Origin: Nitratireductor mangrovi
GTDB taxonomy: Bacteria; Pseudomonadota; Alphaproteobacteria; Rhizobiales; Rhizobiaceae
Direction of reading: 5' to 3'
Assembly: GCF_007922615.2 (NCBI RefSeq)
Contig: NZ_CP042301.2
Location: 2,604,001 to 2,668,000, forward strand
DNA length: 64,000 bases
Below are positions 1 through 64,000 of this stretch, one piece after another. Position 1 is the first letter of the stretch. Every line of letters starts with the position of its first letter. The notes under the pieces are model-generated. The model was not told where the DNA came from. It saw only the letters and a list, made by a program, of their open reading frames with translations, and ran no database searches. The position numbers and the translations under genes are program-made.

Positions 1-690
1 CACCCATTCGGAATCGCCCGGAAAACCCGCCTCCGTGACGAACAACCCGCTCTCGGCTTCGCCGTTCTTCTGCGGCGCCAGCCGCTGCGGGATGAGCCGC
101 CAGCCGACCCCGGCCACGAAAACGATGCCGGCAATGGCGCAGACCAGCCCCACCGGCGAAAAGTCGAACATCGAGAACGGCTCGCCCAGCGCACGGTCGC
201 GAAACTGCGCGATCACGATGTTGGGCGGGGTTCCGATCATCGTCACCATGCCGCCGAGAATGGTGGCGAAGGAGAGCGGCATCAGCGACAGCGAGACCGA
301 ACGGCCGGCCTTCTTTGCCGTTTCCATGTCGAGCGTCATCAGGATGACGAGCGCGGCGACATTGTTGATGATGGCGGAGAGTGCTGCGCCGGCAACTGAC
401 ATGATGCCGATATGGTTCGACAGCGAGCGGCCGGCATCGACGACATATTGCGCGATCAGTTCCACCGCGCCCGAATTGATCATCGCGCGAGAGGCGATCA
501 GCACCAGCGCGATGATGACGACGGCCTCGTGGCCGAACCCTTCGAATGCGTGTTCGGCCGGCACGACGCCGCCGATGACGGCAACGATCAAGGCCGCGAA
601 GGCGACAAGGTCATAGCGCACCCGCCCCCAGACCAGCATGGCGAAGACGATGCCGAGCAGGCAGAAGATGAAAAGCTGGGGTCCGGTCAT
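1..690 (-). CDS. SLC13-type anion/citrate permease, 3' end cut by the window edge
   Basis: Translating the minus strand from the ATG at 690 gives an open frame that runs off the left edge, so the C-terminal part is missing. The N-terminus is a membrane segment (MTGPQLFIFCLLGIVFAML). About 120 residues in there is a run around PLSFATILGGMVTMIGTPPN, the conserved permease signature of SLC13/DASS and ArsB-like carriers, and several further hydrophobic stretches follow. It is therefore an inner-membrane carrier for an anion such as a dicarboxylate, sulfate or related solute; the substrate cannot be told. Other members carry central TrkA-C domains, which would lie outside the window. A 72-nt gap separates it from the SDR gene upstream on the same strand, so co-transcription is possible. 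Confidence 0.8.
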   Translation of the reverse strand, partial: MTGPQLFIFCLLGIVFAMLVWGRVRYDLVAFAALIVAVIGGVVPAEHAFEGFGHEAVVIIALVLIASRAMINSGAVELIAQYVVDAGRSLSNHIGIMSVAGAALSAIINNVAALVILMTLDMETAKKAGRSVSLSLMPLSFATILGGMVTMIGTPPNIVIAQFRDRALGEPFSMFDFSPVGLVCAIAGIVFVAGVGWRLIPQRLAPQKNGEAESGLFVTEAGFPGDSEWV

Positions 691-762
691 GAAATCGTCC
701 GCTGCTGCCGTCGGCGCGTCGTTGGAACGTCGTCGTCCTGGTCTGGTTCCGGAAAAGAGTGT

Positions 763-1512
763 TCAGATGCAGCGCCCGCCATCCACCTCGAGCGCGACCC
801 CGGTAATGAAGTCGGCCTCGTCGGAGGCGAGCCACAGCGCCGCATTGGCGATGTCGCGCGGCATCGACAGCCTGCCGAGCGGGATCGAGGCACGGAACAG
901 GGCACGCTTTTCCGGGGTATCCTCGCCCATGAACTGGGCCAGCATGCCCGTCTCGCCGGCGACCGGGCAAAGGCAGTTGACGCGGATGTTCTTCGGCGCC
1001 AGTTCGACCGCCATCGACTTCGTGGCAGTAATCGCCCAGCCCTTGGACGCGTTATACCAGGCAAGGCCGGGCCGCGGCCGGAGGCCCGCCGTCGACGCGG
1101 TGGTGATGATCGAGCCGCCGCCCTGCTTTTCCATGATCGGCACCACCGCGAGCGCGGCGAAATAGATCGCCTTCATGTTGACCGCGCCGATCAGGTCGAA
1201 GGTCGCCTCGTCGACGTCGAGCATGCTCTGGTTGGTGTGGGTGAAGCCGGCATTGTTGACCATGATGTCGATGCGGCGGTGGCGCTCCATGGCGGCGGCC
1301 ACCATCGCGTCGATGTCGGCCTTCTGCGACACGTCGGCCGTCACCGGCAGGGCGGCGTCGCCGATCTCGCCGGCCACGCGCTCCGCACCCTTGGCGTTGA
1401 GGTCGGAGACCACAACGCTGGCGCCCTCCTCGGCGAAACGCTTCGCCATGCCTTCACCGAAACCCGACGCCGCGCCGGTGATGATTGCAACCTTGTCCTT
1501 GAGGCGTGCCAT
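763..1512 (-). CDS. SDR-family NAD(P)-dependent oxidoreductase
   Basis: This is a 249-aa classical short-chain dehydrogenase/reductase. The cofactor motif TGAASGFG is at residues 12-19, NNAG lies near residue 87, and the catalytic YNASK (Tyr/Lys) near residues 153-157. The C-terminus ends in the typical ALEVDGGRCI. The ATG at 1512 gives a standard length; an upstream extension in the same frame has no SDR character. Enzymes of this type oxidise or reduce a secondary alcohol or sugar with NAD(P); the nearest generic labels are glucose 1-dehydrogenase-like or 3-oxoacyl-ACP-reductase-like. It follows an aldehyde dehydrogenase on the same strand after 62 nt, so the two may carry out successive oxidations of one alcohol. 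The substrate is unknown. Confidence 0.92.
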   Translation of the reverse strand: MARLKDKVAIITGAASGFGEGMAKRFAEEGASVVVSDLNAKGAERVAGEIGDAALPVTADVSQKADIDAMVAAAMERHRRIDIMVNNAGFTHTNQSMLDVDEATFDLIGAVNMKAIYFAALAVVPIMEKQGGGSIITTASTAGLRPRPGLAWYNASKGWAITATKSMAVELAPKNIRVNCLCPVAGETGMLAQFMGEDTPEKRALFRASIPLGRLSMPRDIANAALWLASDEADFITGVALEVDGGRCI

Positions 1513-1574
1513 GTCTGCTCCTGCTGCTGGCAAGTAGTTGGCGCCCTTTGCGAACGCCTGAGGGGCAAAAGCCC

Positions 1575-3050
1575 TCAGCCGTGGTTGAAGACGACCGTCT
1601 TCGTCGCGCTCATGTCGAAAAGCGCCTCGAAGCCCTTCTCTCGGCCATGGCCCGACTTCTTGAAGCCGCCGAACGGGAGCTCGATGCCGCCGCCGGCGCC
1701 ATAGCCGTTGACGAAGACCTGGCCGGCGCGCACGCGCTTGGCGACGCGATGCTGGCGCGCCCCATCCTTTGTCCAGATGCCGGCGACAAGGCCGAACTCG
1801 GTCGCGTTGGCGATGCGGATCGCGTCCGCCTCGTCCTCGAACGGGGTGACCGCGAGCACCGGCCCGAACACCTCTTCCTGGGCAATGGCCGCCTCGGGAT
1901 CGACAGCGCCGAACAGGACCGGCGCGAAATAATAGCCGCCGTCGGGCGCCTCGGCGTGCACGCTGCCGCGCGCCAGAATCGGGATGCCGGCCGCCTCGGC
2001 CGCTGCGACCATGCCTGCAACACGCTCCGCCTGGCGCCGGTTGATCAGCGCGCCGAGATCGAGATCGGCGTCGTGGGGACCGGCCGTCAGCTTGGCGAAA
2101 CGCTCCGACAGCCCTCGCGACACCGCCTCGTAGACCGGGCGCTGGACAAGGATGCGGCTGCCGGCCGAGCAGGTCTGTCCGCCGTTCTGGATGATGGCGT
2201 TGACCAGCACCGGCAGTGCCGCCTCGATGTCGGCGTCCTCGAACACGATCTGCGGCGACTTGCCGCCGAGTTCCATCGTCACGCCGCGGTTGTTGACAGC
2301 CGCGGCCTGCTGGATCGCCGTGCCGGTCAACGTCGAGCCGGTGAAGGTGACGTAATCGACCAGCGGATGCGCCGAAAGCGCCGCGCCGGCGTCGCGACCG
2401 TAGCCGGTGATGACGTTGAAGACGCCTTCGGGGATGCCGGCCTCGTGGGCGAGTTCGGCGATCCTGATCGCCGTCAGCGATGCATCCTCGGCCGGCTTGA
2501 CCACCAGCGTATTGCCCATGGCGAGCGCCGCGCCGGCGACACGGGCCAGGATCTGCAGCGGATAGTTCCACGGGATGATGCCGGCAACCACCCCATGCGG
2601 TTCGCGCAGAGTGAGTGCCGTGTAGCCGTCGAGGAACGGGATCGTGTCGCCATGGATCTTGTCGGCGGCGCCGCCATAGAACTCGTAATAGCGCATGGTC
2701 GCGGTCACGTCGGCCTTGCCCTGGCGCACCGGCTTGCCGGTATCACGCGACTCGAGCGCGGCCAGTTCCTCGCCATGCCGTTCGACCAGTTGGAAGAGGC
2801 GCGTCAGGCAACGCCCGCGCTCGACCGCCGGCATGCGGCTCCACGCCCCTTCGTCAAAGGCCCGCCGGGCCGCCCTCACCGCGCGGTCGACATCTTCCTT
2901 GCCGCTCTCGGGGATCGAGGCGAACACCTTGCCGTCGGAGGGCGAGGCGACCTCGATCCGCGCGCCAGACGCGGCCTCGGCCTGCTTGCCGTCGATGAAG
3001 TTCATGAAGGCGAGGCCTTCCGCGACCGTGCGCGAAATATGTGTGCCCAT
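1575..3050 (-). CDS. NAD-dependent aldehyde dehydrogenase (betaine-aldehyde/aldehyde DH type)
   Basis: This 491-aa protein has the full aldehyde dehydrogenase architecture. The NAD-binding part contains PWNYPL, the general-base Glu is in MELGGKSP (about residue 262), and the nucleophilic Cys is in GGQTCSAGS (about residue 293). A C-terminal LPFGGFKKSGHGRE motif closes the oligomerisation region. It converts an aldehyde to the carboxylate in the cytoplasm. I chose the ATG at 3050 (MGTHISRT); an upstream in-frame start at 3092 adds 14 residues that look non-coding. It resembles betaine/4-aminobutyraldehyde-type enzymes, but substrate assignment by eye is not safe. It is divergent from zwf and forms a probable pair with the SDR gene downstream. 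Confidence 0.93.
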   Translation of the reverse strand: MGTHISRTVAEGLAFMNFIDGKQAEAASGARIEVASPSDGKVFASIPESGKEDVDRAVRAARRAFDEGAWSRMPAVERGRCLTRLFQLVERHGEELAALESRDTGKPVRQGKADVTATMRYYEFYGGAADKIHGDTIPFLDGYTALTLREPHGVVAGIIPWNYPLQILARVAGAALAMGNTLVVKPAEDASLTAIRIAELAHEAGIPEGVFNVITGYGRDAGAALSAHPLVDYVTFTGSTLTGTAIQQAAAVNNRGVTMELGGKSPQIVFEDADIEAALPVLVNAIIQNGGQTCSAGSRILVQRPVYEAVSRGLSERFAKLTAGPHDADLDLGALINRRQAERVAGMVAAAEAAGIPILARGSVHAEAPDGGYYFAPVLFGAVDPEAAIAQEEVFGPVLAVTPFEDEADAIRIANATEFGLVAGIWTKDGARQHRVAKRVRAGQVFVNGYGAGGGIELPFGGFKKSGHGREKGFEALFDMSATKTVVFNHG

Positions 3051-3234
3051 CAGCCGATCCTCCGGATGGTCTTTGCTCCGCCCCTGCGGCATGCTGCGAT
3101 GGCCGCGGCGCGGGTTTGTCGTCTCTGGTGAAACCTGCCCGCCGGCAAAGTGTCAAGCCACAAGCGCCGACAGGATGGGGCTGGCAATTTTAAATCGATT
3201 AGATTATACGGGCGCCGAGAGGACCCAAATCCCG
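3051..3234. promoter_or_regulatory. Divergent control region between the aldehyde dehydrogenase and zwf
   Basis: These 184 bp separate two divergently transcribed genes. The zwf-proximal part (about 3186-3210) is much more AT-rich than its surroundings. It contains the palindrome AATCGATT and an AATC-N5-GATT inverted repeat followed by GATTATAC, which may hold the -10 element. A Shine-Dalgarno-like GAGAGGA lies about 11 nt before the zwf ATG. I looked for a HexR-type operator, the known regulator of zwf/edd in many proteobacteria, and did not find a convincing one. Confidence 0.4.
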
Positions 3235-4707
3235 ATGACCAGCCAGATCATCCCCGTCGAGCCTTTCGACTTCATCGCCTTCGGCGGCACCGGCGACCTT
3301 GCCGAACGCAAGCTGCTGCCTGCCCTGTTCCAGCGCCAGCAGGCCGGGCAGTTCTCCGAACCGACGCGCATCATCGGCGCCTCGCGCTCGAAGCTTTCCG
3401 ACGACGACTACCGCGATTTCGCGCGCAAGGCGATCACCGAGCACGTCAAGGCCGAGGAGATCGACGACGGCGAGTTGGATGCCTTTCTGCAACGGCTGAG
3501 CTATGTGGCTGTCGATGCCAGGAGCGGCGACGGCTTCGCCGACCTCGGCAAGGCCATCGGCGACAGCACGCGCATCCGCGTCTTCTACATGGCCGTCGCC
3601 CCATCGCTGTTTGGCGACATCTGCGCCAAGCTGAAGGAGCACGGACTGGTCAATGACAGCGCCCGCATCGTGCTGGAAAAGCCGATTGGCCGCGATCTCG
3701 CTTCCGCGCGCGCCCTCAACGACCAGATCGGCAAGGTCTTCGACGAGCATCAGATCTTTCGCATCGACCATTATCTCGGCAAGGAGACGGTGCAGAACCT
3801 GATGGCGCTGCGGTTCGGCAATGCGCTTTACGAGCCACTGTGGAATTCGGCCCATATCGACCATGTCCAGATCACCGTCGCCGAAACGGTCGGACTGGAG
3901 GACCGGGTCAGCTATTACGACAAGGCCGGCGCGCTGCGCGACATGGTCCAGAACCATATCCTGCAGTTGCTCTGCCTTGTTGCGATGGAGGCGCCGGCTT
4001 CGATGGACGCCGACGCCGTGCGCGACGAAAAGCTGAAGGTGCTGCGCTCGCTGGCGCCGATCGACCCGGATATTGCTACCAAGCTGACCGTGCGCGGCCA
4101 GTACCGCGCCGGCGCATCGGCCGGCGGCGCCGTCAAGGGGTATGCCGAGGAACTCGCCAACGGCGAAAGCACGACTGAGACCTTCGTCGCCATCAAGGCG
4201 GAAATCGCCAACTGGCGCTGGGCCGGCGTGCCGTTCTACCTGCGCACCGGCAAACGCCTGACCGCCCGCGCATCCGAGATCGTCATCGCCTTCAAGCCGA
4301 TTCCGCACTCGATCTTCGGCGCCGGCGCGGGACGGGTGCACGCCAACCAGCTGGTCATCCGCCTGCAGCCGGACGAGGGCGTCAAGCAGTGGATCATGAT
4401 CAAGGACCCCGGCCCGGGCGGCATGCGCCTGCGCCACGTTCCCCTCGACATGAGCTTCGCCGAGGCCTTCAACGTGCGCAATCCCGACGCCTATGAGCGG
4501 TTGGTCATGGATGTGGTGCGCGGCAACCAGACCCTGTTCATGCGCCGCGACGAGGTCGAGGCGGCGTGGCGCTGGATCGACCCGATCCTCGCCGCCTGGG
4601 AGGATTCGGGCGTCGAACCGCAGGGCTACACCGCCGGCACCTGGGGCCCGTCGGGTTCCGTGGCCCTGATCGAACGCGACGGGCGCACATGGCACGATCC
4701 GGCCTGA
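3235..4707 (+). CDS. zwf: Glucose-6-phosphate 1-dehydrogenase
   Basis: This 490-aa enzyme oxidises glucose 6-phosphate to 6-phosphogluconolactone with NADP+ or NAD+, the first step of the oxidative pentose-phosphate and Entner-Doudoroff routes. The N-terminal dinucleotide motif is GGTGDLAERKLLPAL. The active-site signature RIDHYLGKETVQN sits near residues 177-189, with the catalytic His and substrate-binding Lys in place. Length is standard. The ATG at 3235 is chosen because it follows an AGAGGA ribosome site and matches the usual N-terminus; a longer open frame upstream is non-coding. The stop overlaps the pgl ATG (TGATG), so the two are probably translationally coupled, and edd follows 18 nt after pgl. 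Confidence 0.98.
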   Translation: MTSQIIPVEPFDFIAFGGTGDLAERKLLPALFQRQQAGQFSEPTRIIGASRSKLSDDDYRDFARKAITEHVKAEEIDDGELDAFLQRLSYVAVDARSGDGFADLGKAIGDSTRIRVFYMAVAPSLFGDICAKLKEHGLVNDSARIVLEKPIGRDLASARALNDQIGKVFDEHQIFRIDHYLGKETVQNLMALRFGNALYEPLWNSAHIDHVQITVAETVGLEDRVSYYDKAGALRDMVQNHILQLLCLVAMEAPASMDADAVRDEKLKVLRSLAPIDPDIATKLTVRGQYRAGASAGGAVKGYAEELANGESTTETFVAIKAEIANWRWAGVPFYLRTGKRLTARASEIVIAFKPIPHSIFGAGAGRVHANQLVIRLQPDEGVKQWIMIKDPGPGGMRLRHVPLDMSFAEAFNVRNPDAYERLVMDVVRGNQTLFMRRDEVEAAWRWIDPILAAWEDSGVEPQGYTAGTWGPSGSVALIERDGRTWHDPA

Positions 4708-5414
4708 TGGCGCGGCCTGTCGAGACCGCCTGGCACGAATTCGCGTCGCCGGAGGAACTGGCCGAGGCACTGGCCGGCACCGTCGCCGAGCATTTGGCGG
4801 GCGCGGTCAAGTCGCGCGGCCACGCCACGCTCGCTGTTTCCGGCGGCAGCACGCCGGCCAGGTTCTTCCGGGCGCTCTCCGCCAAGGCTCTTGCGTGGGA
4901 CGACGTGACGATCGCCCTTGTCGACGAGCGGTTCGTCGGGGCGAACAGCGAGCGCTCGAACGAAAGGCTGGTTCGCGAGAAGCTGCTGCAGGGTCCGGTC
5001 GCCAACGCGTCCTTCGCCGGCCTGTTTTCCGCCGACAGCGATCCCGACCAGGCAGCGGCAAGCGCCGACAGGAAGTTCGCCGGTTTGCCGTTGCCGTTTG
5101 ACGTGGTGGTGCTCGGCATGGGCCTCGACGGCCACACCGCATCCTTCTTCCCCGACGCCGAAAATCTCGATGCACTGCTCGATCCGTCGCAAACCCGCGT
5201 CGTCATGCCGGTGACCGCGCCATCGGCCGGCGAGCCGCGCCTGACGCTGACCCTGCCGATCCTTGCATCCGCCCGGTTTCTCGCATTGCATATCGAGGGC
5301 GAGGCCAAGCGCGACGTCCTCGACGCGACCCTCTCCGACGCCAAGCCCACCGCGCCGATCCGCCGCGTGCTCGACGCCGCCGCCTCGCCGCCCCAAATCT
5401 ACTGGACAGCCTAA
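4707..5414 (+). CDS. pgl: 6-phosphogluconolactonase
   Basis: This 235-aa protein hydrolyses 6-phosphogluconolactone to 6-phosphogluconate. It shows the family motifs VSGGSTPARFF near the N-terminus, VDERFV, and LGMGLDGHTASFFP, which carries the glycine-rich sugar-phosphate isomerase-like core and catalytic His. The length fits the DevB/Pgl family. The ATG at 4707 overlaps the zwf stop; an alternative in-frame ATG at 4689 would add six residues. It is the middle gene of zwf-pgl-edd, which together turn glucose 6-phosphate into KDPG; the aldolase gene eda is not in the window. Confidence 0.96.
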   Translation: MARPVETAWHEFASPEELAEALAGTVAEHLAGAVKSRGHATLAVSGGSTPARFFRALSAKALAWDDVTIALVDERFVGANSERSNERLVREKLLQGPVANASFAGLFSADSDPDQAAASADRKFAGLPLPFDVVVLGMGLDGHTASFFPDAENLDALLDPSQTRVVMPVTAPSAGEPRLTLTLPILASARFLALHIEGEAKRDVLDATLSDAKPTAPIRRVLDAAASPPQIYWTA

Positions 5415-5432
5415 CCAAGAAGGTCAGCTCCC

Positions 5433-7250
5433 ATGACCGCCACCAGAGCCATCGAACAGATCACCGGACGCATCCGCGAGCGCTCCAGGCCGACCCGCGA
5501 CATCTACCTCTCCCGGCTGGACGACGCGGCCGGCAAGGGACCGCACCGCACGGTCCTGTCCTGCGGGAACCTCGCCCATGGCTTTGCCGCCTGCGCGCCC
5601 GCCGACAAGGCAGCGCTAGCTGGAGACGTGACGCCGAACCTCGGCATCATCACCTCCTACAACGACATGCTTTCGGCGCATCAGCCGTTCGAGACTTTTC
5701 CCGCCCTCATCAAGGAAGCTGCCCGCGAAGCCGGCGGCGTCGCGCAGGTCGCGGGCGGCGTACCGGCGATGTGCGACGGCGTCACCCAGGGCCAGCCTGG
5801 CATGGAATTGTCGCTGTTTTCGCGCGACGTCATTGCGATGGCGACGGCGGTGGGCCTGTCTCACAACATGTTCGACGCCGCCGTCTTCCTCGGCGTCTGC
5901 GACAAGATCGTGCCTGGCCTCCTGATAGGAGCCCTCACTTTCGGGCACATCCCGGCCGTCTTCATCCCCGCCGGGCCGATGACGTCGGGCCTGCCGAACG
6001 ACGAGAAGGCGCGCATCCGCCAGCTCTACGCCGAAGGCAAGGTCGGGCGCGACGAGCTGCTGGAAGCGGAATCGAAATCCTACCACGGTCCCGGCACCTG
6101 CACCTTCTACGGCACGGCCAACTCCAACCAGATGCTGATGGAGATCATGGGCCTGCACCTGCCGGGCGCTTCCTTCGTCAATCCCGGCACGCCGCTGCGC
6201 GATGCGCTGACCAGGGAAGCGGCGAAGCGTGCGCTGTCGATCACCGCGCTCGGCAACGACTTCCGGCCGGTCGGACGGGTCATCGACGAGCGCTCGATCG
6301 TCAACGGCGTCGTTGGCCTGCACGCCACCGGCGGCTCGACCAACCACACCATCCACCTGATCGCCATGGCCGCCGCCGCCGGCATCAAGCTCACCTGGCA
6401 GGATATTTCCGACCTGTCCGACCACGTGCCGCTTTTGGCCCGCGTCTACCCCAACGGCCTCGCCGACGTGAACCATTTCGACGCCGCCGGCGGTCTCGGC
6501 TTCCTGATCCGCGAACTGCTCGACGCCGGCCTCCTGCACGAGGACGCCGAGACGATCTGGGGCAGCGGGCTGCGCCCCTACGCCGTCGAGGCGAAGCTTG
6601 GTACCGACGGCAGCGTTGAACGCCGGCCCGCGCCGGAAAAAAGCGGCGACGACAAGGTCCTGACCACATACCGCGCGCCGTTCCAGCCGACCGGCGGTCT
6701 GGTGGTTCTTTCCGGCAATCTCGGTCACGCCATCATCAAGACCTCAGCCGTCAAGCCGGAGCGCCGTGTCGTCGAGGCGCCGGCGATCGTCTTTGACAGC
6801 CAGGAACAGCTCAATGCCGCCTTCAAGGCCGGTGAGCTTGACCGCGACTTCGTCGCCGTCGTCCGTTTTCAGGGTCCGAAGGCCAACGGCATGCCGGAAC
6901 TGCACCGGCTGACGACCGTGCTCGGCATCTTGCAGGATCGCGGCCGCAAGGTCGCGCTGGTGACCGACGGTCGCATGTCCGGCGCGTCGGGCAAGGTTCC
7001 AGCGGCGATCCACGTGACGCCGGAAGCGATTGCCGGTGGCGCCATCGGTCGTATCCACGACGGCGACATCGTCCGCGTCGACGGCGAACGCGGCATCCTG
7101 GAAGTTCTCGTCAACGAGGCCGAACTCGAGCGTCGCGCCGCCCCTGACCCCGACCTTTCCGCCAACCAGCACGGCCTCGGCCGCGAACTCTTCGCCGGGT
7201 TCCGCCATCTCGCGAGCCGCGCCGACGAAGGCGCCGCGGCTTTCGGCTAG
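5433..7250 (+). CDS. edd: Phosphogluconate dehydratase
   Basis: This 605-aa IlvD/Edd-family dehydratase converts 6-phosphogluconate to 2-keto-3-deoxy-6-phosphogluconate. The protein includes the conserved [19 protein letters not shown] segment and [12 protein letters not shown], whose cysteines belong to the Fe-S cluster set. It also has [22 protein letters not shown] near the C-terminus. The length is that of Edd rather than of the shorter IlvD, and the position after zwf-pgl supports Edd. An AAGAAGG ribosome site precedes the ATG. The gene converges on the YcaO gene with only 10 nt between the stops and no clear terminator. Confidence 0.97.
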
Positions 7251-7260
7251 CCAGGCGGCC

Positions 7261-8274
7261 TCAATCCAGGCGGACGGCACGAGCGACCGCAATTCCGGTC
7301 TCGGCACGCGTCAGCTCGAAGATGGCGATGTCGGCGCCCCAGTTCGCCACGAGTTCGGCCAGCGCGGACTGCGGTGTACCTGCGGAAACGACCGCTTTTG
7401 CATCGCCATCCGGCGTCCGCTTCGTCAAAAAGCCGGGTGCGGACGCCAGGCCCAGATAGCATTCAAACGCCCGCCGGTCCTCGCCTGCAAGCGCCTCGAC
7501 TGGCGTCCCGTTGCGGCGGATGGCGTCGAAGTTGAACCACGCCACCACGCTTTCGACACAGGCCCGCAGGGCGCTATGGCAAGGGTCGATATCCGCCGCG
7601 CTGCCGCTCGCCGGACGCCGGCCGGCCTGGTCGCAGCAAATGCATAGGTGAACGACGGCTCCTGAACGGTGTCGAAAACGGCCAAGTTGCAGGCGAAGTT
7701 CTTTTGCCGACAACCATGCGCAGAGCGTGTCGAGTTCCGCGGATAATCCCTCCGCTGCCAGGCCTTCGAAAATGGCTGCGTCCTGATGCCAGGCCGCGAG
7801 TGCGTCATGTTCCACCAGTTCGAGCACGCCCCTTGCCGCCGCGTCTTCCAGCGTTTCGCCTGCGGCGCATCCGCGGCTGTCGACAGGTCCATCCTGCGGC
7901 TCCGGATGGCCAAGCCGCAAGCGCGCGGCCGGCAGCACGACCTTGCGGCAGCCCGGCAGCGCGATGGCTGGCTGTACCCGCGGGTCGCCCTCGCGGAACT
8001 GGGCACTGAAACGCTCGATCCCCTCGAGCAGGCACAAGTCGCGTGCCCGCCAGGGTTCGAGCGCAGCGCCAGCGCCGATACGGAACGGCAGCCGGCCCGG
8101 CGGAGGCAGGCATCCGGCCGGCAGTGAGACGCGGCAAACGAAGATCGATAGAGGAGAGCGCGGAGGCAAGGTCGCCGGACTCGGTTCGCCGACATGGCGG
8201 CCGATGCAGCGATTTGCGGCGGCGGCAAGATCAGCGAGGCTCAACGACGCGTCCAATTCCCAAGCAATCGCCAA
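7261..8274 (-). CDS. Stand-alone YcaO-domain protein
   Basis: This 337-aa protein is recognisably YcaO-like, from an ATP-dependent backbone-amide-activating superfamily known for azoline, amidine and thioamide formation. The ATP/Mg-type motifs are visible: LLEGIERFSAQ (ExxER), GVLELVEHDALAAW (ExxE) and ALRACVESVVAWF. It has no N-terminal ThiF/E1-like partner domain and lacks the proline-rich C-terminus of azoline cyclodehydratases, ending in VRLD. No TfuA, dehydrogenase or transporter gene is adjacent. The first motif lacks the usual Ser four residues before its Glu. It is divergent from the gene at 8333, which encodes a 97-residue protein ending Gly-Cys-Gly-Leu; that protein is the only obvious candidate substrate nearby. 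Function is inferred from the fold family only. Confidence 0.82.
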   Translation of the reverse strand: MAIAWELDASLSLADLAAAANRCIGRHVGEPSPATLPPRSPLSIFVCRVSLPAGCLPPPGRLPFRIGAGAALEPWRARDLCLLEGIERFSAQFREGDPRVQPAIALPGCRKVVLPAARLRLGHPEPQDGPVDSRGCAAGETLEDAAARGVLELVEHDALAAWHQDAAIFEGLAAEGLSAELDTLCAWLSAKELRLQLGRFRHRSGAVVHLCICCDQAGRRPASGSAADIDPCHSALRACVESVVAWFNFDAIRRNGTPVEALAGEDRRAFECYLGLASAPGFLTKRTPDGDAKAVVSAGTPQSALAELVANWGADIAIFELTRAETGIAVARAVRLD

Positions 8275-8332
8275 TATGGCATCTTCTCAAGGAAGGCGCA
8301 GAGAATTCACCACCTAGCGGAGCACGTGGATC

Positions 8333-8626
8333 ATGGCCCGGTTTGGACTGACTCAAGGTGTTGACGACAAGCAACTCGGCAAGCTCGTGCTGGAGATAGC
8401 CGAGGAGGCCGGCAAGAATGGCGGGCAACTGGACGAAGGCCAGAAGAGCCTGTTCAAGGGCCAGTTGCGCGACATGATCAACTTTTCCGGCGACATCGAG
8501 GTCGTCTACGATACCCCGAACAAGGTCCACATCGTCATCCCCTATCTCGGCGAGGCGGTCTATTCCGACAACAACCTCGCCAACGAGGCGATGGGCTATA
8601 TCGTGATCCGGGGCTGCGGCCTTTAG
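8333..8626 (+). CDS. 97-aa protein of unknown function with a C-terminal RGCGL tail
   Basis: I do not recognise this protein. It begins MARFGLTQGVDD, has a charged helical first half with many Lys/Glu/Gln, then a beta-like hydrophobic second half (KVHIVIPYLGEAVYSDNN), and ends GYIVIRGCGL. There is no signal peptide or membrane segment. The single Cys is the third residue from the end, between two Gly. The start is the ATG at 8333, 58 nt from the divergent YcaO start. The gene is followed after 31 nt by the cyclase/TPR gene in the same direction, so the two may form an operon. Two ideas remain open: a structured adaptor protein, or a peptide/protein substrate modified at its C-terminal Gly-Cys by the YcaO enzyme. 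Confidence 0.8.
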   Translation: MARFGLTQGVDDKQLGKLVLEIAEEAGKNGGQLDEGQKSLFKGQLRDMINFSGDIEVVYDTPNKVHIVIPYLGEAVYSDNNLANEAMGYIVIRGCGL

Positions 8627-8657
8627 GACGTCCCGGTTTTCGACAGGACGAAGGTCG

Positions 8658-10397
8658 ATGTCGGAAATCAAGGAAAACACGACAGAGGAACCACCCTTCC
8701 ACGGCGTGTTGCGCGCCGTGCTGGTGGCTGACGCTGCCGGCTATTCACGGCTGATGCCTGAAGACCCGGCCGGCACCATTGCCAGCCTCAAACGCCACAG
8801 GCAGCGCATGCGCGACATCGTGCGCCGCCATGGCGGGCGCGACGCCGGCTTTCCCGGCGACTATCTGCTGGCGCTGTTCACCGGAGCGGGCGACGCGCTG
8901 ACGTCAGCGATGGAGTTCCTCGAACCGGCCGACCTCCAAGGCGCGTTGGTGCCGTTGCAGTTCCGCGTCGGCCTTCACGTCGGAGACGTTTTCGAACAAT
9001 CCGGCGACGCGCTCGGCGTGGCGATCAATATCGCGAGCAGGCTCCAGCAATCGGCGCCGGTGGGCGGCATCGTGATGTCGCATACCTTTCGCGAGAGCCT
9101 GCCGGGGCGGCTGCAATTGCCGGTTCAGGAGATCGGCCCGCTGCGCCTGAAAAACGTCGCCGAGCCGGTCCACGCCTACGAACTGCGCCTGCCCGTCGAT
9201 GCCGCGCCTGCACCGTCGCCCCAAGCCGCGGCCGCGCAGCGGTCGGCCCGGCGGCGCGGGGAATCCCGGCCGCGCATCTACATCCGTCCGTTTCGCGCCC
9301 TTGGCAAGGCCGAGCGTGCCCTGGTCTTCGCCGACGGGCTGGTCGAGGAACTGGTCACCACTCTGGGCATGTTCTCCGACGTCTTCCGCACGGTGCAGGC
9401 GACAACGGCCGAGGCAGGCGAAGACGGCTTCGAAATCGCCGGCCAGGTCAGGAACGGCGACCGGCTGCGGATCACCTGCCACCTGGTCGACCGGAGCAGC
9501 GGCGACACGCTGTGGGCGGACCGCTTCGATTTCGGTAACGACGCCAGCTACGACGCGCAGGAGCGCATCGCCGTCGCGGTCATCACCGCGCTTCAGCTGA
9601 AACTGACCGACGGCGAAACCGCGCGGCTATGGTCCAACCGCCCGACTTCGCTTGCCGCCTGGGAGCATTTTCACCGCGGCCGCATGTGCGAGGCGCGCTA
9701 CACCAGCGAAAGCAACGCGCTCGCCCGCACGCATTTCTCGCGCGCCGTGGCGCTCGACCCGGGTTTCGTCGCGGCGATCGTCGGCCTCGGTTTCAACCAT
9801 CTCGACGCCGTTCGCCTCGGCTGGTCCGTCGATCGCACGGCAGACCTCGCACAGGCCTTCGAACTCGCCGAACGGGCCATCGCCGGCGACCGCGACGACC
9901 CCTATGCGATCTCGCTGCTTGCCTACGTCCAGCGCGCGCAGGGCAGGCACGAGGAGGCGCTGGCGACGATGGCCAGCGCCGTTCGCATCGCGCCCCGCAA
10001 TGGCGAGATGGTCGCCTACTACGCCGGCATGCTGTGGATGCAGGGCGACGCGGCCGAAGCCGTGCTCCAGAATCGCCGGGCGCTCGAGCTGACGCCGCAG
10101 CCCGGCTCGTGGATGAAGGCCAATCTCGGCCTCGCGCTGCTCTGGGACAAACGCCCGGCCGAGGCACAGAGTGTCTTCGAGCAGGTGATCGCGGCCGACC
10201 CTGACTATGTGCGCGCCCATATCGGCCTCGTGGTGGCGCTGGTCCGCCAGTCAAAGACCGCCGAGGCGAAGGCGGTCTACCGGGCGCTGATGACCAAGGA
10301 GCCGGGTTTCCGGCCAGACAGCTGGAACGCGCGCGATCCGCATTTCCGCCCGGCTGACACCGACGCCTTCCTCGCCGATCTGCACAGTGTCGCGTAA
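8658..10397 (+). CDS. Class III adenylate/guanylate cyclase-like protein with C-terminal TPR repeats
   Basis: This 579-aa protein has three parts. Residues about 15-190 form a class III nucleotide cyclase homology domain, with VLVADAAGYSRLM carrying the first metal-binding Asp (D25), GDYLLALF carrying the second, and NIASRLQ matching the NxAxR transition-state motif. Residues about 205-320 resemble the FlgO/TolB-N-like region common in rhizobial cyclases (RIYIRPF...LVEELVTTLG...DTLWADRFD). Residues about 330-575 contain TPR-like helical repeats. GDYLL replaces the more usual GDGLL, so activity is not assured. Rhizobia carry many such cyclases, and the signal sensed here is unknown. It follows the 97-aa gene by 31 nt. 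Confidence 0.88.
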   Translation: MSEIKENTTEEPPFHGVLRAVLVADAAGYSRLMPEDPAGTIASLKRHRQRMRDIVRRHGGRDAGFPGDYLLALFTGAGDALTSAMEFLEPADLQGALVPLQFRVGLHVGDVFEQSGDALGVAINIASRLQQSAPVGGIVMSHTFRESLPGRLQLPVQEIGPLRLKNVAEPVHAYELRLPVDAAPAPSPQAAAAQRSARRRGESRPRIYIRPFRALGKAERALVFADGLVEELVTTLGMFSDVFRTVQATTAEAGEDGFEIAGQVRNGDRLRITCHLVDRSSGDTLWADRFDFGNDASYDAQERIAVAVITALQLKLTDGETARLWSNRPTSLAAWEHFHRGRMCEARYTSESNALARTHFSRAVALDPGFVAAIVGLGFNHLDAVRLGWSVDRTADLAQAFELAERAIAGDRDDPYAISLLAYVQRAQGRHEEALATMASAVRIAPRNGEMVAYYAGMLWMQGDAAEAVLQNRRALELTPQPGSWMKANLGLALLWDKRPAEAQSVFEQVIAADPDYVRAHIGLVVALVRQSKTAEAKAVYRALMTKEPGFRPDSWNARDPHFRPADTDAFLADLHSVA

Positions 10398-10469
10398 GGT
10401 GCGAAACGCCTTTGCCGGATCGGCGATCGCCATTGTCGCGCCCGCATTTTTGTGTCTAGTGTCCGCGCC

Positions 10470-10646
10470 ATGAAGATATCGCTTGTCCTGTCCCTGATCG
10501 CCCTGCTGTTGTCGGCCTGCGGCATCGGCTCGCCCTACAGCGTCGAGACGAGGTCGCCGACCGCTGCAAGCGTCGAACAAGAGGCCATCGACGAAAAAAT
10601 CTGGGCCGCACGCCGTGTCGAGCGCGCCAAGGGCGAGGCCAACTAG
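10470..10646 (+). CDS. Small lipoprotein, 58 aa
   Basis: The protein starts MKISLVLSLIALLLSACG, a short positively charged N-region, a hydrophobic core and a lipobox (LSAC) with the lipidated Cys at residue 17. The mature part is about 40 polar residues ending in RRVERAKGEAN. It is probably anchored in the outer or inner membrane on the periplasmic side, and nothing indicates its function. The ATG at 10470 is chosen because an upstream in-frame start would place charged residues before the signal peptide. It stands between the cyclase gene and a convergent regulator gene. Confidence 0.75.
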   Translation: MKISLVLSLIALLLSACGIGSPYSVETRSPTAASVEQEAIDEKIWAARRVERAKGEAN

Positions 10647-10681
10647 GCGGAAACATAGGCGCGCCCCTTTGGCATCCAGCC

Positions 10682-11644
10682 TCAGTAGGTGGTGCGCCGT
10701 TCCTCGCTCGGGGGGCGGCCGAACTGCAGCCGGTAGCTCTGCGCGAAATAGGAATGCGAGGTAAAGCCGGTCGCGATCGCCACGTCGAGGATCGGCAGGT
10801 TGGTCTGGCGCAGCAGTTCGCGCGCCCGCTCAAGGCGCAGCCGCATGTAGTAGCGGCCGGGCGTCATGTTGAGATGGCGCAGGAACAGCCTTTCGACCTG
10901 CCTCACCGATAGTCCGGCACCCTTGGCGAGTTCGACCGCCGAATAGGGCTCGTCGAGATTTTCCGCCATCATGGCGACGATCTTCTTGAGCTTTTCCGAC
11001 TTGCCGGTCAGGTCGCGTTCGGGCCCGATACGCTGGCGGTCGGTTGCCCCGCGAATGCGCTCGTGATGGAACTGGTTGGCGACTTCGTTGGCGAGGTTGG
11101 AGCCGAACTCGGCGCGCACGATCTCCAGCATCAAGTCAATCGAGGTCGTGCCGCCGGCGCAGGTATAGCGCTTGCGGTCGATCTCGAAGACATTGCCGGT
11201 GCATTCGATCTCCGGAAAACGCTCCTGGAAGCTGGCACGGTTTTCCCAGTGCAGCGTGCAGCGATAGCCGTCGAGCTGACCGGCCTCCGCCAGCAGGTAG
11301 GAGCCGACCGACAGCGCTCCCAGCATGCCGCCGCGCCGCCCCCATGACCGCAGCGCCCCCAGAACCTTGCTCTTGCCGGGAAACTCGGTCGCCAGGCCCA
11401 CGCAGGCGAAAAGGATCTCCGCCGACGGCATGTCGGCGACGGAATAGTCAACCTTCAGCGGCAAGCCGTTCGAGGCGATCACCGATTCGCCGTCGGGTGA
11501 CACGGTCAGCCAGCCATAATGATCACGCCCGATCAACCGGTTAGCCGAGCGGAAGGTATCGATGGCGGCCGCCAGCGAAAACATCGAAAACCTGTCGACG
11601 AGCAGAAAGGCAAACTGTCGGGCCGGCAGAACGTGATCGGACAT
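10682..11644 (-). CDS. GlxA-type AraC-family transcriptional regulator
   Basis: The protein is about 320 aa. Its N-terminal two thirds is a DJ-1/PfpI-like glutamine-amidotransferase fold (FAFLLVDRFSMFSLAAAIDTF, ILFACVGLATEF, GALSVGSYLLAEAGQLDGY). The C-terminal 100 residues hold two AraC helix-turn-helix motifs (SAVELAKGAGLSVRQVERLF and ILDVAIATGFTSHSYFAQSY). Members include regulators of choline, glycine-betaine and carnitine catabolism such as GbdR and CdhR; the ligand here cannot be read. I take the ATG at 11644, while a TTG at 11680 would add 12 residues. No catabolic gene lies directly beside it. Confidence 0.9.
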   Translation of the reverse strand: MSDHVLPARQFAFLLVDRFSMFSLAAAIDTFRSANRLIGRDHYGWLTVSPDGESVIASNGLPLKVDYSVADMPSAEILFACVGLATEFPGKSKVLGALRSWGRRGGMLGALSVGSYLLAEAGQLDGYRCTLHWENRASFQERFPEIECTGNVFEIDRKRYTCAGGTTSIDLMLEIVRAEFGSNLANEVANQFHHERIRGATDRQRIGPERDLTGKSEKLKKIVAMMAENLDEPYSAVELAKGAGLSVRQVERLFLRHLNMTPGRYYMRLRLERARELLRQTNLPILDVAIATGFTSHSYFAQSYRLQFGRPPSEERRTTY

Positions 11645-11704
11645 GAATGGCGCTTCTACAGGAAGTGACAGAGGGGGCAAAGAGTGCTGCCGCCTCTCGA
11701 CCGC

Positions 11705-12604
11705 CTAGAAGCGCGGTGGCTCGACACCCGCGCGCCGGCAGGCCGAGACCAGCGTGTTCGCCATCAGCATGGCGATCGTCATCGGCCCGACGCCGCCGGG
11801 CACTGGCGTGACCGCCCCGGCGACCGCGGCCGCGGCATCGTAGTCGACGTCGCCGACCAGTCTGGTCTTGCCCTCGCCGCGTTCCGGGGCCGCGATCCGG
11901 TTGATCCCGACATCGATGACGGTCGCGCCCGGCTTGACCCAGTCGCCCTTGACCATCTGGGGGCGCCCGACCGCGGCCACAAGGATGTCGGCCGTGCGGC
12001 AAAGGCCCGGCAGGTCCGGCGTACGGCTATGCGCGATGGTGACCGTGGCATTGGCCGCCAGCAGCAGATTGGCCATCGGCTTGCCGACGATGTTTGAGCG
12101 TCCGACGACGACGGCGGTGAGGCCCGAAAGGTCGCGCCCCCGCACCCGCTCGATCAGGATCATCGATCCGGCGGGCGTGCACGGCACAAAGGCGGTATCG
12201 GTCTCCCCGGTGCCGAGCTTGCCGACATTGATGAAATGGAATCCGTCGACATCCTTGTCCGGATCGATCGACTGGATGACACGGCCGGAGTCGATATGGT
12301 CCGGCAGCGGCAGCTGCACCAGGATGCCGTGGATGGCCGGATCGGCGTTGAGATCGCCGATCAGCGACAGCAGCGCCGCCTCGCTGGTGTCTGCAGCGAG
12401 TTCGTGCTGGACGGAATGGAACCCGCACTCCTTGGCCTTTTTCGACTTGGAGGCGACATAGACCTGGCTCGCCGGGTCGGTACCGACAATGACGACGGCG
12501 ATGCCGGGCACGACGCCCTTTTCGGCCTTCAGCCGATCGGCCCCCGTCTTGGCGGCGGCAACAACGTCCTCGGCAACCTTCCTGCCGTCGATCTTCTCGG
12601 CCAT
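11705..12604 (-). CDS. folD: Bifunctional methylenetetrahydrofolate dehydrogenase / methenyltetrahydrofolate cyclohydrolase
   Basis: This 299-aa enzyme interconverts 5,10-methylene-, methenyl- and 10-formyl-tetrahydrofolate using NADP. The catalytic segment [14 protein letters not shown] holds the conserved Tyr and Lys, and [10 protein letters not shown] is the substrate-side motif. The C-terminal Rossmann segment contains [16 protein letters not shown], the FolD fingerprint, and the protein ends with [18 protein letters not shown]. Length is standard. It is a housekeeping gene with 60 nt to the GlxA-type regulator downstream and about 110 nt to the polysaccharide gene upstream. Confidence 0.98.
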
Positions 12605-12711
12605 GCGACACTCCCGGTTCGTCTCGAAACGAGAGCCTTATGCGACAAATGACGCGGCGGTAACCCCGTCATAGCGCCGCACTGTGCCGCAAAACCGAAA
12701 GTCGGCGCTGA

Positions 12712-15516
12712 TCAGATGAAGCGGCGCCGCCCGCGGCTTTCCGAAAGTTCCCGCAAGGCGTCCTTGAACTCACGCAGGCTGTCGCGGATCTCCTCGATCG
12801 CGCTCCGTTCGGCGTCCTCCGTTGCCCTTGCTTCGGCCCGGGCCTCACGCGTCACCTGATCGTTGGCGGCGAACGGTGCGGGCGGCGCGGGATGCGCCAC
12901 TGGCTGCGGCGGCGAAGCATAGGCGCCGGGGTGGACGCCCGGCTGCGTGCCGGTGTGCCAGCCATGAAGGCGCGGATCGTAAGGGGGCGTTGCCCAGTGG
13001 GGCCCGGGTCCTTGTGCCGGTGGTTGCTGCCATGGGCCTTGCTGGTGGTGAGCGGGAGCGAACGGGCCGCCCTGCTGCTCATGCCATGCCTGATTCGCGG
13101 CAGGCTGATACGGCGCGGGCTGCGGTTGCACGTAGGCCGGATGATACGGGGCCGCCATGGCGGCCTGCTGCGCGGGCGGCATCTGCTGCGGGTAATGCGG
13201 CCACGCCGCCGCACCCGGATTGGGATAGTGAGCGGACGGATAGGGCGCGCCCCAGCGCGGCGCATCCGCCGCGGCGGGAGCCTGATGCTGCGGGGACATC
13301 ATCTCCGGCCATGTCGGCGGGCTCGGCATGCGATGCATTTCTGCCTCCTCGGCGGTTTTGGCCGCAGGCGCGGCCGGGTGGGTTTCGTCGTCGGGCTCTG
13401 TCTTGTCGGCGCTGGCGTCGAGCCGGCCCTCCGCGGCCATGGCGCGCGCCTCTTCTGCGCGCGCTCGGGCCGGTTCGTCGGTGGAGGCGGGTTCTTGCCG
13501 CTTACCGGCCAACGGTTCAGACTTGCCGACCGCTGCCGGTACCGCCGCGGGTTTCGCCATCGGCGGCACGCCATCATCCATGGCCGCCTCAGCCTCGCGC
13601 CGCGAGGCCGGCCTGACCGCAGCTGGCGACGATGGCGGTGGCACGCGCGGCGCACCCGCGCTGGCGCGGAAGCTGTCATAGGCGCCACGCACCGCTCCCA
13701 TAGAGACGCCGGCCATGAAGCCGAGCATGGTCGCAATCACCGTCATCGTCTTGCGAGACATGCCGGAAGGCTCGAGCGGCGGGGTCGCGGTCGAGATCAC
13801 GCTGATATTGGCCGCGTTGAAGGCCTTCTGCTCGTTGGCCTCACGGGCCCGCAGCAGGAAGTTCTCGTAGACAGCGCGCTTGGCCGCCGCTTCGCGCTCG
13901 AACTCGCGCAGCGTCACCAGTTCTTCGCTGAGATTGGCCTGCCGCGCCTTGAGCTGGGCCAGCCGCGAGGCCAGCTCCTGCTCCAGTTGCACGGCCCGCT
14001 TCAGGTCGACCTGGATCGATGACGCGACCAGGCGCAATTCCCTGCTGATCTGGCCGCGGGCGCTTTCAAGCTGCGCTTCGACAGCCGCGCGCTCGGGATG
14101 CCGCGGACCAAGGCGCGCGGCCAGCCGCTCGGCCTCCTGCTGCAGGGTGGAGTATTGCGCGCGCATCTCGGTGAGCACGGGCGAATTGATCTGCTCCGGC
14201 AGGTTGCCGGTCAGGATCGTGTCGACCGATACCGACCGCGCCGACGCCGCCTTGGCGTTGAGCTCCAGCGTGCGGGCCCGCGCCACCGACAGCTGGTCGT
14301 TGAGCTTCACGATCTCGTCATCGGTGATCAGGCGCCCTTGCGCATCGACGATGTCGTTTTGTGCCTTGAAGGCCTCGACCTTGCGTTCCGCGTCCTCGAC
14401 GCCGGCCCGCAACTCCTCCAGCCGGGCCGTCAGCTCGGTCGATGCCCTTCCCGCGGTGCGCGCCTGCAACTCGCCATAGGTCTCCAGGAACACGTCCGAA
14501 ACAGTATTGGCGATCAGCGCAGCCTTCTCAGGGCTTTCCGATTTCGCCGCGATGGAGACGACGAATGTCTTGCCGCCGCGCTCGGCGTCCAGCGCCTCGA
14601 ACACGTTCTCGACCGTGATGGCGCGGCGATTGCCCTCCTCGCCGCCGCCGCCGCTGCGCAAAAGCGACATCAAGCCCGAAAACGGGTTTGCAATGCCTCC
14701 GGAGGTCCCTTCGCCATTGTATTCGGGATCGCTTTCGAGCCCGAGGCGGTCGATCACCTTGTTGATGACCGTGCCCGACAGGATGACGCGGACCTGGTTT
14801 TCGACCAGCGCTAGAGTCGCATCGGACGGCAAACCGCCTGCGGTGAGTTCGCGGTCGGTGTATTTGATCTCGCGCGGGTCGACCAGGAGTTCGGAGACCG
14901 CCTGGTATTCCTTCGGAGTGGCGAGCGCGATCAGTGCACCCACCACCGCCCCGCAGATCGTGGTGCCGACGATCAGATAGCGCGACTTCACGATGCCGCC
15001 GATGACCGCGAAAGGGTCGATCAGCGGCTTCCAGTAGGGATCGCCCCCGCCCGCCGCCCGATCGCCGGGTGCCGGCAGATCCGGCGCCTGGGCCATCGCG
15101 GCGCCCGGCCCTTCCGGCCGAGCCTGCCGCCGCGGCAGCCCCCGCGGCTCGGCATCAGCCGCTTCGGCATCCCGTCTGGTTTCGGCGTCGGCAGGCGATT
15201 CGAGCAGTTCCTGCAATCGCGAGATTCGCTTTTCAACCGGCGACCCATAGCCCACATTTCCGCTGGACCGCCGCGATGCTTCATCCGGGAGCACCTTTTC
15301 CCGGGTCGGCTGCGACAGCGCCTTGAGCAAAGGGCTTCGCGAGGCTTCCCGGCGCGAACGCGCGACCGCATGGCGCTCGGCCGCGGAACGGCCGGCAGCG
15401 CCGACCGTCCGGTGATCCGTTTCGGCCTGCGCTTCGGCGTCGGACGGGCGCGCGCCCGCGAGGGACAGCAGCGATCCCTTCTTCGTGATTCGGTCGCGGG
15501 CGTCGGATTTCGGCAT
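12712..15516 (-). CDS. GumC/Wzz-type polysaccharide co-polymerase without kinase domain
   Basis: The protein is about 934 aa. After a roughly 140-residue Arg/Ala-rich cytoplasmic N-terminus comes a Wzz domain, with the first membrane segment (YLIVGTTICGAVVGALIALA) and the periplasmic start EYQAVSELLVDPREI. A long coiled-coil region of about 300 residues follows (ELTARLEELRAGVEDAERKV, VQLEQELASRLAQLKARQA). The second membrane segment is MTVIATMLGFMAGVSMGAV. The last 300 residues are a low-complexity Pro/Ala/Gln/His-rich tail ending in a short helix. Such proteins set chain length during Wzy-dependent export. There is no Walker A tyrosine-kinase domain, so any kinase is separate. I use the ATG at 15516; an in-frame GTG at 15546 is possible. 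Confidence 0.88.
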   Translation of the reverse strand: MPKSDARDRITKKGSLLSLAGARPSDAEAQAETDHRTVGAAGRSAAERHAVARSRREASRSPLLKALSQPTREKVLPDEASRRSSGNVGYGSPVEKRISRLQELLESPADAETRRDAEAADAEPRGLPRRQARPEGPGAAMAQAPDLPAPGDRAAGGGDPYWKPLIDPFAVIGGIVKSRYLIVGTTICGAVVGALIALATPKEYQAVSELLVDPREIKYTDRELTAGGLPSDATLALVENQVRVILSGTVINKVIDRLGLESDPEYNGEGTSGGIANPFSGLMSLLRSGGGGEEGNRRAITVENVFEALDAERGGKTFVVSIAAKSESPEKAALIANTVSDVFLETYGELQARTAGRASTELTARLEELRAGVEDAERKVEAFKAQNDIVDAQGRLITDDEIVKLNDQLSVARARTLELNAKAASARSVSVDTILTGNLPEQINSPVLTEMRAQYSTLQQEAERLAARLGPRHPERAAVEAQLESARGQISRELRLVASSIQVDLKRAVQLEQELASRLAQLKARQANLSEELVTLREFEREAAAKRAVYENFLLRAREANEQKAFNAANISVISTATPPLEPSGMSRKTMTVIATMLGFMAGVSMGAVRGAYDSFRASAGAPRVPPPSSPAAVRPASRREAEAAMDDGVPPMAKPAAVPAAVGKSEPLAGKRQEPASTDEPARARAEEARAMAAEGRLDASADKTEPDDETHPAAPAAKTAEEAEMHRMPSPPTWPEMMSPQHQAPAAADAPRWGAPYPSAHYPNPGAAAWPHYPQQMPPAQQAAMAAPYHPAYVQPQPAPYQPAANQAWHEQQGGPFAPAHHQQGPWQQPPAQGPGPHWATPPYDPRLHGWHTGTQPGVHPGAYASPPQPVAHPAPPAPFAANDQVTREARAEARATEDAERSAIEEIRDSLREFKDALRELSESRGRRRFI

Positions 15517-15719
15517 GAGCGACAGGTTTAGAAAGCCTCCGGACACCCGGCGGGCGCCATTCGTTAAGGCACGCTAAACAGGCGTGGAAAACAAATGGTT
15601 AAGATTTTTAAGTTTTGGCGCCACACACACCCACGCAGGCGCAGGCAACTGCCGGCCAGAACACCACATTAATTTTTGTAGCCTAGGATCGCAGGAGGCA
15701 GGCTAGCAGAAAGCGGTGC
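15517..15719. promoter_or_regulatory. Divergent polysaccharide promoter region with TTAA motifs
   Basis: This is the 203-bp control region between the co-polymerase and flippase genes. It contains TTAA-N7-TAAAC at 15564-15579, one mismatch from the CtrA consensus TTAA-N7-TTAAC. An AT-rich block at about 15590-15615 has two more TTAA words five bases apart, and TTAAT occurs near 15670. The AT-rich block is unusual for this GC-rich window and is a likely place for regulator or nucleoid-protein binding. An AGGAGG lies about 25 nt before the flippase ATG, too far to be a normal ribosome site. Confidence 0.45.
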
Positions 15720-17030
15720 ATGACGACCCAACCCGGCAACGGAGCGACCGAACCCGGCTTCGGAGCGATGGATCGCATTTCCGACTTTCTTGTCGCGCGC
15801 ACCGCGGTCGTGCGCGACTATCTCACCGCCGTCAGCGGCTCCGTCGGCCGGCTGGTCTTTTCGCTGCTCTATTTCGTCGTGCTCGCCAACGCCTTGCCGC
15901 TGGCGGACTTCGGCCTGTTCGCGACCGCCTCGGCGGCGGGCGTGATGCTGTCGCGCATCCTGGGTTTCGGCTTCGTCTCCGCGCTTTACCGGATCGCGAC
16001 GGTGAAACCGTTGCTGCTCGGGGTGTTCGCCGCCGGGTTCCTGTTCATGTCATTGCTGTCGCTGCCTGCGCTCGCGCTCGCCAGTTGGGCGACGCACGCG
16101 ATCTTCTTCGCCGCCGACATGCCGCTCGCGACCTTCGCCATCGTCATCATCGCCGAGGCGCTCGTCTGGCGTGTGGTGGAGACGATCGTCATCGTCAACA
16201 ATGGTCTCAACCGGTTTGCGCGCGCCGCCACGCTGGTCATCTTCGGAACCGCCGCGCGGGCGCTGGCCGCCGCCATCTTCGCTTTTGCGACCGCCACCCC
16301 GGCGCTCGGCACCTGGGTCGACTGGTACCTGGCAGCAAATGCCGCCTCGCTTCTTGTCGCCCTCGTCTTTTTCTGCCCGCGGCTGCGGCTGCGGCTCAGA
16401 CCGGCGCTCTACTGGCGCCGCTTCGCCGACTCCCTTTACGTCGCCGGCGCCGAGCTCCTGTTCTACCTGCAGATGGAAATGGACAAGCTCCTAGTTCTGG
16501 CCATGGGCGGACCACACCTTGCCGGCATCTATGCCATCGTGATGCGGCTCGTCGACCTGACCGCCATCCCGATCCGCACCTTCACCATGCTGCTGGTCCA
16601 AAAGCTCATGCGTACGCCCGAAAGCCTGGCGCGTCTCTCGTTGCGCGTCGGCATCGAGGCGGCGATCTTCATCGTCTCGACGATCGGCTTGCTGACGCTG
16701 GCCGGTCTGCTGCGCTTCTTTCCCAACCTGCTCGGCAGCAACGTCGCCGTCGCAGCGCCGATCATCGCGCTGGCGCTTGCGGTGCCGGGCCTGCGCAACC
16801 TGATCGAATACCAGGCGGAACTCCTGTTCGCGCGCGGCCAGATGCTGGTGCGGGCGATCAACCTGGCCTTGCTGGCGGCCGGCAAGGCGGTGATCCTGGC
16901 CTATCTGCTGATGGGTGAGATCGAGGCCGAACGGCTGGTCAACATGCTGAACGGCGCCTTCCTGGCGCTCTATCTGATCTCGGCGGTGTTGACCTATTCG
17001 GCGCTGCGGTTACCGGCCAGACGGGCCTGA
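15720..17030 (+). CDS. Wzx-like polysaccharide flippase
   Basis: This 436-aa protein has about 12 predicted membrane segments from residue 38 on, for example LVFSLLYFVVLANALPLADFG and GVFAAGFLFMSLLSL. It belongs to the MATE/MOP polysaccharide-translocase superfamily, and the N-terminal ADFGLFATASAAGVMLSRILGFGF is typical of Wzx. It would flip undecaprenyl-linked repeat units across the inner membrane for the polymerase at 21107. The gene is divergent from the co-polymerase and isolated from the minus-strand glycosyltransferases by 40 nt. Family placement is good; substrate specificity is unknown. Confidence 0.85.
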   Translation: MTTQPGNGATEPGFGAMDRISDFLVARTAVVRDYLTAVSGSVGRLVFSLLYFVVLANALPLADFGLFATASAAGVMLSRILGFGFVSALYRIATVKPLLLGVFAAGFLFMSLLSLPALALASWATHAIFFAADMPLATFAIVIIAEALVWRVVETIVIVNNGLNRFARAATLVIFGTAARALAAAIFAFATATPALGTWVDWYLAANAASLLVALVFFCPRLRLRLRPALYWRRFADSLYVAGAELLFYLQMEMDKLLVLAMGGPHLAGIYAIVMRLVDLTAIPIRTFTMLLVQKLMRTPESLARLSLRVGIEAAIFIVSTIGLLTLAGLLRFFPNLLGSNVAVAAPIIALALAVPGLRNLIEYQAELLFARGQMLVRAINLALLAAGKAVILAYLLMGEIEAERLVNMLNGAFLALYLISAVLTYSALRLPARRA

Positions 17031-17069
17031 ACGGCATGCGCCGACCGCTTGGTCCTATGCCTTCCGGCC

Positions 17070-17993
17070 TCAGCCGGCGGCGTTGACCAGTGAACGGACG
17101 TGCTTCATGTCCGTGCCAATGAAAGACTGCATGCCGATTGCCACCTGGCCGGGCCCCATGCCGTCGACGAAAGCGCGGAAGGTGCCTTCATCGAGGCGAG
17201 GCCCGCGCCAGTAGACGCGGCACAGTTCCTCGTCGGAGAGAAAATGACCCCGGCCGCCCAGAACTTCGTCGGCGTAGCGGCCATAGATCATGCATTCGGA
17301 AAACTTCCGGTCGGCGCCGATCGCCTCGACCCAATGCGTGCCGCTGATCGCCTCGATCTGCTCGCACATGCCTAGCACGCTCTCGCGCCGCCAGGCGATG
17401 AAGGTGGCAATGTAGTCATGCGCGGAAACGCGCGGCTTGGTGATGCCGAGGACGCGGCCGGCATTGCGCGACCAGACCTTGTGATCGCCGTCGACCGCGC
17501 CTTCGAGCGCGCCGTCGCGGCGGAACAGCCGCACGTCGCCGCCGCGCCAGAAGGCGGCGCAGTCCAGGTCCTTCAAGACGACGACATCGGAATCGATATA
17601 GATCAGCGCATCCTCTTCGACATGCGCAGCCACCGCGATGCGGCGCAGTTGCTGGACATGCCAGCCGCGCAACGGCTTGGTGCGGGTCGACAGCCAGAAC
17701 TTCCTGCGGAACAGGCTCGTCGGGTCCGGGACCGGACGCAGCCAGCGTGGCAGCAGATCACGCTCACTGATGACCACGCGGTTGCGTGCCTCCAGGCTCT
17801 TGAACAGCGCCACGTCGGCATGGGCGACCAGGATATAATGCCGCGCATGGCCGGAGACATGGCGGTCGATCGTTTCGCAGAGCAGCCGGCAGCGCTCGAA
17901 ATCCGGCGCATAGCTTGCCGTGACGATGGCGCAACTGCCGGCAGCGCGGCGCGCGGCACCGCCGCGTCGTGTTTCGCGAACGGCCATGTTCAT
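17070..17993 (-). CDS. DUF6492-type GT-A-fold glycosyltransferase
   Basis: This 307-aa protein starts MNMAVRETRRG and has SCAIVTASYAPDFERCRLLC near the N-terminus. The metal/nucleotide-sugar motif YIDSDVVVLKDLD supplies a DxD. This arrangement is typical of DUF6492 proteins found in rhizobial surface-polysaccharide loci and implies a cytoplasmic sugar transferase; donor and acceptor are unknown. The start codon at 17993 lies in an ATGA overlap with the stop of the upstream GT26 gene, which settles the start against a longer frame reaching 18236. It is the last gene of a three-gene minus-strand operon. Confidence 0.8.
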   Translation of the reverse strand: MNMAVRETRRGGAARRAAGSCAIVTASYAPDFERCRLLCETIDRHVSGHARHYILVAHADVALFKSLEARNRVVISERDLLPRWLRPVPDPTSLFRRKFWLSTRTKPLRGWHVQQLRRIAVAAHVEEDALIYIDSDVVVLKDLDCAAFWRGGDVRLFRRDGALEGAVDGDHKVWSRNAGRVLGITKPRVSAHDYIATFIAWRRESVLGMCEQIEAISGTHWVEAIGADRKFSECMIYGRYADEVLGGRGHFLSDEELCRVYWRGPRLDEGTFRAFVDGMGPGQVAIGMQSFIGTDMKHVRSLVNAAG

Positions 17994-18790
17994 GAGCGCG
18001 GCACCGTCATCCGCAGCCGCTGGCGCAGAACCCTGAACAAGAACATAGGGTTGCCGACGATGTAGCGCCGCCACAGCCGCCCCGGCTCGAGTATCAGCCT
18101 GAAGAGCCACTCCAGGCGTAAGCGCCGGACCCAGCCCGGCGCGCGCGGGATAGCGCCGCTCAGGAAGTCGAGCAACGCGCCCACGGCAAATGCCATGGTG
18201 CAGTGCTCGCCGGTCAGCCGGCTGGCGATCCAGCATTCCTGCCGCGGAACACCCATCGCCACCAGAAGCACGTCCGGCCGTTCCCGCTTCAGCCTGGAAA
18301 GAATCTCTTCCTCCCGTGTCGGGTCGAAATAGCCGTCATGGATCAGCACGACGCGGTGCTGCGGCACGAGGCGCTGCAGGCGGTTGACTGCCTCCTCGGC
18401 GTTCTTGCGTGTCGCGCCGAGCAGGCCGACCGTCAGCGGTCCCTTCTGTGATTTCAGAAAGGCGGGCACGAAGTCGGTGCCGTTGAGGTTGGCCGGGAAC
18501 GGCGCCCCATAAAGGATACGCGACGCCAGATCGACGCCAATCCCATCGGAAAACACCAGGAAATCCTCGAGAATCCGCGAAAATTCGGGGGTTTTGCTGG
18601 CTATGTTGGCGATGTGTGCGTTGAGAAAGCCGACCTTCGTGAACTGCCTGTCGGCGACGCGCCGGCCGAGCAGCCGGATCGCCTGTTCCTGGTCGAGCGG
18701 TACCACATCGACACCGAGGATTCGGCGACCGGGCTCCTGAGCCCTGGCGCCAAGGGCGACTGCGGCGGTGGAGGATGGATGCACGTTCAT
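17990..18790 (-). CDS. WecB/TagA/CpsF family (GT26) glycosyltransferase
   Basis: This 266-aa protein shows the hallmark sequence of the family: ILGVDVVPLD, GFLNAHIANIASKTPEF, FSDGIGVDLASRILYG and VAMGVPRQECWIASR. The family includes N-acetylmannosamine or related transferases that act on undecaprenyl-linked acceptors at the cytoplasmic membrane. The C-terminus is rich in Arg and Leu, as expected for membrane association. It overlaps both neighbours by 4 nt (ATGA), so the three minus-strand transferases are translationally coupled. The sugar is not predictable from the sequence. Confidence 0.93.
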   Translation of the reverse strand: MNVHPSSTAAVALGARAQEPGRRILGVDVVPLDQEQAIRLLGRRVADRQFTKVGFLNAHIANIASKTPEFSRILEDFLVFSDGIGVDLASRILYGAPFPANLNGTDFVPAFLKSQKGPLTVGLLGATRKNAEEAVNRLQRLVPQHRVVLIHDGYFDPTREEEILSRLKRERPDVLLVAMGVPRQECWIASRLTGEHCTMAFAVGALLDFLSGAIPRAPGWVRRLRLEWLFRLILEPGRLWRRYIVGNPMFLFRVLRQRLRMTVPRS

Positions 18791-19962
18791 GCCGCCACCC
18801 CCCGAACGCTGGTGCCGCCAAGAACGGCGAGCCCTTTCGCGACAGCCGCGTCGAGATCCCGGCGCTGACGGGCGAAGAATTCGGCACCGTCGAGATCGCT
18901 ACGCAATTCGGCCGCAGCGCTTTCAAGTGCGGCGGCGAACGCCGCCGGGTCGTCGGCGACCGTGCAATTGGCGGGCAGATGGGAGATGCCGCGCAGCGAA
19001 CGGCTGGTCGCCACCGACGGCAGGCCGAGCTCGAAGGTCTCGATGGTCTTCAACTGCACCCCGGTCCCGGCCCGCGCCACCAACGGTATGACCGCAGCCT
19101 GACGGACGAAGGCGGTGGCGTCCGGCACGCGCCCGACCAGCTCGACATTGTCTGGCACCGGACCGAGCCCGGCAGGGATGTGGCCGGCGATCCTGATACG
19201 GAAATCCGGCCTCAACCGCGGCGCCACCTCGTGCAGGAACCACTCAAGCCCGATGCGGTTGGGCTGCCAGCTCCAAGTGCCGATCAGGCCGGCGTCGCAT
19301 TCGATGGCCCGGTTTGGTTCAAAGACTGGCGCAGACGGCCGCGTCACCAGCGGCAGCGATGCCGAGTATTCTCCGCGCACGCCGAGCGCGTCGCGATCCT
19401 CCTCGGCGAGCGTGAAAACGAACCGCGCGCGCCGGCAGAGCCTGCGCTCCATCGATTCGAGCAGCCTGGCCTCGCGGCGGAACAGCGTGCGCTGTATTGC
19501 GTCGGTCGCGGCGTCGGCATTTTCCTGCGCGGAGCGATGCTCGACATTGTGGGCCACGAAGATGGACGGTCGGTCGGCAAAAAGCGTTTCGTAAGCGCCA
19601 GCCAATTGCACGGCGTTCAGGACATAGGCGTCGAACGGGCCGATGCTTGCCAATGCTTCGCGAATGCGCGTTTCCGAAACGGCCCGCATCTTGGCCGAGG
19701 AGACGGTCAGGCCCGACATCAGCGCCCCAGCCAGCCATTTCGCCTTCTGCGCCGCCGACGCACCTTCCGTACGCACGTCGACGGAGCCCAGTGAAACGGT
19801 GTTTTGCGGGTCGCTGGGCGCCTTGCCCGGCCATGTATAGCCGAGCACCGTGACCCGCGCGCCGACCCGGCGCAGCGCATCAATGATCGCGGCGTTGGCT
19901 ATCTCGTACCCGGTCGCCGGCGCACCGTCGGGTACCAGGGATGTGACAAAGACCAGATGCAT
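18787..19962 (-). CDS. GT4-type glycosyltransferase
   Basis: This protein of about 391 aa has a GT-B fold. The N-terminal MHLVFVTSLVPDGAPATGYE begins the acceptor domain. The C-terminal GLIGTWSWQPNRIGLEWFL and GTGVQLKTIETFELGLPSVA are characteristic of GT4 retaining transferases, including the E-x7-E region. It probably adds a hexose to the lipid-linked repeat unit. A start at 19977 (MQVGD) is possible, but 19962 fits the family N-terminus better. It is the first gene of the minus-strand transferase operon, divergent from the GT2 gene across 147 nt. Confidence 0.9.
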   Translation of the reverse strand: MHLVFVTSLVPDGAPATGYEIANAAIIDALRRVGARVTVLGYTWPGKAPSDPQNTVSLGSVDVRTEGASAAQKAKWLAGALMSGLTVSSAKMRAVSETRIREALASIGPFDAYVLNAVQLAGAYETLFADRPSIFVAHNVEHRSAQENADAATDAIQRTLFRREARLLESMERRLCRRARFVFTLAEEDRDALGVRGEYSASLPLVTRPSAPVFEPNRAIECDAGLIGTWSWQPNRIGLEWFLHEVAPRLRPDFRIRIAGHIPAGLGPVPDNVELVGRVPDATAFVRQAAVIPLVARAGTGVQLKTIETFELGLPSVATSRSLRGISHLPANCTVADDPAAFAAALESAAAELRSDLDGAEFFARQRRDLDAAVAKGLAVLGGTSVRGVAA

Positions 19963-20079
19963 GTCGCCTACCTGCATTCTTACCTAGCAAGCTCCGATGA
20001 AGTCTTGCTTAAGCAGGCAAGGCATATGCCGGTTGCGGCCGGATGTGGCCCTCCCGGGGGCGTCGTTCTGACCGAGTGC

Positions 20080-20095
20080 TTAACCATACCTTAAC
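20080..20095 (+). promoter_or_regulatory. CtrA-type box upstream of the GT2 gene
   Basis: The sequence reads TTAA, seven bases (CCATACC), TTAAC. This is an exact match to the full CtrA consensus TTAA-N7-TTAAC known from Caulobacter and conserved in Rhizobiales. It ends 14 nt before the ATG at 20110, a position compatible with overlap of the core promoter of the GT2-polymerase pair. A palindrome TGCTTAAGCA lies at 20006-20015 in the same divergent region. Binding is inferred from sequence only. Confidence 0.5.
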
Positions 20096-20109
20096 GCGGA
20101 CAGCGCTTT

Positions 20110-21138
20110 ATGAACGAAACCGTCACCGCAGGTCGCCGAATGCAGCCGTCCATCAACGTCGAGAACGTGACGCTCGTGGCACGATCGCCGGGCCTTAGCG
20201 CCGATTCCATCGAGATTGCAGTCACCCTGCCGACCTTCAGGCGGCCCGAGCAGGTGCTCGAGACCATCCGCTCGGTCGCGGCACAGCGGACAAGGCGGCC
20301 ATTTGCCCTGATCGTGATGGAAAATGACGCAGAACGGCACGCCGGAGCCGATGCAGCCGCGCCGCTGTTCGAAAATGATACGGTGGCGGGACTCCTGATC
20401 ATCGCCGAGGAGCGCGGCAACTGCAGCGCCTACAATGCCGGCTGGTCGACCGCGCTCGATCAGTTCCCCAACCTGAAATATGTGCAGGTGATCGACGATG
20501 ACGAACTCGCCGAGCCGGACTGGCTCGAAACGATGGTTGCCACCGCCGAGCGGCTTTCCGCCGACATCGTCGGCGCGCCGCAGGTTCCGGTGTTTCCGAA
20601 CGCTTCCGACCAGCGCTGGGCCGATCATCCGGTCTTTGCCCCGCCCTATCGCACGACCGGACTGGTCGATGCGCTCTATTCGTCGGGTAATCTGCTGGTC
20701 TCGCGCCCGGTGCTCGACGCCATGGAACGGCCGTTCCTGGAGCCTGCCTTCAACTTCATGGGCGGCGGCGATTCCGATTTCCTGAGCCGCGCGGCGCGCA
20801 AGGGCTTCAAGCTCGGCTGGTGCGCCGAGGCACCGGTGCTGGAGACGATCCCCGCACGCCGGCTCGAAGGCGACTGGATCAGGGCCCGTTCATTGCGCAA
20901 CGGCGTGATCTCGACGCTGGTCGAAAAGCGCCGTCGGGCGGATGCGCCGCTGGGTGCGATGCGCGTCGCCGCCAAGAGCCTGGCACTGCTTGCCGCCGCA
21001 CCGCTGCGCGGCATGATACGCTTCATTCGCACCGGCTCCGCATCGGTCGGCATCTATCCGCTCTACGTGGCGCTTGGTCGTGTGATGGCGGAATTCGGCT
21101 ACGCCAATGAACAATACCGGCAGCCTGAAAAGAACTGA
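20110..21138 (+). CDS. Family 2 glycosyltransferase
   Basis: This 342-aa protein is an inverting GT-A enzyme. IEIAVTLPTFRRPEQVLETIRS begins the nucleotide-sugar fold. VQVIDDDELAEPDWLETMV carries the DxD metal site, and FMGGGDSDFLSRAARKGFKLGW is the acceptor-side motif with the likely catalytic Asp. It acts at the cytoplasmic face during polysaccharide repeat-unit assembly. The downstream polymerase gene starts inside its last 32 nt, so the two are co-transcribed. A CtrA-type box precedes it. The transferred sugar is not known. Confidence 0.92.
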   Translation: MNETVTAGRRMQPSINVENVTLVARSPGLSADSIEIAVTLPTFRRPEQVLETIRSVAAQRTRRPFALIVMENDAERHAGADAAAPLFENDTVAGLLIIAEERGNCSAYNAGWSTALDQFPNLKYVQVIDDDELAEPDWLETMVATAERLSADIVGAPQVPVFPNASDQRWADHPVFAPPYRTTGLVDALYSSGNLLVSRPVLDAMERPFLEPAFNFMGGGDSDFLSRAARKGFKLGWCAEAPVLETIPARRLEGDWIRARSLRNGVISTLVEKRRRADAPLGAMRVAAKSLALLAAAPLRGMIRFIRTGSASVGIYPLYVALGRVMAEFGYANEQYRQPEKN

Positions 21139-22432
21139 CGCCGCGCGGATGGGCGATGCGCTGGCGGGGCTCCTCGCCGGCCGCGGCCTGCCGACCGCCG
21201 TCGCGGCGGTGCTGCTCGCCATTCTGCTGATCTCTTTCAAGCCGTTCGTCGAACAGGGGCCGAGCGAGACCGGCGGCGACATCGTCAACCAGCTTGGTTT
21301 CGGTGGCCTGGGCGCGGTCTCGATCTTCTGCCTGTTCACACTCGTCGACCGAAGGCGCCTGGCTTGCCTGCTCAGCCCCTGGTGGCTGGTCCTGCTGGGT
21401 TTCTTCATGCTGTCGGTGCTCAACGCGACCGATCCTTCGTCAGCCTTCCGCACGGCCGTCTTCACGCTGATCGGCGTGCTGGCGGCGATCACCGTCGTGG
21501 TGCTGCCGCGCGACGCCGATGCCTTCTCGGCTGCGCTGGCCGCCGCAGGCTTTGCGCTGCTCGGCTTCTGCTACGTCGGCCTCGTGCTTTACCCCGATCT
21601 TGCCAAGCACACCGCCAACTCGCTCGAACCCGAGCACGCGGGGTTCTGGCGCGGCACCTTCTCGCACAAGAACATCGCCGGGCCGGTGATGGCCTGCATT
21701 TCGCTCGCCGGGCTGCACCTCTTGCGGCGCGGCTGGACGTGGACGGGGGGCAGTCTCTTCGTGCTGGCAATCTTCTTCATGTCCAACACCGGCTCGAAAA
21801 CCACCGTCGGCCTGGTGCCGCTTGCCGTCCTGCTGGTCATCGGCCCCAGCCTGTTCGGACTGCGCCGGCTGGTCCCCCTGGTCTTCCTTGGCGCGCTGGG
21901 GGCGGCGACCGTCGGCACGGTCGGCATCGTGCTGTCGGATACGCTGTGGGGCTATTCGCAGCAGATCGCGCCCGGCCTCACCTATACCGGGCGCACCGCG
22001 CTGTGGTCGTTCCTGATCGAGATGATCGGCAAGAAACCGTGGTTCGGCTACGGCTACGAAAGCTTCTGGGGCACACCCTTCATCTTCACAATCGACCAGC
22101 CCTTCGACCGCGCCTGGGACATTCGCGGCATCGTCCATGGCCATAATGGGTATCTCGATCTGGCCGTGCTGATGGGCCTGCCGGCCCTGGCCGCGGCCAT
22201 GATCGCCTTCATCCTGGTGCCGCTTCGCGACTTCCTTCGCGTACCGCACCGGCGCGAAAACGTGCTGGTGGCCGACCTGTTCATGAGCATCCTGTTGTTC
22301 ACGGCCCTCAACGCGCTTCTGGAAAGTTTCTTCTTCCGGCGCGTCGACCCGGTCTGGATCTTTTTCGTCATCGCGATTTTCGGGTTGCGTTTCGCAGCCC
22401 GCTTTCCGATCAGCACCCGGGCCTCGGACTAG
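21107..22432 (+). CDS. O-antigen ligase/polymerase family protein (Wzy/ExoQ-like)
   Basis: This 441-aa protein has about ten membrane segments and a large periplasmic loop in the second half. It carries the family signature GTFSHKNIAGPVMACISLAG and, after the loop, HGHNGYLDLAVLMGLPAL and FFFRRVDPVWIFFVIAIFGLRF. This matches ExoQ/Wzy-type polymerases and WaaL ligases. Because the same locus has a co-polymerase and a flippase, polymerase is the more likely role. The start at 21107 lies inside the GT2 gene (32-nt overlap), a common coupling arrangement. Confidence 0.87.
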   Translation: MNNTGSLKRTDAARMGDALAGLLAGRGLPTAVAAVLLAILLISFKPFVEQGPSETGGDIVNQLGFGGLGAVSIFCLFTLVDRRRLACLLSPWWLVLLGFFMLSVLNATDPSSAFRTAVFTLIGVLAAITVVVLPRDADAFSAALAAAGFALLGFCYVGLVLYPDLAKHTANSLEPEHAGFWRGTFSHKNIAGPVMACISLAGLHLLRRGWTWTGGSLFVLAIFFMSNTGSKTTVGLVPLAVLLVIGPSLFGLRRLVPLVFLGALGAATVGTVGIVLSDTLWGYSQQIAPGLTYTGRTALWSFLIEMIGKKPWFGYGYESFWGTPFIFTIDQPFDRAWDIRGIVHGHNGYLDLAVLMGLPALAAAMIAFILVPLRDFLRVPHRRENVLVADLFMSILLFTALNALLESFFFRRVDPVWIFFVIAIFGLRFAARFPISTRASD

Positions 22433-22506
22433 CCGGCCTCTCGTTTCGGCCCATTGCATCTTGCCGCCCACGCATGCAAACCGGTCCGGAACCGGAGGAT
22501 TTGACG

Positions 22507-23322
22507 ATGGCCACGATGATCTTGCTCGCGGGCTGCGGAAATATGGGCTTCGCCATGCTGGAGGGCTGGATCCAGGCCGGGCGCATCGAGCCTCCCGAAG
22601 TGACGGTGATCGAACCGAACGATCCGTTGCGTGAGCGCGCACAAAAACTCGGCGTCGACGCTGTCGCGTCGCCAGACCAGATTGCCGAAGACGTGGCGCC
22701 CCGCCTCGTCATATTCGCCGTCAAGCCGCAGGTCATGCGCGACGTGGTGCCGGCCTACCGGCGCTTCGCGGCGAGCGGCGCGACGTTCCTCAGCATCGCC
22801 GCCGGAATACCGATCGCCATGTTCGAGGAATTGCTCGGCGGCGAGGCGTCGGTCATCCGCTGCATGCCCAACACGCCGGCTGCGATCGGCAAGGGCATGA
22901 TGGTGACGGCGACCAATGCCAACGTAACCCGCGATGCCGAGGAGTTTGCGAGCGAACTGCTTGCGGCCAACGGGCGGGTCGCCTCCGTCGCCGACGAGAG
23001 CCTGATGGACGCGGTGACGGCCGTGTCCGGCTCGGGGCCGGCCTATGTCTTCCACATGATCGAGTGCCTGACCGCGGCCGGCGAGCGGGCCGGCCTGCCG
23101 CGCGACACCGCTGGACTGCTCGCCATGCAGACGGTCTACGGCGCAGCGAGCCTTGCCGCCGAAAGCGCCGAGGAGCCGGGCCGGCTACGCGAACAGGTGA
23201 CCAGCCCGAACGGGACGACCGCCGCCGCATTGGCGGTGTTGATGGGCGACGACCGGTTGAAGAACCTGATGGCCGATGCCGTCGAGGCGGCGAGACAGCG
23301 TTCGGTGGAACTGGGCAAGTAG
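22507..23322 (+). CDS. proC: Pyrroline-5-carboxylate reductase
   Basis: This 271-aa enzyme reduces 1-pyrroline-5-carboxylate to proline with NAD(P)H. The N-terminal dinucleotide motif is LLAGCGNMGFAMLEGW. The conserved middle VIRCMPNTPAAIGKGMMV and the C-terminal AVSGSGPAYVFHMIECLTAAGERAGL and TSPNGTTAAAL motifs are all present. The ATG at 22507 is preceded by a good GGAGG at the right distance, which decides it over an in-frame start at 22474. It is a single housekeeping gene after the polysaccharide locus. Confidence 0.97.
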   Translation: MATMILLAGCGNMGFAMLEGWIQAGRIEPPEVTVIEPNDPLRERAQKLGVDAVASPDQIAEDVAPRLVIFAVKPQVMRDVVPAYRRFAASGATFLSIAAGIPIAMFEELLGGEASVIRCMPNTPAAIGKGMMVTATNANVTRDAEEFASELLAANGRVASVADESLMDAVTAVSGSGPAYVFHMIECLTAAGERAGLPRDTAGLLAMQTVYGAASLAAESAEEPGRLREQVTSPNGTTAAALAVLMGDDRLKNLMADAVEAARQRSVELGK

Positions 23323-23342
23323 GCGAGGCTCGACTGGCGGGA

Positions 23343-24059
23343 TCAGTCCCCGACGATCCCGAAGACCCGGCGTGCGCCCGCGTCGCGGTAGAAGTCGACG
23401 CGTTCGCCGTCCCAGTGATAGTCGAGGTGCCGGCCCTGAACCGGGGCTTTCGCCAGATCGGGATGAAAAAGGCCGACGCATTCGCCCGACGGAAGGCGAA
23501 CGCTGGGATAGACCACGCCTTCAGAACCGGCCTGCCGCAACCGGCCGGCAAAGGCCTGGGCGGCACCATAGGCGTCGGGGTCAAGCAGGGGCGAACGGCC
23601 TTCGCTTCCCCGGATATCATGCAGGACCGCCTCGACGTCGAGCACGATCTCGCGGAACTGCGACGTCCATCCCGGCGGTTCCGCGGTGCGCGCCATGAAA
23701 CGGGCATGGTGATGGATGGTCTCGAACAGCGCCGTCTCGAAGCGGTCGCCGACGTAAAGAACACCGAAGGAACCGTCGCTGAACCGGCTTTTCCTGTCGG
23801 CGCTGACATGGGTGAACGGCGCCATCAGGTAGCTGGCGCCGGGACCGGAGACGCGCCGCGAGAGCGGCACCAGATCGAGGTTGCCGATGGAAGCCATCAA
23901 GCGCGGATTGGTCTTCTGCTCGGCCGCTATGATGAGCGACCAGTCAGCCGGATCGGCTATGTCCTCGAAAAGATCGATCGGCGGATGGATGCTGCGAATG
24001 ATCCTGATCGCGCCATTCCACCGGATTTGCGCGATCGGCACCTCGGCCGGGCCGGTCAC
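23343..24059 (-). CDS. RES-domain toxin of a RES/Xre toxin-antitoxin pair
   Basis: This 238-aa protein carries the RES domain. Family members are NAD+-degrading toxins related to ADP-ribosyltransferases. Visible features are an Arg-rich N-terminal region (IRWNGAIRIIRS), GVLYVGDRFETALFETIHHHARF with the conserved Glu, and a C-terminal GVVYPSVRLPSGECVGLF. The start is a GTG at 24059 inside a GTGA overlap with the antitoxin stop, the usual antitoxin-first order. It sits between proC and its antitoxin on the minus strand. Confidence 0.9.
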   Translation of the reverse strand: MTGPAEVPIAQIRWNGAIRIIRSIHPPIDLFEDIADPADWSLIIAAEQKTNPRLMASIGNLDLVPLSRRVSGPGASYLMAPFTHVSADRKSRFSDGSFGVLYVGDRFETALFETIHHHARFMARTAEPPGWTSQFREIVLDVEAVLHDIRGSEGRSPLLDPDAYGAAQAFAGRLRQAGSEGVVYPSVRLPSGECVGLFHPDLAKAPVQGRHLDYHWDGERVDFYRDAGARRVFGIVGD

Positions 24060-24469
24060 CAGCCGCCGCGCTCGGCGTCGAGATAGCGGCGCACACGCAT
24101 GAGATCGGTCAGTTCGCCGCCAAGCATGACCTCCAGCGCCGATTGCCCGCCAAAGGACTCGTTCGGCTTGCCGACCCAGGCATAACCACGCTGCGGCTCG
24201 CGGAAGATGATGCGCAGCGCCTTGTGGATGCCCATGAGATTGGAAAGCCGCGCCTTGCCGTCGCGTCCGATGCGGCCGATCGCGCCCGCCTTCCAGCGCG
24301 CGAAGGTGCGCGGCGGCAGGTCGAGCAGCACGGCCGCCTGATCGTCGGTCAGCCCCCACAGCCGGAACAGGTTGATCGCTGCGCGGAACATGGCCGCGGC
24401 TTCCTGGTCGGTGATCGCGGTTTCCGCAACGCCGGGCGGATCGGTTTCAATGGGCAGGATCAATGCCAT
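24056..24469 (-). CDS. Xre/MbcA/ParS-type (DUF2384) antitoxin
   Basis: This 137-aa protein has an N-terminal helical region with an Xre-like helix-turn-helix (RLWGLTDDQAAVLLDLPPRTFARWKAG). The C-terminal toxin-binding domain contains GKPNESFGGQSALEVMLGGELTDLMRVRRYL, the MbcA/ParS signature. It binds and neutralises the RES toxin and normally represses its own promoter. The ATG at 24469 lies inside a perfect palindrome and only five bases downstream of a -10-like TATTAT, so the mRNA could be leaderless. The stop overlaps the toxin GTG. Confidence 0.92.
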   Translation of the reverse strand: MALILPIETDPPGVAETAITDQEAAAMFRAAINLFRLWGLTDDQAAVLLDLPPRTFARWKAGAIGRIGRDGKARLSNLMGIHKALRIIFREPQRGYAWVGKPNESFGGQSALEVMLGGELTDLMRVRRYLDAERGGW

Positions 24470-24504
24470 ATGGCATAATATGGTCTACATTGCGCCAAGT
24501 GGCA
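24465..24504 (-). promoter_or_regulatory. Toxin-antitoxin promoter and palindromic operator
   Basis: A perfect 10-bp palindrome GCCATATGGC (24465-24474) contains the antitoxin start codon. Directly upstream on the minus strand is TATTAT (24475-24480), a good -10 element. Further upstream an imperfect inverted repeat (ATTGCCA on one side, TGGCGCAAT on the other) covers about 24489-24506 and overlaps the -35 area. This fits autoregulation by the antitoxin. The 46-nt gap between the antitoxin and the next gene holds nothing else. Confidence 0.5.
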
Positions 24505-24515
24505 ATACCCGCCTG

Positions 24516-25835
24516 CTAACCGTAGAGCATTTCGTCCTGCTTGCGCCGCAACGCGAAGAGACGGGTAGTGGGATCGGGCGCCGCATTGTCGCTGGTCAGA
24601 AGCGCGCCCTTGCGCACTGGCTTCAGCACCTTGCCGCCTTCGAGCAGGCCGACCGGGACGGCGTTCTGCCCGCGCGCCTCCTCGACCGTCATCGTCCACG
24701 AGCGGTAACAGGTCTCGCCTATGGCATCGAAGGTCTCGCCGGCCTTCAGGTCGCGCTTGGCGACCGCGCACACCTCCGCCACGGGACGCGGCAGCGGGAC
24801 CATGTCCGGCTTGCCGGTGAGCATGATGCGCGCCGCCGTCAGCGGCACTTCGAGCGAGGTCAGGTGATAGGGACGGAAGAAGCTGTAATACGGGCCGACG
24901 CCGACATGCAGGTCGTCCATACGCTCGATGATGCGTGGGTGAGTCGCTTCCACGATGACGAACACGCCCGGCGCCACGCCCTTGCCCACGGTGTAGTCGA
25001 CAACGCCTTTCCTCGACAGGATGCCGCCATCCTCCTTGGGGATCAGCACCTTCACCATCTCGTCGCGGTCGGCGGTCGGGCCATGCATGCCGGGCTTGTC
25101 GGGGACAAGCCCGGTCGCGTTGGCGATCGCCGCCATCTCGACCATCGTCTTCGAGCCGTCGACGAACTCGACCAGCATGCGCGGGTTCATGTTGCGCCGT
25201 GTCGCTTCCTCGACATAGTCGTCCGGCACGGCGTCGTGGTTGAGCGGGTTGTTCTTGCCCTTGCCGGCCGAGACGATGCGGTAGCCGAGCGCGGAAGCGA
25301 ATTCGATCAGTTCCATGCACGACGACGGCTCGTCGCCGGCGCCGACCGAATAGACGACGCCGAGCCGGTCCGCCTGCTGTTTCAGGTAACAGCCGATGGT
25401 GACGTCGGCCTCGACATTCATCATGACGACATGCTTGCCGTTCTCCATCGCCATCAGGTCGAAATCGGCAGCGACACCCGGCTTGCCGGTGGCATCGATG
25501 ACCACGTCGACCAGCGGATTGGTCACCAGCATCTCGTTGGAGGTGACGGCAATCCTGCCGGCCTCAATGGCGGCGGTGACTTGCGAAGGCGTCTCCGCCT
25601 CCCGTGCCATGGCATCATCGCCATAGGCGATGCGGATGGCGTCGCGCGCGGTATGCGGCCGGCGCGTCGAGATGGCGCACACTGCGATGCCCGGCATCAG
25701 CATGCCCTGGGTGACGAGATCGGTACCCATCTCGCCCGAGCCGATGACGCCGATCCGCACCGGCCGCCCCGCCTCGGCGCGCTGGGCCAGCTCGCGCGCC
25801 AGGCCGGTCAGTGCAACATTGGTGATGGAAGGCAT
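24516..25835 (-). CDS. NAD(P)-dependent homoserine-dehydrogenase-like oxidoreductase with C-terminal SAF domain (COG4091 type)
   Basis: This protein of 439 aa has an N-terminal Rossmann domain (RIGVIGSGEMGTDLVTQG, residues about 27-45). A catalytic middle follows with VVIDATGKPGVAADFDLMAM, GKHVVMMNVEADVTIG and SVGAGDEPSSCMELIEFA. The C-terminal SAF-type segment (KRDLKAGETFDAIGETC) is the reason such proteins are sometimes mislabelled as FlgA-like. COG4091 enzymes act on sugar acids, branched polyols or related hydroxy acids, and some are apionate-type oxidoisomerases; the substrate here is unknown. It is divergent from the Ldh-family gene at 25970, which may serve the same route. Confidence 0.83.
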   Translation of the reverse strand: MPSITNVALTGLARELAQRAEAGRPVRIGVIGSGEMGTDLVTQGMLMPGIAVCAISTRRPHTARDAIRIAYGDDAMAREAETPSQVTAAIEAGRIAVTSNEMLVTNPLVDVVIDATGKPGVAADFDLMAMENGKHVVMMNVEADVTIGCYLKQQADRLGVVYSVGAGDEPSSCMELIEFASALGYRIVSAGKGKNNPLNHDAVPDDYVEEATRRNMNPRMLVEFVDGSKTMVEMAAIANATGLVPDKPGMHGPTADRDEMVKVLIPKEDGGILSRKGVVDYTVGKGVAPGVFVIVEATHPRIIERMDDLHVGVGPYYSFFRPYHLTSLEVPLTAARIMLTGKPDMVPLPRPVAEVCAVAKRDLKAGETFDAIGETCYRSWTMTVEEARGQNAVPVGLLEGGKVLKPVRKGALLTSDNAAPDPTTRLFALRRKQDEMLYG

Positions 25836-25969
25836 GCGTTCCGCGATCTCCGACGGGTCGAGCTACTAAGGGCCGCCGGCCCAATGTCAATCGATCGGGT
25901 TGGCATTTTTTCGGCCGCCATTTGTCGTAGAGTGGGACGGTCCGCAATGAAAATGGCGAATGGGCTAGC

Positions 25970-26971
25970 GTGAGTGCCATCCATCTGACGATCGAGGAAT
26001 GCCACGCCCGGTGCATCGCCGCCGCACTTGGTGCGGGTGCGCATGCCGCGGCGGCCGAATCACTTGCTCGCGCCGTGGTGGCGGCCGAGGCCGCTGGCAA
26101 CAGGTCGGTCGGCATCGCGCATCTGCCGCTCTATCTCGAGGCCTTGGTCGAGGGGCGGATCGACGGTTCTGCCCAGCCGCAAATCGAACAGCCGTTGCCG
26201 GCCATCCTCCACGTCGACGCCAATGGCGGCATCGCACATCTCGGCTACGATCTTGCGCATCAGCGCCTGTGCACCGCGGCACGCAGCTTCGGGGTGGCCA
26301 CCTTTGCACAGAAGGAGGCGTTCACCTGCGGCGAGCTTGGCTATTTCGCGCGCCGGCTGGCCAATGAGGGGATGGTCGCCATCGCCGCCACCAACGGCCC
26401 GGCGCTGATCACCGTGCCCGGCGGTCGGCGGCCGGTCTACTGTACCAATCCGCTCGCCTTCGCCGCCCCACTTGGCGAGGGCGGGGTGCTGCTTTTCGAC
26501 CAGTCGTCGAGTGAGACGGCCTTCGTCAAGGTCAGGCAGGCTGCCGAGCGCGGCGAAACGATCCCGCAAGGCTGGGCGATCGACGCCGAAGGCAGGCCCA
26601 CCACCGACGCAGCCGCTGCTGTCGAGGGCGCTCTTCTCACTTTCGGCGGCGCCCGCGGCGCCAACATCGCACTGATGGTCGAAATCCTCGCCGCCGGGCT
26701 GGGCGGGGCCAACTGGTCGCTCGACGCACCATCGATCTCGCAAGGGTCAGCATCGCCTGGCACCGGCCTATTCATCGTGGCGATCGCACCCGCCGCCTTC
26801 GGCCCCGAATTTCCGAACCGGCTGGCCGCGCATGCCAGGCGCCTTGAAGCCGAAGGCGTGCATATTCCCGGACGCGGAAAGGCGGAGATGCTCAAAAATG
26901 CCCAGCGCGAAGGGCTGAGGATTCCGAGGCGCCTGATGGAGGCGATCGACGCCTACGCCGAACGTGCTTGA
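25970..26971 (+). CDS. Ldh-family (malate/L-sulfolactate/L-lactate type) NAD(P)-dependent oxidoreductase
   Basis: This 333-aa protein belongs to the Ldh_2 family of unusual NAD(P)-dependent 2-oxo/imino acid reductases, which also includes delta1-piperideine-2-carboxylate reductases. Family motifs include AEAAGNRSVGIAHLPLYLE near residue 40, GVATFAQKEAFTCGELGYF, and GRRPVYCTNPLAFAAP. The C-terminus ends with VHIPGRGKAEMLKNAQREGLRIP. The start is a GTG. An eight-codon reading frame (ATG at 25947) ends in TGA overlapping this GTG and could couple translation. The substrate is unknown; the divergent COG4091 gene is the only functional hint. Confidence 0.87.
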   Translation: MSAIHLTIEECHARCIAAALGAGAHAAAAESLARAVVAAEAAGNRSVGIAHLPLYLEALVEGRIDGSAQPQIEQPLPAILHVDANGGIAHLGYDLAHQRLCTAARSFGVATFAQKEAFTCGELGYFARRLANEGMVAIAATNGPALITVPGGRRPVYCTNPLAFAAPLGEGGVLLFDQSSSETAFVKVRQAAERGETIPQGWAIDAEGRPTTDAAAAVEGALLTFGGARGANIALMVEILAAGLGGANWSLDAPSISQGSASPGTGLFIVAIAPAAFGPEFPNRLAAHARRLEAEGVHIPGRGKAEMLKNAQREGLRIPRRLMEAIDAYAERA

Positions 26972-26983
26972 GGCGTCGTCTGC

Positions 26984-27493
26984 TTACTCGTCGAGCGGCA
27001 GCGCGAACGGGGCACCCTCAAAGCAATCGGCGCCACGGCCGATCGCCTCGATCGCCGCCACCATGCGGCCGTCGCGCGCCAGCAGCGCGTCGGCGAGCGC
27101 GACCAGCCGGATGTTGGGCGTCGCCGTCGGGGAGGATCGGCGTAGCAGCCGCGCCAGATCGGCCTCGTCGCGCGACGGCGTCAGCGCCGCGGCGACGATG
27201 TAGGCGGCGGCGGTCGAGCGCGAGACGCCGGCGAAGCAGTGGATGAGCAGCGGTTTCTGGCGATTCCAGCCGCGGCCGAAGGCGATCAGCCGCTCGACAT
27301 GCTCGCGCGCCGGCGCAACCATGTCGGCCGCTTCCTCGACGATATCGTGCATGTGCAGCAGCAGGTGATTGTCGGCACCTATGGCGGCCGGCCGGTCGAA
27401 CGGCGTCCCGTGCCTGAGCAGGGTCACCAGCCGCGTCGAGCCGGTCGCCTTGATGGTGCTGTCGAGTTTCGACAGGGGAGACACCCAGATCAT
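26984..27493 (-). CDS. Dual-specificity/tyrosine-phosphatase-like protein coupled to cobC
   Basis: This 169-aa protein contains the cysteine-phosphatase loop HCFAGVSRSTA (HCxxGxxRS) with a preceding histidine-rich HLLLHMHDIVEE segment. The start ATG at 27493 overlaps the cobC stop (ATGA), which decides it over a longer frame. The family hydrolyses phosphotyrosine or small phospho-compounds. Because it is coupled to the threonine-phosphate decarboxylase gene inside a cobalamin cluster, a role in removing the 5'-phosphate of alpha-ribazole or cobalamin is a reasonable inference; a general regulatory phosphatase is the alternative. Confidence 0.85.
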   Translation of the reverse strand: MIWVSPLSKLDSTIKATGSTRLVTLLRHGTPFDRPAAIGADNHLLLHMHDIVEEAADMVAPAREHVERLIAFGRGWNRQKPLLIHCFAGVSRSTAAAYIVAAALTPSRDEADLARLLRRSSPTATPNIRLVALADALLARDGRMVAAIEAIGRGADCFEGAPFALPLDE

Positions 27494-28563
27494 CGCGCCT
27501 TCTCCTCGGTTTCCGCCAAACCCGGCCGACCCGCGGGCAGGCCCAGCGCCAGCGACAGCCTCTCCCACGCGCTTTCGTCGCCGGGCAGGCCAAGCCGCAA
27601 TTCGTTCGCCCGGTCATCGAACCGGCGCACAAATATACCCGACGCACCGAGCCGCGCAAAAAGCGCGGGAGCCTCGGGATGTCGCAGGAAGGCGTAGAGA
27701 GAGGTCCCGCCCGGGGCAGGGAATCCGGCCGAGGTCAGGAGGCCGTCAAGCCGCGCGCGGTCGTCGGCAAGGCGCTCCCGCATCGCGTCCTGCCATTGCC
27801 GGTCGGACAGCGCCCTGATGCCGATCTCGATCGCCGGTCCGGACACCGCCCACGGGCCAAGCGCCGCGGCCAAGCGGCGAGCGATGTCGGGGGCGGCAAG
27901 CGCAAAGCCCAGCCGCAGCCCGGCAAGCCCGAAGAATTTTCCGAACGAGCGCAGGACGACGACGCCACCCCGGCCGACATCGCCGCACAGGCTTTCGGCG
28001 CGCGGGCCGACATCCATGAAGGCCTCGTCGATCACCAGCAATCCGCCCTTTGCCCTCAGATGTTCGGCAAGGGCGTGCAAATCCCTTCGCGCAACGATAT
28101 GGCCGTCCGGATTGTTCGGATTGACCACCACTGCGAGGTCGGCCTCGAAAAGGTCTTCGACGGCTCCAACCATCTGCACCGCATGTCCGGCCAGCGCCCC
28201 GCAGCGCGAATGTTCGGCATAGGTCGGACCCAACACCCGTGCATGGCCTGGCGGCACCAGGCCCAAGACCAGCGGCAGCAGGATCTGCGTGCCGGGCGCG
28301 GGGACGACGCGATCGGCCCCTTCCGCGCCATAGGCATTGGCAGCAACCGCCGCCAGTTCAGCGATCCGCGCCGGCTCGGGCAGCCGCGAAAAAGCGGTGG
28401 CCGGCAAGTCGAAAAGCGGATAGGCGTGCGGGTTGATGCCGGTCGAAAGGTCGATGAAGGGCAGCGGCGCCTCGGGAAAAAGCGCCCTCGCCCTTTCGAG
28501 GCTGCCGCCGTGGTCCGGCACCGCCGCCAATTCAGCCGTCCGAAGCGCCATGTATTTCGCCAT
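27490..28563 (-). CDS. cobC: Threonine-phosphate decarboxylase (L-threonine-O-3-phosphate decarboxylase)
   Basis: This 357-aa PLP enzyme of aminotransferase fold type I makes (R)-1-amino-2-propanol O-2-phosphate for the nucleotide loop. IDLSTGINPHAYPLF is the family opening, and VVNPNNPDGHIV is the PLP-proximal Asn motif. VLRSFGKFFGLAGLRLGF contains the Schiff-base Lys. The name follows the Pseudomonas denitrificans convention; the Salmonella equivalent is cobD. The ATG at 28563 follows AGGAAGG at a suitable distance; a second ATG at 28551 is possible. Its 5' end overlaps the 5' end of cbiB, which runs the other way. Confidence 0.95.
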   Translation of the reverse strand: MAKYMALRTAELAAVPDHGGSLERARALFPEAPLPFIDLSTGINPHAYPLFDLPATAFSRLPEPARIAELAAVAANAYGAEGADRVVPAPGTQILLPLVLGLVPPGHARVLGPTYAEHSRCGALAGHAVQMVGAVEDLFEADLAVVVNPNNPDGHIVARRDLHALAEHLRAKGGLLVIDEAFMDVGPRAESLCGDVGRGGVVVLRSFGKFFGLAGLRLGFALAAPDIARRLAAALGPWAVSGPAIEIGIRALSDRQWQDAMRERLADDRARLDGLLTSAGFPAPGGTSLYAFLRHPEAPALFARLGASGIFVRRFDDRANELRLGLPGDESAWERLSLALGLPAGRPGLAETEEKAR

Positions 28564-29524
28564 CGCCTTCCTGTCGCTTCTGGTCGAACGTTTCCTGGGT
28601 TATCCGGACGCACTCTTCCGCGCCGTCCGCCACCCGGTGGTGTGGATCGGAACTTTGATCGGCTGGCTCGACCGACGCTGGAACCGCGATGCCGCCCCGC
28701 CCGGACGCCGGCGACTTGCCGGTGTCGCCGCCCTTGCCACGCTCGTTGCCATCGCCGGCGGCGTGACCCTTCTGTTGCATTGGCGCCTGCTCTTCCTGCC
28801 CTTCGGCATGATCGTAGTGGCGTTGCTGGCGACCTCGCTGATCGCGCAGAAAAGCCTTGCCGCCCATGTTGCCACAGTCGCCGGGGCGCTGGAAAACGAC
28901 GGCCTTGCCGGCGGCAGGAAAGCGGTCGCCATGATCGTCGGCCGCGATCCGGACAGTCTCGACGAGACGGGTGTCAGCCGCGCCGCGATCGAAAGCCTGG
29001 CAGAAAATTTTTCTGACGGCGTGGTGGCGCCGGCATTCTGGCTCGCGGTCGCCGGCCTGCCCGGTATTGCCGCCTACAAGGTGATCAACACCGCCGATTC
29101 CATGATCGGCCACCGCACGGCCCGCCACGCCCAGTTCGGCTGGGCGGCGGCGCGGCTCGACGACATCGTCAACCTGCCGGCCTCGCGCCTGACGGCACTG
29201 CTGATCGTTGTTGCGGCCGCGATCCTGCCCGGCATGTCGGGCGCAAACGCCTGGCAAGCCGTCCGCCGGGACGCGCGCAAGCACCGCTCGCCCAATGCTG
29301 GCTGGCCGGAGGCGGCGATGGCGGGCGCGCTTGGCCTGTCCCTGGCCGGCCCGCGCCGCTATGGCGGCGAACTCGTGGACGACGCCGAAATGGGCGTCGG
29401 CGGCCGGCGCGCGGCAACGGCGGCCGACATCCGCCGTGCGCTGCGCCTCTACACGCTGGCGGACGCGCTGCTGATCGCGCTCTTCGGCGCCGTTGCTCTG
29501 GTTCTCAGCGCGCATTGGCGATGA
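28550..29524 (+). CDS. cbiB: Adenosylcobinamide-phosphate synthase
   Basis: This 324-aa inner-membrane protein attaches the aminopropanol (phosphate) arm to adenosylcobyric acid. The start [23 protein letters not shown] is the classic CbiB N-terminus. It also has the conserved [41 protein letters not shown] and the C-terminal [18 protein letters not shown]. The name cobD is used for the same gene in P. denitrificans. The start codon overlaps the divergent cobC 5' end, and the 3' end overlaps cobQ convergently by 20 nt. There is no clear ribosome-binding site. Confidence 0.96.
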
Positions 29525-30965
29525 TGCCGTCAATGTCGAGATGCGTCTCCATATGCGCTGCCAGCCGGTCCAGCGTTTCATCGACGCCGGCCTCGTAATC
29601 GAGCCCCGCCGCCGCGCCGCCAAGGCGCTCCAGCCACGCCGCCCGCTGGCGATCGTCGGCGAAAAGCCCGTGCACATAGGTGCCGGCGGCGCGCCCGTCG
29701 CCAGACATCGCTCCGTCCTCGCGTCCGCCGATGCTCAGGAACGGCCGCGCCGTGTCGGGCCCGATCGTGGCACCCATGTGCATCTCGTAGCCATGAAAGG
29801 GAACGCCATCGGCGGTAACGCCGCGCACCTCGGCGAGGGTCTTTTCCCCCGTCAGCCGCGTCTCCACATCGAGCAGTCCCAGCCCTTCCGTCTCTCCGGG
29901 CGCGCCCTCGATGCCGTCCGGGTCGCAAAGACGCCGGCCGAGCATCTGATAGCCGCCGCAGAGCCCGAGCACATGGCCGCCACGACGGCGGTGGGCGGCA
30001 ATGTCGATGTCGAAACCGGCCTCACGCAGCGCGTGAAGATCGGCGATCGTCGCTTTCGAGCCGACGAGAAGCACCAGCGCCGCATCGCCCGGGATCGCCT
30101 GCCCCGGCCACACGCGGACCAGTTCCACGTCGGGTTCGGCCTCCAGCGGATCGAGATCGTCGAAATTGGAGATGTGCGGCAGGACCGGCACGGCGATCTT
30201 CACACGACCGCCGGCCCTGGCCCGCCGGTCCTTGTGAGTCAGCGCCAGCGCATCCTCGGCCGGCAGGCGGCGGGCATCGGCGAAGAAAGGCAAGAGACCG
30301 AAGGCCGTCCAGCCGGTACGCTGCGCGATCTCGCGCATGCCGTCGGCGAACAGAGCCGGATCGCCTCGAAACCGGTTGACGATAAAGCCGCGCACAAGGG
30401 CTGCATCGTCGGGGTCGATCACGGCTTTCGTGCCGACGAGACTGGCGATGACGCCGCCGCGATCGATATCGCCGATCAGCGCCACGGGCACCCCTGCCGC
30501 ACGGGCAAAGCCGAAATTGGCGATGTCGTTGGCCCTGAGATTGGTTTCCGACGCGCTGCCCGCGCCCTCGACCAGGACGATGTCGGCCTCGCCCTTCAGC
30601 CTGGCAAAACTGTCGAGCACGTCGGCCAGCAATCCCGCCTTGAGTGCCTGGTAGTCCGCTGCCCGCGCGGTTCCGCGCACGCGACCCTGCACCACGATCT
30701 GGGCACCCGTCTCGCTTTGCGGCTTCAGGAGCACCGGGTTCATGTGGACGCTCGGCGGGACACGCGCGGCGCGCGCCTGCAGCGCCTGGGCGCGGCCGAT
30801 CTCGCCGTCATCGACGGTCACGGCAGCGTTGTTCGACATGTTCTGCGGCTTGAATGGCCGCACGGACAGTCCGCGATTCGCCAGTGCCCGCGCCAGCCCG
30901 GCGACGATCAGCGACTTGCCGACATCCGACCCGGTTCCCTGGAACATGATCGCACGCGCGGCCAT
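29505..30965 (-). CDS. cobQ: Cobyric acid synthase
   Basis: This 486-aa ATP- and glutamine-dependent enzyme amidates four side chains of adenosylcobyrinic acid a,c-diamide. The N-terminal dethiobiotin-synthetase-like half has [21 protein letters not shown] and [13 protein letters not shown]. The C-terminal glutaminase half has [14 protein letters not shown] with the catalytic Cys and ends with a conserved [12 protein letters not shown] His region. It follows cobO by 4 nt in the leftward riboswitch operon (cbtB-cbtA-cobP-cobO-cobQ) and is its last gene. Confidence 0.97.
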
Positions 30966-30969
30966 GAGT

Positions 30970-31584
30970 TCAGAACTCGATACCCTGCTGCGCCTTCACG
31001 CCGGCCGCGAAATGGTGCTTCACCTGGCCCATCTCGGTGACGAGGTCGGCCGCCTCTGTCAGCGCGGGCTTGGCGTTGCGCCCGGTGACGACGACATGCA
31101 GGTCGGCGCGGCGCTTTTTCAGCACCGCCACCACATCCTCAAGGTCGAGATAGTCGTAGCGCAATGCGATGTTGAGTTCATCGAGGATCAGCAGGCTGAT
31201 CGCCGGATCGGCCATCAGCGCCCTCGCCTTGCCCCAGGCAGCTTCGGCTGCGGCGATGTCGCGCTTGATGTCCTGCGTCTCCCAGGTAAAGCCCTCGCCC
31301 ATCGCATGCCATTCGACCTTGTCACCGAAAGCGGCGAGCGCATCCTTCTCGCCGGTGTGCCATGCGCCCTTGACGAATTGCACGACGCCGACCTTGCGCC
31401 CGTAGCCCAGCATGCGCAGCGCGAGGCCGAAGGCGGCGGTCGACTTGCCTTTGCCGGGGCCGGTGTTGACGATCAACAGCCCCTTCTCGATCGTCTTAGC
31501 GGCGACTTCCGCATCCTGCACGGCCTTGCGCTTGGCCATCTTGGCCCGGTGGCGTTCGGCGTCCTTTTCGCTGACGTCCTTCAT
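30970..31584 (-). CDS. cobO: Cob(I)yrinic acid a,c-diamide adenosyltransferase (CobO/BtuR type)
   Basis: This 204-aa protein transfers the 5'-deoxyadenosyl group of ATP to cob(I)yrinic acid a,c-diamide. The P-loop is in [37 protein letters not shown] and [19 protein letters not shown] are standard CobO/CobA(BtuR) segments, and [22 protein letters not shown] is the conserved C-terminal motif. The length is typical. One base separates it from cobP upstream and 4 nt from cobQ downstream. Confidence 0.97.
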
Positions 31585-31585
31585 C

Positions 31586-32101
31586 CTATTTCACCTTGAT
31601 CGGCAGGCCAGCCGCCATCAGCAACACCTCGTCGGCGACGGCGGCAACCTCCTGGTTGAGCCGGCCGGCGGCGTCGCGAAAGCGCCGGGCCAGCGCGTTG
31701 TCGGGCACGATACCGAGTCCGACCTCGTTGGAGACCACGAACCATGGCCCGCGCGGCGCGGCCAGAACCTCGACGAGCCGGGCACTTTCTTTTCCGACAT
31801 CGCATTCGGCCAGAATCTGGTTCGAAAGCCATAGGGTCAGGCAATCGACCAGAACCGGCTCGCCATCCGGCACGTCGCGCAGAGCGGTGGCAAGTTCGAG
31901 CGGCGCCTCGATCGTGCGCCAGCGTTGATCCCGCCGCGCCTTGTGTTCGGCAATACGGTCTTCCATCTCGCCGTCAAAGGCCTGGCCGGTCGCCACATAG
32001 ATCCACGGCGCCGGTGAGGCTTCGATCAGCCTCTCGGCGTGCGCGCTCTTGCCCGAGCGCGCGCCGCCGATGATGAAAACCAGCCGCCTGTCGTCAGGCA
32101 A
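31586..32101 (-). CDS. cobP: Bifunctional adenosylcobinamide kinase / adenosylcobinamide-phosphate guanylyltransferase
   Basis: This 171-aa enzyme phosphorylates adenosylcobinamide and transfers GMP from GTP to it (CobU in Salmonella). FIIGGARSGKSAHAERL holds the P-loop. RIAEHKARRDQRWRTIEAP contains the guanylylated His and the DEHR-type motif, and FVVSNEVGLGIVPDNALAR is the conserved switch region. I choose a TTG start at 32101 (LPDDRRLVF), which gives the family length and overlaps the cbtA stop by 8 nt. The next upstream in-frame start would add 16 unrelated residues. Confidence 0.94.
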   Translation of the reverse strand: MPDDRRLVFIIGGARSGKSAHAERLIEASPAPWIYVATGQAFDGEMEDRIAEHKARRDQRWRTIEAPLELATALRDVPDGEPVLVDCLTLWLSNQILAECDVGKESARLVEVLAAPRGPWFVVSNEVGLGIVPDNALARRFRDAAGRLNQEVAAVADEVLLMAAGLPIKVK

Positions 32102-32819
32102 GGCTCGTCTGCGCGCCGGACTCGCCGAGGAACCGCGACCGCACCGCACCCGCTGCCGCGCCGAGCACGAGCCAGAAGATCAGGTTGACGACCGTCACCG
32201 CGACGACGAAGCGGTGGTGAAGGTCGGCCGGAACCGGCGATTCGTGCGTTTCGGGTTGCGGGGCGCCGATGATGTGTGGCGCAACGATCAGCGCCACGCC
32301 AAGGACGGCGAAGAGCGCGGAAGAGCGGAAGGCGATCAGCGCCAGCCCGGCCGCGGTGGCGATGACCGTGCCGATCCACCAGACCTGTCGGGCAACAAGG
32401 TCGGCGGCGGGCATGGCCGGCAGTTCCGGGGGCAGGCCGAGACCGGGCGCCAGCGTGAAAACGCCGAAACCGGCAAAACCCCAGATCAAACCGTGGCGCC
32501 AATTGGCAATGCCGCCGGCGAACTCGGAGGCAGCCACCAGCACCAGCGCGAAGCCGATTCCGGTCACGATGCTGACCAGCGCGGTATAGGAGTTGCGTTC
32601 GATACCGTCGGCGGGTCCCCAGGCTTCTTCACCTTCAGCCGGCGCGGCCTCCCCGGCAGCGGCAGCCTCGCCATGGTGATGACCGCCGCCGGCGCCCTCG
32701 AAGGTTTCGGCTTCGAGGATCAGCGGCACGGTCGCATAGACCTGCATGGCGGTCATGACCAGCCCGGCCAAAAGCCCGGAGATCGCCGCGACGAACACGA
32801 CGTTACGAAAGATCGACAT
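32094..32819 (-). CDS. cbtA: CbtA-family cobalt transporter subunit (predicted)
   Basis: This 241-aa protein has five to six hydrophobic segments (NVVFVAAISGLLAGLVMTAM, ALVSIVTGIGFALVLVAA, LIWGFAGFGVFTLAPGLGLPPELP and others). A His/Glu-rich stretch GGGHHHGEAAAA in the first loop probably binds metal. GPADGIERNSYT and PGLGLPPELPAMPAADLVARQ are family signatures. CbtAB is a B12-regulated putative cobalt importer predicted from its constant association with cobalamin riboswitches. It follows cbtB by 12 nt. Confidence 0.92.
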   Translation of the reverse strand: MSIFRNVVFVAAISGLLAGLVMTAMQVYATVPLILEAETFEGAGGGHHHGEAAAAGEAAPAEGEEAWGPADGIERNSYTALVSIVTGIGFALVLVAASEFAGGIANWRHGLIWGFAGFGVFTLAPGLGLPPELPAMPAADLVARQVWWIGTVIATAAGLALIAFRSSALFAVLGVALIVAPHIIGAPQPETHESPVPADLHHRFVVAVTVVNLIFWLVLGAAAGAVRSRFLGESGAQTSLA

Positions 32820-32831
32820 GTCAGGAACCCC

Positions 32832-33011
32832 TTAGTGGCAGGGAAACGCCATCGAGTGGCGATAGTCATGCCCGGCATTGTGCACGACTTCCATGTGGGC
32901 AAAGCCCGAGACGCCGATGATGACGACGCCGAGCAGGGCCGCCATGAGAAGCGGCATGACACGCGATTTCGCGGTCGCCGCAGTGCCGAGGGTCGTGGTG
33001 TTCGCAGTCAT
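32832..33011 (-). CDS. cbtB: CbtB-family small cobalt transporter subunit
   Basis: This 59-aa single-span protein has a polar N-terminus (MTANTTTLGTAAT), one membrane helix (PLLMAALLGVVIIGVSGFAH) and a metal-binding C-terminus with HMEVVHNAGHDYRHSMAFPCH. The terminal His residues, the HDxRH motif and the final Cys-His are the CbtB hallmark. The ATG at 33011 is preceded by AGGACAGG. A small hairpin (ACCCTC loop GAGGGT, 33025-33041) lies just before this ribosome site, at the end of the riboswitch leader. Confidence 0.92.
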   Translation of the reverse strand: MTANTTTLGTAATAKSRVMPLLMAALLGVVIIGVSGFAHMEVVHNAGHDYRHSMAFPCH

Positions 33012-33054
33012 GTCCTGTCCTTTCACCCTCCACCCGAGGGTCTGGTCCCGATCA

Positions 33055-33230
33055 ACGTCGAAGGCAGGTCTCCTGGCTTGCGGCTCGACGCTTTGTCCCG
33101 CCTTCCCGAAGCGTCGGCTTCAGTGGCTATCGGGCAAGCTCACCGCTTACAGTTGCGGGGGCAGCCGCGGATTTGGGCTCTCGCCCGCACCGCATTCCCT
33201 CTCGTCCCCCTCGGGGAACCATCGACAGCG
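33055..33230 (-). ncRNA. Cobalamin riboswitch controlling cbtB-cbtA-cobP-cobO-cobQ
   Basis: Read on the minus strand, the leader contains the conserved cobalamin-aptamer blocks in order. They are GGTTCCCC near 33220, AGAGGGAATGCGGTGC, AATCCGCGGCTGCCCCCGCA followed by ACTGTAAGCGG, GAAGGCGGG, and the B12 box GCAAGCCAGGAGACCTGCC at 33063-33081. Adenosylcobalamin binding normally represses such operons. The small hairpin at 33025-33041 just upstream of the cbtB ribosome site is a plausible part of the expression platform, which suggests translational control; no U-rich terminator is seen. Confidence 0.95.
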
Positions 33231-33238
33231 GACTCATA

Positions 33239-33267
33239 ACGTAAATCGGACCGGGCGCAAACCTCAA
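33239..33267 (-). promoter_or_regulatory. Probable promoter of the leftward cobalamin operon
   Basis: On the minus strand a -35-like TTGAGG (33262-33267) and a weak -10-like TTACGT (33239-33244) are 17 nt apart. Transcription would begin just before the riboswitch aptamer, which is the expected geometry. The -10 match is poor, so confidence is limited. Confidence 0.4.
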
Positions 33268-33315
33268 TTCGCCCGCTCGCTGTCGCAATGCCGACATTGC
33301 TTGGGCCGCGACGGG

Positions 33316-33909
33316 TCACAGCCTGACAGCGAGAACGACCGACACAATCAGCAGCACCGCGAAGCCTATATTGACGATGCGGTTGAGGCGAGGATCGCGC
33401 AGATGGCGCGTCATGAGCGACCCGCCCCACAGCCAGCAGATGTTGACCAGGGCGATCACCGCCACCAGCGCCAGCCATTTGGCAACAGCGTCGAGAAAGG
33501 GCACGCCGCCGATCAGCACGAAGCCGGAATAAAGCGCGGCCATCGCCGCATAGGCCTTGGGATTGACAAGCGACAGGAACACGCCGGCCGCGAACGAAGG
33601 CGCCCGCGCGGTGTCGTCAGCTTCGGCAAGCGGCGGCGCGGTCGCGATACGAAAGGCCAGGTAGAGGAAGTAGGCTGCGGCAGCCACGGTGACGGCAGGC
33701 GCCACCGCCGGAGCAGCAAGAAGCAGGCCGACGACGCCGCTCGCGGTCAGCGCCATGACCAGCATCATGCCGACCAGAAGGCCGGCCATGTAGCTAAGGC
33801 TGCTTCGGGCCCCGAAGGCGGCACCGGCCGCTGCAAGGCTGAGCGTGTTGGGGCCCGGGCTGCCGGTGAGCGCAAAGCCGGCGAAAAGAAAAGCAATAAG
33901 TTCTTCCAC
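33316..33909 (-). CDS. LysE-family translocator
   Basis: This 197-aa inner-membrane protein has about six membrane segments and the LysE/RhtB signature in FALTGSPGPNTLSLAAAGAAFGAR (PGPN motif) near the N-terminus. SLVNPKAYAAMAALYSGF follows in the middle. The family exports amino acids or related small molecules. The GTG at 33909 (VEELIAFLFAG) is chosen because it fits the family N-terminus and follows TAGGATC; an in-frame start at 33987 is unlikely. It lies between the two divergent cobalamin riboswitch leaders, upstream of the leftward one, and no link to cobalamin is known. Confidence 0.88.
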   Translation of the reverse strand: MEELIAFLFAGFALTGSPGPNTLSLAAAGAAFGARSSLSYMAGLLVGMMLVMALTASGVVGLLLAAPAVAPAVTVAAAAYFLYLAFRIATAPPLAEADDTARAPSFAAGVFLSLVNPKAYAAMAALYSGFVLIGGVPFLDAVAKWLALVAVIALVNICWLWGGSLMTRHLRDPRLNRIVNIGFAVLLIVSVVLAVRL

Positions 33910-34039
33910 GATCCTACCCGTACGTTCCGAGCGTATCGCTCGCGAACATGCCGCAGCATGTCGCGAGGGTCTTGTACATTCGTGCAAGCCTCGCGGCCTG
34001 GCCAGCCTACGACGCTTCGCGGCGAAGCGCTTGGCCGCG

Positions 34040-34069
34040 TTGACAGCGTGCCGGCTCGCGGCCTAAATG
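34040..34069 (+). promoter_or_regulatory. Sigma-70-type promoter of the rightward cobalamin operon
   Basis: A perfect -35 element TTGACA (34040-34045) is followed after 18 nt by TAAATG (34064-34069). The predicted start of transcription, about 34076, coincides with the first bases of the cobalamin riboswitch. The remaining bases from 33910 to 34039 are non-coding and GC-rich with several short inverted repeats (for example CATGCCGCAGCATG near 33949), to which I can assign no function. Confidence 0.7.
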
Positions 34070-34073
34070 CCCG

Positions 34074-34245
34074 CGACGGTTCTCCCCGGCAGGGGAGCTA
34101 AGAGGGAACGCGGTGCGGGGCGCAATGCCTCTACTCCGCGGCTGTCCCCGCAACTGTGAGCGGCGAGCATCCGGCCGATTGCCACTGGTTTTCCGGGAAG
34201 GCGGTCGAATGCGGCGACCCGCAAGCCAGGAGACCTGCCGTCGAA
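34074..34245 (+). ncRNA. Cobalamin riboswitch controlling the DUF1636-cobW-cobN... operon
   Basis: The aptamer blocks appear in order on the plus strand. They are CGACGGTTCTCCCC, AGAGGGAACGCGGTGC, TCCGCGGCTGTCCCCGCAAC then TGTGAGCGG, GGAAGGCGGTCGAATG, and the B12 box GCAAGCCAGGAGACCTGCC at 34221-34239. It is a second, independent copy of the switch found at 33055-33230, pointing the other way. A GC-rich inverted repeat (about 34258-34280) lies between the box and the AAGGAG ribosome site of the first gene and may sequester it. No classical terminator with a U-run is visible. Confidence 0.96.
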
Positions 34246-34291
34246 TTTCAATCCTGACCGCCCGGCGGGTGCCCCGGGCAAGGAGCGTGCT

Positions 34292-34741
34292 TTGACCTTT
34301 GACGACAGGACCGGTGGCCCGGCGCCGCACGACAGCGATCCTCCGCCGTCCGACCTCGCCGTAACGATCCTCGTATGCAGCTCCTGCCGAGACGAAACCG
34401 GCTCCGACGCCCGTCCGCGTCCCGGCGCGCATCTGGCCGCGGCGGCGCGCGCCGCCAACGATCATGACGATGTGCGCGTGGTCGAGATCGAATGTCTCGG
34501 CAACTGCAAGCGCCGGCTGAGCGCGGCCTTGCTTCGTGATGACGCCTGGAGCTACGTCTTCGGCGACCTCGCCGTCGAGAACGGGCCCGACCTGCTCGTC
34601 GGGGCCAAGCTGCTCCAGACCTCCGAGGACGGACTGCTGCCGTGGCGCGGCCGGCCCGACTGCCTGAAGCGCGGGCTGGTCTCGCGCATCCCGCCCGCAA
34701 TGACGATCGCCAACGCCGCCAACGGAAAGGCCGCCGAATGA
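34292..34741 (+). CDS. DUF1636 metal-binding (ferredoxin-like) protein
   Basis: This 149-aa protein has a thioredoxin-like/ferredoxin-like pattern: TILVCSSCRDETGSD at residues about 25-39 and VEIECLGNCKRRLSAAL further on, giving four conserved Cys (CxxC and CxxxC). DUF1636 genes are regularly found next to cobW and cobN under cobalamin riboswitches, so a role in cobalt handling or redox during insertion is inferred. The start is a TTG at 34292, supported by an AAGGAG six bases upstream. Its stop overlaps the cobW ATG by 4 nt. Confidence 0.88.
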   Translation: MTFDDRTGGPAPHDSDPPPSDLAVTILVCSSCRDETGSDARPRPGAHLAAAARAANDHDDVRVVEIECLGNCKRRLSAALLRDDAWSYVFGDLAVENGPDLLVGAKLLQTSEDGLLPWRGRPDCLKRGLVSRIPPAMTIANAANGKAAE

Positions 34742-35775
34742 CTACAACCGCCCATCGCGTGCCCTGTACCGTCGTCACCGGCTTCCTCGGCGCCGGCAAG
34801 ACGACATTGATCCGCAACCTGCTCGAAAACGCCGACGGGCGTCGGCTGGCGATCATCGTCAACGAGTTCGGCGACGTCGGCATCGACGGCGACATCCTCA
34901 AGAGCTGCGGCATCGAGAACTGCCCGGAAGAGAATGTGCTCGAACTGGCCAATGGCTGCATCTGCTGCACGGTCGCCGACGATTTCGTGCCGGCGCTCGA
35001 CAAGATCCTGTCGCGCGAACCGAAGGTCGACCACATCCTGATCGAGACCTCGGGCCTCGCGCTGCCGAAACCGCTGGTGCAGGCGTTCCAGTGGCCGGCG
35101 ATCAAGGGCAAGGTCACCGTCGACGGCGTGATCGCGGTGGTCGACGGGCCGGCGCTGGCCAACGGCCAGGTGGCAGCGGACATGGACGCGCTTGCCGCCC
35201 AGCGCGCCGCCGACGACTCGCTCGACCATGACGATCCCGTCGAGGAGGTCTTTGAGGATCAGGTCGCCTGCGCCGATCTGATCGTGCTGTCGAAGAGCGA
35301 CCTGCTGGACGATGACGGCACCGGGCGCGCCAGCGCCATCGTCGGCCGGCATCTGTCGCGGGCGGTCAAGGTGGTGCCGTCGGCGCACGGCAAGATCGAT
35401 CCGGCTGTGCTGCTCGGTCTCGGACTCGCGGTCGAAGACGACATCGAGAACCGCAAGTCGCATCATGACGGCATGCTTGACCATGAGCACGACGATTTCG
35501 ACACCTTCGTCATCGACCTGCCGCCGGTCGCCGACCCCGAGGCGCTGTCGCGGCGGGTCGCCGAGGCGGCCGAGCGCGAAGGTGTGCTGCGGCTGAAGGG
35601 TTTCGCCGATGTCGCCGGCAAGCCGATGCGGCTGCTGGTCCAGGCGGTCGGCGCGCGAGTCAACCACTATTTCGACCGGCCGTGGGGCGCGGGAGAGGCG
35701 CGCAGCACGCGGCTGGTCGTGATCGGCCTCAAGGGCCTCGATAGGGGCGCGATCGAGACTATACTGGCGGGTTAA
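34738..35775 (+). CDS. cobW: Cobalamin biosynthesis GTPase CobW
   Basis: This 345-aa G3E-family P-loop GTPase is a likely cobalt chaperone. [20 protein letters not shown] is Walker A. ANGCICCTVADDF has the metal-binding CxCC motif, and LIETSGLALPKP and LSKSDLLDDD supply the switch and base-specificity motifs. A His/Asp-rich insert near residues 240-252 (KSHHDGMLDHEHDDF) distinguishes true CobW from other family members, such as the second G3E GTPase at 60059. The start is fixed by the ATGA overlap with DUF1636. It is followed by cobN after 20 nt. Confidence 0.96.
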   Translation: MTTTAHRVPCTVVTGFLGAGKTTLIRNLLENADGRRLAIIVNEFGDVGIDGDILKSCGIENCPEENVLELANGCICCTVADDFVPALDKILSREPKVDHILIETSGLALPKPLVQAFQWPAIKGKVTVDGVIAVVDGPALANGQVAADMDALAAQRAADDSLDHDDPVEEVFEDQVACADLIVLSKSDLLDDDGTGRASAIVGRHLSRAVKVVPSAHGKIDPAVLLGLGLAVEDDIENRKSHHDGMLDHEHDDFDTFVIDLPPVADPEALSRRVAEAAEREGVLRLKGFADVAGKPMRLLVQAVGARVNHYFDRPWGAGEARSTRLVVIGLKGLDRGAIETILAG

Positions 35776-35795
35776 GGAGACGGACGGTTCCGCCC

Positions 35796-38700
35796 ATGCA
35801 CATCCTCGCCACGTCCACTGCGACGCTCGACGATCTGATCGAGCCGATCGACCTGCGCCAGGCGCCGGCCGATATGGTTGCGTTGTCCTTCACCGACAGC
35901 GATCTGGCAGCACTCGCCGACGCTTGGCGCGCCGAAGGCGAGGCGGTGCCGTCGTTGCGGTTGGCGAACCTGCGCGACCTGCGCCACCCGATGTCGGTCG
36001 ATCTCTGGCTCGACAGCGTTGCCGCGCATGCGAGGGTCATTCTTGTGCGTGTGCTGGGTGGCTACGACTGGTGGCGCTATGGTTGCGACCGTCTCTCCGA
36101 ACTGGCGCGGCAGAAGGACATCGCGCTGGCCCTCTTGCCGGGTGAGTGCCGCGAGACCGACGAGCGCCTAGCAGCCTTGTCCACCATCGATGTGGAAGGC
36201 CTTGCCGAGATACTCGCCTATTTCCGGGAGGGCGGGCCGCAGAACATGCGCGCGCTGGTGCGTTGTCTGGCCGGCAAAGCCGGCGCCGATCTTTCCGTCG
36301 AGCCCGCAACGCCGCTGCCCAAGGCCGGCTTCTATCGGCCCGGCTCGGGCGTGGTCGAGTCGAATGCAATCTTGGCCGCGCGCCCGCCAACGAAGCCGGT
36401 CGTCCCGCTCATCTTCTACCGCTCAATGCTGCTCGCCAGCGACGTCGCGCCGATCGATGCGCTGTCCGCCGAACTCGCAACGCGCGGCATCGTCGCGGCG
36501 CCGGTATTCGTCTCCAGCCTGAAGGATGGCGCGGTCGCACAGTTCGTGCGTGACGCCCTGAAGGACCTCCAGCCGGCCGCCATCGTCACCACGACAGCCT
36601 TCGCCACCGGCGCCGAGCCGGGCGCAAAAACGCTGTTCGACGAGATCGGCGTTCCCGTCTTCCAGGCGGTCATCGCGACGACGCGGCGCGAGGCGTGGCA
36701 GGACGGCCAGCGTGGCCTGGCGCCGGCCGACCTCGCCATGCATGTCGTGCTGCCCGAACTCGACGGCCGCATCCTCGGCGGCGCCATCTCGTTCAAGGAC
36801 GAGACCCAATCCGGCGACGCGCTCGCCTTTCGCGGCCAGGCCAACGCGCCGGTGCAGGACCGCGTCTCGCACCTAGCCGACCGCATCGCCGCCTTCCTGC
36901 GCCTGCGCGACACGCCGCCGGCCGAACGCCGCATCACCGTCCTGATGCCGGACTATCCCGGCGCCTCCGGCCGCACCGGCTATGCCGTCGGCCTCGACGT
37001 GCCGGCAAGCGTCATCGCCATGCTGCACGACCTCAGCAATGCCGGCTATACTGTTGACAAGATTCCTGAATCATCGCGTGAACTGCTTCGCCTGCTGGAT
37101 GAGGAACGCGAAGGCATCGCGCCCGGCAGCTACACGGCCGCATTCGCGAAACTGCCGGCAGAAGCGCGCGACGAGGTGGTGGCAGCCTGGGGTCCCGCCC
37201 CGGCTGACGACCGCGAGGACAACAGCCATTTCACCTTCCACGCCGCGCCGTTCGGCAATGTCACGGTGGCGCTGGCGCCCGACCGCGGGCGCACCGAAGA
37301 CCGCCGCGCCGACTATCACGATCCGGCGCTGCCGCCGCGCCACGAACTGATAGCCTTCGGCGTCTGGCTGCGCGACGAACTGGATTGCCACGCCATCGTC
37401 CATGTCGGCGCTCACGGCACGCTCGAATGGCTGCCGGGCAAGACGGTGGCGCTTTCCCGCAACTGCTTTCCCGAGATCGTCACCGGCGGCCTGCCGGTCG
37501 TCTATCCCTTCATCGTCTCCAATCCAGGCGAGGCGGCTCAGGCCAAGCGCCGCATCAGCGCCGTCACCCTCGGCCATCTGCCGCCGCCGCTGACCGGCGC
37601 CGGGCTTTCACCCGAACAGCAGGAACTTGAACGGCTGGTCGACGAATATGCGCAGGCCGACGGGCTCGACCGCCGCCGCCGCGACAGGCTGGCGGCTTTG
37701 ATCGTGGAAACCGCGGCGCGCACAGGGCTGTCGCCGGAGGCCGGTGTCGACACGGCCGACGACCCCGACGCGGCGCTGATGAAGATCGACGCCTGGCTCT
37801 GCGACCTGAAGGATTTCGCGGTCAAGGACGGGCTTCATGTCTATGGCCGCGAGGCGCAGGGTGAAGCCGACCCGTTGCGCAGCCAAAGCGCGGCCGCGGA
37901 GCGGCAAGCGCTGCTCGACGCTCTCGACGGCCGCCATGTCGTTCCCGGCCCCTCCGGTGCACCGGCGCGCGGCCGCACCGACGTCCTGCCGACCGGACGC
38001 AATTTGTTCACGTCGGACCCGCGTACCATGCCGACGCCGACGGCATTCGAACTCGGCAGGCTTGCCGCCGACGAGGTCTTGCGCAGACACCTGCAAGACC
38101 ATGGTGACTGGCCGCGCTCGCTGGTTATCGACCTGTGGGGCAGCGCCAGCCTCAGAACCGGCGGCGAGGAAATCGCGCAAGGGCTGGCGCTGATGGGTTG
38201 CCGCCCGCAATGGGACCCGGCAACGGGCCGCGTGACCGGCATCGAAGTCTTGCCGCCGGCAACCCTCGGCCGGCCGCGCGTCGACGTCACCTTCCGCATT
38301 TCGGGCCTCTTCCGCGACATGTTCCCGACCCAGATCGCGCTGATCGACGCGGCGGTGGCCGCCGTCGCGGCACGCGAGGAAGCCGACGGCGACAACCCGC
38401 TCGCAGAGGCGTTCCGGAAAGACCGCCAAAGGCCGCGCCGCATCTTCGGTTCGTCGCCGGGGGCCTATGGCACCGGTATCGAACGCCTGCTGGCGAGCGG
38501 CGACTGGAGCGAGCGGGCAGAGATCGGCCGCGCCTTCCTCGAGGCCACCTCGCACGCATTCGGCGGACCCGACGGCGACGGCGAGGCCGTGCCCGGCGCC
38601 TTCGCGACGCGCGTCGCCGTCGCCGAAATGCTGATCCACACCGGTGACGACCCCGGCCGCGACATCCTCGAAGGTTCGGCGGACGTCGCCTTTATCGGCG

Positions 38701-39155
38701 GCTTCGCCGCCGCGGCGGCGGCGCTCGGCAACAAGGCCGATTTGGTGGCGCTTGACACCACCGACCCGCAAAAGCCGCGGGCACGCTCGGTCGCAGAGGC
38801 GGTGGCGAGGGTCGTCCGGGCCCGCGCCGTCAATCCACGCTTCATCGCTGGACAGATGCGCCATGGCCCGCGCGGCGCGGCCGAGTTTGCCGAAACGGTC
38901 GACCGCTTGGTCGGCTTCGCCGAAACGACCGCCGCCATTCCGGGCTCACTGATCGACGCCGTGCACGACGCCTATCTCGGCGACCCGCAAGTGCGCGCCT
39001 TCCTGCTCGACCAGAACCCGGCCGCCGCCCGCGCCATCGCCGAGCGCTTCCTCGACGCACGCCACCGCGGGCTTTGGCACCCGCTGCGCAATTCGGTCGA
39101 CGACGATCTCACCGCACTCGTCGCGGAAGCCCGCGCGGAGGAAAAGGCGGCATGA
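35796..39155 (+). CDS. cobN: Cobaltochelatase subunit CobN (compact form)
   Basis: This 1119-aa large subunit of the ATP-dependent cobaltochelatase inserts Co2+ into hydrogenobyrinic acid a,c-diamide together with CobS and CobT. It opens MHILATSTATLDDLIEPIDL and carries the chelatase signature AIVHVGAHGTLEWLPGKTVAL near residue 540. RHVVPGPSGAPARGRTDVLP and RVDVTFRISGLFRDMFP follow. It is about 150 residues shorter than the roughly 1275-aa CobN of P. denitrificans. Most of the deficit lies between GLHVYG (near 685) and the LDGRHVVPGP motif, and the usual DDYYQFEGG-like block is changed to SADVAFIGG. The frame is continuous, so it is not a frameshift. CobS and CobT are not in the window. Confidence 0.95.
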   Translation: MHILATSTATLDDLIEPIDLRQAPADMVALSFTDSDLAALADAWRAEGEAVPSLRLANLRDLRHPMSVDLWLDSVAAHARVILVRVLGGYDWWRYGCDRLSELARQKDIALALLPGECRETDERLAALSTIDVEGLAEILAYFREGGPQNMRALVRCLAGKAGADLSVEPATPLPKAGFYRPGSGVVESNAILAARPPTKPVVPLIFYRSMLLASDVAPIDALSAELATRGIVAAPVFVSSLKDGAVAQFVRDALKDLQPAAIVTTTAFATGAEPGAKTLFDEIGVPVFQAVIATTRREAWQDGQRGLAPADLAMHVVLPELDGRILGGAISFKDETQSGDALAFRGQANAPVQDRVSHLADRIAAFLRLRDTPPAERRITVLMPDYPGASGRTGYAVGLDVPASVIAMLHDLSNAGYTVDKIPESSRELLRLLDEEREGIAPGSYTAAFAKLPAEARDEVVAAWGPAPADDREDNSHFTFHAAPFGNVTVALAPDRGRTEDRRADYHDPALPPRHELIAFGVWLRDELDCHAIVHVGAHGTLEWLPGKTVALSRNCFPEIVTGGLPVVYPFIVSNPGEAAQAKRRISAVTLGHLPPPLTGAGLSPEQQELERLVDEYAQADGLDRRRRDRLAALIVETAARTGLSPEAGVDTADDPDAALMKIDAWLCDLKDFAVKDGLHVYGREAQGEADPLRSQSAAAERQALLDALDGRHVVPGPSGAPARGRTDVLPTGRNLFTSDPRTMPTPTAFELGRLAADEVLRRHLQDHGDWPRSLVIDLWGSASLRTGGEEIAQGLALMGCRPQWDPATGRVTGIEVLPPATLGRPRVDVTFRISGLFRDMFPTQIALIDAAVAAVAAREEADGDNPLAEAFRKDRQRPRRIFGSSPGAYGTGIERLLASGDWSERAEIGRAFLEATSHAFGGPDGDGEAVPGAFATRVAVAEMLIHTGDDPGRDILEGSADVAFIGGFAAAAAALGNKADLVALDTTDPQKPRARSVAEAVARVVRARAVNPRFIAGQMRHGPRGAAEFAETVDRLVGFAETTAAIPGSLIDAVHDAYLGDPQVRAFLLDQNPAAARAIAERFLDARHRGLWHPLRNSVDDDLTALVAEARAEEKAA

Positions 39156-40498
39156 ACGCGCCCGTGCGCCGCGGCGCCTGCCCCTCCTTGTCGACACCGA
39201 TGGCGACCGGTGACGGCCTGCTGGTGCGGCTGAGTCCGCTGGAGGGTGGACTGACCCCGGCTCAACTCGCCGGGTTGTCCGCAGCAGCTAAACGCTATGG
39301 CAACGGCATGATGGAGGTGAGCGCACGCGGCAGCCTGCAGATTCGGGGCCTCGACAGCGCTTCGGTCGGCGATCTGACGCAAGCGGTGGACCGACTCGGC
39401 ATTGCAGTGCGCGAAGGCGTACCAGTCGAAACCGGACCGCTGGCCGGTCGCGATCCGGACGAGGTCGCCGATCCGCGCGACCTGGTAGCGAAAATCCGGC
39501 ACCGGATCGTGGAAGGCAAGCTGAGCGGGCGCCTCGCGCCAAAGGTGTCGGTAATCGTCGACGGCGGCGGGCGTCTTCCTCTCGACGGGATCATCGCCGA
39601 CATACGCCTTGCCGCCATGGCAACAGGGCGCTGGCAAATCGCGATCGGCGGCACGACCACAACCGCTCGCCCCGTCGCGACGGTGGATGAAGCCCGGGCC
39701 GCGCAGTTGGTCTTAGCGCTCCTCGAGGCAATTGCGATGAAGGGCCGCACCGCAAGAGGGCGGGACCTCGCTGCCGCTGACCTTGTCGCCCTCGGTATTT
39801 GCCTGCCCCGGGGCCCGAGCGAGCCACAGCACGTGCCGATGACCGGCGTCAGCCATCCCGTCGGCATTCTTGCGCTGAAGCCCACCGGCTTCGCGCTCGG
39901 GATCGCCCTTCCCTTCGGGCAGATCCGTGCGGATGACATGTCGGCAATGGCCGATTCAGCCGGGAAAGTTGGTGCGAAAGAAATCCGCCTCGCGCCCGGA
40001 CGCGGTCTGCTGTTTCTCCCGGCAGGGGAGTCCGTACTCGCCGTCGACGACTTGCGAGAAGCGGCTAATCGGCTGGACTTTGTCACCGACAAGGACGACC
40101 CGCGCCTTGCTATCGTCGCTTGCGCCGGCCAGCCGGCTTGTGCGGCCGGGAATGTCGCGACGCGAACGGTTGGCGCCGGCGTCGCCAAGGCAACGCCACA
40201 TCTGCTCGACGGCTCCTTCCGCCTCCATTTGTCAGGCTGCGAAAAACGCTGCGCGGCGCCGACCGGTGCAGCGTGGGTTCTCGTTGGAGGCCGTGACGGC
40301 AGTTGCGCCCTTTTCGATGAAAGCGATGGAGCATCGACCGCCATCGCCGATGTCGCGCCTGATGAAGCGGCCGCCGCATTCGCGCGCTTGGACGCGGCTT
40401 TCGCGCGCCATGGGAAAACAGGGGAAAGGGCCGCCGCCTTCCTTGCCCGCCAGGACAGGGCGGAAATCGCATCGCTGCTGCGCGGAGATCCACAATGA
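39152..40498 (+). CDS. cobG: Precorrin-3B synthase CobG
   Basis: This 448-aa monooxygenase belongs to the sulfite/nitrite-reductase-like family and makes precorrin-3B with O2, so the pathway is the aerobic one. The iron-sulfur Cys residues are seen in IVACAGQPACAAGNVATR and HLSGCEKRCAAPTGAAW. The N-terminal ferredoxin-like half contains KRYGNGMMEVSARGSLQIRGL. The start ATG at 39152 overlaps the cobN stop (ATGA). It is coupled to cobH by another ATGA overlap. Confidence 0.95.
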   Translation: MNAPVRRGACPSLSTPMATGDGLLVRLSPLEGGLTPAQLAGLSAAAKRYGNGMMEVSARGSLQIRGLDSASVGDLTQAVDRLGIAVREGVPVETGPLAGRDPDEVADPRDLVAKIRHRIVEGKLSGRLAPKVSVIVDGGGRLPLDGIIADIRLAAMATGRWQIAIGGTTTTARPVATVDEARAAQLVLALLEAIAMKGRTARGRDLAAADLVALGICLPRGPSEPQHVPMTGVSHPVGILALKPTGFALGIALPFGQIRADDMSAMADSAGKVGAKEIRLAPGRGLLFLPAGESVLAVDDLREAANRLDFVTDKDDPRLAIVACAGQPACAAGNVATRTVGAGVAKATPHLLDGSFRLHLSGCEKRCAAPTGAAWVLVGGRDGSCALFDESDGASTAIADVAPDEAAAAFARLDAAFARHGKTGERAAAFLARQDRAEIASLLRGDPQ

Positions 40499-41127
40499 CC
40501 GGCACCGAATATATCCGCGACGGCAACGCCATCTACGAGCGTTCCTTCGCCATCATCCGGGCCGAGGCGGACCTGTCGCGCTTTTCCGACGATGAGGCCG
40601 ATATCGCCGTGCGCATGATCCACGCCTGCGGGCAGGTCGAGGCGGCGGCGCATTTTGCCTTCGCGCGCGGTTTCGTGGACGCCGCCAGAACCGCATTGCG
40701 GGCCGGCGCGCCTATTTTCTGCGACGCCGAGATGGTCGCCCACGGCATCACCCGCGCTCGGCTGCCCGCCGGCAACGACGTCGTCTGCACCTTACGCGAT
40801 CCACGCACGCCGGAAATCGCACAAGCGATCGGCAACACCCGCTCGGCCGCCGCGCTCGAACTATGGCGCGACCGGCTCGACGGCGCGGTGGTGGCGATCG
40901 GCAACGCGCCGACCGCGCTCTTCCACCTGCTCGATATGCTGGCCACCGGCGGTCCGGCACCCGCCGCGATCATCGGCATGCCGGTCGGCTTCGTTGGTGC
41001 AGCCGAGTCCAAGGATGCACTGGCTGCCGATTCGGCGGGTATCCCGTGGGCAATCGTGCGCGGCAGGCTCGGCGGCAGCGCCATGACCGCCGCCTGCGTC
41101 AACGCGCTTGCGAGGGCCGGCCTGTGA
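40495..41127 (+). CDS. cobH: Precorrin-8X methylmutase
   Basis: This 210-aa enzyme moves the C-11 methyl group to C-12, giving hydrogenobyrinic acid. MIHACGQVEAAAHFAF contains the catalytic His. FCDAEMVAHGITRARLPAGNDVVC, VAIGNAPTALFHLLDML and GMPVGFVGAAESKDAL are the family signatures. The length is typical. It overlaps cobG and cobI by 4 nt each (ATGA, GTGA). Confidence 0.97.
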   Translation: MTGTEYIRDGNAIYERSFAIIRAEADLSRFSDDEADIAVRMIHACGQVEAAAHFAFARGFVDAARTALRAGAPIFCDAEMVAHGITRARLPAGNDVVCTLRDPRTPEIAQAIGNTRSAAALELWRDRLDGAVVAIGNAPTALFHLLDMLATGGPAPAAIIGMPVGFVGAAESKDALAADSAGIPWAIVRGRLGGSAMTAACVNALARAGL

Positions 41128-41864
41128 CGGAACGATCGACAGGCCGCCTGATCGGCGTCGGCACCGGGCCCGGCGATCCGGAGCTGCTGACCTTGAAGGC
41201 CGCACGTGCCATCGCCGAGGCCGACGTCGTGGCCCACTTCGCCAAGAAGGGCAACAGTTCAAATGCGCGCCGGACGGTGGCCAGCCTGCTGCGCCCGGAC
41301 GTGATCGAACTGCCGCTGCTTTACCCGGTCACCACCGAGATCGCGACGTCGGAGAACGGCTACAAGTCGCAGATCAGCTGCTTTTACGAGGAAGCGGCGG
41401 CATCGGTGGCCGGGCACCTTTCGGAGGGCCGCACCGTCGCGGTGCTTTCGGAGGGCGATCCGCTCTTTTACGGCTCCTACATGCATCTTCACGTCCGTCT
41501 TGCCGACCGCTTCGCGACCGAGGTGATCCCCGGCATCACCGCGATGTCAGGCTGCTGGTCACAAGGGGGCGTGCCGATCGTCCAGGGCGACGACGTGCTG
41601 ACCGTGCTGCCGGGCACCATGCGCGGCGAAGAGCTCAGCCGCCGCCTCGGCGACACCGACGCAGCGATCATCATGAAGGTCGGCCGCAATCTGGCGAAGA
41701 TCCGCGCGGCGCTGGCGGAGGCGGGCAAGCTCGGCGAGGCGATCTATGTCGAGCGCGGCACCATGGAAAACAGTTACGTGACGCGGCTCGCCGACAAGGC
41801 GGATGACGACGCGCCCTATTTTTCGATCGTGCTGGTGCCCGGCTGGCGGGAGCGGCAGCGATGA
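41124..41864 (+). CDS. cobI: Precorrin-2 C20-methyltransferase
   Basis: This 246-aa SAM-dependent tetrapyrrole methyltransferase starts RLIGVGTGPGDPELLTLKAARAI. It contains VAVLSEGDPLFYGSYMHLHVRL and EVIPGITAMSGCWSQGGVPI, features specific to CobI/CbiL. The start is a GTG at 41124 inside a GTGA overlap with the cobH stop; a longer open frame upstream lies inside cobH. It acts immediately after CobA in the pathway. Confidence 0.96.
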   Translation: MTERSTGRLIGVGTGPGDPELLTLKAARAIAEADVVAHFAKKGNSSNARRTVASLLRPDVIELPLLYPVTTEIATSENGYKSQISCFYEEAAASVAGHLSEGRTVAVLSEGDPLFYGSYMHLHVRLADRFATEVIPGITAMSGCWSQGGVPIVQGDDVLTVLPGTMRGEELSRRLGDTDAAIIMKVGRNLAKIRAALAEAGKLGEAIYVERGTMENSYVTRLADKADDDAPYFSIVLVPGWRERQR

Positions 41865-42625
41865 CCGGCAAGCTCTACGTCATCGGCACCGGGCCCGGCG
41901 CGGCCGACCAGACCACGCCGCAAGCGGCGGCCGCGATCGCCGCCGCCAGCGACTTTTTCGGCTACGGGCCCTATCTCGACCGGCTGGAACTGCGGCCGGA
42001 CCAGAACCGTTACGCCTCCGACAACCGCGAGGAACTGTCGCGTGCCAATGCCGCGCTCGACCGCGCCGCTGCAGGCGCCTCGGTAGCCGTCGTCTCTGGT
42101 GGCGATCCCGGCGTCTTCGCCATGGCGGCCGCGGTCTGCGAGGCGATCGAGAAGGGACCGCCCTCCTGTCGCGCGGTCGATCTGGAGATCGTTCCCGGTG
42201 TCACGGCAATGCTCGCCGTCGCTGCCCGTGCCGGCGCCCCGCTCGGACACGATTTCTGCGCGCTTTCCCTTTCCGACAATCTGAAGCCCTGGGACGTGAT
42301 CGAGCAGCGCCTGACCGCGGCCGCAAGCGCCGGCTTCGTGATCGCGCTCTACAATCCGATCAGCAAGGCGCGCCCGTGGCAACTTGGCCGGACCTTCGAA
42401 CTGCTTGCGGAGGTTCTGCCGCCGACCGTGCCGGTGATTTTCGGACGCGCCGCAGGCCGACCGGACGAAAGGATCGAAATTCTCGCGCTTGCCGACGCCG
42501 ATGCGCTTCTGGCCGACATGGCGACGTGCGTGATCATCGGCTCGGCAGAAACGCGCGTCGTCGACCGGCCGGGAAGGCCACCGCTCGTCTATTCGCCGCG
42601 TTCGCTGACGAGGGCCATGGCATGA
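41861..42625 (+). CDS. cobJ: Precorrin-3B C17-methyltransferase
   Basis: This 254-aa SAM methyltransferase performs the ring-contracting C-17 methylation. KLYVIGTGPGAADQTTPQAAAAI, DFFGYGPYLDRLELRPDQNRY, VAVVSGGDPGVFAMAAAVCEAI and LYNPISKARPWQLGR are CobJ/CbiH signatures. The start overlaps the cobI stop (ATGA). Its last 37 nt overlap convergently with cobK on the other strand. Confidence 0.96.
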   Translation: MTGKLYVIGTGPGAADQTTPQAAAAIAAASDFFGYGPYLDRLELRPDQNRYASDNREELSRANAALDRAAAGASVAVVSGGDPGVFAMAAAVCEAIEKGPPSCRAVDLEIVPGVTAMLAVAARAGAPLGHDFCALSLSDNLKPWDVIEQRLTAAASAGFVIALYNPISKARPWQLGRTFELLAEVLPPTVPVIFGRAAGRPDERIEILALADADALLADMATCVIIGSAETRVVDRPGRPPLVYSPRSLTRAMA

Positions 42626-43356
42626 GCGATCGCCTCGAAAGCCTGCTCGACGGTCGAGGCGACGACGCCGGCAGCCGGCATCGTCGGCCGCCGAACCATC
42701 AACACCTCGATGCCGAGTTCGCGCGCGGCGGCGAGCTTGGCATAGGTCGCCGCGCCGCCGCTGTTCTTGCACAGCACAGCATCGATGCGATCCCGCTTGA
42801 GCAGTGCGAGTTCATCCGCCATCGCAAACGGGCCACGGGCGAGAAGGTATTCAACGTGCGGAAGATCGAGCGGCGGCTCCACCGGATCGACGCTGCGTAC
42901 GAGATAGAAATGCCTCGGTGCAACCTCCAGCGGCGCAAGCTCCTGACGGCCGAGCGCCGCGAAGACACGACGCGGCGAGGAGCCAAGGGCGGCAACCGCC
43001 TCCATGACGCTATCGGCCTCGGTCCAGCGATCGCCGGCGACCAGCGACCATGCCGGGCGCTCCAACCGGACGAGCGGAACGCCCGCCGCCTCGGCGGCGA
43101 TGGCGGCATTGGCCGAAATGCGCGCGGCGAAGGGATGTGTGGCATCCGCAAGCACCGTCACCTCGTTGTCGCTCAGGAAAGTCGCGAGCCCCTCGGCACC
43201 GCCGAAACCGCCCGCGCGCACCGGCGCCGGCTGCCTTGCCGGCCGTTTGGTGCGGCCGGCAAGGGACAGGGTCACGCGGCCAAGGCCGTCAAGCCTTTCA
43301 GCGAGATGGCGCGCTTCGGTCGTGCCGCCGAGGATCAGCACATGGTGGTCCATCAT
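42589..43356 (-). CDS. cobK: Precorrin-6A reductase, reversed inside the cob operon
   Basis: This 255-aa enzyme reduces precorrin-6A to precorrin-6B with NADPH. The N-terminal HHVLILGGTTEARHLAERLDG is the family fingerprint. VTVLADATHPFAARISANAAIAAE, FAALGRQELAPL and DAVLCKNSGGAATYAKLAAARELG follow. It is the only gene of the rightward cluster on the minus strand. Its start (tandem ATGs at 43356 and 43353) is interleaved with the cobL ATG at 43355, and its end overlaps cobJ. The rightward riboswitch transcript is antisense to it, so it needs its own promoter within cobL. Confidence 0.95.
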   Translation of the reverse strand: MMDHHVLILGGTTEARHLAERLDGLGRVTLSLAGRTKRPARQPAPVRAGGFGGAEGLATFLSDNEVTVLADATHPFAARISANAAIAAEAAGVPLVRLERPAWSLVAGDRWTEADSVMEAVAALGSSPRRVFAALGRQELAPLEVAPRHFYLVRSVDPVEPPLDLPHVEYLLARGPFAMADELALLKRDRIDAVLCKNSGGAATYAKLAAARELGIEVLMVRRPTMPAAGVVASTVEQAFEAIAHAMALVSERGE

Positions 43357-44599
43357 GCCATCTAGCGAGCCGCGCACCGTGCCCTCAAGCCAAAAACGCT
43401 GGCTGTCGATCGTCGGCATCGGCGAGGACGGCGTCGACGGGCTGAGCGCCGGCGCCCTCGAACTGATCGAAACCGCCGAGCATGTCTTTGGCGGGCGTCG
43501 CCACCTTGCACTCGCCGCCGACCGCATTCGCGGCGTCGCGCATCCCTGGCCGTCGCCCTTCGGCCTGGCAATGCGGGAGGTGGTCGCGCTGCGCGGGCAT
43601 TCGGTCTGCGTGCTCGCCTCCGGAGACCCGTTCTACCATGGGGTCGGGGCGACGCTGGCACGCCACGTTCCCGCCGAGGAGATGCTTGCCGTGCCGGCGC
43701 CTTCGTCCTTCAGCCTGGCTGCCTCGCGACTCGGCTGGCCGTTGCAGGAGGTCGAGACGGTGTCGCTGCACGCGCGGCCGGTCGAGCTGATCCGCCCGCT
43801 GCTCAATCCGGGACGCAAGGTCCTCGCCCTGACATCAGACGCCGACGGCCCGGCAATCCTGGCCGAACTCTTGCTGGCGGACGGGTTTGCCGGCTCCCGC
43901 CTGACCATACTTGAGGCCCTTGGCGGGCCGGACGAAAAGGTGACAGCGACGACAGTCGGCGAGAGCCTTCCGGTCACGGTGAACCCGCTCAATCTGGTTG
44001 CGATCGAGGTCGCGGGCGGGCCGAATGCGCGGATATTGTCGCGTGCACCCGGGCTGGCCGACGGCATGTTCGTGCATGACGGCCAGATCACCAAGCGCGA
44101 AGTCCGTGCGATCACGCTTTCGGCGCTGAGGCCGCTGCGCGGCCAGTTGCTGTGGGACATCGGCGCCGGCTGCGGCTCGGTCGCCATCGAATGGATGCTC
44201 GCCGACCCGTCCATGCAGGCCATCGCGGTCGAACGCGATGTCAACCGTTGCGCCAATATTCGCCAGAATGCGCTGCGCTGCGGCGTGCCTGCCGTCGAAA
44301 TTATCGAGGGCGAGGCGCCCGAAGCGCTCGCCGGATTGCCACAACCGGATGCGATTTTTGTCGGCGGCGGTGGCTCGAAGGATGGCCTCCTTGACGTTGC
44401 CATTGCGGCGCTCCGCCCCGGCGGGCGGCTGGTCGCCAACGCGGTCACGCTCGAGATGGAAGCTGCCTTGCTGGAAAGCCACGCCGCCCGTGGCGGCGAG
44501 CTGACCCGTATCTCGATCGAACGCGCCGCGCCTGTCGGCTCGATGAGCGGCTGGCGTCCGGCCATGCCGGTCCTGCAATGGAGCTGGACAAAGCCATGA
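43355..44599 (+). CDS. cobL: Precorrin-6B C5,15-methyltransferase (decarboxylating)
   Basis: This 414-aa protein fuses a CbiE-like methyltransferase (residues about 15-215, [37 protein letters not shown]) to a CbiT-like Rossmann methyltransferase/decarboxylase (about 225-414, [36 protein letters not shown]). It methylates C-5 and C-15 and removes the C-12 acetate carboxyl. The ATG at 43355 gives the length known for CobL; a GTG at 43379 would shorten it by eight residues. The start is antisense to the cobK start. Confidence 0.95.
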
Positions 44600-44982
44600 T
44601 CGTGGCAGGGATCGGCAGCCGGCGCGGGGTCGGCGTGGAGGACATTCTGGCCGCGGTCGCCGCCGGCATGGGAGGCGCGGGCCTGCCCGACCAGGTGCCG
44701 GACGTTCTTGCGACCGGCCCGACGAAACGCGGCGAGGCCGCGATATTCGAGGCGGGCCAAAGGTTGCAGCGCGAGGTGCGTGTGATCGAAGCGGAATTTC
44801 TCCATGCGGCGGAACCGCGTCTGCTGACCCGTTCGGCAGCGTCCCAGGCCGCCACTGGCTCGCCTTCGCTCGCGGAGGCCGCCGCGCTCGCGGCTGCCGG
44901 CCCCGCTGGCCGCCTGCTCGCCCCGCGCACGGTGTGCGGACCGGTGACCTGCGCCATCGCGCGCGACGGGAGCGGCCAATGA
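44596..44982 (+). CDS. cobE: CobE, cobalamin biosynthesis protein (CbiG C-terminal-like)
   Basis: This 128-aa protein contains [21 protein letters not shown] at the start, and [23 protein letters not shown] and [13 protein letters not shown] toward the end. It is the CobE/CbiG-C fold. In the aerobic pathway its exact role is unsettled; it may assist an intermediate between CobM and CobL. The start at 44596 is in an ATGA overlap with cobL, although an in-frame ATG at 44578 exists. Its end overlaps the cobM start by 4 nt. Confidence 0.9.
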
Positions 44983-45743
44983 CGGTGCATTTCATCGGCG
45001 CTGGGCCAGGTGCTGCCGACCTCATCACGGTGCGCGGCCGCGACCTGATCGCACGTTCGCCAGTCTGCCTTTACGCGGGTTCGATCGTGCCACCGGACCT
45101 GCTGCAACATTGCCCGGCGGAGGCCGAGATCATCGACACCGCGCCGATGTCACTCGACGAGATCGAGCAGGCCATGGTCGCGGCGCATTCCGAAGGCAAG
45201 GACGTGGCGCGGCTGCATTCGGGCGATCTTTCGGTGTGGAGTGCGGTGGCCGAACAGATGCGCCGGCTCGACCGGCGCGGCATCCCCTACTCGCTGACGC
45301 CGGGCGTGCCGGCCTTTGCGGCCGCGGCGGCCGCGCTGGGCCGTGAACTGACCATTCCGGAGGTCGCGCAAAGCCTGGTGCTGACGCGTGTGTCCGGCCG
45401 CGCCTCGCAGATGCCGTCAGGGGAAACGCTGGCTGGCTTCGGCGCCACCGGAGCGACGCTCGCGATCCATCTCGCCATTCATGCGCTCGGGCAGGTCGTG
45501 GCTGAACTGACACCGCTCTACGGGAGCGACTGCCCGGTGGCTATCGTCGTCCGGGCGACCTGGCCGGACGAGCGCATCGTGCGCGGCACGCTGGCGACCA
45601 TTGCCGGCCTCGTCGCCGCGGAGCCGATCGAGCGCACCGCGATCATCTTCGTGGGACCGGGATTGACGGCGCAGGAATTCCGCGAAAGCGCACTCTACGA
45701 CGCCGGCTATCAGCGCCGCTTCCGTGGCAGGGAGGCTTCATGA
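44979..45743 (+). CDS. cobM: Precorrin-4 C11-methyltransferase
   Basis: This 254-aa SAM methyltransferase begins [20 protein letters not shown]. It contains [37 protein letters not shown] and [21 protein letters not shown], all diagnostic of CobM/CbiF. It methylates C-11 of precorrin-4 to give precorrin-5. Four-nt overlaps with cobE and cobA fix its start and show tight coupling. Confidence 0.96.
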
Positions 45744-46543
45744 GTTTCGACAAGGCCCTTGCCCGGCTGGCGCCACAGATCGTCGAGTTCGAGCCCGGTC
45801 ACGTCTGGCTTGCCGGCGCCGGGCCCGGCAATGCCGGCCAGTTGACGCTCGACGTCGTCTCAGCGCTCGCGCAGGCCGACGCGGTGATTTACGACGCCCT
45901 GGTCGACGCCTCGATCCTGCGCGCCGCCGACGGTGCGGACCTGCATTTCGTCGGCAAGCGCGGCGGCAAGGCATCGGCCCGCCAGGACGACATCACCGCG
46001 CTTCTGATCGCGCTCGCCGGCCGCGGCAAGCGCGTGCTGCGCCTGAAGGGCGGCGATCCCTACGTCTTCGGCCGCGGCGGCGAGGAGGCCCTGGCGCTGG
46101 CTGCCGCCGGCATCCCGTTCCGCATCCTGCCCGGCGTGACCTCCGCCTTCGGCGCGCTCGCCAGTGCCGGTATTCCTGCCACCATGCGCGGCTTCAACAA
46201 GGCGATCATCCTGGCAACCGGCCATGCCGCGGGAACGCCCGACGATCTCGACTGGGCGGCACTGGCGAAGACCGGGCAGCCGATCGTCGTCTATATGGGG
46301 CTGGCCAATCTCGCCAAGATCGCCGCCGCGCTGGTCCGGGGTGGGCTCGCGCCGGCGACACCTGCAGCCATCATCACCGCCGCGACGACGCCTGAGGAGC
46401 GGGTGCTCGTTTCGACGCTCGGCAGAATCACCCAGGAAGCTGCGAATACCGGCATCACCTCGCCGGGACTGATCGTCATTGGCGAGATCGTCTCGATGCG
46501 CGCCCAACTTGGCCAGCTCGCCAATCTGGTGAAAAGCGCATGA
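45740..46543 (+). CDS. cobA: Uroporphyrinogen-III C-methyltransferase
   Basis: This 267-aa SAM-dependent enzyme methylates uroporphyrinogen III at C-2 and C-7 to precorrin-2, the entry to cobalamin. [64 protein letters not shown] and [20 protein letters not shown] are textbook SUMT motifs. There is no CysG-type N-terminal siroheme-synthase domain. It is coupled to cobM and cobB by 4-nt overlaps. Confidence 0.97.
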
Positions 46544-47853
46544 GCGCCAGAGGCCTGATCGTCGGCGCGGCACGCTCCGGGTCCGGCAAGACCAGCGTGA
46601 CGATAGGCCTCCTGCGCGCCTTCAGACGCCGCGGCGTGCGCGTGCGCGGCGCGAAGTCCGGTCCGGACTATATCGATCCGGGCTTCCACGCCGCAGCGAC
46701 GGGACTGCCCGGCGTCAATCTCGACAGCTGGGCAATGGCGCCGGCGCTGCTCGACGCGCTCGCGGGCCAGACGGCAGCCTATGCCGAACTGGTGGTTCTG
46801 GAGTCGGCGATGGGCCTTTTCGACGGCATCGTCGCCGAACCAGGCCGTTCGGGTGCGGCCGCCGACCTCGCCAGGCGCTACCGGTTGCCGGTGCTGCTGG
46901 TGCTCGACGTTTCCGGCCAGTCGCAGACCGCCGCCGCGATCGCGCGCGGCTTCTCCTCGCACGACCCGGAGGTCGAGATCGCCGCTGTCGTGCTCAACCA
47001 GGTGGCCAGCCCTCGCCACGAACAGCTGGCGCGGGACGCGATCGAGGCGATCGGAATCCCGGTCGTCGGCGCCATTCACCGCAATCCCGACATGGCCCTG
47101 CCGGAACGTCATCTTGGCCTCGTCCAGGCAAGCGAGCACGCCGCAATCGACGCCTTCATCGAGCGGCTGGCCGACACGATGGAAAAATCCATCGACCTCG
47201 ACCGGGTCGCCGACCTCGCCTCGCCGCTCGCGCCAATGGGCGGTGCATTCGACGCGATCCTGCCGCCGCCCGGGCGGCGCATCGCGATCGCACAGGACGC
47301 CGCCTTTTCCTTCGTCTATCCACATGTTCTGGGCCACTGGGTAAAGTCCGGGGTCGAAGCCCGACCCTTTTCCCCCCTCGCCGACGAGGCACCGGGCGAG
47401 GAGTGCGACGCCTGCTGGCTGCCGGGCGGTTATCCCGAACTGCACGCGGGAACACTCGCGAAGGCCGCGAACTTCCGTGCGGGCATGACGCGCTTTGCGC
47501 AGACCCGCCCGGTCCATGGCGAGTGTGGCGGCTTCATGGTGCTCGGCGACGCGATCGAGGATGCGGAAGAGGTGCGGCATCCGATGCTCGGTCTGCTTGG
47601 TCACGAGACAAGCTTTGCCAAGCGCAAGATGAATCTCGGTTATCGTCAGGCGCGCCTTCGTGCCGACTGCCCGATCGGCAAGGCCGGCGAGACCGTTCGC
47701 GGCCACGAATTCCACTATGCCCGCGTCACCAACCCCGGCAATGACGAGCCGCTGGCAGAGATCGCCGACGGCGGCGGCAATCCACTCGGGCCTTCCGGCG
47801 CTCGGCGCGGCAATGTCACCGGCACTTTCTTCCACGCGATTGCGAGGGGCTGA
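46540..47853 (+). CDS. cobB: Hydrogenobyrinic/cobyrinic acid a,c-diamide synthase
   Basis: This 437-aa ATP- and glutamine-dependent amidase acts on the a and c carboxylates. The N-terminal half has a P-loop in LIVGAARSGSGKTSVTIGLL and the conserved GAKSGPDYIDPGFHAAATG. The C-terminal glutaminase half has VHGECGGFMVLG with the nucleophilic Cys and ends GNVTGTFFHAIARG with the catalytic His. In the aerobic pathway its product is the substrate of CobN. The start overlaps cobA by 4 nt. Confidence 0.97.
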   Translation: MSARGLIVGAARSGSGKTSVTIGLLRAFRRRGVRVRGAKSGPDYIDPGFHAAATGLPGVNLDSWAMAPALLDALAGQTAAYAELVVLESAMGLFDGIVAEPGRSGAAADLARRYRLPVLLVLDVSGQSQTAAAIARGFSSHDPEVEIAAVVLNQVASPRHEQLARDAIEAIGIPVVGAIHRNPDMALPERHLGLVQASEHAAIDAFIERLADTMEKSIDLDRVADLASPLAPMGGAFDAILPPPGRRIAIAQDAAFSFVYPHVLGHWVKSGVEARPFSPLADEAPGEECDACWLPGGYPELHAGTLAKAANFRAGMTRFAQTRPVHGECGGFMVLGDAIEDAEEVRHPMLGLLGHETSFAKRKMNLGYRQARLRADCPIGKAGETVRGHEFHYARVTNPGNDEPLAEIADGGGNPLGPSGARRGNVTGTFFHAIARG

Positions 47854-47854
47854 A

Positions 47855-48622
47855 ATGGCCGACCTTCCACCCGCGCGGCAGCTCCTGGCCGACATCGGAC
47901 AATCGCTGGGTTTCTTCACGCGGCTGCCGGTGACTGCCCTGCCCGCAGATCGCCGCAGCTTTGGCGAATCGGTGTGGGCCGCCCCGCTCGCCGGCCTTGC
48001 CGTCGCGCTGGTCGCCTGGCTCGTCCATGTCGCGGCCGGCTGGGCCGGGCTCTATACCGGAATGACAGCGGCGCTGGCGCTTGCCGCGACGATGCTGGTG
48101 ACCGGTTGCCTGCACGAGGACGGGCTTGCCGATGTCGCCGACGGTTTCGGAGGCGGTCACGACCGGCAGAAGAAGCTCGACATCATGCGCGACAGCCGCA
48201 TCGGCACCTACGGCGTCTGCGCGCTCGCCATCACCATCCTGCTGCGCTGGCTGGCGCTGACGGCGCTGGTGACGCCGGGCAATCTGCTGATCGCGCTGGT
48301 GGCGGCGCACATGGCCTCGCGCGCGCTGCTGCCCGCCTTCATGCATCTGACGCCGAATGCCCGGGACGAGGGCCTGTCGGCCGGTGCTGGCGAAATCAGC
48401 ATGCCGGCAATGCAGGCCGCACTCGTTCTTGGCGTGCTGGCGCTGTTGCCCTTCGGTTTCGGCGGCACGCTGCTCGTCGCGCTGGCGCTGGCGCTCTGGT
48501 TCTTCGCGCTCCGCACGCTGGCCATGCAGCAGGTCGGCGGGCGCACCGGCGACGTGCTCGGCACCCTGCAGCAAGGGGCCGAGATCGTCGTGCTGCTTTG
48601 CGCCTGCATCCTCTTTGGCTGA
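47855..48622 (+). CDS. cobV: Adenosylcobinamide-GDP ribazoletransferase (cobalamin synthase)
   Basis: This 255-aa integral membrane enzyme joins adenosylcobinamide-GDP to alpha-ribazole (phosphate). GCLHEDGLADVADGFGGGHDRQKKLDIMRDSRIGTYG contains the Mg-binding acidic motif of the family and several membrane segments follow. The first segment begins after SLGFFTRLPVTALP. The name cobV is the P. denitrificans usage and cobS the Salmonella one. One nucleotide separates it from the cobB stop; cobU follows after 16 nt. Confidence 0.95.
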   Translation: MADLPPARQLLADIGQSLGFFTRLPVTALPADRRSFGESVWAAPLAGLAVALVAWLVHVAAGWAGLYTGMTAALALAATMLVTGCLHEDGLADVADGFGGGHDRQKKLDIMRDSRIGTYGVCALAITILLRWLALTALVTPGNLLIALVAAHMASRALLPAFMHLTPNARDEGLSAGAGEISMPAMQAALVLGVLALLPFGFGGTLLVALALALWFFALRTLAMQQVGGRTGDVLGTLQQGAEIVVLLCACILFG

Positions 48623-48638
48623 CCTTACGGGAGACCTC

Positions 48639-49652
48639 ATGCCGCGATTTGCCACGCTCGACGATCTCAGGAGAGCTTGCTCGGACCTACCGCTCATCGA
48701 TCCGAAGGCGGCCGAAGCGGCACGCTTGCGCCAGGGGGTCCTGACCAAGCCGCCGGGCAGCCTTGGCCGGCTGGAGGAGATCGCCATCCGGCTGGCCGGC
48801 TGGCAGGGCAAGGAGCGACCCGCCCTGCAAAGGGTGAGCGCCATCGTCTTTGCCGGCTCGCACGGTGTCACCGCACGCGGCGTCTCTGCCTTTCCGGCCG
48901 AGGTGACGGCGCAGATGGTGGCGAATTTCGCCGCCGGAGGCGCGGCCATCAACCAGTTGGCAAAGGCTGCCGGCGCCGAACTCTCGGTGGTGCCGCTCGA
49001 CATCGACAAGCCGACGGCCGATTTCACGCAAGCACCGGCGATGGACGATGACGCGTTCCTGACGGCCGTCTCCACCGGCCATGACGCGGTCGCGCAGGAC
49101 GCCGACCTGATCGTGCTGGGGGAGATGGGGATCGGCAACACGACCGTCGCGGCCGCGGTGGCGGCAGGGCTGTTTGGCGGCAACGGCGGCGAATGGGCCG
49201 GACGCGGCACCGGCGTCGACGATGCCGGGCTGAAACGCAAGGCGGAGGTGATCGACGAGGGCCTGACGCGGCACGCAGGCCGGCTCGGTGACCCGCTTGC
49301 CGTGCTGGCCGCGCTCGGCGGTCGTGAACTCGCCGCCATTTTCGGCGCCACCCTGGCCGCGCGCCGGCATCGCATTCCGGTCGTGCTCGACGGCTTCGTC
49401 TGCACCGCGGCCGCCGCGCCCCTGGCAAAACTCTCGGCCGGCGGTCTTGATCATGCCATCGCCGGTCATGTCTCCGCCGAGGCGGCGCATCGCCGGCTGC
49501 TGGAAGCGCTTTCGCTGTCGCCCCTGCTCGACCTCGGCATGCGGCTCGGCGAGGCGTCGGGCGCCTGCCTTGCCGTCAACATCCTGCGTTCCGCGCTTGC
49601 CTGCCACAACGGCATGGCAAGCTTCGCGGAGGCAGGCGTTTCGGAGGGCTAG
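48639..49652 (+). CDS. cobU: Nicotinate-nucleotide:dimethylbenzimidazole phosphoribosyltransferase
   Basis: This 337-aa enzyme makes alpha-ribazole 5'-phosphate from the lower base and NaMN. RLRQGVLTKPPGSLGRLEEIAIRLA, FAGSHGVTARGVSAFPAEVTAQMV and LGEMGIGNTTVAAAV are family motifs. HAIAGHVSAEAAHRRLLEAL and LDLGMRLGEASGACLAV, with its catalytic Glu, complete the set. cobU is the P. denitrificans name and cobT the Salmonella name. A GGGAGACC ribosome site precedes the ATG at 48639. It is followed by cobF after 7 nt. Confidence 0.96.
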   Translation: MPRFATLDDLRRACSDLPLIDPKAAEAARLRQGVLTKPPGSLGRLEEIAIRLAGWQGKERPALQRVSAIVFAGSHGVTARGVSAFPAEVTAQMVANFAAGGAAINQLAKAAGAELSVVPLDIDKPTADFTQAPAMDDDAFLTAVSTGHDAVAQDADLIVLGEMGIGNTTVAAAVAAGLFGGNGGEWAGRGTGVDDAGLKRKAEVIDEGLTRHAGRLGDPLAVLAALGGRELAAIFGATLAARRHRIPVVLDGFVCTAAAAPLAKLSAGGLDHAIAGHVSAEAAHRRLLEALSLSPLLDLGMRLGEASGACLAVNILRSALACHNGMASFAEAGVSEG

Positions 49653-49659
49653 CCGCCTC

Positions 49660-50430
49660 ATGCGCAGGCTCCTGATCATCGGCATCGGCGCGGGCGACCC
49701 GGACCACATGACGGTGCAGGCGATTGACGCGCTCAACAGCGCCGACGTTGTCCTCGTGCCTGAAAAGGAAGGCAAGGACGGGCTCGCGGCGCTGCGCCAC
49801 GACATCTGCCGCCGCTTCATGACCAGGACAGACTGGCGGACCGTTGCCTACAAGGTACCGAAGCGCGCCGCGCCCGACCTGTCCTACCGGCAGGTCGTCG
49901 ACGACTGGCACGAGGCAATCGGCGATATCTGGGGCCGGCTGCTGAGCGAGGACGTGAAGGACGGCGAGACCGCGGCCTATCTCGTCTGGGGCGATCCCTC
50001 GATCTACGATTCGACGCTGCGCATCGTCGAGCGGCTGGCGGCGAAGGGCGATGTCGCGTTCGACTATGAGGTCATCCCTGGCATCACCAGTATTCAGGCG
50101 CTCGCCGCACGGCACCGGATCGCGCTCAACACGATCGGTGGGCCGATCCACGTCACAACCGGCCGCAGGCTCGGCCAGGAAGGACCCGGTACCGCCGACA
50201 GCATCGTCGTGATGCTTGACGGCGAACTGGCCTTCACAACGGTCGATGCCGACGAGTTCGACATCTATTGGGGCGCCAATCTCGGCACTGAATCCGAAGT
50301 CGCGATTGCCGGGCGGCTTTCAGAGAAATCCTCTGAAATCACAGAGGCGCGGGCGAAGGCCCGCGACAAGGCCGGCTGGGTGATGGACACCTACCTGCTG
50401 CGCAGGAAGGACAACGGAGCGAAGGAATAA
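49660..50430 (+). CDS. cobF: Precorrin-6A synthase (deacetylating)
   Basis: This 256-aa SAM methyltransferase methylates C-1 of precorrin-5 and releases acetate, a step typical of the aerobic route. RRLLIIGIGAGDPDHMTVQAI, DVVLVPEKEGKDGLAALRHDI, AYLVWGDPSIYDSTLRIVERL and EVIPGITSIQALAARHRIALN identify it. GGAGG precedes the ATG at 49660. It is the last gene of the rightward cob operon and converges on the AtuA-family gene 53 nt away, with no clear intrinsic terminator. Confidence 0.96.
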   Translation: MRRLLIIGIGAGDPDHMTVQAIDALNSADVVLVPEKEGKDGLAALRHDICRRFMTRTDWRTVAYKVPKRAAPDLSYRQVVDDWHEAIGDIWGRLLSEDVKDGETAAYLVWGDPSIYDSTLRIVERLAAKGDVAFDYEVIPGITSIQALAARHRIALNTIGGPIHVTTGRRLGQEGPGTADSIVVMLDGELAFTTVDADEFDIYWGANLGTESEVAIAGRLSEKSSEITEARAKARDKAGWVMDTYLLRRKDNGAKE

Positions 50431-50483
50431 GGCCCCTGGGCTTGCTCTTGGGCTTGGGCTCGCTCCATGCGCCGCAACGCCGC

Positions 50484-52301
50484 TCAGGGCTGCCATCCGG
50501 AAAGCGGGCCACGCGGTTCCAGCCACGCCGCCGGCACTTCGACGGGCAGGTCCAGCAGCATCTGGGCGTAGGTTTTGGCCTGCGGATCGTAGCGTAGCGA
50601 TGCCGTTCCGCCGCCGCCAAGCACGTCTTCGAGCAGGAAATTGAGCGCGTTGAACCCCGGCAAGAGGTAGCGCCGGACCTCGCCCTCAAGGTAATGCGCG
50701 AAGAAACCGCCGACGCGTTCAGCCGTGACCTGTTCGCAAAGGTAGGGATAGAACTCGGACCGGCGGGCGATGATGCCGATATTGGCATGGTTGCCCTTGT
50801 CGCCGCTTCGCCCCCAGGCCAGGGCCCGCAACGGAACGGTCACGGTCCGGGCGCCCCGCAACGGCGCAGGCGGCGGCGCGTCGGGCGGCAAATCGTTCGA
50901 AGCTCCCCCATCCGCGATCGTCGCCCGGCGCGCTTCCCCATCGACTTCAATCTCGACCGGCACTCGCGCCTTCGGCCACAGAAAGGAATGCACGCGCAGC
51001 ACCGGCGTCGGTTTGGGCCGGCCATGCAGGACGCCGGTGAGGCCTTGAGCCATCGCGACGCCCGGATGGGCAAACTCGCGGGCAAAGATTTCGAGCGCCT
51101 TGGGATCATCGTGCCTCAGTCCGATCTTGACGATGACCTCGCGCGCCTCGAAATCCCTGCGTGCCGCGCCATAGGTATCTTCGGCGCCGATGCATTCGAC
51201 CGAGACCTCGCGATAGGGGCTAAAGCCGCGTGCGGCCATGATCGCCCCGGTGCGCCTGATCAGCGCGTCGGCCGTTCGGCGGCCCTTGTCGGCAGCCCGC
51301 CAGCCCGCGATCATGTAGGTGGTCATCAACCGGAAGCCGTCGAGGTAGGTGCCGCAGACCTTGTAGTCCGACCCTGGCGCTCTGCCCTTCGCATTCCTGA
51401 CCAGCACGCGGTCGACATCGAGCTGTTCGAGCCGCACCTCGGAAAAGTCGCAGGTGACATCCGGCAGCCGATAGGCGCGCGGGTCGCCGATCTCATAGAC
51501 GATCTGCTCGGCGACGGTCCCGACCGAAACCAGACCGCCCGTCTCGGCCGGCTTGGTGACGACGAAGCTGCCGTCCGCCGCACATTCGACGATCGGGAAG
51601 CCCATATCGTGCCAGCCGCCGGCAACCTCTTCCCAGTCGGTGAAAAGCCCACCCGTCGCCTGGGCTCCGCATTCGATGACGTGGCCGGCAAGGCTGCCCG
51701 CGGCGAGGCGGTCGTAATCCTCGACCTGCCAGCCGAACTCGTGGATCAGCGGTCCGAGCACCATCGCCGAATCGACCACGCGGCCGGTGATCACCACGTC
51801 GGCGCCGTCGGAAAGCGCTTGCGCGATTGGGGTGGCGCCGAGATAGGCGTTGACCGACGCGAAGCGTTCGGGCAGCGGTGCACCGGAAAACATCTCCGCG
51901 GGCGCCGCGCACGCGATCTCCGCAGCCTGCCCGGACAGGTCGTCGCCCGTCACGACGGCGACCTTGAAATCGAGCCCGGCCTCGGCGGCCGCGACCAGAA
52001 AGGCGTCCCGGCAAGCGCCGGGGTTCATGCCGCCGCTGTTGGTGACCAGCCTGATACCCTGCCGCTTGATATCCGTCAGAACCGGCTTCACCGAGGCGAG
52101 CCAGTCCGGCACGAAGCCGCCTTCAGGTGCCTTAACCCGCGCCCGGGCGAGCAGGGCCATGGTCACCTCGGCGAGATAATCGCCAACCAGATAGTCGAGC
52201 TTGCCCTTTTCGACGAGTTGCCGAGCGGCGAGCGTGGTGTCGCCCCAGGCGGCAGACGAACTGCCGATACGAACGATTTTTCCGTTCAAGACCCGCCCCA
52301 T
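50484..52301 (-). CDS. AtuA-family (acyclic terpene utilisation, DUF1446) protein
   Basis: The protein is about 605 aa. It opens GKIVRIGSSSAAWGDTTLAARQL and contains GIRLVTNSGGMNPGACRDAF, ADVVITGRVVDSAMVLGPLIHEF, AGHVIECGAQATGGLFTDW and LAWGRSGDKGNHANIGIIARR, which mark the AtuA family. AtuA is required for citronellol/geraniol catabolism in Pseudomonas, but its chemistry is unknown. Here the carboxylase genes atuC/atuF are missing; only an enoyl-CoA hydratase is beside it (4-nt gap). It is the last gene of the seven-gene minus-strand operon. The ATG at 52301 is preferred to longer frames. Confidence 0.9.
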   Translation of the reverse strand: MGRVLNGKIVRIGSSSAAWGDTTLAARQLVEKGKLDYLVGDYLAEVTMALLARARVKAPEGGFVPDWLASVKPVLTDIKRQGIRLVTNSGGMNPGACRDAFLVAAAEAGLDFKVAVVTGDDLSGQAAEIACAAPAEMFSGAPLPERFASVNAYLGATPIAQALSDGADVVITGRVVDSAMVLGPLIHEFGWQVEDYDRLAAGSLAGHVIECGAQATGGLFTDWEEVAGGWHDMGFPIVECAADGSFVVTKPAETGGLVSVGTVAEQIVYEIGDPRAYRLPDVTCDFSEVRLEQLDVDRVLVRNAKGRAPGSDYKVCGTYLDGFRLMTTYMIAGWRAADKGRRTADALIRRTGAIMAARGFSPYREVSVECIGAEDTYGAARRDFEAREVIVKIGLRHDDPKALEIFAREFAHPGVAMAQGLTGVLHGRPKPTPVLRVHSFLWPKARVPVEIEVDGEARRATIADGGASNDLPPDAPPPAPLRGARTVTVPLRALAWGRSGDKGNHANIGIIARRSEFYPYLCEQVTAERVGGFFAHYLEGEVRRYLLPGFNALNFLLEDVLGGGGTASLRYDPQAKTYAQMLLDLPVEVPAAWLEPRGPLSGWQP

Positions 52302-52305
52302 ATCG

Positions 52306-53106
52306 TCACGTCCAGCGCGGTTTTCGCTTTTCAAGAAACGCGGCCACGCCTTCCCGCCCCTCCTCACCGAGCAGGCACTCGGCGAAGCCGTCGGCGGCAA
52401 GGTCGAGCATGGCTTCGGGACCCATGCGACCAGCGGCATGCACGATGTTCTTGGTGATGGCGTTGGCGCCGGGCGCACACCGGCGAACACTGTCCCTGAT
52501 TTTCGCCTCGACTGCGGCGAAGGCCGCAACATCGGGAACGGTCTTGTCCACGATCCCGAGCCTTGCAGCCTCCCGACCGTCAAACCGCGCCGCTGTCAAC
52601 ATGATGCGCCGGGCCGCGGCTATTCCGGTGCGCTGGACGACAAACGGCGCGATCTGCGCCGGCGGAATGCCGAGCATGGTCTCGGTCAGCGCAAATTTCG
52701 CATCCTCGGTCGCCACGATCATGTCGCCGGCGCAGGCAAGCCCCAGCCCGCCGGCCATGGCCGCGCCATGGACCAGCATGACCGTGACCTGAGGCAAGGT
52801 GTTGACGGCGTGGAAGAGCTCGCCGGCGCTACGGCTGAAGGCGACCACCTCGGCCTTGGAGACGTCCTCGCGCATCAGTGCCCGGAAGGCCTTGAGATCG
52901 CCGCCGGCGCAAAAAACCTCGCCCTTGCCGCGAAAGGTGATCCCCCGGATGCTGCGATCGCCGGAGAGCGCCGCTACTACCGCCGCGAGTTCGCTGGACA
53001 TCTCCGCCGAGAGTGCGTTGCGGGCGTCCGGTCGATTGAGCCAGATCGTGAGCCAGCCGTCGTCCCGCTCCAGCACCAGCGTCTCGGTCGACGGCAGATC
53101 GGACAT
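52306..53106 (-). CDS. Enoyl-CoA hydratase/isomerase family protein
   Basis: This 266-aa crotonase-fold protein has GKGEVFCAGGDLKAFRAL, the first oxyanion-hole segment, near residue 60. VHGAAMAGGLGLACAGDMIVAT, the second oxyanion-hole segment, follows, then FALTETMLGIPPAQIAPFVVQR. The second region ends in the canonical position for a catalytic Glu (TETMLGI). The end fits the family (LEKRKPRWT). It resembles AtuE/LiuC-like hydratases, consistent with the neighbouring AtuA gene, but the substrate is unknown. It lies between the NadE-like gene (41 nt) and AtuA (4 nt). Confidence 0.93.
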   Translation of the reverse strand: MSDLPSTETLVLERDDGWLTIWLNRPDARNALSAEMSSELAAVVAALSGDRSIRGITFRGKGEVFCAGGDLKAFRALMREDVSKAEVVAFSRSAGELFHAVNTLPQVTVMLVHGAAMAGGLGLACAGDMIVATEDAKFALTETMLGIPPAQIAPFVVQRTGIAAARRIMLTAARFDGREAARLGIVDKTVPDVAAFAAVEAKIRDSVRRCAPGANAITKNIVHAAGRMGPEAMLDLAADGFAECLLGEEGREGVAAFLEKRKPRWT

Positions 53107-53147
53107 GCGACTTCCCCTTCAGATGGCGCGCCGCGCGCAGTCTGAAG

Positions 53148-54131
53148 CTATGCGAGCGGCGCCGCAAGCTGTGGCGGAAGATGCAGGTAGTGCGCCACTT
53201 TGCGCTTCGCCGCGATATCCTTCCAGACCATATCGACCTGATCAGCACTGAGCGCGGCCGCACCGGCGACGGCCGTTGCCGGCAATCCGTGATCAAGCCC
53301 GTAGAGGCAGAGGTCCATCTTGTCGTAGGGCAGCGCGAAGTAGAATTCTTCCTGCGTCTGCGGCAGCGAATAGGTGTCGGTGGTCGGCGGTCGGGTGCGC
53401 ACCTCCTCCGGCACGCCAAGATATTCGGCGAGCTGATAGACCTGCGACTTGTAGAGATGGGCAATCGGCTTCACATCCGCCGCCCCGTCGCCGTTCTTGA
53501 CGAAAAAGCCCTGATCGTACTCGAGCCGGTTGGGCGTGCCGATCACGGCGTAGTTGAGCCGGTCGGCATGATAATATTCGAGCTGCTTGCGCGTGCGCTG
53601 CTTCATGTTGGTCGCGGCCACGATGCCGAGATAGGCCGCGGCCGACAGGCGGTGCCTGGCGACTTCGCCATCCGGGCTGCGCACTACCAGCGAGGAAATA
53701 TTGTAGCCCGAAGTGGTCATGGCGTTGGCAAAGACGATCTTCGACGTCCAGCCAGGCCCGTATTCGGGAACGATCTCGCGGATGAACCGGTCGCGGCGGC
53801 GATAGCAGCCCATTGCCTCCAATGCCGGCCCGATATCTTCCACCTCGGCCGTTAGCCCGAAGGTGTCGGCGACCAGTTGGCCAAGCCGTTGGCTTTCGGG
53901 ATCGGAATCGTTCTCCGGCATCAGCAGGCAGTGAACGTTTTTCGCGCCGACGGCACGCGCGGCAAGGCCCGCGCAGACACTGGAATCGATGCCGCCGGAG
54001 AGACCGAGCACGAGCCCGCGCTTGCGCAGCGGGCCGCGAAGTTGCTCGCGCATGGCCGCGGCGATGCGATTGGTTTCGGCGGCCGCATCGATCGAAAGCG
54101 CGGCAGGGGAGAAGGTCGGACGATGGTTCAT
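53148..54131 (-). CDS. Divergent stand-alone NAD+ synthase-like (NadE) amidotransferase
   Basis: This 327-aa protein has the ATP-pyrophosphatase P-loop LVLGLSGGIDSSVCAGLAARA (SGGIDSS near residues 44-50) and the NadE-like NGDGAADVKPIAHLYKSQVYQLAEYLGVP. The canonical regions for deamido-NAD differ: GTPNRLEYDQGFF takes the place of the usual GTGNKSE, and the C-terminus reads TTDTYSLPQTQEEFYFALPYDKMD. There is no glutaminase domain. It overlaps the acyl ligase gene by 4 nt and sits downstream of an ACP and AsnB gene, so amidation of a carrier-linked or adenylated acid is as plausible as NAD synthesis. Family: certain. Substrate: open. Confidence 0.85.
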   Translation of the reverse strand: MNHRPTFSPAALSIDAAAETNRIAAAMREQLRGPLRKRGLVLGLSGGIDSSVCAGLAARAVGAKNVHCLLMPENDSDPESQRLGQLVADTFGLTAEVEDIGPALEAMGCYRRRDRFIREIVPEYGPGWTSKIVFANAMTTSGYNISSLVVRSPDGEVARHRLSAAAYLGIVAATNMKQRTRKQLEYYHADRLNYAVIGTPNRLEYDQGFFVKNGDGAADVKPIAHLYKSQVYQLAEYLGVPEEVRTRPPTTDTYSLPQTQEEFYFALPYDKMDLCLYGLDHGLPATAVAGAAALSADQVDMVWKDIAAKRKVAHYLHLPPQLAAPLA

Positions 54132-55666
54132 TCGACTGTTCCTGTTGCTTGCACGAGGCGGCGCACGACCTTGCCGCTCGCAGTCTTTGGCAAGGCGTCT
54201 CGGAAGGCGACCGCCTTGGGCACCATGAAGTCAGGCAGATGCTGCGCGCAGTGGCGCATGACGGCGCGCGCGCTGAGGTCGGGGTCCGAGGCGACGACCG
54301 TCGCGTGCAGCACGTTGCCGAGGAGCGCATCCGGCACGCCGGTGACGGCGGCTTCGCGTACACCCGAGCAACCGTGAAGCACGGCTTCGACCCGGCACGG
54401 GGCTACCTTTTCACCCCGGATCTTGATGATGTCGTCCTTGCGCCCGACGAAATGCAAAAAACCCTCCGTGTCGGCGCGGAAGAGATCGCCCGTGTGCAGT
54501 TGCGTCTCGCCGGTCGCCGGGTCGGGCCGGAGCGCCTCGCGCGTGGCCGCCTCGTTCTCCCAGTAGCCGAGCATCAGATGCGGTCCGCGCACCACAAGTT
54601 CCCCTGTGTCGCCGCGCGCGACCGGTAGGCCCTCGCCGTCGACGATGGTGACTTCGGTACCCGGGATCGCCTTGCCGACCGATTCAGGCTTGCGGTCGAT
54701 CTCCTCCGGCGGCAGGCTGGTCGCCCGTGCGCATTCGCTGAGCCCGTACATCGAATGCAGGTGCGCGCCCGGGAACAGACGCCGCAGCCCGGCAATGTGG
54801 GCCGCCGGCAAGGGGGCGGCGGCGTTGGTTATGTAGCGCAGTGCCGGCAGGCTCGTTGCGGAAAGATCGTTCATCGACAAAAGCATCGCGGCCATGGTCG
54901 GCACCAGCGGCAACCCGGTGACACCCTCCTTGCGTGCTTCCTCCATCACCGCATGCGGGAAAGCGAAACCCTTGGCCAGCAACAGCGTGGCGCCGGTGCG
55001 GACTGAAACGATCAGTTGGTAGAGCCCGTAGGTGAAGGAGAGCGGCAGCGCACCAAGCACAACGTCATCGGCACTGTTGCCGAGATAGGAGGCGATCGAG
55101 GCCGACACGGCGAGCATCGCCGAGTGTTGCATCATCACGCCCTTGGCCTGCCCGGTCGAGCCCGATGTGTAGATGATCATCGCCAGATCGGCTTCGGCGC
55201 CGATGTGCGTTGGACGGGGCGCGGCGGACCCCACGAGCGTCTCGAACGGTAAAAGCCCGGCTACGAGCGGCCCCTGCGCCCGCGCCACCACGATCCGCGG
55301 CGGCTCCGCCAATCCTTCCGCCGCGGCCGCGCACCCGGAGGCGTATTTCGCCTGGGTCAACGCCGCCCGCGGTCGGCAGTCGGCGAGCAACTGGCCGAGC
55401 CCGTTGCCCTTAAGTGATGGATTGACGGGGCAGAACACGGCGCCGGCCTTCAGCACCGCGAAGATCGACAGCGCCGCTTCGGCGATGTTGTCCATGAGGA
55501 TGACGACGCGGTCGCCCCGCTCGACACCCAACGCCACCAGCCCTGCAGCTAGCCGGTCAGAATCTGCATCAAGGTCGCCGTAGCTCATGCGCGCCGGGCC
55601 GTCGACGAGCGCGACCTTCTCGGGACGCTCCGCCGCGCTTTCGCGCAGAAGGTCTTCGACGCGCAC
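54128..55666 (-). CDS. Class I adenylate-forming acyl-CoA/acyl-ACP ligase
   Basis: This 512-aa AMP-forming enzyme has the full core: IIYTSGSTGQAKGVMMQH (P-loop, about residue 165), SMYGLSECARATSLP, LHTGDLFRADTEGF, GRKDDIIKIRGEKVAP and the C-terminal catalytic Lys in LPKTASGKVVRR. It activates a carboxylic acid as an acyl-AMP and loads a thiol. Because a stand-alone acyl carrier protein gene lies 9 nt upstream, loading of that ACP is likely. The start appears to be a GTG at 55666. The stop overlaps the NadE-like ATG (ATGA). Confidence 0.93.
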   Translation of the reverse strand: MRVEDLLRESAAERPEKVALVDGPARMSYGDLDADSDRLAAGLVALGVERGDRVVILMDNIAEAALSIFAVLKAGAVFCPVNPSLKGNGLGQLLADCRPRAALTQAKYASGCAAAAEGLAEPPRIVVARAQGPLVAGLLPFETLVGSAAPRPTHIGAEADLAMIIYTSGSTGQAKGVMMQHSAMLAVSASIASYLGNSADDVVLGALPLSFTYGLYQLIVSVRTGATLLLAKGFAFPHAVMEEARKEGVTGLPLVPTMAAMLLSMNDLSATSLPALRYITNAAAPLPAAHIAGLRRLFPGAHLHSMYGLSECARATSLPPEEIDRKPESVGKAIPGTEVTIVDGEGLPVARGDTGELVVRGPHLMLGYWENEAATREALRPDPATGETQLHTGDLFRADTEGFLHFVGRKDDIIKIRGEKVAPCRVEAVLHGCSGVREAAVTGVPDALLGNVLHATVVASDPDLSARAVMRHCAQHLPDFMVPKAVAFRDALPKTASGKVVRRLVQATGTVE

Positions 55667-55675
55667 CGCCGCGCC

Positions 55676-55948
55676 CTAGCCGGCGAGCCTTCGGCCCTCG
55701 CCGCGCTTGCGCGCGATGAAGGCGGCGATGTTGTCGATCGAATCGAGGTTGGCCGGTACGATGTCGGCGTCGGCGATCGTCAGCCCGAAATGCTCCTCGA
55801 GATAGGAGACCAACTCAAGGATGCCGGTGGAATCGACGAGGTCACTCTCGATCAGCGAAACGCTGTGCTCGAGCGGGTATTTGTCGTCACCGAAGAGAAA
55901 GTTCTCGACGATGAAGTCGCGCACCTGCTGGTGGACGGTATCGGACAT
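55676..55948 (-). CDS. Stand-alone acyl carrier protein
   Basis: This 90-aa protein is acidic and helical. It begins MSDTVHQQVRDFIVENFLFG and continues LIESDLVDSTGILELVSYLEE, placing the phosphopantetheine Ser at residue 40 within DST. Housekeeping AcpP has DSL, so this is a specialised carrier. EEHFGLTIADADIVPANLDSIDNIAAFI is the usual helix III/IV region. It lies 27 nt after the AsnB gene and 9 nt before the acyl ligase. Confidence 0.93.
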   Translation of the reverse strand: MSDTVHQQVRDFIVENFLFGDDKYPLEHSVSLIESDLVDSTGILELVSYLEEHFGLTIADADIVPANLDSIDNIAAFIARKRGEGRRLAG

Positions 55949-55975
55949 GGCGATGGCCTTTCTCGGTTCGAATTC

Positions 55976-57928
55976 TCAGCCGGCAAGCGCCGTTGGCGCG
56001 GCCCGGGACGGTGTGGCGAATTCCCTCGCCCAAAGTTGCGTTGACAGGATGCCGACGAAGGCGGCGTTGTCGCGAAAGCCGGCGATGAGACCACGCCGGC
56101 TTTTTTCGTAAAGCTTTGCCGCCGCACGCGGGTTGAACAGACCGGTCTCGGCGAGCGCGTCGGCCGAGAACAGCTGTTCAGCGCAGGCGCCTTCGGCACC
56201 GCCGAAGGAAGCGCTGTCGGGCGCACGGTATGGCTGCTTGGGACGTTCGGCTATCTTGGCAGGCACCAGGCCCTCCGCCGCGGCGCGCAGTATATGCTTC
56301 TCGCGCAGGCCTTTGAGCTTCATGCCGGGCGGGATGCGGGCTGCGAACTCGACCAGCCTGTGGTCGAGGAACGGAAATCGCGATTCCACGCCGTGCGCCA
56401 TCACCATTCGGTCGCCCTGGCTCGACAGGATGTAGCCGGGCAGAAGGAAGCGCGTTTCGAGATATTGCGCCTGATGCAGGACATGCCAGCGCCCGAACTC
56501 TGCTGGCAGCATGCCTGCCAGCTCGTCGGCCGCGTCGTAGCCGGCAAGCGTCGACCGCAACTCCTGCGAGAAGAAATTCTTCGCACCCGCCGTCGCGCGG
56601 AAGCGCGGCCGGTGCGAATAGAGCGGATCGTCCGCCGCATCAGCGCCGATCCCGAAAAAGGCCGCGAGAAACTCCGGGGACTGCTGCTGCAACGAACTCA
56701 AATAGGGATAGATCCTGCGGAACAGATTTGGCCTCAAACCCGAGGCCGGCTGTCGGGCACAGAAGCGGCGAATGCGGGCTTCCTTGAAAAGATCGTACCC
56801 GGCGAAGACCTCGTCGGCCCCTTCCCCCGACAGCACCACCTTCAGGTTCTGCGACCGCAACTCCTGCGCGAGCAGGTAGAGCGGCACCGGTGCCGTGCGC
56901 AGCACGGGACGTTCCATCTGGCGGACCACTTGCGGGAACGCCGCCGCAATGTCCTCGCCGCGGCATGCCACCCCATGGTGCCGCGTTCCGAGGGCGGCCG
57001 CCATCGTTTCCTGGAACCCGCTTTCGTCGAAATCCGGGTCGTCGAAGGTGACCGCGAAGGTGCGGAGGCCACCCGGCGCTTCACGCGCCGCCAGCGCGGA
57101 AACGAGCGACGAATCGAGCCCGCCGGAAAGGAACGAGCCGACCTCGACATCGGCGCGCAGGCGGATGCGGGTAGCGTCCTCGAGCAAGGCCCGCAATTCC
57201 TCGGCAATCGCGCTCTCGGGTCGATCTGCCGCCTGCTCCCCGCGGTCCGGAAATGTCAGCGACCAGTAGGCGTACGACCGGGCGCGGCCGTCATCGACGA
57301 TCATCACCTGCGCCGGCGGGAGTTCAAATACGTCCTTGAAGATGGTGCGCGGTGCGATCGGAGACCACAGAGTGAAGATCTGGTCGAGCGCCAGCGGGTC
57401 GACTTCGGCCGTGACCGCCGGCACCTCGAGAAGTGCCTTCGCCTCCGAGGCGAAATAGAACGTTCCGTCCCGCCACGCGTAAAGCAAGGGGCGCACGCCC
57501 ATGCGGTCGCGCGCCAGCATCAGCCGCCGGCAACGCCCGTCCCAGATTGCGAAGGCGAAATCGCCATTGAGCATGGTGACGAAATCGGGACCGAACTCCT
57601 CGTAGAGCTGCAGCACGACCTCGGTATCGCTCGCGGTGCGGAACCGGCACCCGCGTGCGCGCAGGGTTTCGCGCAACTCGACGAAATTGAACACCTCACC
57701 ATTGTAGGTGATGAAGACTTCGCCGCTGTGGCTCGCCATCGGCTGCGACGCCTGTTGGCCGGGGTCGATGACGGCGAGGCGGCGATGGCCGAGGCCGATG
57801 TCACGGCCGATATGAGCACCCTGCCCGTCCGGGCCGCGATGCGCCAGCGCCTGGCACATGCGCCACAAGAGCGCCGCGCCGTCACCGGGCGCGACGGCAT
57901 CACCGAAATAGCCCGCTATGCCGCACAT
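55976..57928 (-). CDS. Asparagine-synthase-type glutamine amidotransferase (AsnB-like)
   Basis: The protein is 650 aa. The N-terminal Ntn glutaminase starts MCGIAGYFGDAVAPGDG, with the nucleophilic Cys2 and downstream LAHRGPDGQGAHIGRDIGLGHRRLAVID. The C-terminal synthetase domain has a P-loop at FLSGGLDSSLVSALA (about residues 265-271). It also has VLSGEGADEVFAGYDLFKEARIR and the family C-terminus ESRFPFLDHRLVEFAARIPPG. Enzymes of this architecture make asparagine or amidate other carboxylates in polysaccharide, exosortase or antibiotic pathways. Being inside an ACP/ligase operon argues for the second. Confidence 0.94.
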   Translation of the reverse strand: MCGIAGYFGDAVAPGDGAALLWRMCQALAHRGPDGQGAHIGRDIGLGHRRLAVIDPGQQASQPMASHSGEVFITYNGEVFNFVELRETLRARGCRFRTASDTEVVLQLYEEFGPDFVTMLNGDFAFAIWDGRCRRLMLARDRMGVRPLLYAWRDGTFYFASEAKALLEVPAVTAEVDPLALDQIFTLWSPIAPRTIFKDVFELPPAQVMIVDDGRARSYAYWSLTFPDRGEQAADRPESAIAEELRALLEDATRIRLRADVEVGSFLSGGLDSSLVSALAAREAPGGLRTFAVTFDDPDFDESGFQETMAAALGTRHHGVACRGEDIAAAFPQVVRQMERPVLRTAPVPLYLLAQELRSQNLKVVLSGEGADEVFAGYDLFKEARIRRFCARQPASGLRPNLFRRIYPYLSSLQQQSPEFLAAFFGIGADAADDPLYSHRPRFRATAGAKNFFSQELRSTLAGYDAADELAGMLPAEFGRWHVLHQAQYLETRFLLPGYILSSQGDRMVMAHGVESRFPFLDHRLVEFAARIPPGMKLKGLREKHILRAAAEGLVPAKIAERPKQPYRAPDSASFGGAEGACAEQLFSADALAETGLFNPRAAAKLYEKSRRGLIAGFRDNAAFVGILSTQLWAREFATPSRAAPTALAG

Positions 57929-57955
57929 GGGCTGCCCGGTCTCCTCGCTGCGCGT

Positions 57956-59068
57956 TCAGTCAAAGCGATCTCCGATGAGACGCGACCAGGATTCTCCCGC
58001 AAAGCCGTTGAAGAAGGCTTTCCCGGCAAGGAAAGGTTCGAGCAATTGCCTGTCGCGTGCATGCACGATGCTTGACGACGCATGGACGAAGGCGAAGCGG
58101 CGCCCGAGCATCGCTTCCAGCAGCGCCGGCATGGTGCGGCCGCGCAAGGCCACCAGGCCGCGGCCGGCGGCGTCCGCCAGCATGGAATCGATGACGGCGC
58201 CAGCCTGGCCGGGCGCAAACAGAATCTGCACGACACGGCCAATGCGGCCAGCGTCACCGTAGTAGAGAAACAGGCCGACCGGCCGGCCACCGCGGGCAAC
58301 CACCTTGCGCCGCACCATCGTGCCCCAGGCGGCCTTGCGCCGCGACTCCCTTATCATTCGCGACAGGCTGTCGGGTCGCCACGATGGCCGCGCCGCGTAG
58401 CCCACCGTGAAGGTCGTGAAGAGATCAGCCGTCTCGTCGTCGTCAACTTCGGAACTTTCGAGCGTTCCTTCCGGGGCCTCGACGGGCAGATGCGACCACT
58501 GCGGCCCTCCCCCCCGGCGGCGCATGACGGCATCGAGCGGCCGCGCCAAGGGGCGCAAGAGACGCAGCGGCGCAAAGGCGGTGCCCACCATCTCGGCCGC
58601 GAACCCGGCCGGGCGGATGATGCGAAGCCATTCCAGGCTGTGGTCGGGCAGCACGGTGGCGCGCAGCTTGCGCCACATCGTGGTGGAGATGTCGTTCGCC
58701 GTCTCGGTCAGCGAGATATCCTGCGGTCCGCCGAGAAAGGCGCGCATCAGCCGGGCACCGGCGAAGGGGTTGCCGGCATGGTTGTCGACCATCAGGGTGC
58801 CGCACAGGGCGCCGCGCACATGGCGGTTGTCGACAAGCATCGGCAGCGGCAACACCCCGACGAAGCCGTCGGGTTTTCCGTCGTGACGCAGGTGAACGAA
58901 CGAATTGATTTCCGGATCGCGGTCGGGACTGTCGAGAAATATCCGGCCCAGATAGGCTTCGAGATCGGACGTGACCGGGGCGCGGGTCTTGCGCAGGATC
59001 GACTGGAACAGCCGCGCCACCTCGGGCACGTCGTCCTCGCACAAGGCCCTGACCTCCTGTTGCTCCAT
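57956..59068 (-). CDS. GNAT-superfamily acyltransferase-like protein
   Basis: The protein is about 370 aa, with a start at the ATG 59068 (MEQQEVRALCEDDVPEVARLFQ). FVHLRHDGKPDGFVGVLPLPML and GTLMVDNHAGNPFAGARLMRAFL resemble the GNAT core and acetyl-CoA pocket. A second lobe of similar size follows (LVALRGRTMPALLEAM). Two-lobed GNATs like this occur next to AsnB, acyl ligases and ACPs in exosortase-A-type and polysaccharide clusters. It is the first gene of the operon, 27 nt before the AsnB gene. An N-terminal extension to 59272 is unlikely. Function unknown. Confidence 0.78.
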   Translation of the reverse strand: MEQQEVRALCEDDVPEVARLFQSILRKTRAPVTSDLEAYLGRIFLDSPDRDPEINSFVHLRHDGKPDGFVGVLPLPMLVDNRHVRGALCGTLMVDNHAGNPFAGARLMRAFLGGPQDISLTETANDISTTMWRKLRATVLPDHSLEWLRIIRPAGFAAEMVGTAFAPLRLLRPLARPLDAVMRRRGGGPQWSHLPVEAPEGTLESSEVDDDETADLFTTFTVGYAARPSWRPDSLSRMIRESRRKAAWGTMVRRKVVARGGRPVGLFLYYGDAGRIGRVVQILFAPGQAGAVIDSMLADAAGRGLVALRGRTMPALLEAMLGRRFAFVHASSSIVHARDRQLLEPFLAGKAFFNGFAGESWSRLIGDRFD

Positions 59069-59510
59069 GCCTGTCAGCCGCGCCGGCCGATGCCGGCTCC
59101 CTGTCGTCCCCGTTCGCAGCTCGCACATCCGGAATTTTAGCCATGCGTGGATTAAGAAGCCGTTCATGGCGCTCGTCGGCGTTGGACCACCTGGAGCACG
59201 TAACTTGTCCCGACTGGACGGCGCCGGGGTATCTCTGGACGAAACGGCAGGGGGTGGCCGCGAAACCATCACGCACGCTGACGCTCACTCGACGCAGCCA
59301 TCGCCGATCAGGTGCAATCCCGATTGCGAGGGGCGGTATCAATGCCGGGCGCTTGGCGGCCGCTCAGCTTCGCGCAGCGCCGCCATCTTCGCTGCCGGAA
59401 TTTTCGTTTTTCAGGCGCTGGACAGGCCCGGAACACGTGCTATAACCCACGCGCTTTCGGGCCGGAGACTTTCGGCAAGATGCAAGGTGGCGGCCAGTCG
59501 GCTCGCCGAA
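59069..59510. other. Non-coding region upstream of the operon and of tRNA-Phe
   Basis: These 442 bp contain no convincing gene; open frames here lack a ribosome site and family character. The left part must hold the promoter of the seven-gene minus-strand operon, but I cannot identify a clear -35/-10 pair. The right part holds the tRNA promoter described separately. Confidence 0.5.
59419..59446 (+). promoter_or_regulatory. Promoter of tRNA-Phe
   Basis: TGGACA at 59419-59424 and TATAAC at 59441-59446 are separated by 16 nt. Transcription would begin near 59453, leaving a 5' leader of about 58 nt before the mature tRNA. Both elements fit sigma-70-type housekeeping promoters of alphaproteobacteria. 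Confidence 0.65.
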
Positions 59511-59586
59511 GCCCAGGTAGCTCAGTTGGTAGAGCAGCGGATTGAAAATCCGCGTGTCGGTGGTTCGATTCCGCCCCTGGGCACCA
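59511..59586 (+). tRNA. tRNA-Phe (anticodon GAA)
   Basis: The 76-nt cloverleaf is complete. The acceptor stem is GCCCAGG paired with CCTGGGC, and the D-arm contains AGCTCAGTTGGTAGAGC. The anticodon stem-loop is GCGGA-TTGAAAA-TCCGC with GAA at 59544-59546, and the T-arm contains GGTTCGATTCC. CCA is encoded (59584-59586). In Mesorhizobium loti R7A the tRNA-Phe 3' end is the attachment site of the symbiosis island. No integrase gene is in the window. Confidence 0.99.
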
Positions 59587-59797
59587 GCCCCTCTTCTCCT
59601 CGCCCTCCCTTTCGCCGAAATTTCCACGCTTAACTATCCGCAATATACTGATTTTATTTAATTTCTTGCCAAAATCGGCGCAAATCGACGTGTTTGCTCG
59701 GATTTGAGCGAACTTGGTCCGATGACGCGAGATGTTGCTATCCTTGTTGGTGTCTGAGAACCTTTTGGTATCGAGATCGCCGATAGGAGGTCTGGCA

Positions 59798-59839
59798 ATG
59801 GCTCTCTCCGTCGGCGTCGATCAAAAGGGTATGCTTTGA
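59798..59839 (+). CDS. Possible 13-codon leader-type reading frame
   Basis: A perfect AGGAGG (59785-59790) stands seven bases before an ATG that encodes MALSVGVDQKGML and then stops. A strong hairpin begins 18 nt after the stop. The spacing and strength of the ribosome site make translation plausible, but there is no same-strand gene downstream to be attenuated, so it could equally be the truncated start of a lost gene. Confidence 0.25.
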   Translation: MALSVGVDQKGML

Positions 59840-59856
59840 TGCCCGCGAAATGCACA

Positions 59857-59891
59857 CCGGCGGTGCGACCCACCAATGGTCGCACCGCCGG
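59857..59891. repeat. Perfect 14-bp inverted repeat (hairpin)
   Basis: The arms 59857-59870 and 59878-59891 are perfectly complementary (CCGGCGGTGCGACC and its reverse complement) around a 7-nt loop. No T-run follows on either side, so it is not a standard intrinsic terminator. A second, 7-bp hairpin (GCGGAGG at 59908-59914, CCTCCGC at 59933-59939) follows closely. Confidence 0.7.
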
Positions 59892-60058
59892 GCAGGCCAG
59901 CTCAGGCGCGGAGGAACCGCTGGGAGGCAAGTCCTCCGCCCCAAGTTGCTGACCAAGCCGATCGCCACCGGCAGGCGGCGTTCTGATTTGCCCGATCTAC
60001 GATGCAAGGACGACCGGCATGGCCAGTGCCAACGCCTAACTCCTCCTTCTCCCTCGCT

Positions 60059-61267
60059 TCACGCGGCTTGCTGACCCCAAGACGGAAATGGATCAGGCAG
60101 ATCTTGCCAGCGCCCGGGCATGAAGTCGTGGTCGTCTAGGAGGCATGCATCCAGCTCCGCCCGGATTTGCGCCTCGTTCATCGGGTCGCAGCCAATGAAG
60201 ACGATCTCCTGTCGACGGTCGCCCCAGATCGGATCCAGATAGGGCTTCATCGCAGCACGCCATTCGCGATCATCCGGCCATCGGTGTTTCGGTACCGCTG
60301 CCCACCAGAGCCCTCGCTTTCCGGTGCGGATCAGCGCGCCCGCCTGGCTGATTTCACCCACGTAATGCGGCCTTGTGGCGAGCCAGAAGAAGCCTTTGGC
60401 GCGAACGACGCCGGGCCACGGCCTGTTGATGAACGCCTGAAGCCGCGCTGGTTCGAACGGACGGCGCGCGTGATAGACGAAGGAGCGGATACCGTATTCC
60501 TCGGTTTCGGGAACATGTTCCGTGAAACCGTTCAGCTCCTTGAACCAGAGCGGATGTGTCTGCGCCTTCTCGAAATCGAAGCGGCCGGTGTCGAGTATCT
60601 TGTCGAGCGATACCCTGGCGAAATCCGTTTCAACCAGCTCTGCGTCGGGGTTCAGGGCGCGCGCGATCTTGCGAGCCAGATCAAGGTCATGGGCCGTTGC
60701 CTCCGAAACCTTGTTGAGAACGATGACGTCCGCAAACTCGATCTGCTCGACGAGAAGGTCGACCAATGCACGGTCGTCGGCGTCACCGGCGACCTCGCCG
60801 CGATCACGCAGGAAGTCGTGCGAGGAATAGTCCTTCAGCAGATTGACGGCATCGACGACCGTGACCATCGTGTCGAGCCGCGACACGTCTGACAGGCTCT
60901 CGCCGTTCTCGTCGCGGAAATCGAACGTGGTCGCGACGGGTAGCGGCTCGGCGATACCGGTTCCTTCGATCAGCAAGTGATCGAAGCGTCCCTGTTGTGA
61001 AAGACGGCGCACCTCCTTGAGAAGATCGTCGCGCAAGGTGCAGCAGATGCAGCCATTGGTCATCTCCACCAATTGCTCTTCGGTGCGCGAGAGGTTTGCG
61101 CCTCCGTCGCGCACCAGTGCGGCATCGATGTTCACTTCGCTCATGTCGTTGACGATCACGGCGACGCGTCGGCCTTCGCGGTTGTTGAGAACGTGATTCA
61201 GCAAGGTGGTCTTGCCGGCTCCAAGAAAGCCGGAGAGCACGGTGACGGGCAGGCGCTGGTCTGTCAT
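60059..61267 (-). CDS. Zinc-type G3E GTPase (ZigA/CobW family metallochaperone)
   Basis: This 402-aa P-loop GTPase has [20 protein letters not shown] (Walker A), [34 protein letters not shown] with the CxCC metal site, and [14 protein letters not shown]. The C-terminal CobW_C domain includes [12 protein letters not shown] and a tryptophan-rich end. It lacks the His-rich insert of the CobW at 34738 and matches the Zur-regulated group that supplies zinc to client proteins. The start overlaps the stop of the FAD oxidoreductase (ATGA), and the AztD-ZinT gene and Zur box lie upstream. Confidence 0.92.
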
Positions 61268-62181
61268 GAGGCGATCTCAAGTTGGGGGACAAGATCGGAG
61301 GAAAGCAGGGAGGCGTGGCTGGCGATTCCCGCTTGCGCACCATCGGCCAGGGCGAAGTTGATATTGGGTGCCGGCCTTGCGAGGTCGCCTGCGGCGAAGA
61401 CGCCCGGGATCGTGGTCTGGGCCATCGGCCCTACCCGAACAAAATTGCCCATTGGCCCTTCGGCCGTGGCACAGCCCAACTGTTCGGCAGGGCTGCCGGC
61501 GAGCGACGTTCGCGGTCCGACAAACATCGCGGCATATTGTTGGGAAGATCCATCGGACAGCACGACACTGATACCGTGGTCGTCGGGCTGCGCGGCCTTC
61601 AGGCCGCGAGCGTCAACCCGCACCCCTGCCCGTTCGAGCGCGTCAAAATCGAAGCCGTCCATGCCGCCGGTGAAAAACGTGATGCTTGTGCTCCAGTCCG
61701 CACGCAGCATCAGTGCCTGATGAGCACTCAACGGGTGAACGGCGAGGACGGCGAGCGGCTCTCCCCTGACCTCGTATCCGTGGCAGTAGGGACAGTGGAG
61801 CACCCGCGTGCCCCAGCCATCGCCGAGGCCGGGGACGTCCGGAAGGATGTCGTGGACGCCATGTGCCAGGATGATGCGCCTGGCCGCGATCGCCGCGCCG
61901 TCCGCCAGGCAGACAACAAAGGAGTCGCGGCTGCCCTCGACGCGGATCACCTCTCCATTCCGGCTTTGCAGGGTGGGATAGCGCCCGAGATCGTCGCGGA
62001 AGCGCGCCAGGATTTCTCCAGGTGCGACACCATCCCAGCCAGCCACCCCGTGGGCCCCGGCAGACGTCCTGTTGCGCGGTGAACCGGCATCCACGACGAG
62101 AACCGACCGGCTCGCGCGCCCGAGTTGGAGCGCGGCAGTCAACCCGGCGAAGCTTCCGCCGATGACAATGACGTCGAACAT
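61264..62181 (-). CDS. Thioredoxin-reductase-like NAD(P)/FAD oxidoreductase
   Basis: This 305-aa flavoprotein begins [23 protein letters not shown] (FAD Rossmann motif). It has [20 protein letters not shown] with a CxxC redox pair, and ends [26 protein letters not shown], the second FAD motif. It is short and close to thioredoxin reductase but without a thioredoxin partner gene nearby. In a zinc-starvation operon it may keep metal-binding thiols reduced; that is inference. The start ATG at 62181 is 11 nt after the AztD-ZinT stop. Confidence 0.9.
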
Positions 62182-62192
62182 AGCGTTGTCCT

Positions 62193-63959
62193 TCAGTGCG
62201 CCAGCATCTCGGCGACGATGTCCCCGGCACTCAGCGATGCCGGATAGTAGGTTGGCCAGTTGCTCAGTTCCTTCAGCAGTTCGGCGCGGTCGTCGCCCCA
62301 ATAGAGGTGATAGTGGTCGGCCTTCTCCGGCGCGATCTTGTGGTCGCTGAACTGGATGAACTGCGGCGCATCGCTGTCGCCCCCGGTCTTCCTGAAGATG
62401 AACCGGACGCCGCGATTGCCCTTCTCGTAGGTCAGGATCTCATAGCCATCATATGCGTAGCGGCCCGCCGAAGCCTTGCCCGCCCGGTAGAAGGTGACCG
62501 TGCCGTCTTCGATCGTGATGCGCTCGACATCGGTCCGGTACCCGGCCTCGTAGTAGGCTTTGTAGTGTTCGGCGCTCGTTTCGCCGTTCTCCGCCTTGTG
62601 CATCCAGACAGGGTCCAGCGTGCCGTCCTGAAGATAGGGGTAGACCGACTGCCAGTCGCCGGCATAGTCCGACAACGGGCGGTCGCTGATCTGGCTGTCC
62701 TCGAAATAGCCCTTGTAGATTTGGCCGTCGCCGTGGTGATGAGCGTGGGTTTCCTTGCCCTCATGCGTCTGGCCGGAACCACCGACGGCCACGATGGTGA
62801 AGGGACGGCCCTCGACGGCGATCTCGACGGCCTTCGTGAAGGAGGCGGCATCGACCAGATGGAGCTTCGATTGCAGCGGGTCCGTGACAACGATGTTGTC
62901 GCCTGCAACAGCCACGCGCGGGCGCGAATCGGACCAAGGCCCATCCATCGAGTAGGGGTCGGTCAGCTTGAGCGAGGCGAGCATTTCACCACGGACCACG
63001 TCGAGCTGGTGCAACTGTCCATCCTCGGTGAAGACATAGGCGAACCTCGCCCGGACCGGATCGACGGCGAAGTGGACGCGGCGCGTGGCCAGTTCGACCA
63101 GACGGAAGGCATCGGCTTCGGCGGTCGGGTCGATCAGCACGACCTTGTCCGGTCCATAGTTGCCGAGGAAGTACTGCAGGCCACGACCACCCAGAAGCGT
63201 CGTCGCCTTTCCATCCGGAAGGCCATCTGCATAGGGCAGGTGCCGTATCTCAGGCGCAACCTTGCCATAAGTGACGACGAGAAGTCCTGTCGAGCAGGCG
63301 AAGGCAAGGATGTTGCCCGACGCCGCTTCACCGTGCAGGTCGGGACACTCGGCGACCGTACCTAACTCCGCGCCCACGCGATCCAGCACGCCGATACCAA
63401 CAGGCAGGTTGGAGGGCTCTTGTAAGTCAGGAACGGACACCAGATCGTGACCGCCAAAGGCGACCGCGACCCCGTGATGTGGAGCGCCGGAACTCACCTC
63501 GCGGCTTGTCGCCTTGCCATTCAGTGCGTCCCGTTCGCCGAAAATGCGGGCGGCACCTTCCTTGTCGAAGAAGACGGCGAACTGGCCGTGGTGTTCGACG
63601 AAGTGGACCGGATATCCGCCGGCAATCTCAGCACCGGTTAGTCGCGGCGCTTCGACGTCCAGATCACGATGATCGCCATGGTCGTCGAATGCAATGCCGG
63701 TCGATATCGTTGAAACAACGTTGCCATCCCGTTGTACGGCGAAGACGGCGGCACCGCTACTGCTGCGGTAGAGTGCCGCTGGCGCCTTCACCTGGAAAGT
63801 GTCGATCACTTCGCGTTTGACGGCGTCCACCGCCGTTACCTTCGGCTCGGAATGATCCGACACGAACAGGCGCCATGCCGTCATTTCGTCGGCTTGCGCG
63901 GTCGCCACGCTCACACCTGCGAATAACCCGGAGGCGATCATGCCAAAGATTTTTTTCAT
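62193..63959 (-). CDS. Periplasmic AztD-ZinT fusion zinc metallochaperone
   Basis: The protein is about 588 aa. The signal peptide (MKKIFGMIASGLFAGVSVATAQA) is followed by an AztD-like beta-propeller (about residues 24-395). That part contains FDDHGDHRDLDVEAP, the AztD zinc-site motif, and repeated blades such as GNYGPDKVVLIDPTAEA. A His-rich linker (HEGKETHAHHHGDGQ, about 405-420) leads to a ZinT domain (IYKGYFEDSQISDRPLSDY, VYPYLQDGTLDPVWM, KADHYHLYWGD) reaching the C-terminus. AztD delivers zinc to the AztC solute-binding protein, and ZinT binds zinc under starvation. A Zur-type box lies directly upstream. The start 63959 is preferred to an ATG at 63974 because the signal peptide begins there. 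Confidence 0.93.
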   Translation of the reverse strand: MKKIFGMIASGLFAGVSVATAQADEMTAWRLFVSDHSEPKVTAVDAVKREVIDTFQVKAPAALYRSSSGAAVFAVQRDGNVVSTISTGIAFDDHGDHRDLDVEAPRLTGAEIAGGYPVHFVEHHGQFAVFFDKEGAARIFGERDALNGKATSREVSSGAPHHGVAVAFGGHDLVSVPDLQEPSNLPVGIGVLDRVGAELGTVAECPDLHGEAASGNILAFACSTGLLVVTYGKVAPEIRHLPYADGLPDGKATTLLGGRGLQYFLGNYGPDKVVLIDPTAEADAFRLVELATRRVHFAVDPVRARFAYVFTEDGQLHQLDVVRGEMLASLKLTDPYSMDGPWSDSRPRVAVAGDNIVVTDPLQSKLHLVDAASFTKAVEIAVEGRPFTIVAVGGSGQTHEGKETHAHHHGDGQIYKGYFEDSQISDRPLSDYAGDWQSVYPYLQDGTLDPVWMHKAENGETSAEHYKAYYEAGYRTDVERITIEDGTVTFYRAGKASAGRYAYDGYEILTYEKGNRGVRFIFRKTGGDSDAPQFIQFSDHKIAPEKADHYHLYWGDDRAELLKELSNWPTYYPASLSAGDIVAEMLAH

Positions 63960-63974
63960 CTCTTCTCGTCTCAT

Positions 63975-63986
63975 ATGTTATAACAT
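63975..63986. promoter_or_regulatory. Zur-type operator upstream of the AztD-ZinT operon
   Basis: ATGTTATAACAT is a perfect 12-bp palindrome and the core of the Zur site known in Rhizobiales. It begins 16 nt upstream of the AztD-ZinT start, where bound zinc-loaded Zur would block transcription. It probably also serves genes to the right of the window, such as aztABC. Confidence 0.75.
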
Positions 63987-64000
63987 TACTGCTTCAGGCC

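Follow-up and report, generated by a model that had tools for sequence, protein, structure and literature searches.

A recurrent five-gene cassette of Nitratireductor mangrovi, putatively involved in surface-sugar acylation, includes a NadE-like protein

Introduction

What is the role of a NadE-like protein, whose family model bears the name NAD(+) synthase, among genes for a stand-alone carrier protein, an adenylate-forming ligase, an AsnB-type amidotransferase and a putative acyltransferase? The question is raised by a locus of Nitratireductor mangrovi, contained in the 64,000-nt stretch of DNA that was analysed here (hereafter, the window). A first-pass annotation had proposed that an acid is adenylated, carried on the acyl carrier protein (ACP), amidated and transferred, and had counted a crotonase and an AtuA protein as functional members of the same operon. 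A literature search found no paper describing this gene set; it returned a parallel pathway, discussed below, in PMC7468200, while the available parts of PMC4682846 and PMC7196632 held nothing bearing on the cassette.

Results and discussion

In the ORF list of the window, seven minus-strand genes span positions 50484-59068 (Table 1). Their coordinates agree with the layout given in the first-pass annotation, from which the start codons of the GNAT-like and AtuA genes, placed within longer ORFs, were also taken, and the gaps recomputed from them are identical to those claimed there (27, 27, 9, -4, 41 and 4 nt). Judged by this spacing, a single transcript for all seven genes is likely. The seven genes are two units, namely a five-gene cassette and a crotonase/AtuA pair.

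Table 1. Genes of the cassette locus and of the polysaccharide gene set in the window.
Feature	Position	Strand	Evidence
GNAT-like protein of 370 aa, proposed N-acyltransferase; first gene	57956-59068	-	weak profile matches in relatives only
AsnB-type glutamine-dependent amidotransferase	55976-57928	-	TIGR01536, TIGR03108, Asn_synthase + GATase_7
Stand-alone acyl or aminoacyl carrier protein (ACP)	55676-55948	-	PF00550 just below cut-off; Ser40
Adenylate-forming ligase, NRPS adenylation domain-like	54128-55666	-	PF00501, AMP-binding_C, TIGR03098
NadE-like ATP pyrophosphatase, NF002048/PRK00876	53148-54131	-	518 bits
Crotonase; judged appended, outside the cassette	52306-53106	-	ECH_1
AtuA with ferredoxin-like domain; judged appended, outside the cassette	50484-52301	-	PF07287, PF23544
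Wzz/GNVR chain-length protein, polysaccharide gene set	12712-15546	-	PF02706, PF13807
DUF6492, WecG/TagA and group-1 glycosyltransferase genes	17070-19977	-	domain matches
GT2 glycosyltransferase and Wzy/O-antigen-ligase-type gene	20110-22432	+	PF00535, PF04932

The GNAT-like, AsnB, ACP, ligase and NadE-like genes form a recurrent cassette of many soil and root-nodule bacteria. One hundred homologous stretches were picked, 94 via NadE and six via the GNAT-like protein; the AsnB, ACP, ligase and NadE genes lie on one strand within at most 9 kb in 95 of them, and in the same order as in the window in 89. A relative of the GNAT-like gene is present in 76 cassette stretches, on the opposite strand in 47, and is missing from the other 24, including three of the seven whose ligase is, as in the window, of the Thr type (see below); furthermore, 12 of the 18 loci found via the GNAT-like protein have this gene without the cassette core. 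In eight additional loci of the same family the ligase gene always immediately precedes that of NadE (8/8), and the cassette is also carried on pSymB of Sinorhizobium meliloti 1021. Five of the seven genes thus recur together, unlike the crotonase and AtuA genes. A tRNA-linked insertion hotspot was considered and discarded, tRNA genes being found in six of the 54 stretches (out of the 100) that were scanned. One of these six tRNA matches falls within the ligase gene of locus L145, and is probably false.

The AsnB protein matched TIGR01536 (515.6 bits, NCBIfam profile scan) as well as Asn_synthase (330 bits) and GATase_7 (Pfam scan), and its Cys2 is kept in all 91 relatives whose alignment reaches this residue. 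In the Pfam scan the ACP scored 19.8 bits against PF00550, for which the cut-off is 20.8, and the ligase matched PF00501 (AMP-binding, 307 bits) and AMP-binding_C; Ser40 of the ACP, the attachment serine, is present in 99 of 99 relatives. Membership of the exosortase-A, N-acetylglutaminylglutamine amide and ornithine-lipid families was rejected on the basis of the curated cut-offs. AsnB remained below those of TIGR03108 (XrtA amidotransferase, 436.5 vs 816.9 bits) and TIGR03104 (N-acetylglutaminylglutamine amidotransferase, 388.3 vs 570.1 bits), the ligase below that of TIGR03098 (exosortase-A ligase, 429.1 vs 592.35 bits) and the ACP below that of NF052616 (ornithine lipid ACP, 59.7 vs 130 bits). 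The GNAT-like protein of the window was matched by no Pfam or NCBIfam model; nine of the 28 members of its family matched PF13527 (Acetyltransf_9), weakly (best E 7.9e-5), and a weak profile match to N-myristoyltransferase (E 0.24) was also seen. The labels ACP and GNAT-like are in this respect less secure than they sound. The catalytic residues of AsnB, ligase, ACP and NadE are conserved among relatives. Because of this conservation, and of the recurrence of the five genes, the scheme of adenylation, carriage on the ACP, amidation and transfer still stands as a putative one.

The solved structures closest to the ligase include LgrA and 3wvn, the latter identified as VinN in the available text of PMC11253843. 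The substrate pocket of the window ligase reads TYYTINMRAK. At the pocket position by which an amino group is usually held, 72 of 98 ligase relatives have Asp and the window's clade has Thr; therefore, the acid is predicted to bear an amino group in most relatives and to be devoid of that amino group in the window's clade. All 98 ligases have Arg where they align with position 330 of GrsA. Compared with the VinN-type beta-amino-acid ligases, as far as the available text of PMC11253843 describes them, the window ligase likewise has a bulky residue at position 236 and, within the same loop, a basic one, but differs in that the Asp that binds the amino group is replaced by Thr. The methyltransferases adjoining cassettes contain an NPPY motif in 37 of 37 cases.

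At least two polysaccharide genes adjoin 35 of the 100 cassettes, compared with none of 20 arbitrarily placed control stretches, a count favoured by the fact that the polysaccharide probes were mostly derived from cassette loci. A link with polysaccharide loci, which the first-pass annotation mentions for similar gene sets, is therefore found for this exact set in other genomes. Azospirillum thermophilum has a deacetylase gene, polysaccharide genes and the five cassette genes all on one strand; deacetylase genes occur in 17 of 101 neighbourhoods, and one of the relatives' type was not found in the window. Among the 35 polysaccharide-linked stretches, 33 have a ligase of the Asp type, one of the Ala type, and one (L150) gave no ligase match. 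The notion that only Asp-type ligases occur in polysaccharide loci was abandoned, since that of Azospirillum is of the Gly type. No polysaccharide genes were found in the seven other Thr-type stretches, two of which are short (L091, 15 kb, and L093, 3.7 kb). The operon of the window itself contains no polysaccharide genes; the polysaccharide set of the window (Wzz, glycosyltransferases and Wzy-type, 12712-22432) lies about 30 kb from the cassette, and its Wzy-type gene (20110-22432 region) is the sole match of this type in the whole genome.

Comparison with known systems

The cassette shares an AsnB-type amidotransferase with N-acetylglutaminylglutamine amide synthesis (TIGR03104), which to the best of our knowledge has no ACP route. 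The Dlt and AlmEFG systems place a carrier-bound amino acid on cell-surface polymers and, like the cassette, have a stand-alone adenylating enzyme and a carrier protein supplying a surface transferase; we know of no amide-forming enzymes in them, and their transferases, as far as we are aware, differ from that of the cassette. AlmE is treated in the available part of PMC11253843. The ligase and amidotransferase of the exosortase-A (PEP-CTERM) set, TIGR03098 and TIGR03108, are related to those of the cassette, which differs in its scores under the cut-offs, in the additional NadE-like protein and in residing in a genome without exosortase (no match to PF09721 across the genome). TIGR03098 is tied to polysaccharide loci. 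The same applies to TIGR03108 according to the available text of PMC7468200.

That the product should match no known class, as originally stated, was too strong a claim, considering that the Wbp/Vim sugar pathway described in the part of PMC7468200 available to us is a close functional parallel. In this linking-sugar pathway of Porphyromonas and Tannerella, the AsnB-type WbpS forms a uronamide, VimE and the GNAT-like VimA presumably swap an acetyl group for an amino acid, and a CE4 deacetylase and VimA are proposed to effect this replacement on the sugar amine (PMC7468200). The cassette likewise has an AsnB-type amidotransferase and a GNAT-like protein, the parallel being in function only; in contrast, the NadE-like enzyme, the ligase and the ACP are absent from the description of Wbp/Vim in that text (PMC7468200). 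By analogy, the cassette may resemble a Wbp/Vim route in which an ACP would be the donor.

In such a route, the ligase would adenylate a small acid, predicted to lack the amino group in the window's clade, and would then load it on the ACP. Two enzymes, AsnB (drawing its ammonia from glutamine) and the NadE-like protein, would each amidate a carboxylate, be it that of the acyl group, that of a uronic-acid sugar, or both. Transfer of the completed group from the carrier protein to the amine of a sugar would fall to the GNAT-like protein; some relatives have an adjoining polysaccharide deacetylase that could expose this amine. Where the acid is expected to bear an amino group, as in most relatives, N-methylation of the product by a PrmC-like methyltransferase may follow. 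The crotonase and AtuA would be a separate acyl-CoA degradation pair located downstream.

Alternative readings

If all seven genes belonged to one pathway, the crotonase (ECH_1, 160 bits) and AtuA (PF07287, 460 bits, cut-off 22.8; AtuA_ferredoxin, PF23544, 101 bits) might prepare or remove the acid of the ligase, as the tight spacing from NadE through crotonase to AtuA (41 and 4 nt) and the presence of all seven genes in identical order in Nitratireductor alexandrii (L092) would suggest. We regard this as the least probable of the readings considered, and did not retain it, because the pair accompanies the cassette in only one of the 100 other stretches (some of the remaining 99 ending shortly past NadE) and also occurs without it: the crotonase gene is immediately upstream of that of AtuA in seven of 12 other AtuA loci, and none of these 12 has cassette genes within about 1.5 kb per side. 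Nor does the cassette appear to be simply accompanied by its own NAD supply. The NadE-like protein falls in the NF002048/PRK00876 NAD(+) synthase subfamily (518.3 bits, cut-off 313), a name also used in annotated plasmid records, and retains the P-loop and later blocks of NadE and, presumably, the residues that bind ATP and the dinucleotide in ordinary NadE. It is nevertheless unlikely to be a true ammonia-dependent NAD synthase. Another NadE is encoded in the window's genome and in 20 of 20 cassette genomes, which argues against the need for a further NAD synthase; moreover, the NadE-like protein has, compared with ordinary NadE, about 45-55 additional residues between the two conserved blocks, and its subfamily, with at least 566 encoded relatives in one scan, accompanies ligase and ACP and is sharply set apart (scores of at least 465 bits, the next being 93, in a phylum sample). 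The NadE-like protein probably has a job other than making NAD.

The cassette could also make a small molecule that remains free, or an osmolyte-like amide comparable to N-acetylglutaminylglutamine amide, with polysaccharide genes being merely frequent neighbours. Fewer than two polysaccharide genes were found in 65 of the 100 stretches, and none in 55; inspection by eye of the flanks of five Thr-type stretches revealed no common neighbour; and AsnB does reach 388 bits on TIGR03104. This score, however, misses the cut-off of 570, the ACP and the GNAT-like transferase fit attachment better than release of a free molecule, and the one-strand gene set of A. thermophilum joins cassette and polysaccharide genes, so that we consider this alternative unlikely. 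With slightly better than even confidence, we prefer to see the five genes at 53148-59068 as a surface-sugar acylation cassette distinct from crotonase and AtuA, for which we infer the substrates, the order of the steps, the product and a polysaccharide target in the window. More tentatively, and somewhat short of an even chance, the NF002048 subfamily would be a new amide (or peptide) ligase acting on an ACP- or sugar-bound carboxylate, and would work alongside AsnB, the GNAT-like transferase and a single-substrate ligase to decorate bacterial surface polysaccharides with a group not described so far, which would be amidated and, in some lineages, also N-methylated.

Conclusions

Because the cassette is carried on pSymB of S. 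meliloti 1021, a strain that is tractable in the laboratory, the question is directly testable. Should the proposal prove true, a widespread subfamily labelled "NAD synthase" would have to be renamed and the NadE fold would gain a new job; the finding would also point to an undescribed chemical group on polysaccharides at the surface of soil and symbiotic bacteria.

The operon and its two units

The first-pass annotation had described seven minus-strand genes, and all of them agree in strand and gaps with the ORF coordinates of the window (see table); the domain names it assigned hold as well, those of the ACP (by its Pfam score) and of the GNAT-like protein being weakly backed. The tRNA-Phe upstream of the operon is the only tRNA detected in the window. 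Elsewhere, a gene with a YcaO domain adjoins one for a TPR-repeat protein, and a RES-domain gene is present; RES domains are known from toxin–antitoxin pairs.

Features of the window (positions in nucleotides)
Feature	Position	Strand	Source
Seven-gene operon	50484-59068	-	
Five-gene cassette (GNAT-like, AsnB, ACP, ligase, NadE-like)	53148-59068	-	
tRNA-Phe	59511-59586	+	tRNA scan of window
YcaO-domain gene	7261-8274	-	
TPR-repeat protein gene	8658-10397	+	
RES-domain gene	23343-24359	-	
Wzz, glycosyltransferases, Wzy	12712-22432		
Stretch similar to relatives of the Wzy-type gene (stop at 22432)	21107-22495	+	

Conservation was assessed on 100 homologous stretches, many of them close kin rather than independent: six found via the GNAT-like protein (18 were fetched by this route, the other 12 being without the core genes), 14 found in the phylum sample via NF002048, the NadE subfamily model to which the NadE-like protein belongs, and, from genome_contigs, the best 80 of at least 566 relatives. 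The set contains at least one duplicate, L080 and L095 coming from the same contig (185,237 bases). In 95 of the 100 stretches the four core genes (AsnB, ACP, ligase and NadE) share a strand and fall within 9 kb, and their order is AsnB-ACP-ligase-NadE in 89, NadE-AsnB-ligase-ACP in five and AsnB-ligase-ACP-NadE in one. Among the stretches scanned, no AsnB match was found in L082 and L163, no ligase match in L150, neither in L156, and neither AsnB nor ACP in L152, at a contig end. Crotonase and AtuA accompany the cassette in a single stretch, L092.

In all eight additional same-family loci the ligase directly precedes NadE, and no crotonase follows NadE within the approximately 1.5 kb covered. 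Crotonase is directly upstream of AtuA in seven of 12 other AtuA loci, and the approximately 1.5 kb on each side contains no cassette gene in any of the 12. Judged by eye, the surroundings in five larger AtuA stretches (acyl-CoA dehydrogenase, SDR, TetR and, in some, biotin carboxylase) look like a degradation module. The seven-gene operon is two units.

A GNAT relative is present in 76 of the 100 stretches; 29 of these have it on NadE's strand and 47 on the opposite one. A second, distant GNAT-like protein (L102:14486-15559 and relatives; 26-30% identical to that of the window) accompanies a closer one in 17 of the 100.

Distribution

The cassette is an accessory gene set. NF002048 was found above cut-off in 15 of 398 genomes of the phylum (465-518 bits, the next best score being 93) and in 11 of 61 of the same family, and the GNAT-like protein had matches in 16 of 199 genomes of the order and five of 289 of the class, the window's own genome being included in every count. 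NF002048 also scored above cut-off in the control genome of the archaeon Methanosarcina acetivorans, far from the alphaproteobacteria.

Plasmid matches at E 1e-60 or better occurred in 116 of 72,556 records, 76 of them from Sinorhizobium, including S. meliloti 1021 pSymB. Among the matches listed, the underlying annotation was nadE, NAD(+) synthase, wherever there was one, except in CP073680.1, where an overlapping ligase was the sole annotation. On a Nitratireductor rhodophyticola plasmid the cassette (L220:304-3679) closely follows a set of TniB/TniQ/Mu-type transposase genes, and may therefore be mobile. The stretch L149, from a record titled Bacillus subtilis SK6B4, clusters with Brucellaceae rows in the trees, and is probably a mislabelled or contaminated assembly.

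The ligase pocket

Ligase residue 212 aligns with the Asp of the FD motif (HMMER alignment to LgrA), which, by motif, we take to be Asp235 of GrsA. This Asp is described as holding the amino group of amino acids, with exceptions (PMC11253843). At this position the 98 ligase matches have Asp (72), Gly (11), Thr (7), Asn (3), Ser (2) or Ala (2), one being unread. The eight Thr rows, the window's among them, group in a single clade of the ligase tree (support 100); the NadE tree requires two changes for them. Arg occupies the position aligned with 330 in all 98 ligases, suggesting that their substrates share an anionic group.

A PrmC-like methyltransferase occurs in 37 of 72 Asp-type stretches, and in none of the 25 other typed and three untyped ones (one unread, two without ligase), a contrast to which shared ancestry contributes. 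All 37 carry NPPY, presumably a mark of amide or amine N-methylation.

Linkage to polysaccharide genes

Clustering of the neighbours, with representatives named by Pfam, returned Wzx, Wzz, Wzy, glycosyltransferase, polysaccharide deacetylase (17 of 101 neighbourhoods) and export genes. Two or more polysaccharide genes were found in 35 of 100 cassette stretches vs. none of 20 arbitrarily placed control stretches from 15 genomes, a contrast between partly related stretches that is somewhat favoured because most probes were drawn from cassette loci; the figure for stretches with the GNAT-like protein but without the core was three of 12.

Azospirillum thermophilum, from another order, provides the clearest example: there, O-antigen ligase, three glycosyltransferases, polysaccharide deacetylase, ACP, ligase, AsnB, NadE and GNAT share one strand, this GNAT resembling that of the window only weakly (E 0.002). 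In S. meliloti RCAM1750 and 1021, a GNAT-like gene, the PrmC-like methyltransferase and Wzx are found some 10 kb from the cassette, and in RCAM1750 minCDE is nearby. The window's own polysaccharide genes, about 30 kb from the operon, may be functionally tied to it. Relatives of the Wzy-type gene remain similar to the window for some 60 bases beyond the gene's own TAG stop at 22432. A 737-aa protein (L117:17311-19524, neighbour family F14), with marginal glycoside-hydrolase matches only, recurs in seven polysaccharide-linked cassette loci.

The NadE-like enzyme and the possible role of the cassette

The NadE-like protein is not the only NadE of its genome, which encodes another within a 561-aa frame. 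A second PF02540 place scoring at least 226 bits was found in 18 of 20 cassette genomes searched; the genomes G615 and G722 have weaker ones, of 83 and 82 bits, whose frames measure 695 and 826 aa, lengths that presumably fit another glutamine-dependent type. Relative to the ordinary NadE proteins used for comparison, the subfamily has about 45-55 additional residues between its two conserved blocks, and its ATP-loop residues are conserved in 100 of 100.

In the proposed scheme, the ACP would be charged by the ligase, amides would be formed by AsnB and by the NadE-like enzyme, and transfer would be carried out by the GNAT-like protein. The parallel is the Wbp/Vim pathway, where a uronamide requires the AsnB-type WbpS, and VimE and VimA are proposed to place Ser or Gly on a sugar amine (PMC7468200); the term 'acyl carrier' is absent from the main text of that paper. 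A literature search, with subscription journals mostly outside its scope, found no paper on the gene set, which may be in print elsewhere.

The cassette is real and widely conserved, and the name NAD(+) synthase is probably wrong. The cassette would be a variant of carrier-based surface decoration, its novel part being the NadE-like enzyme.
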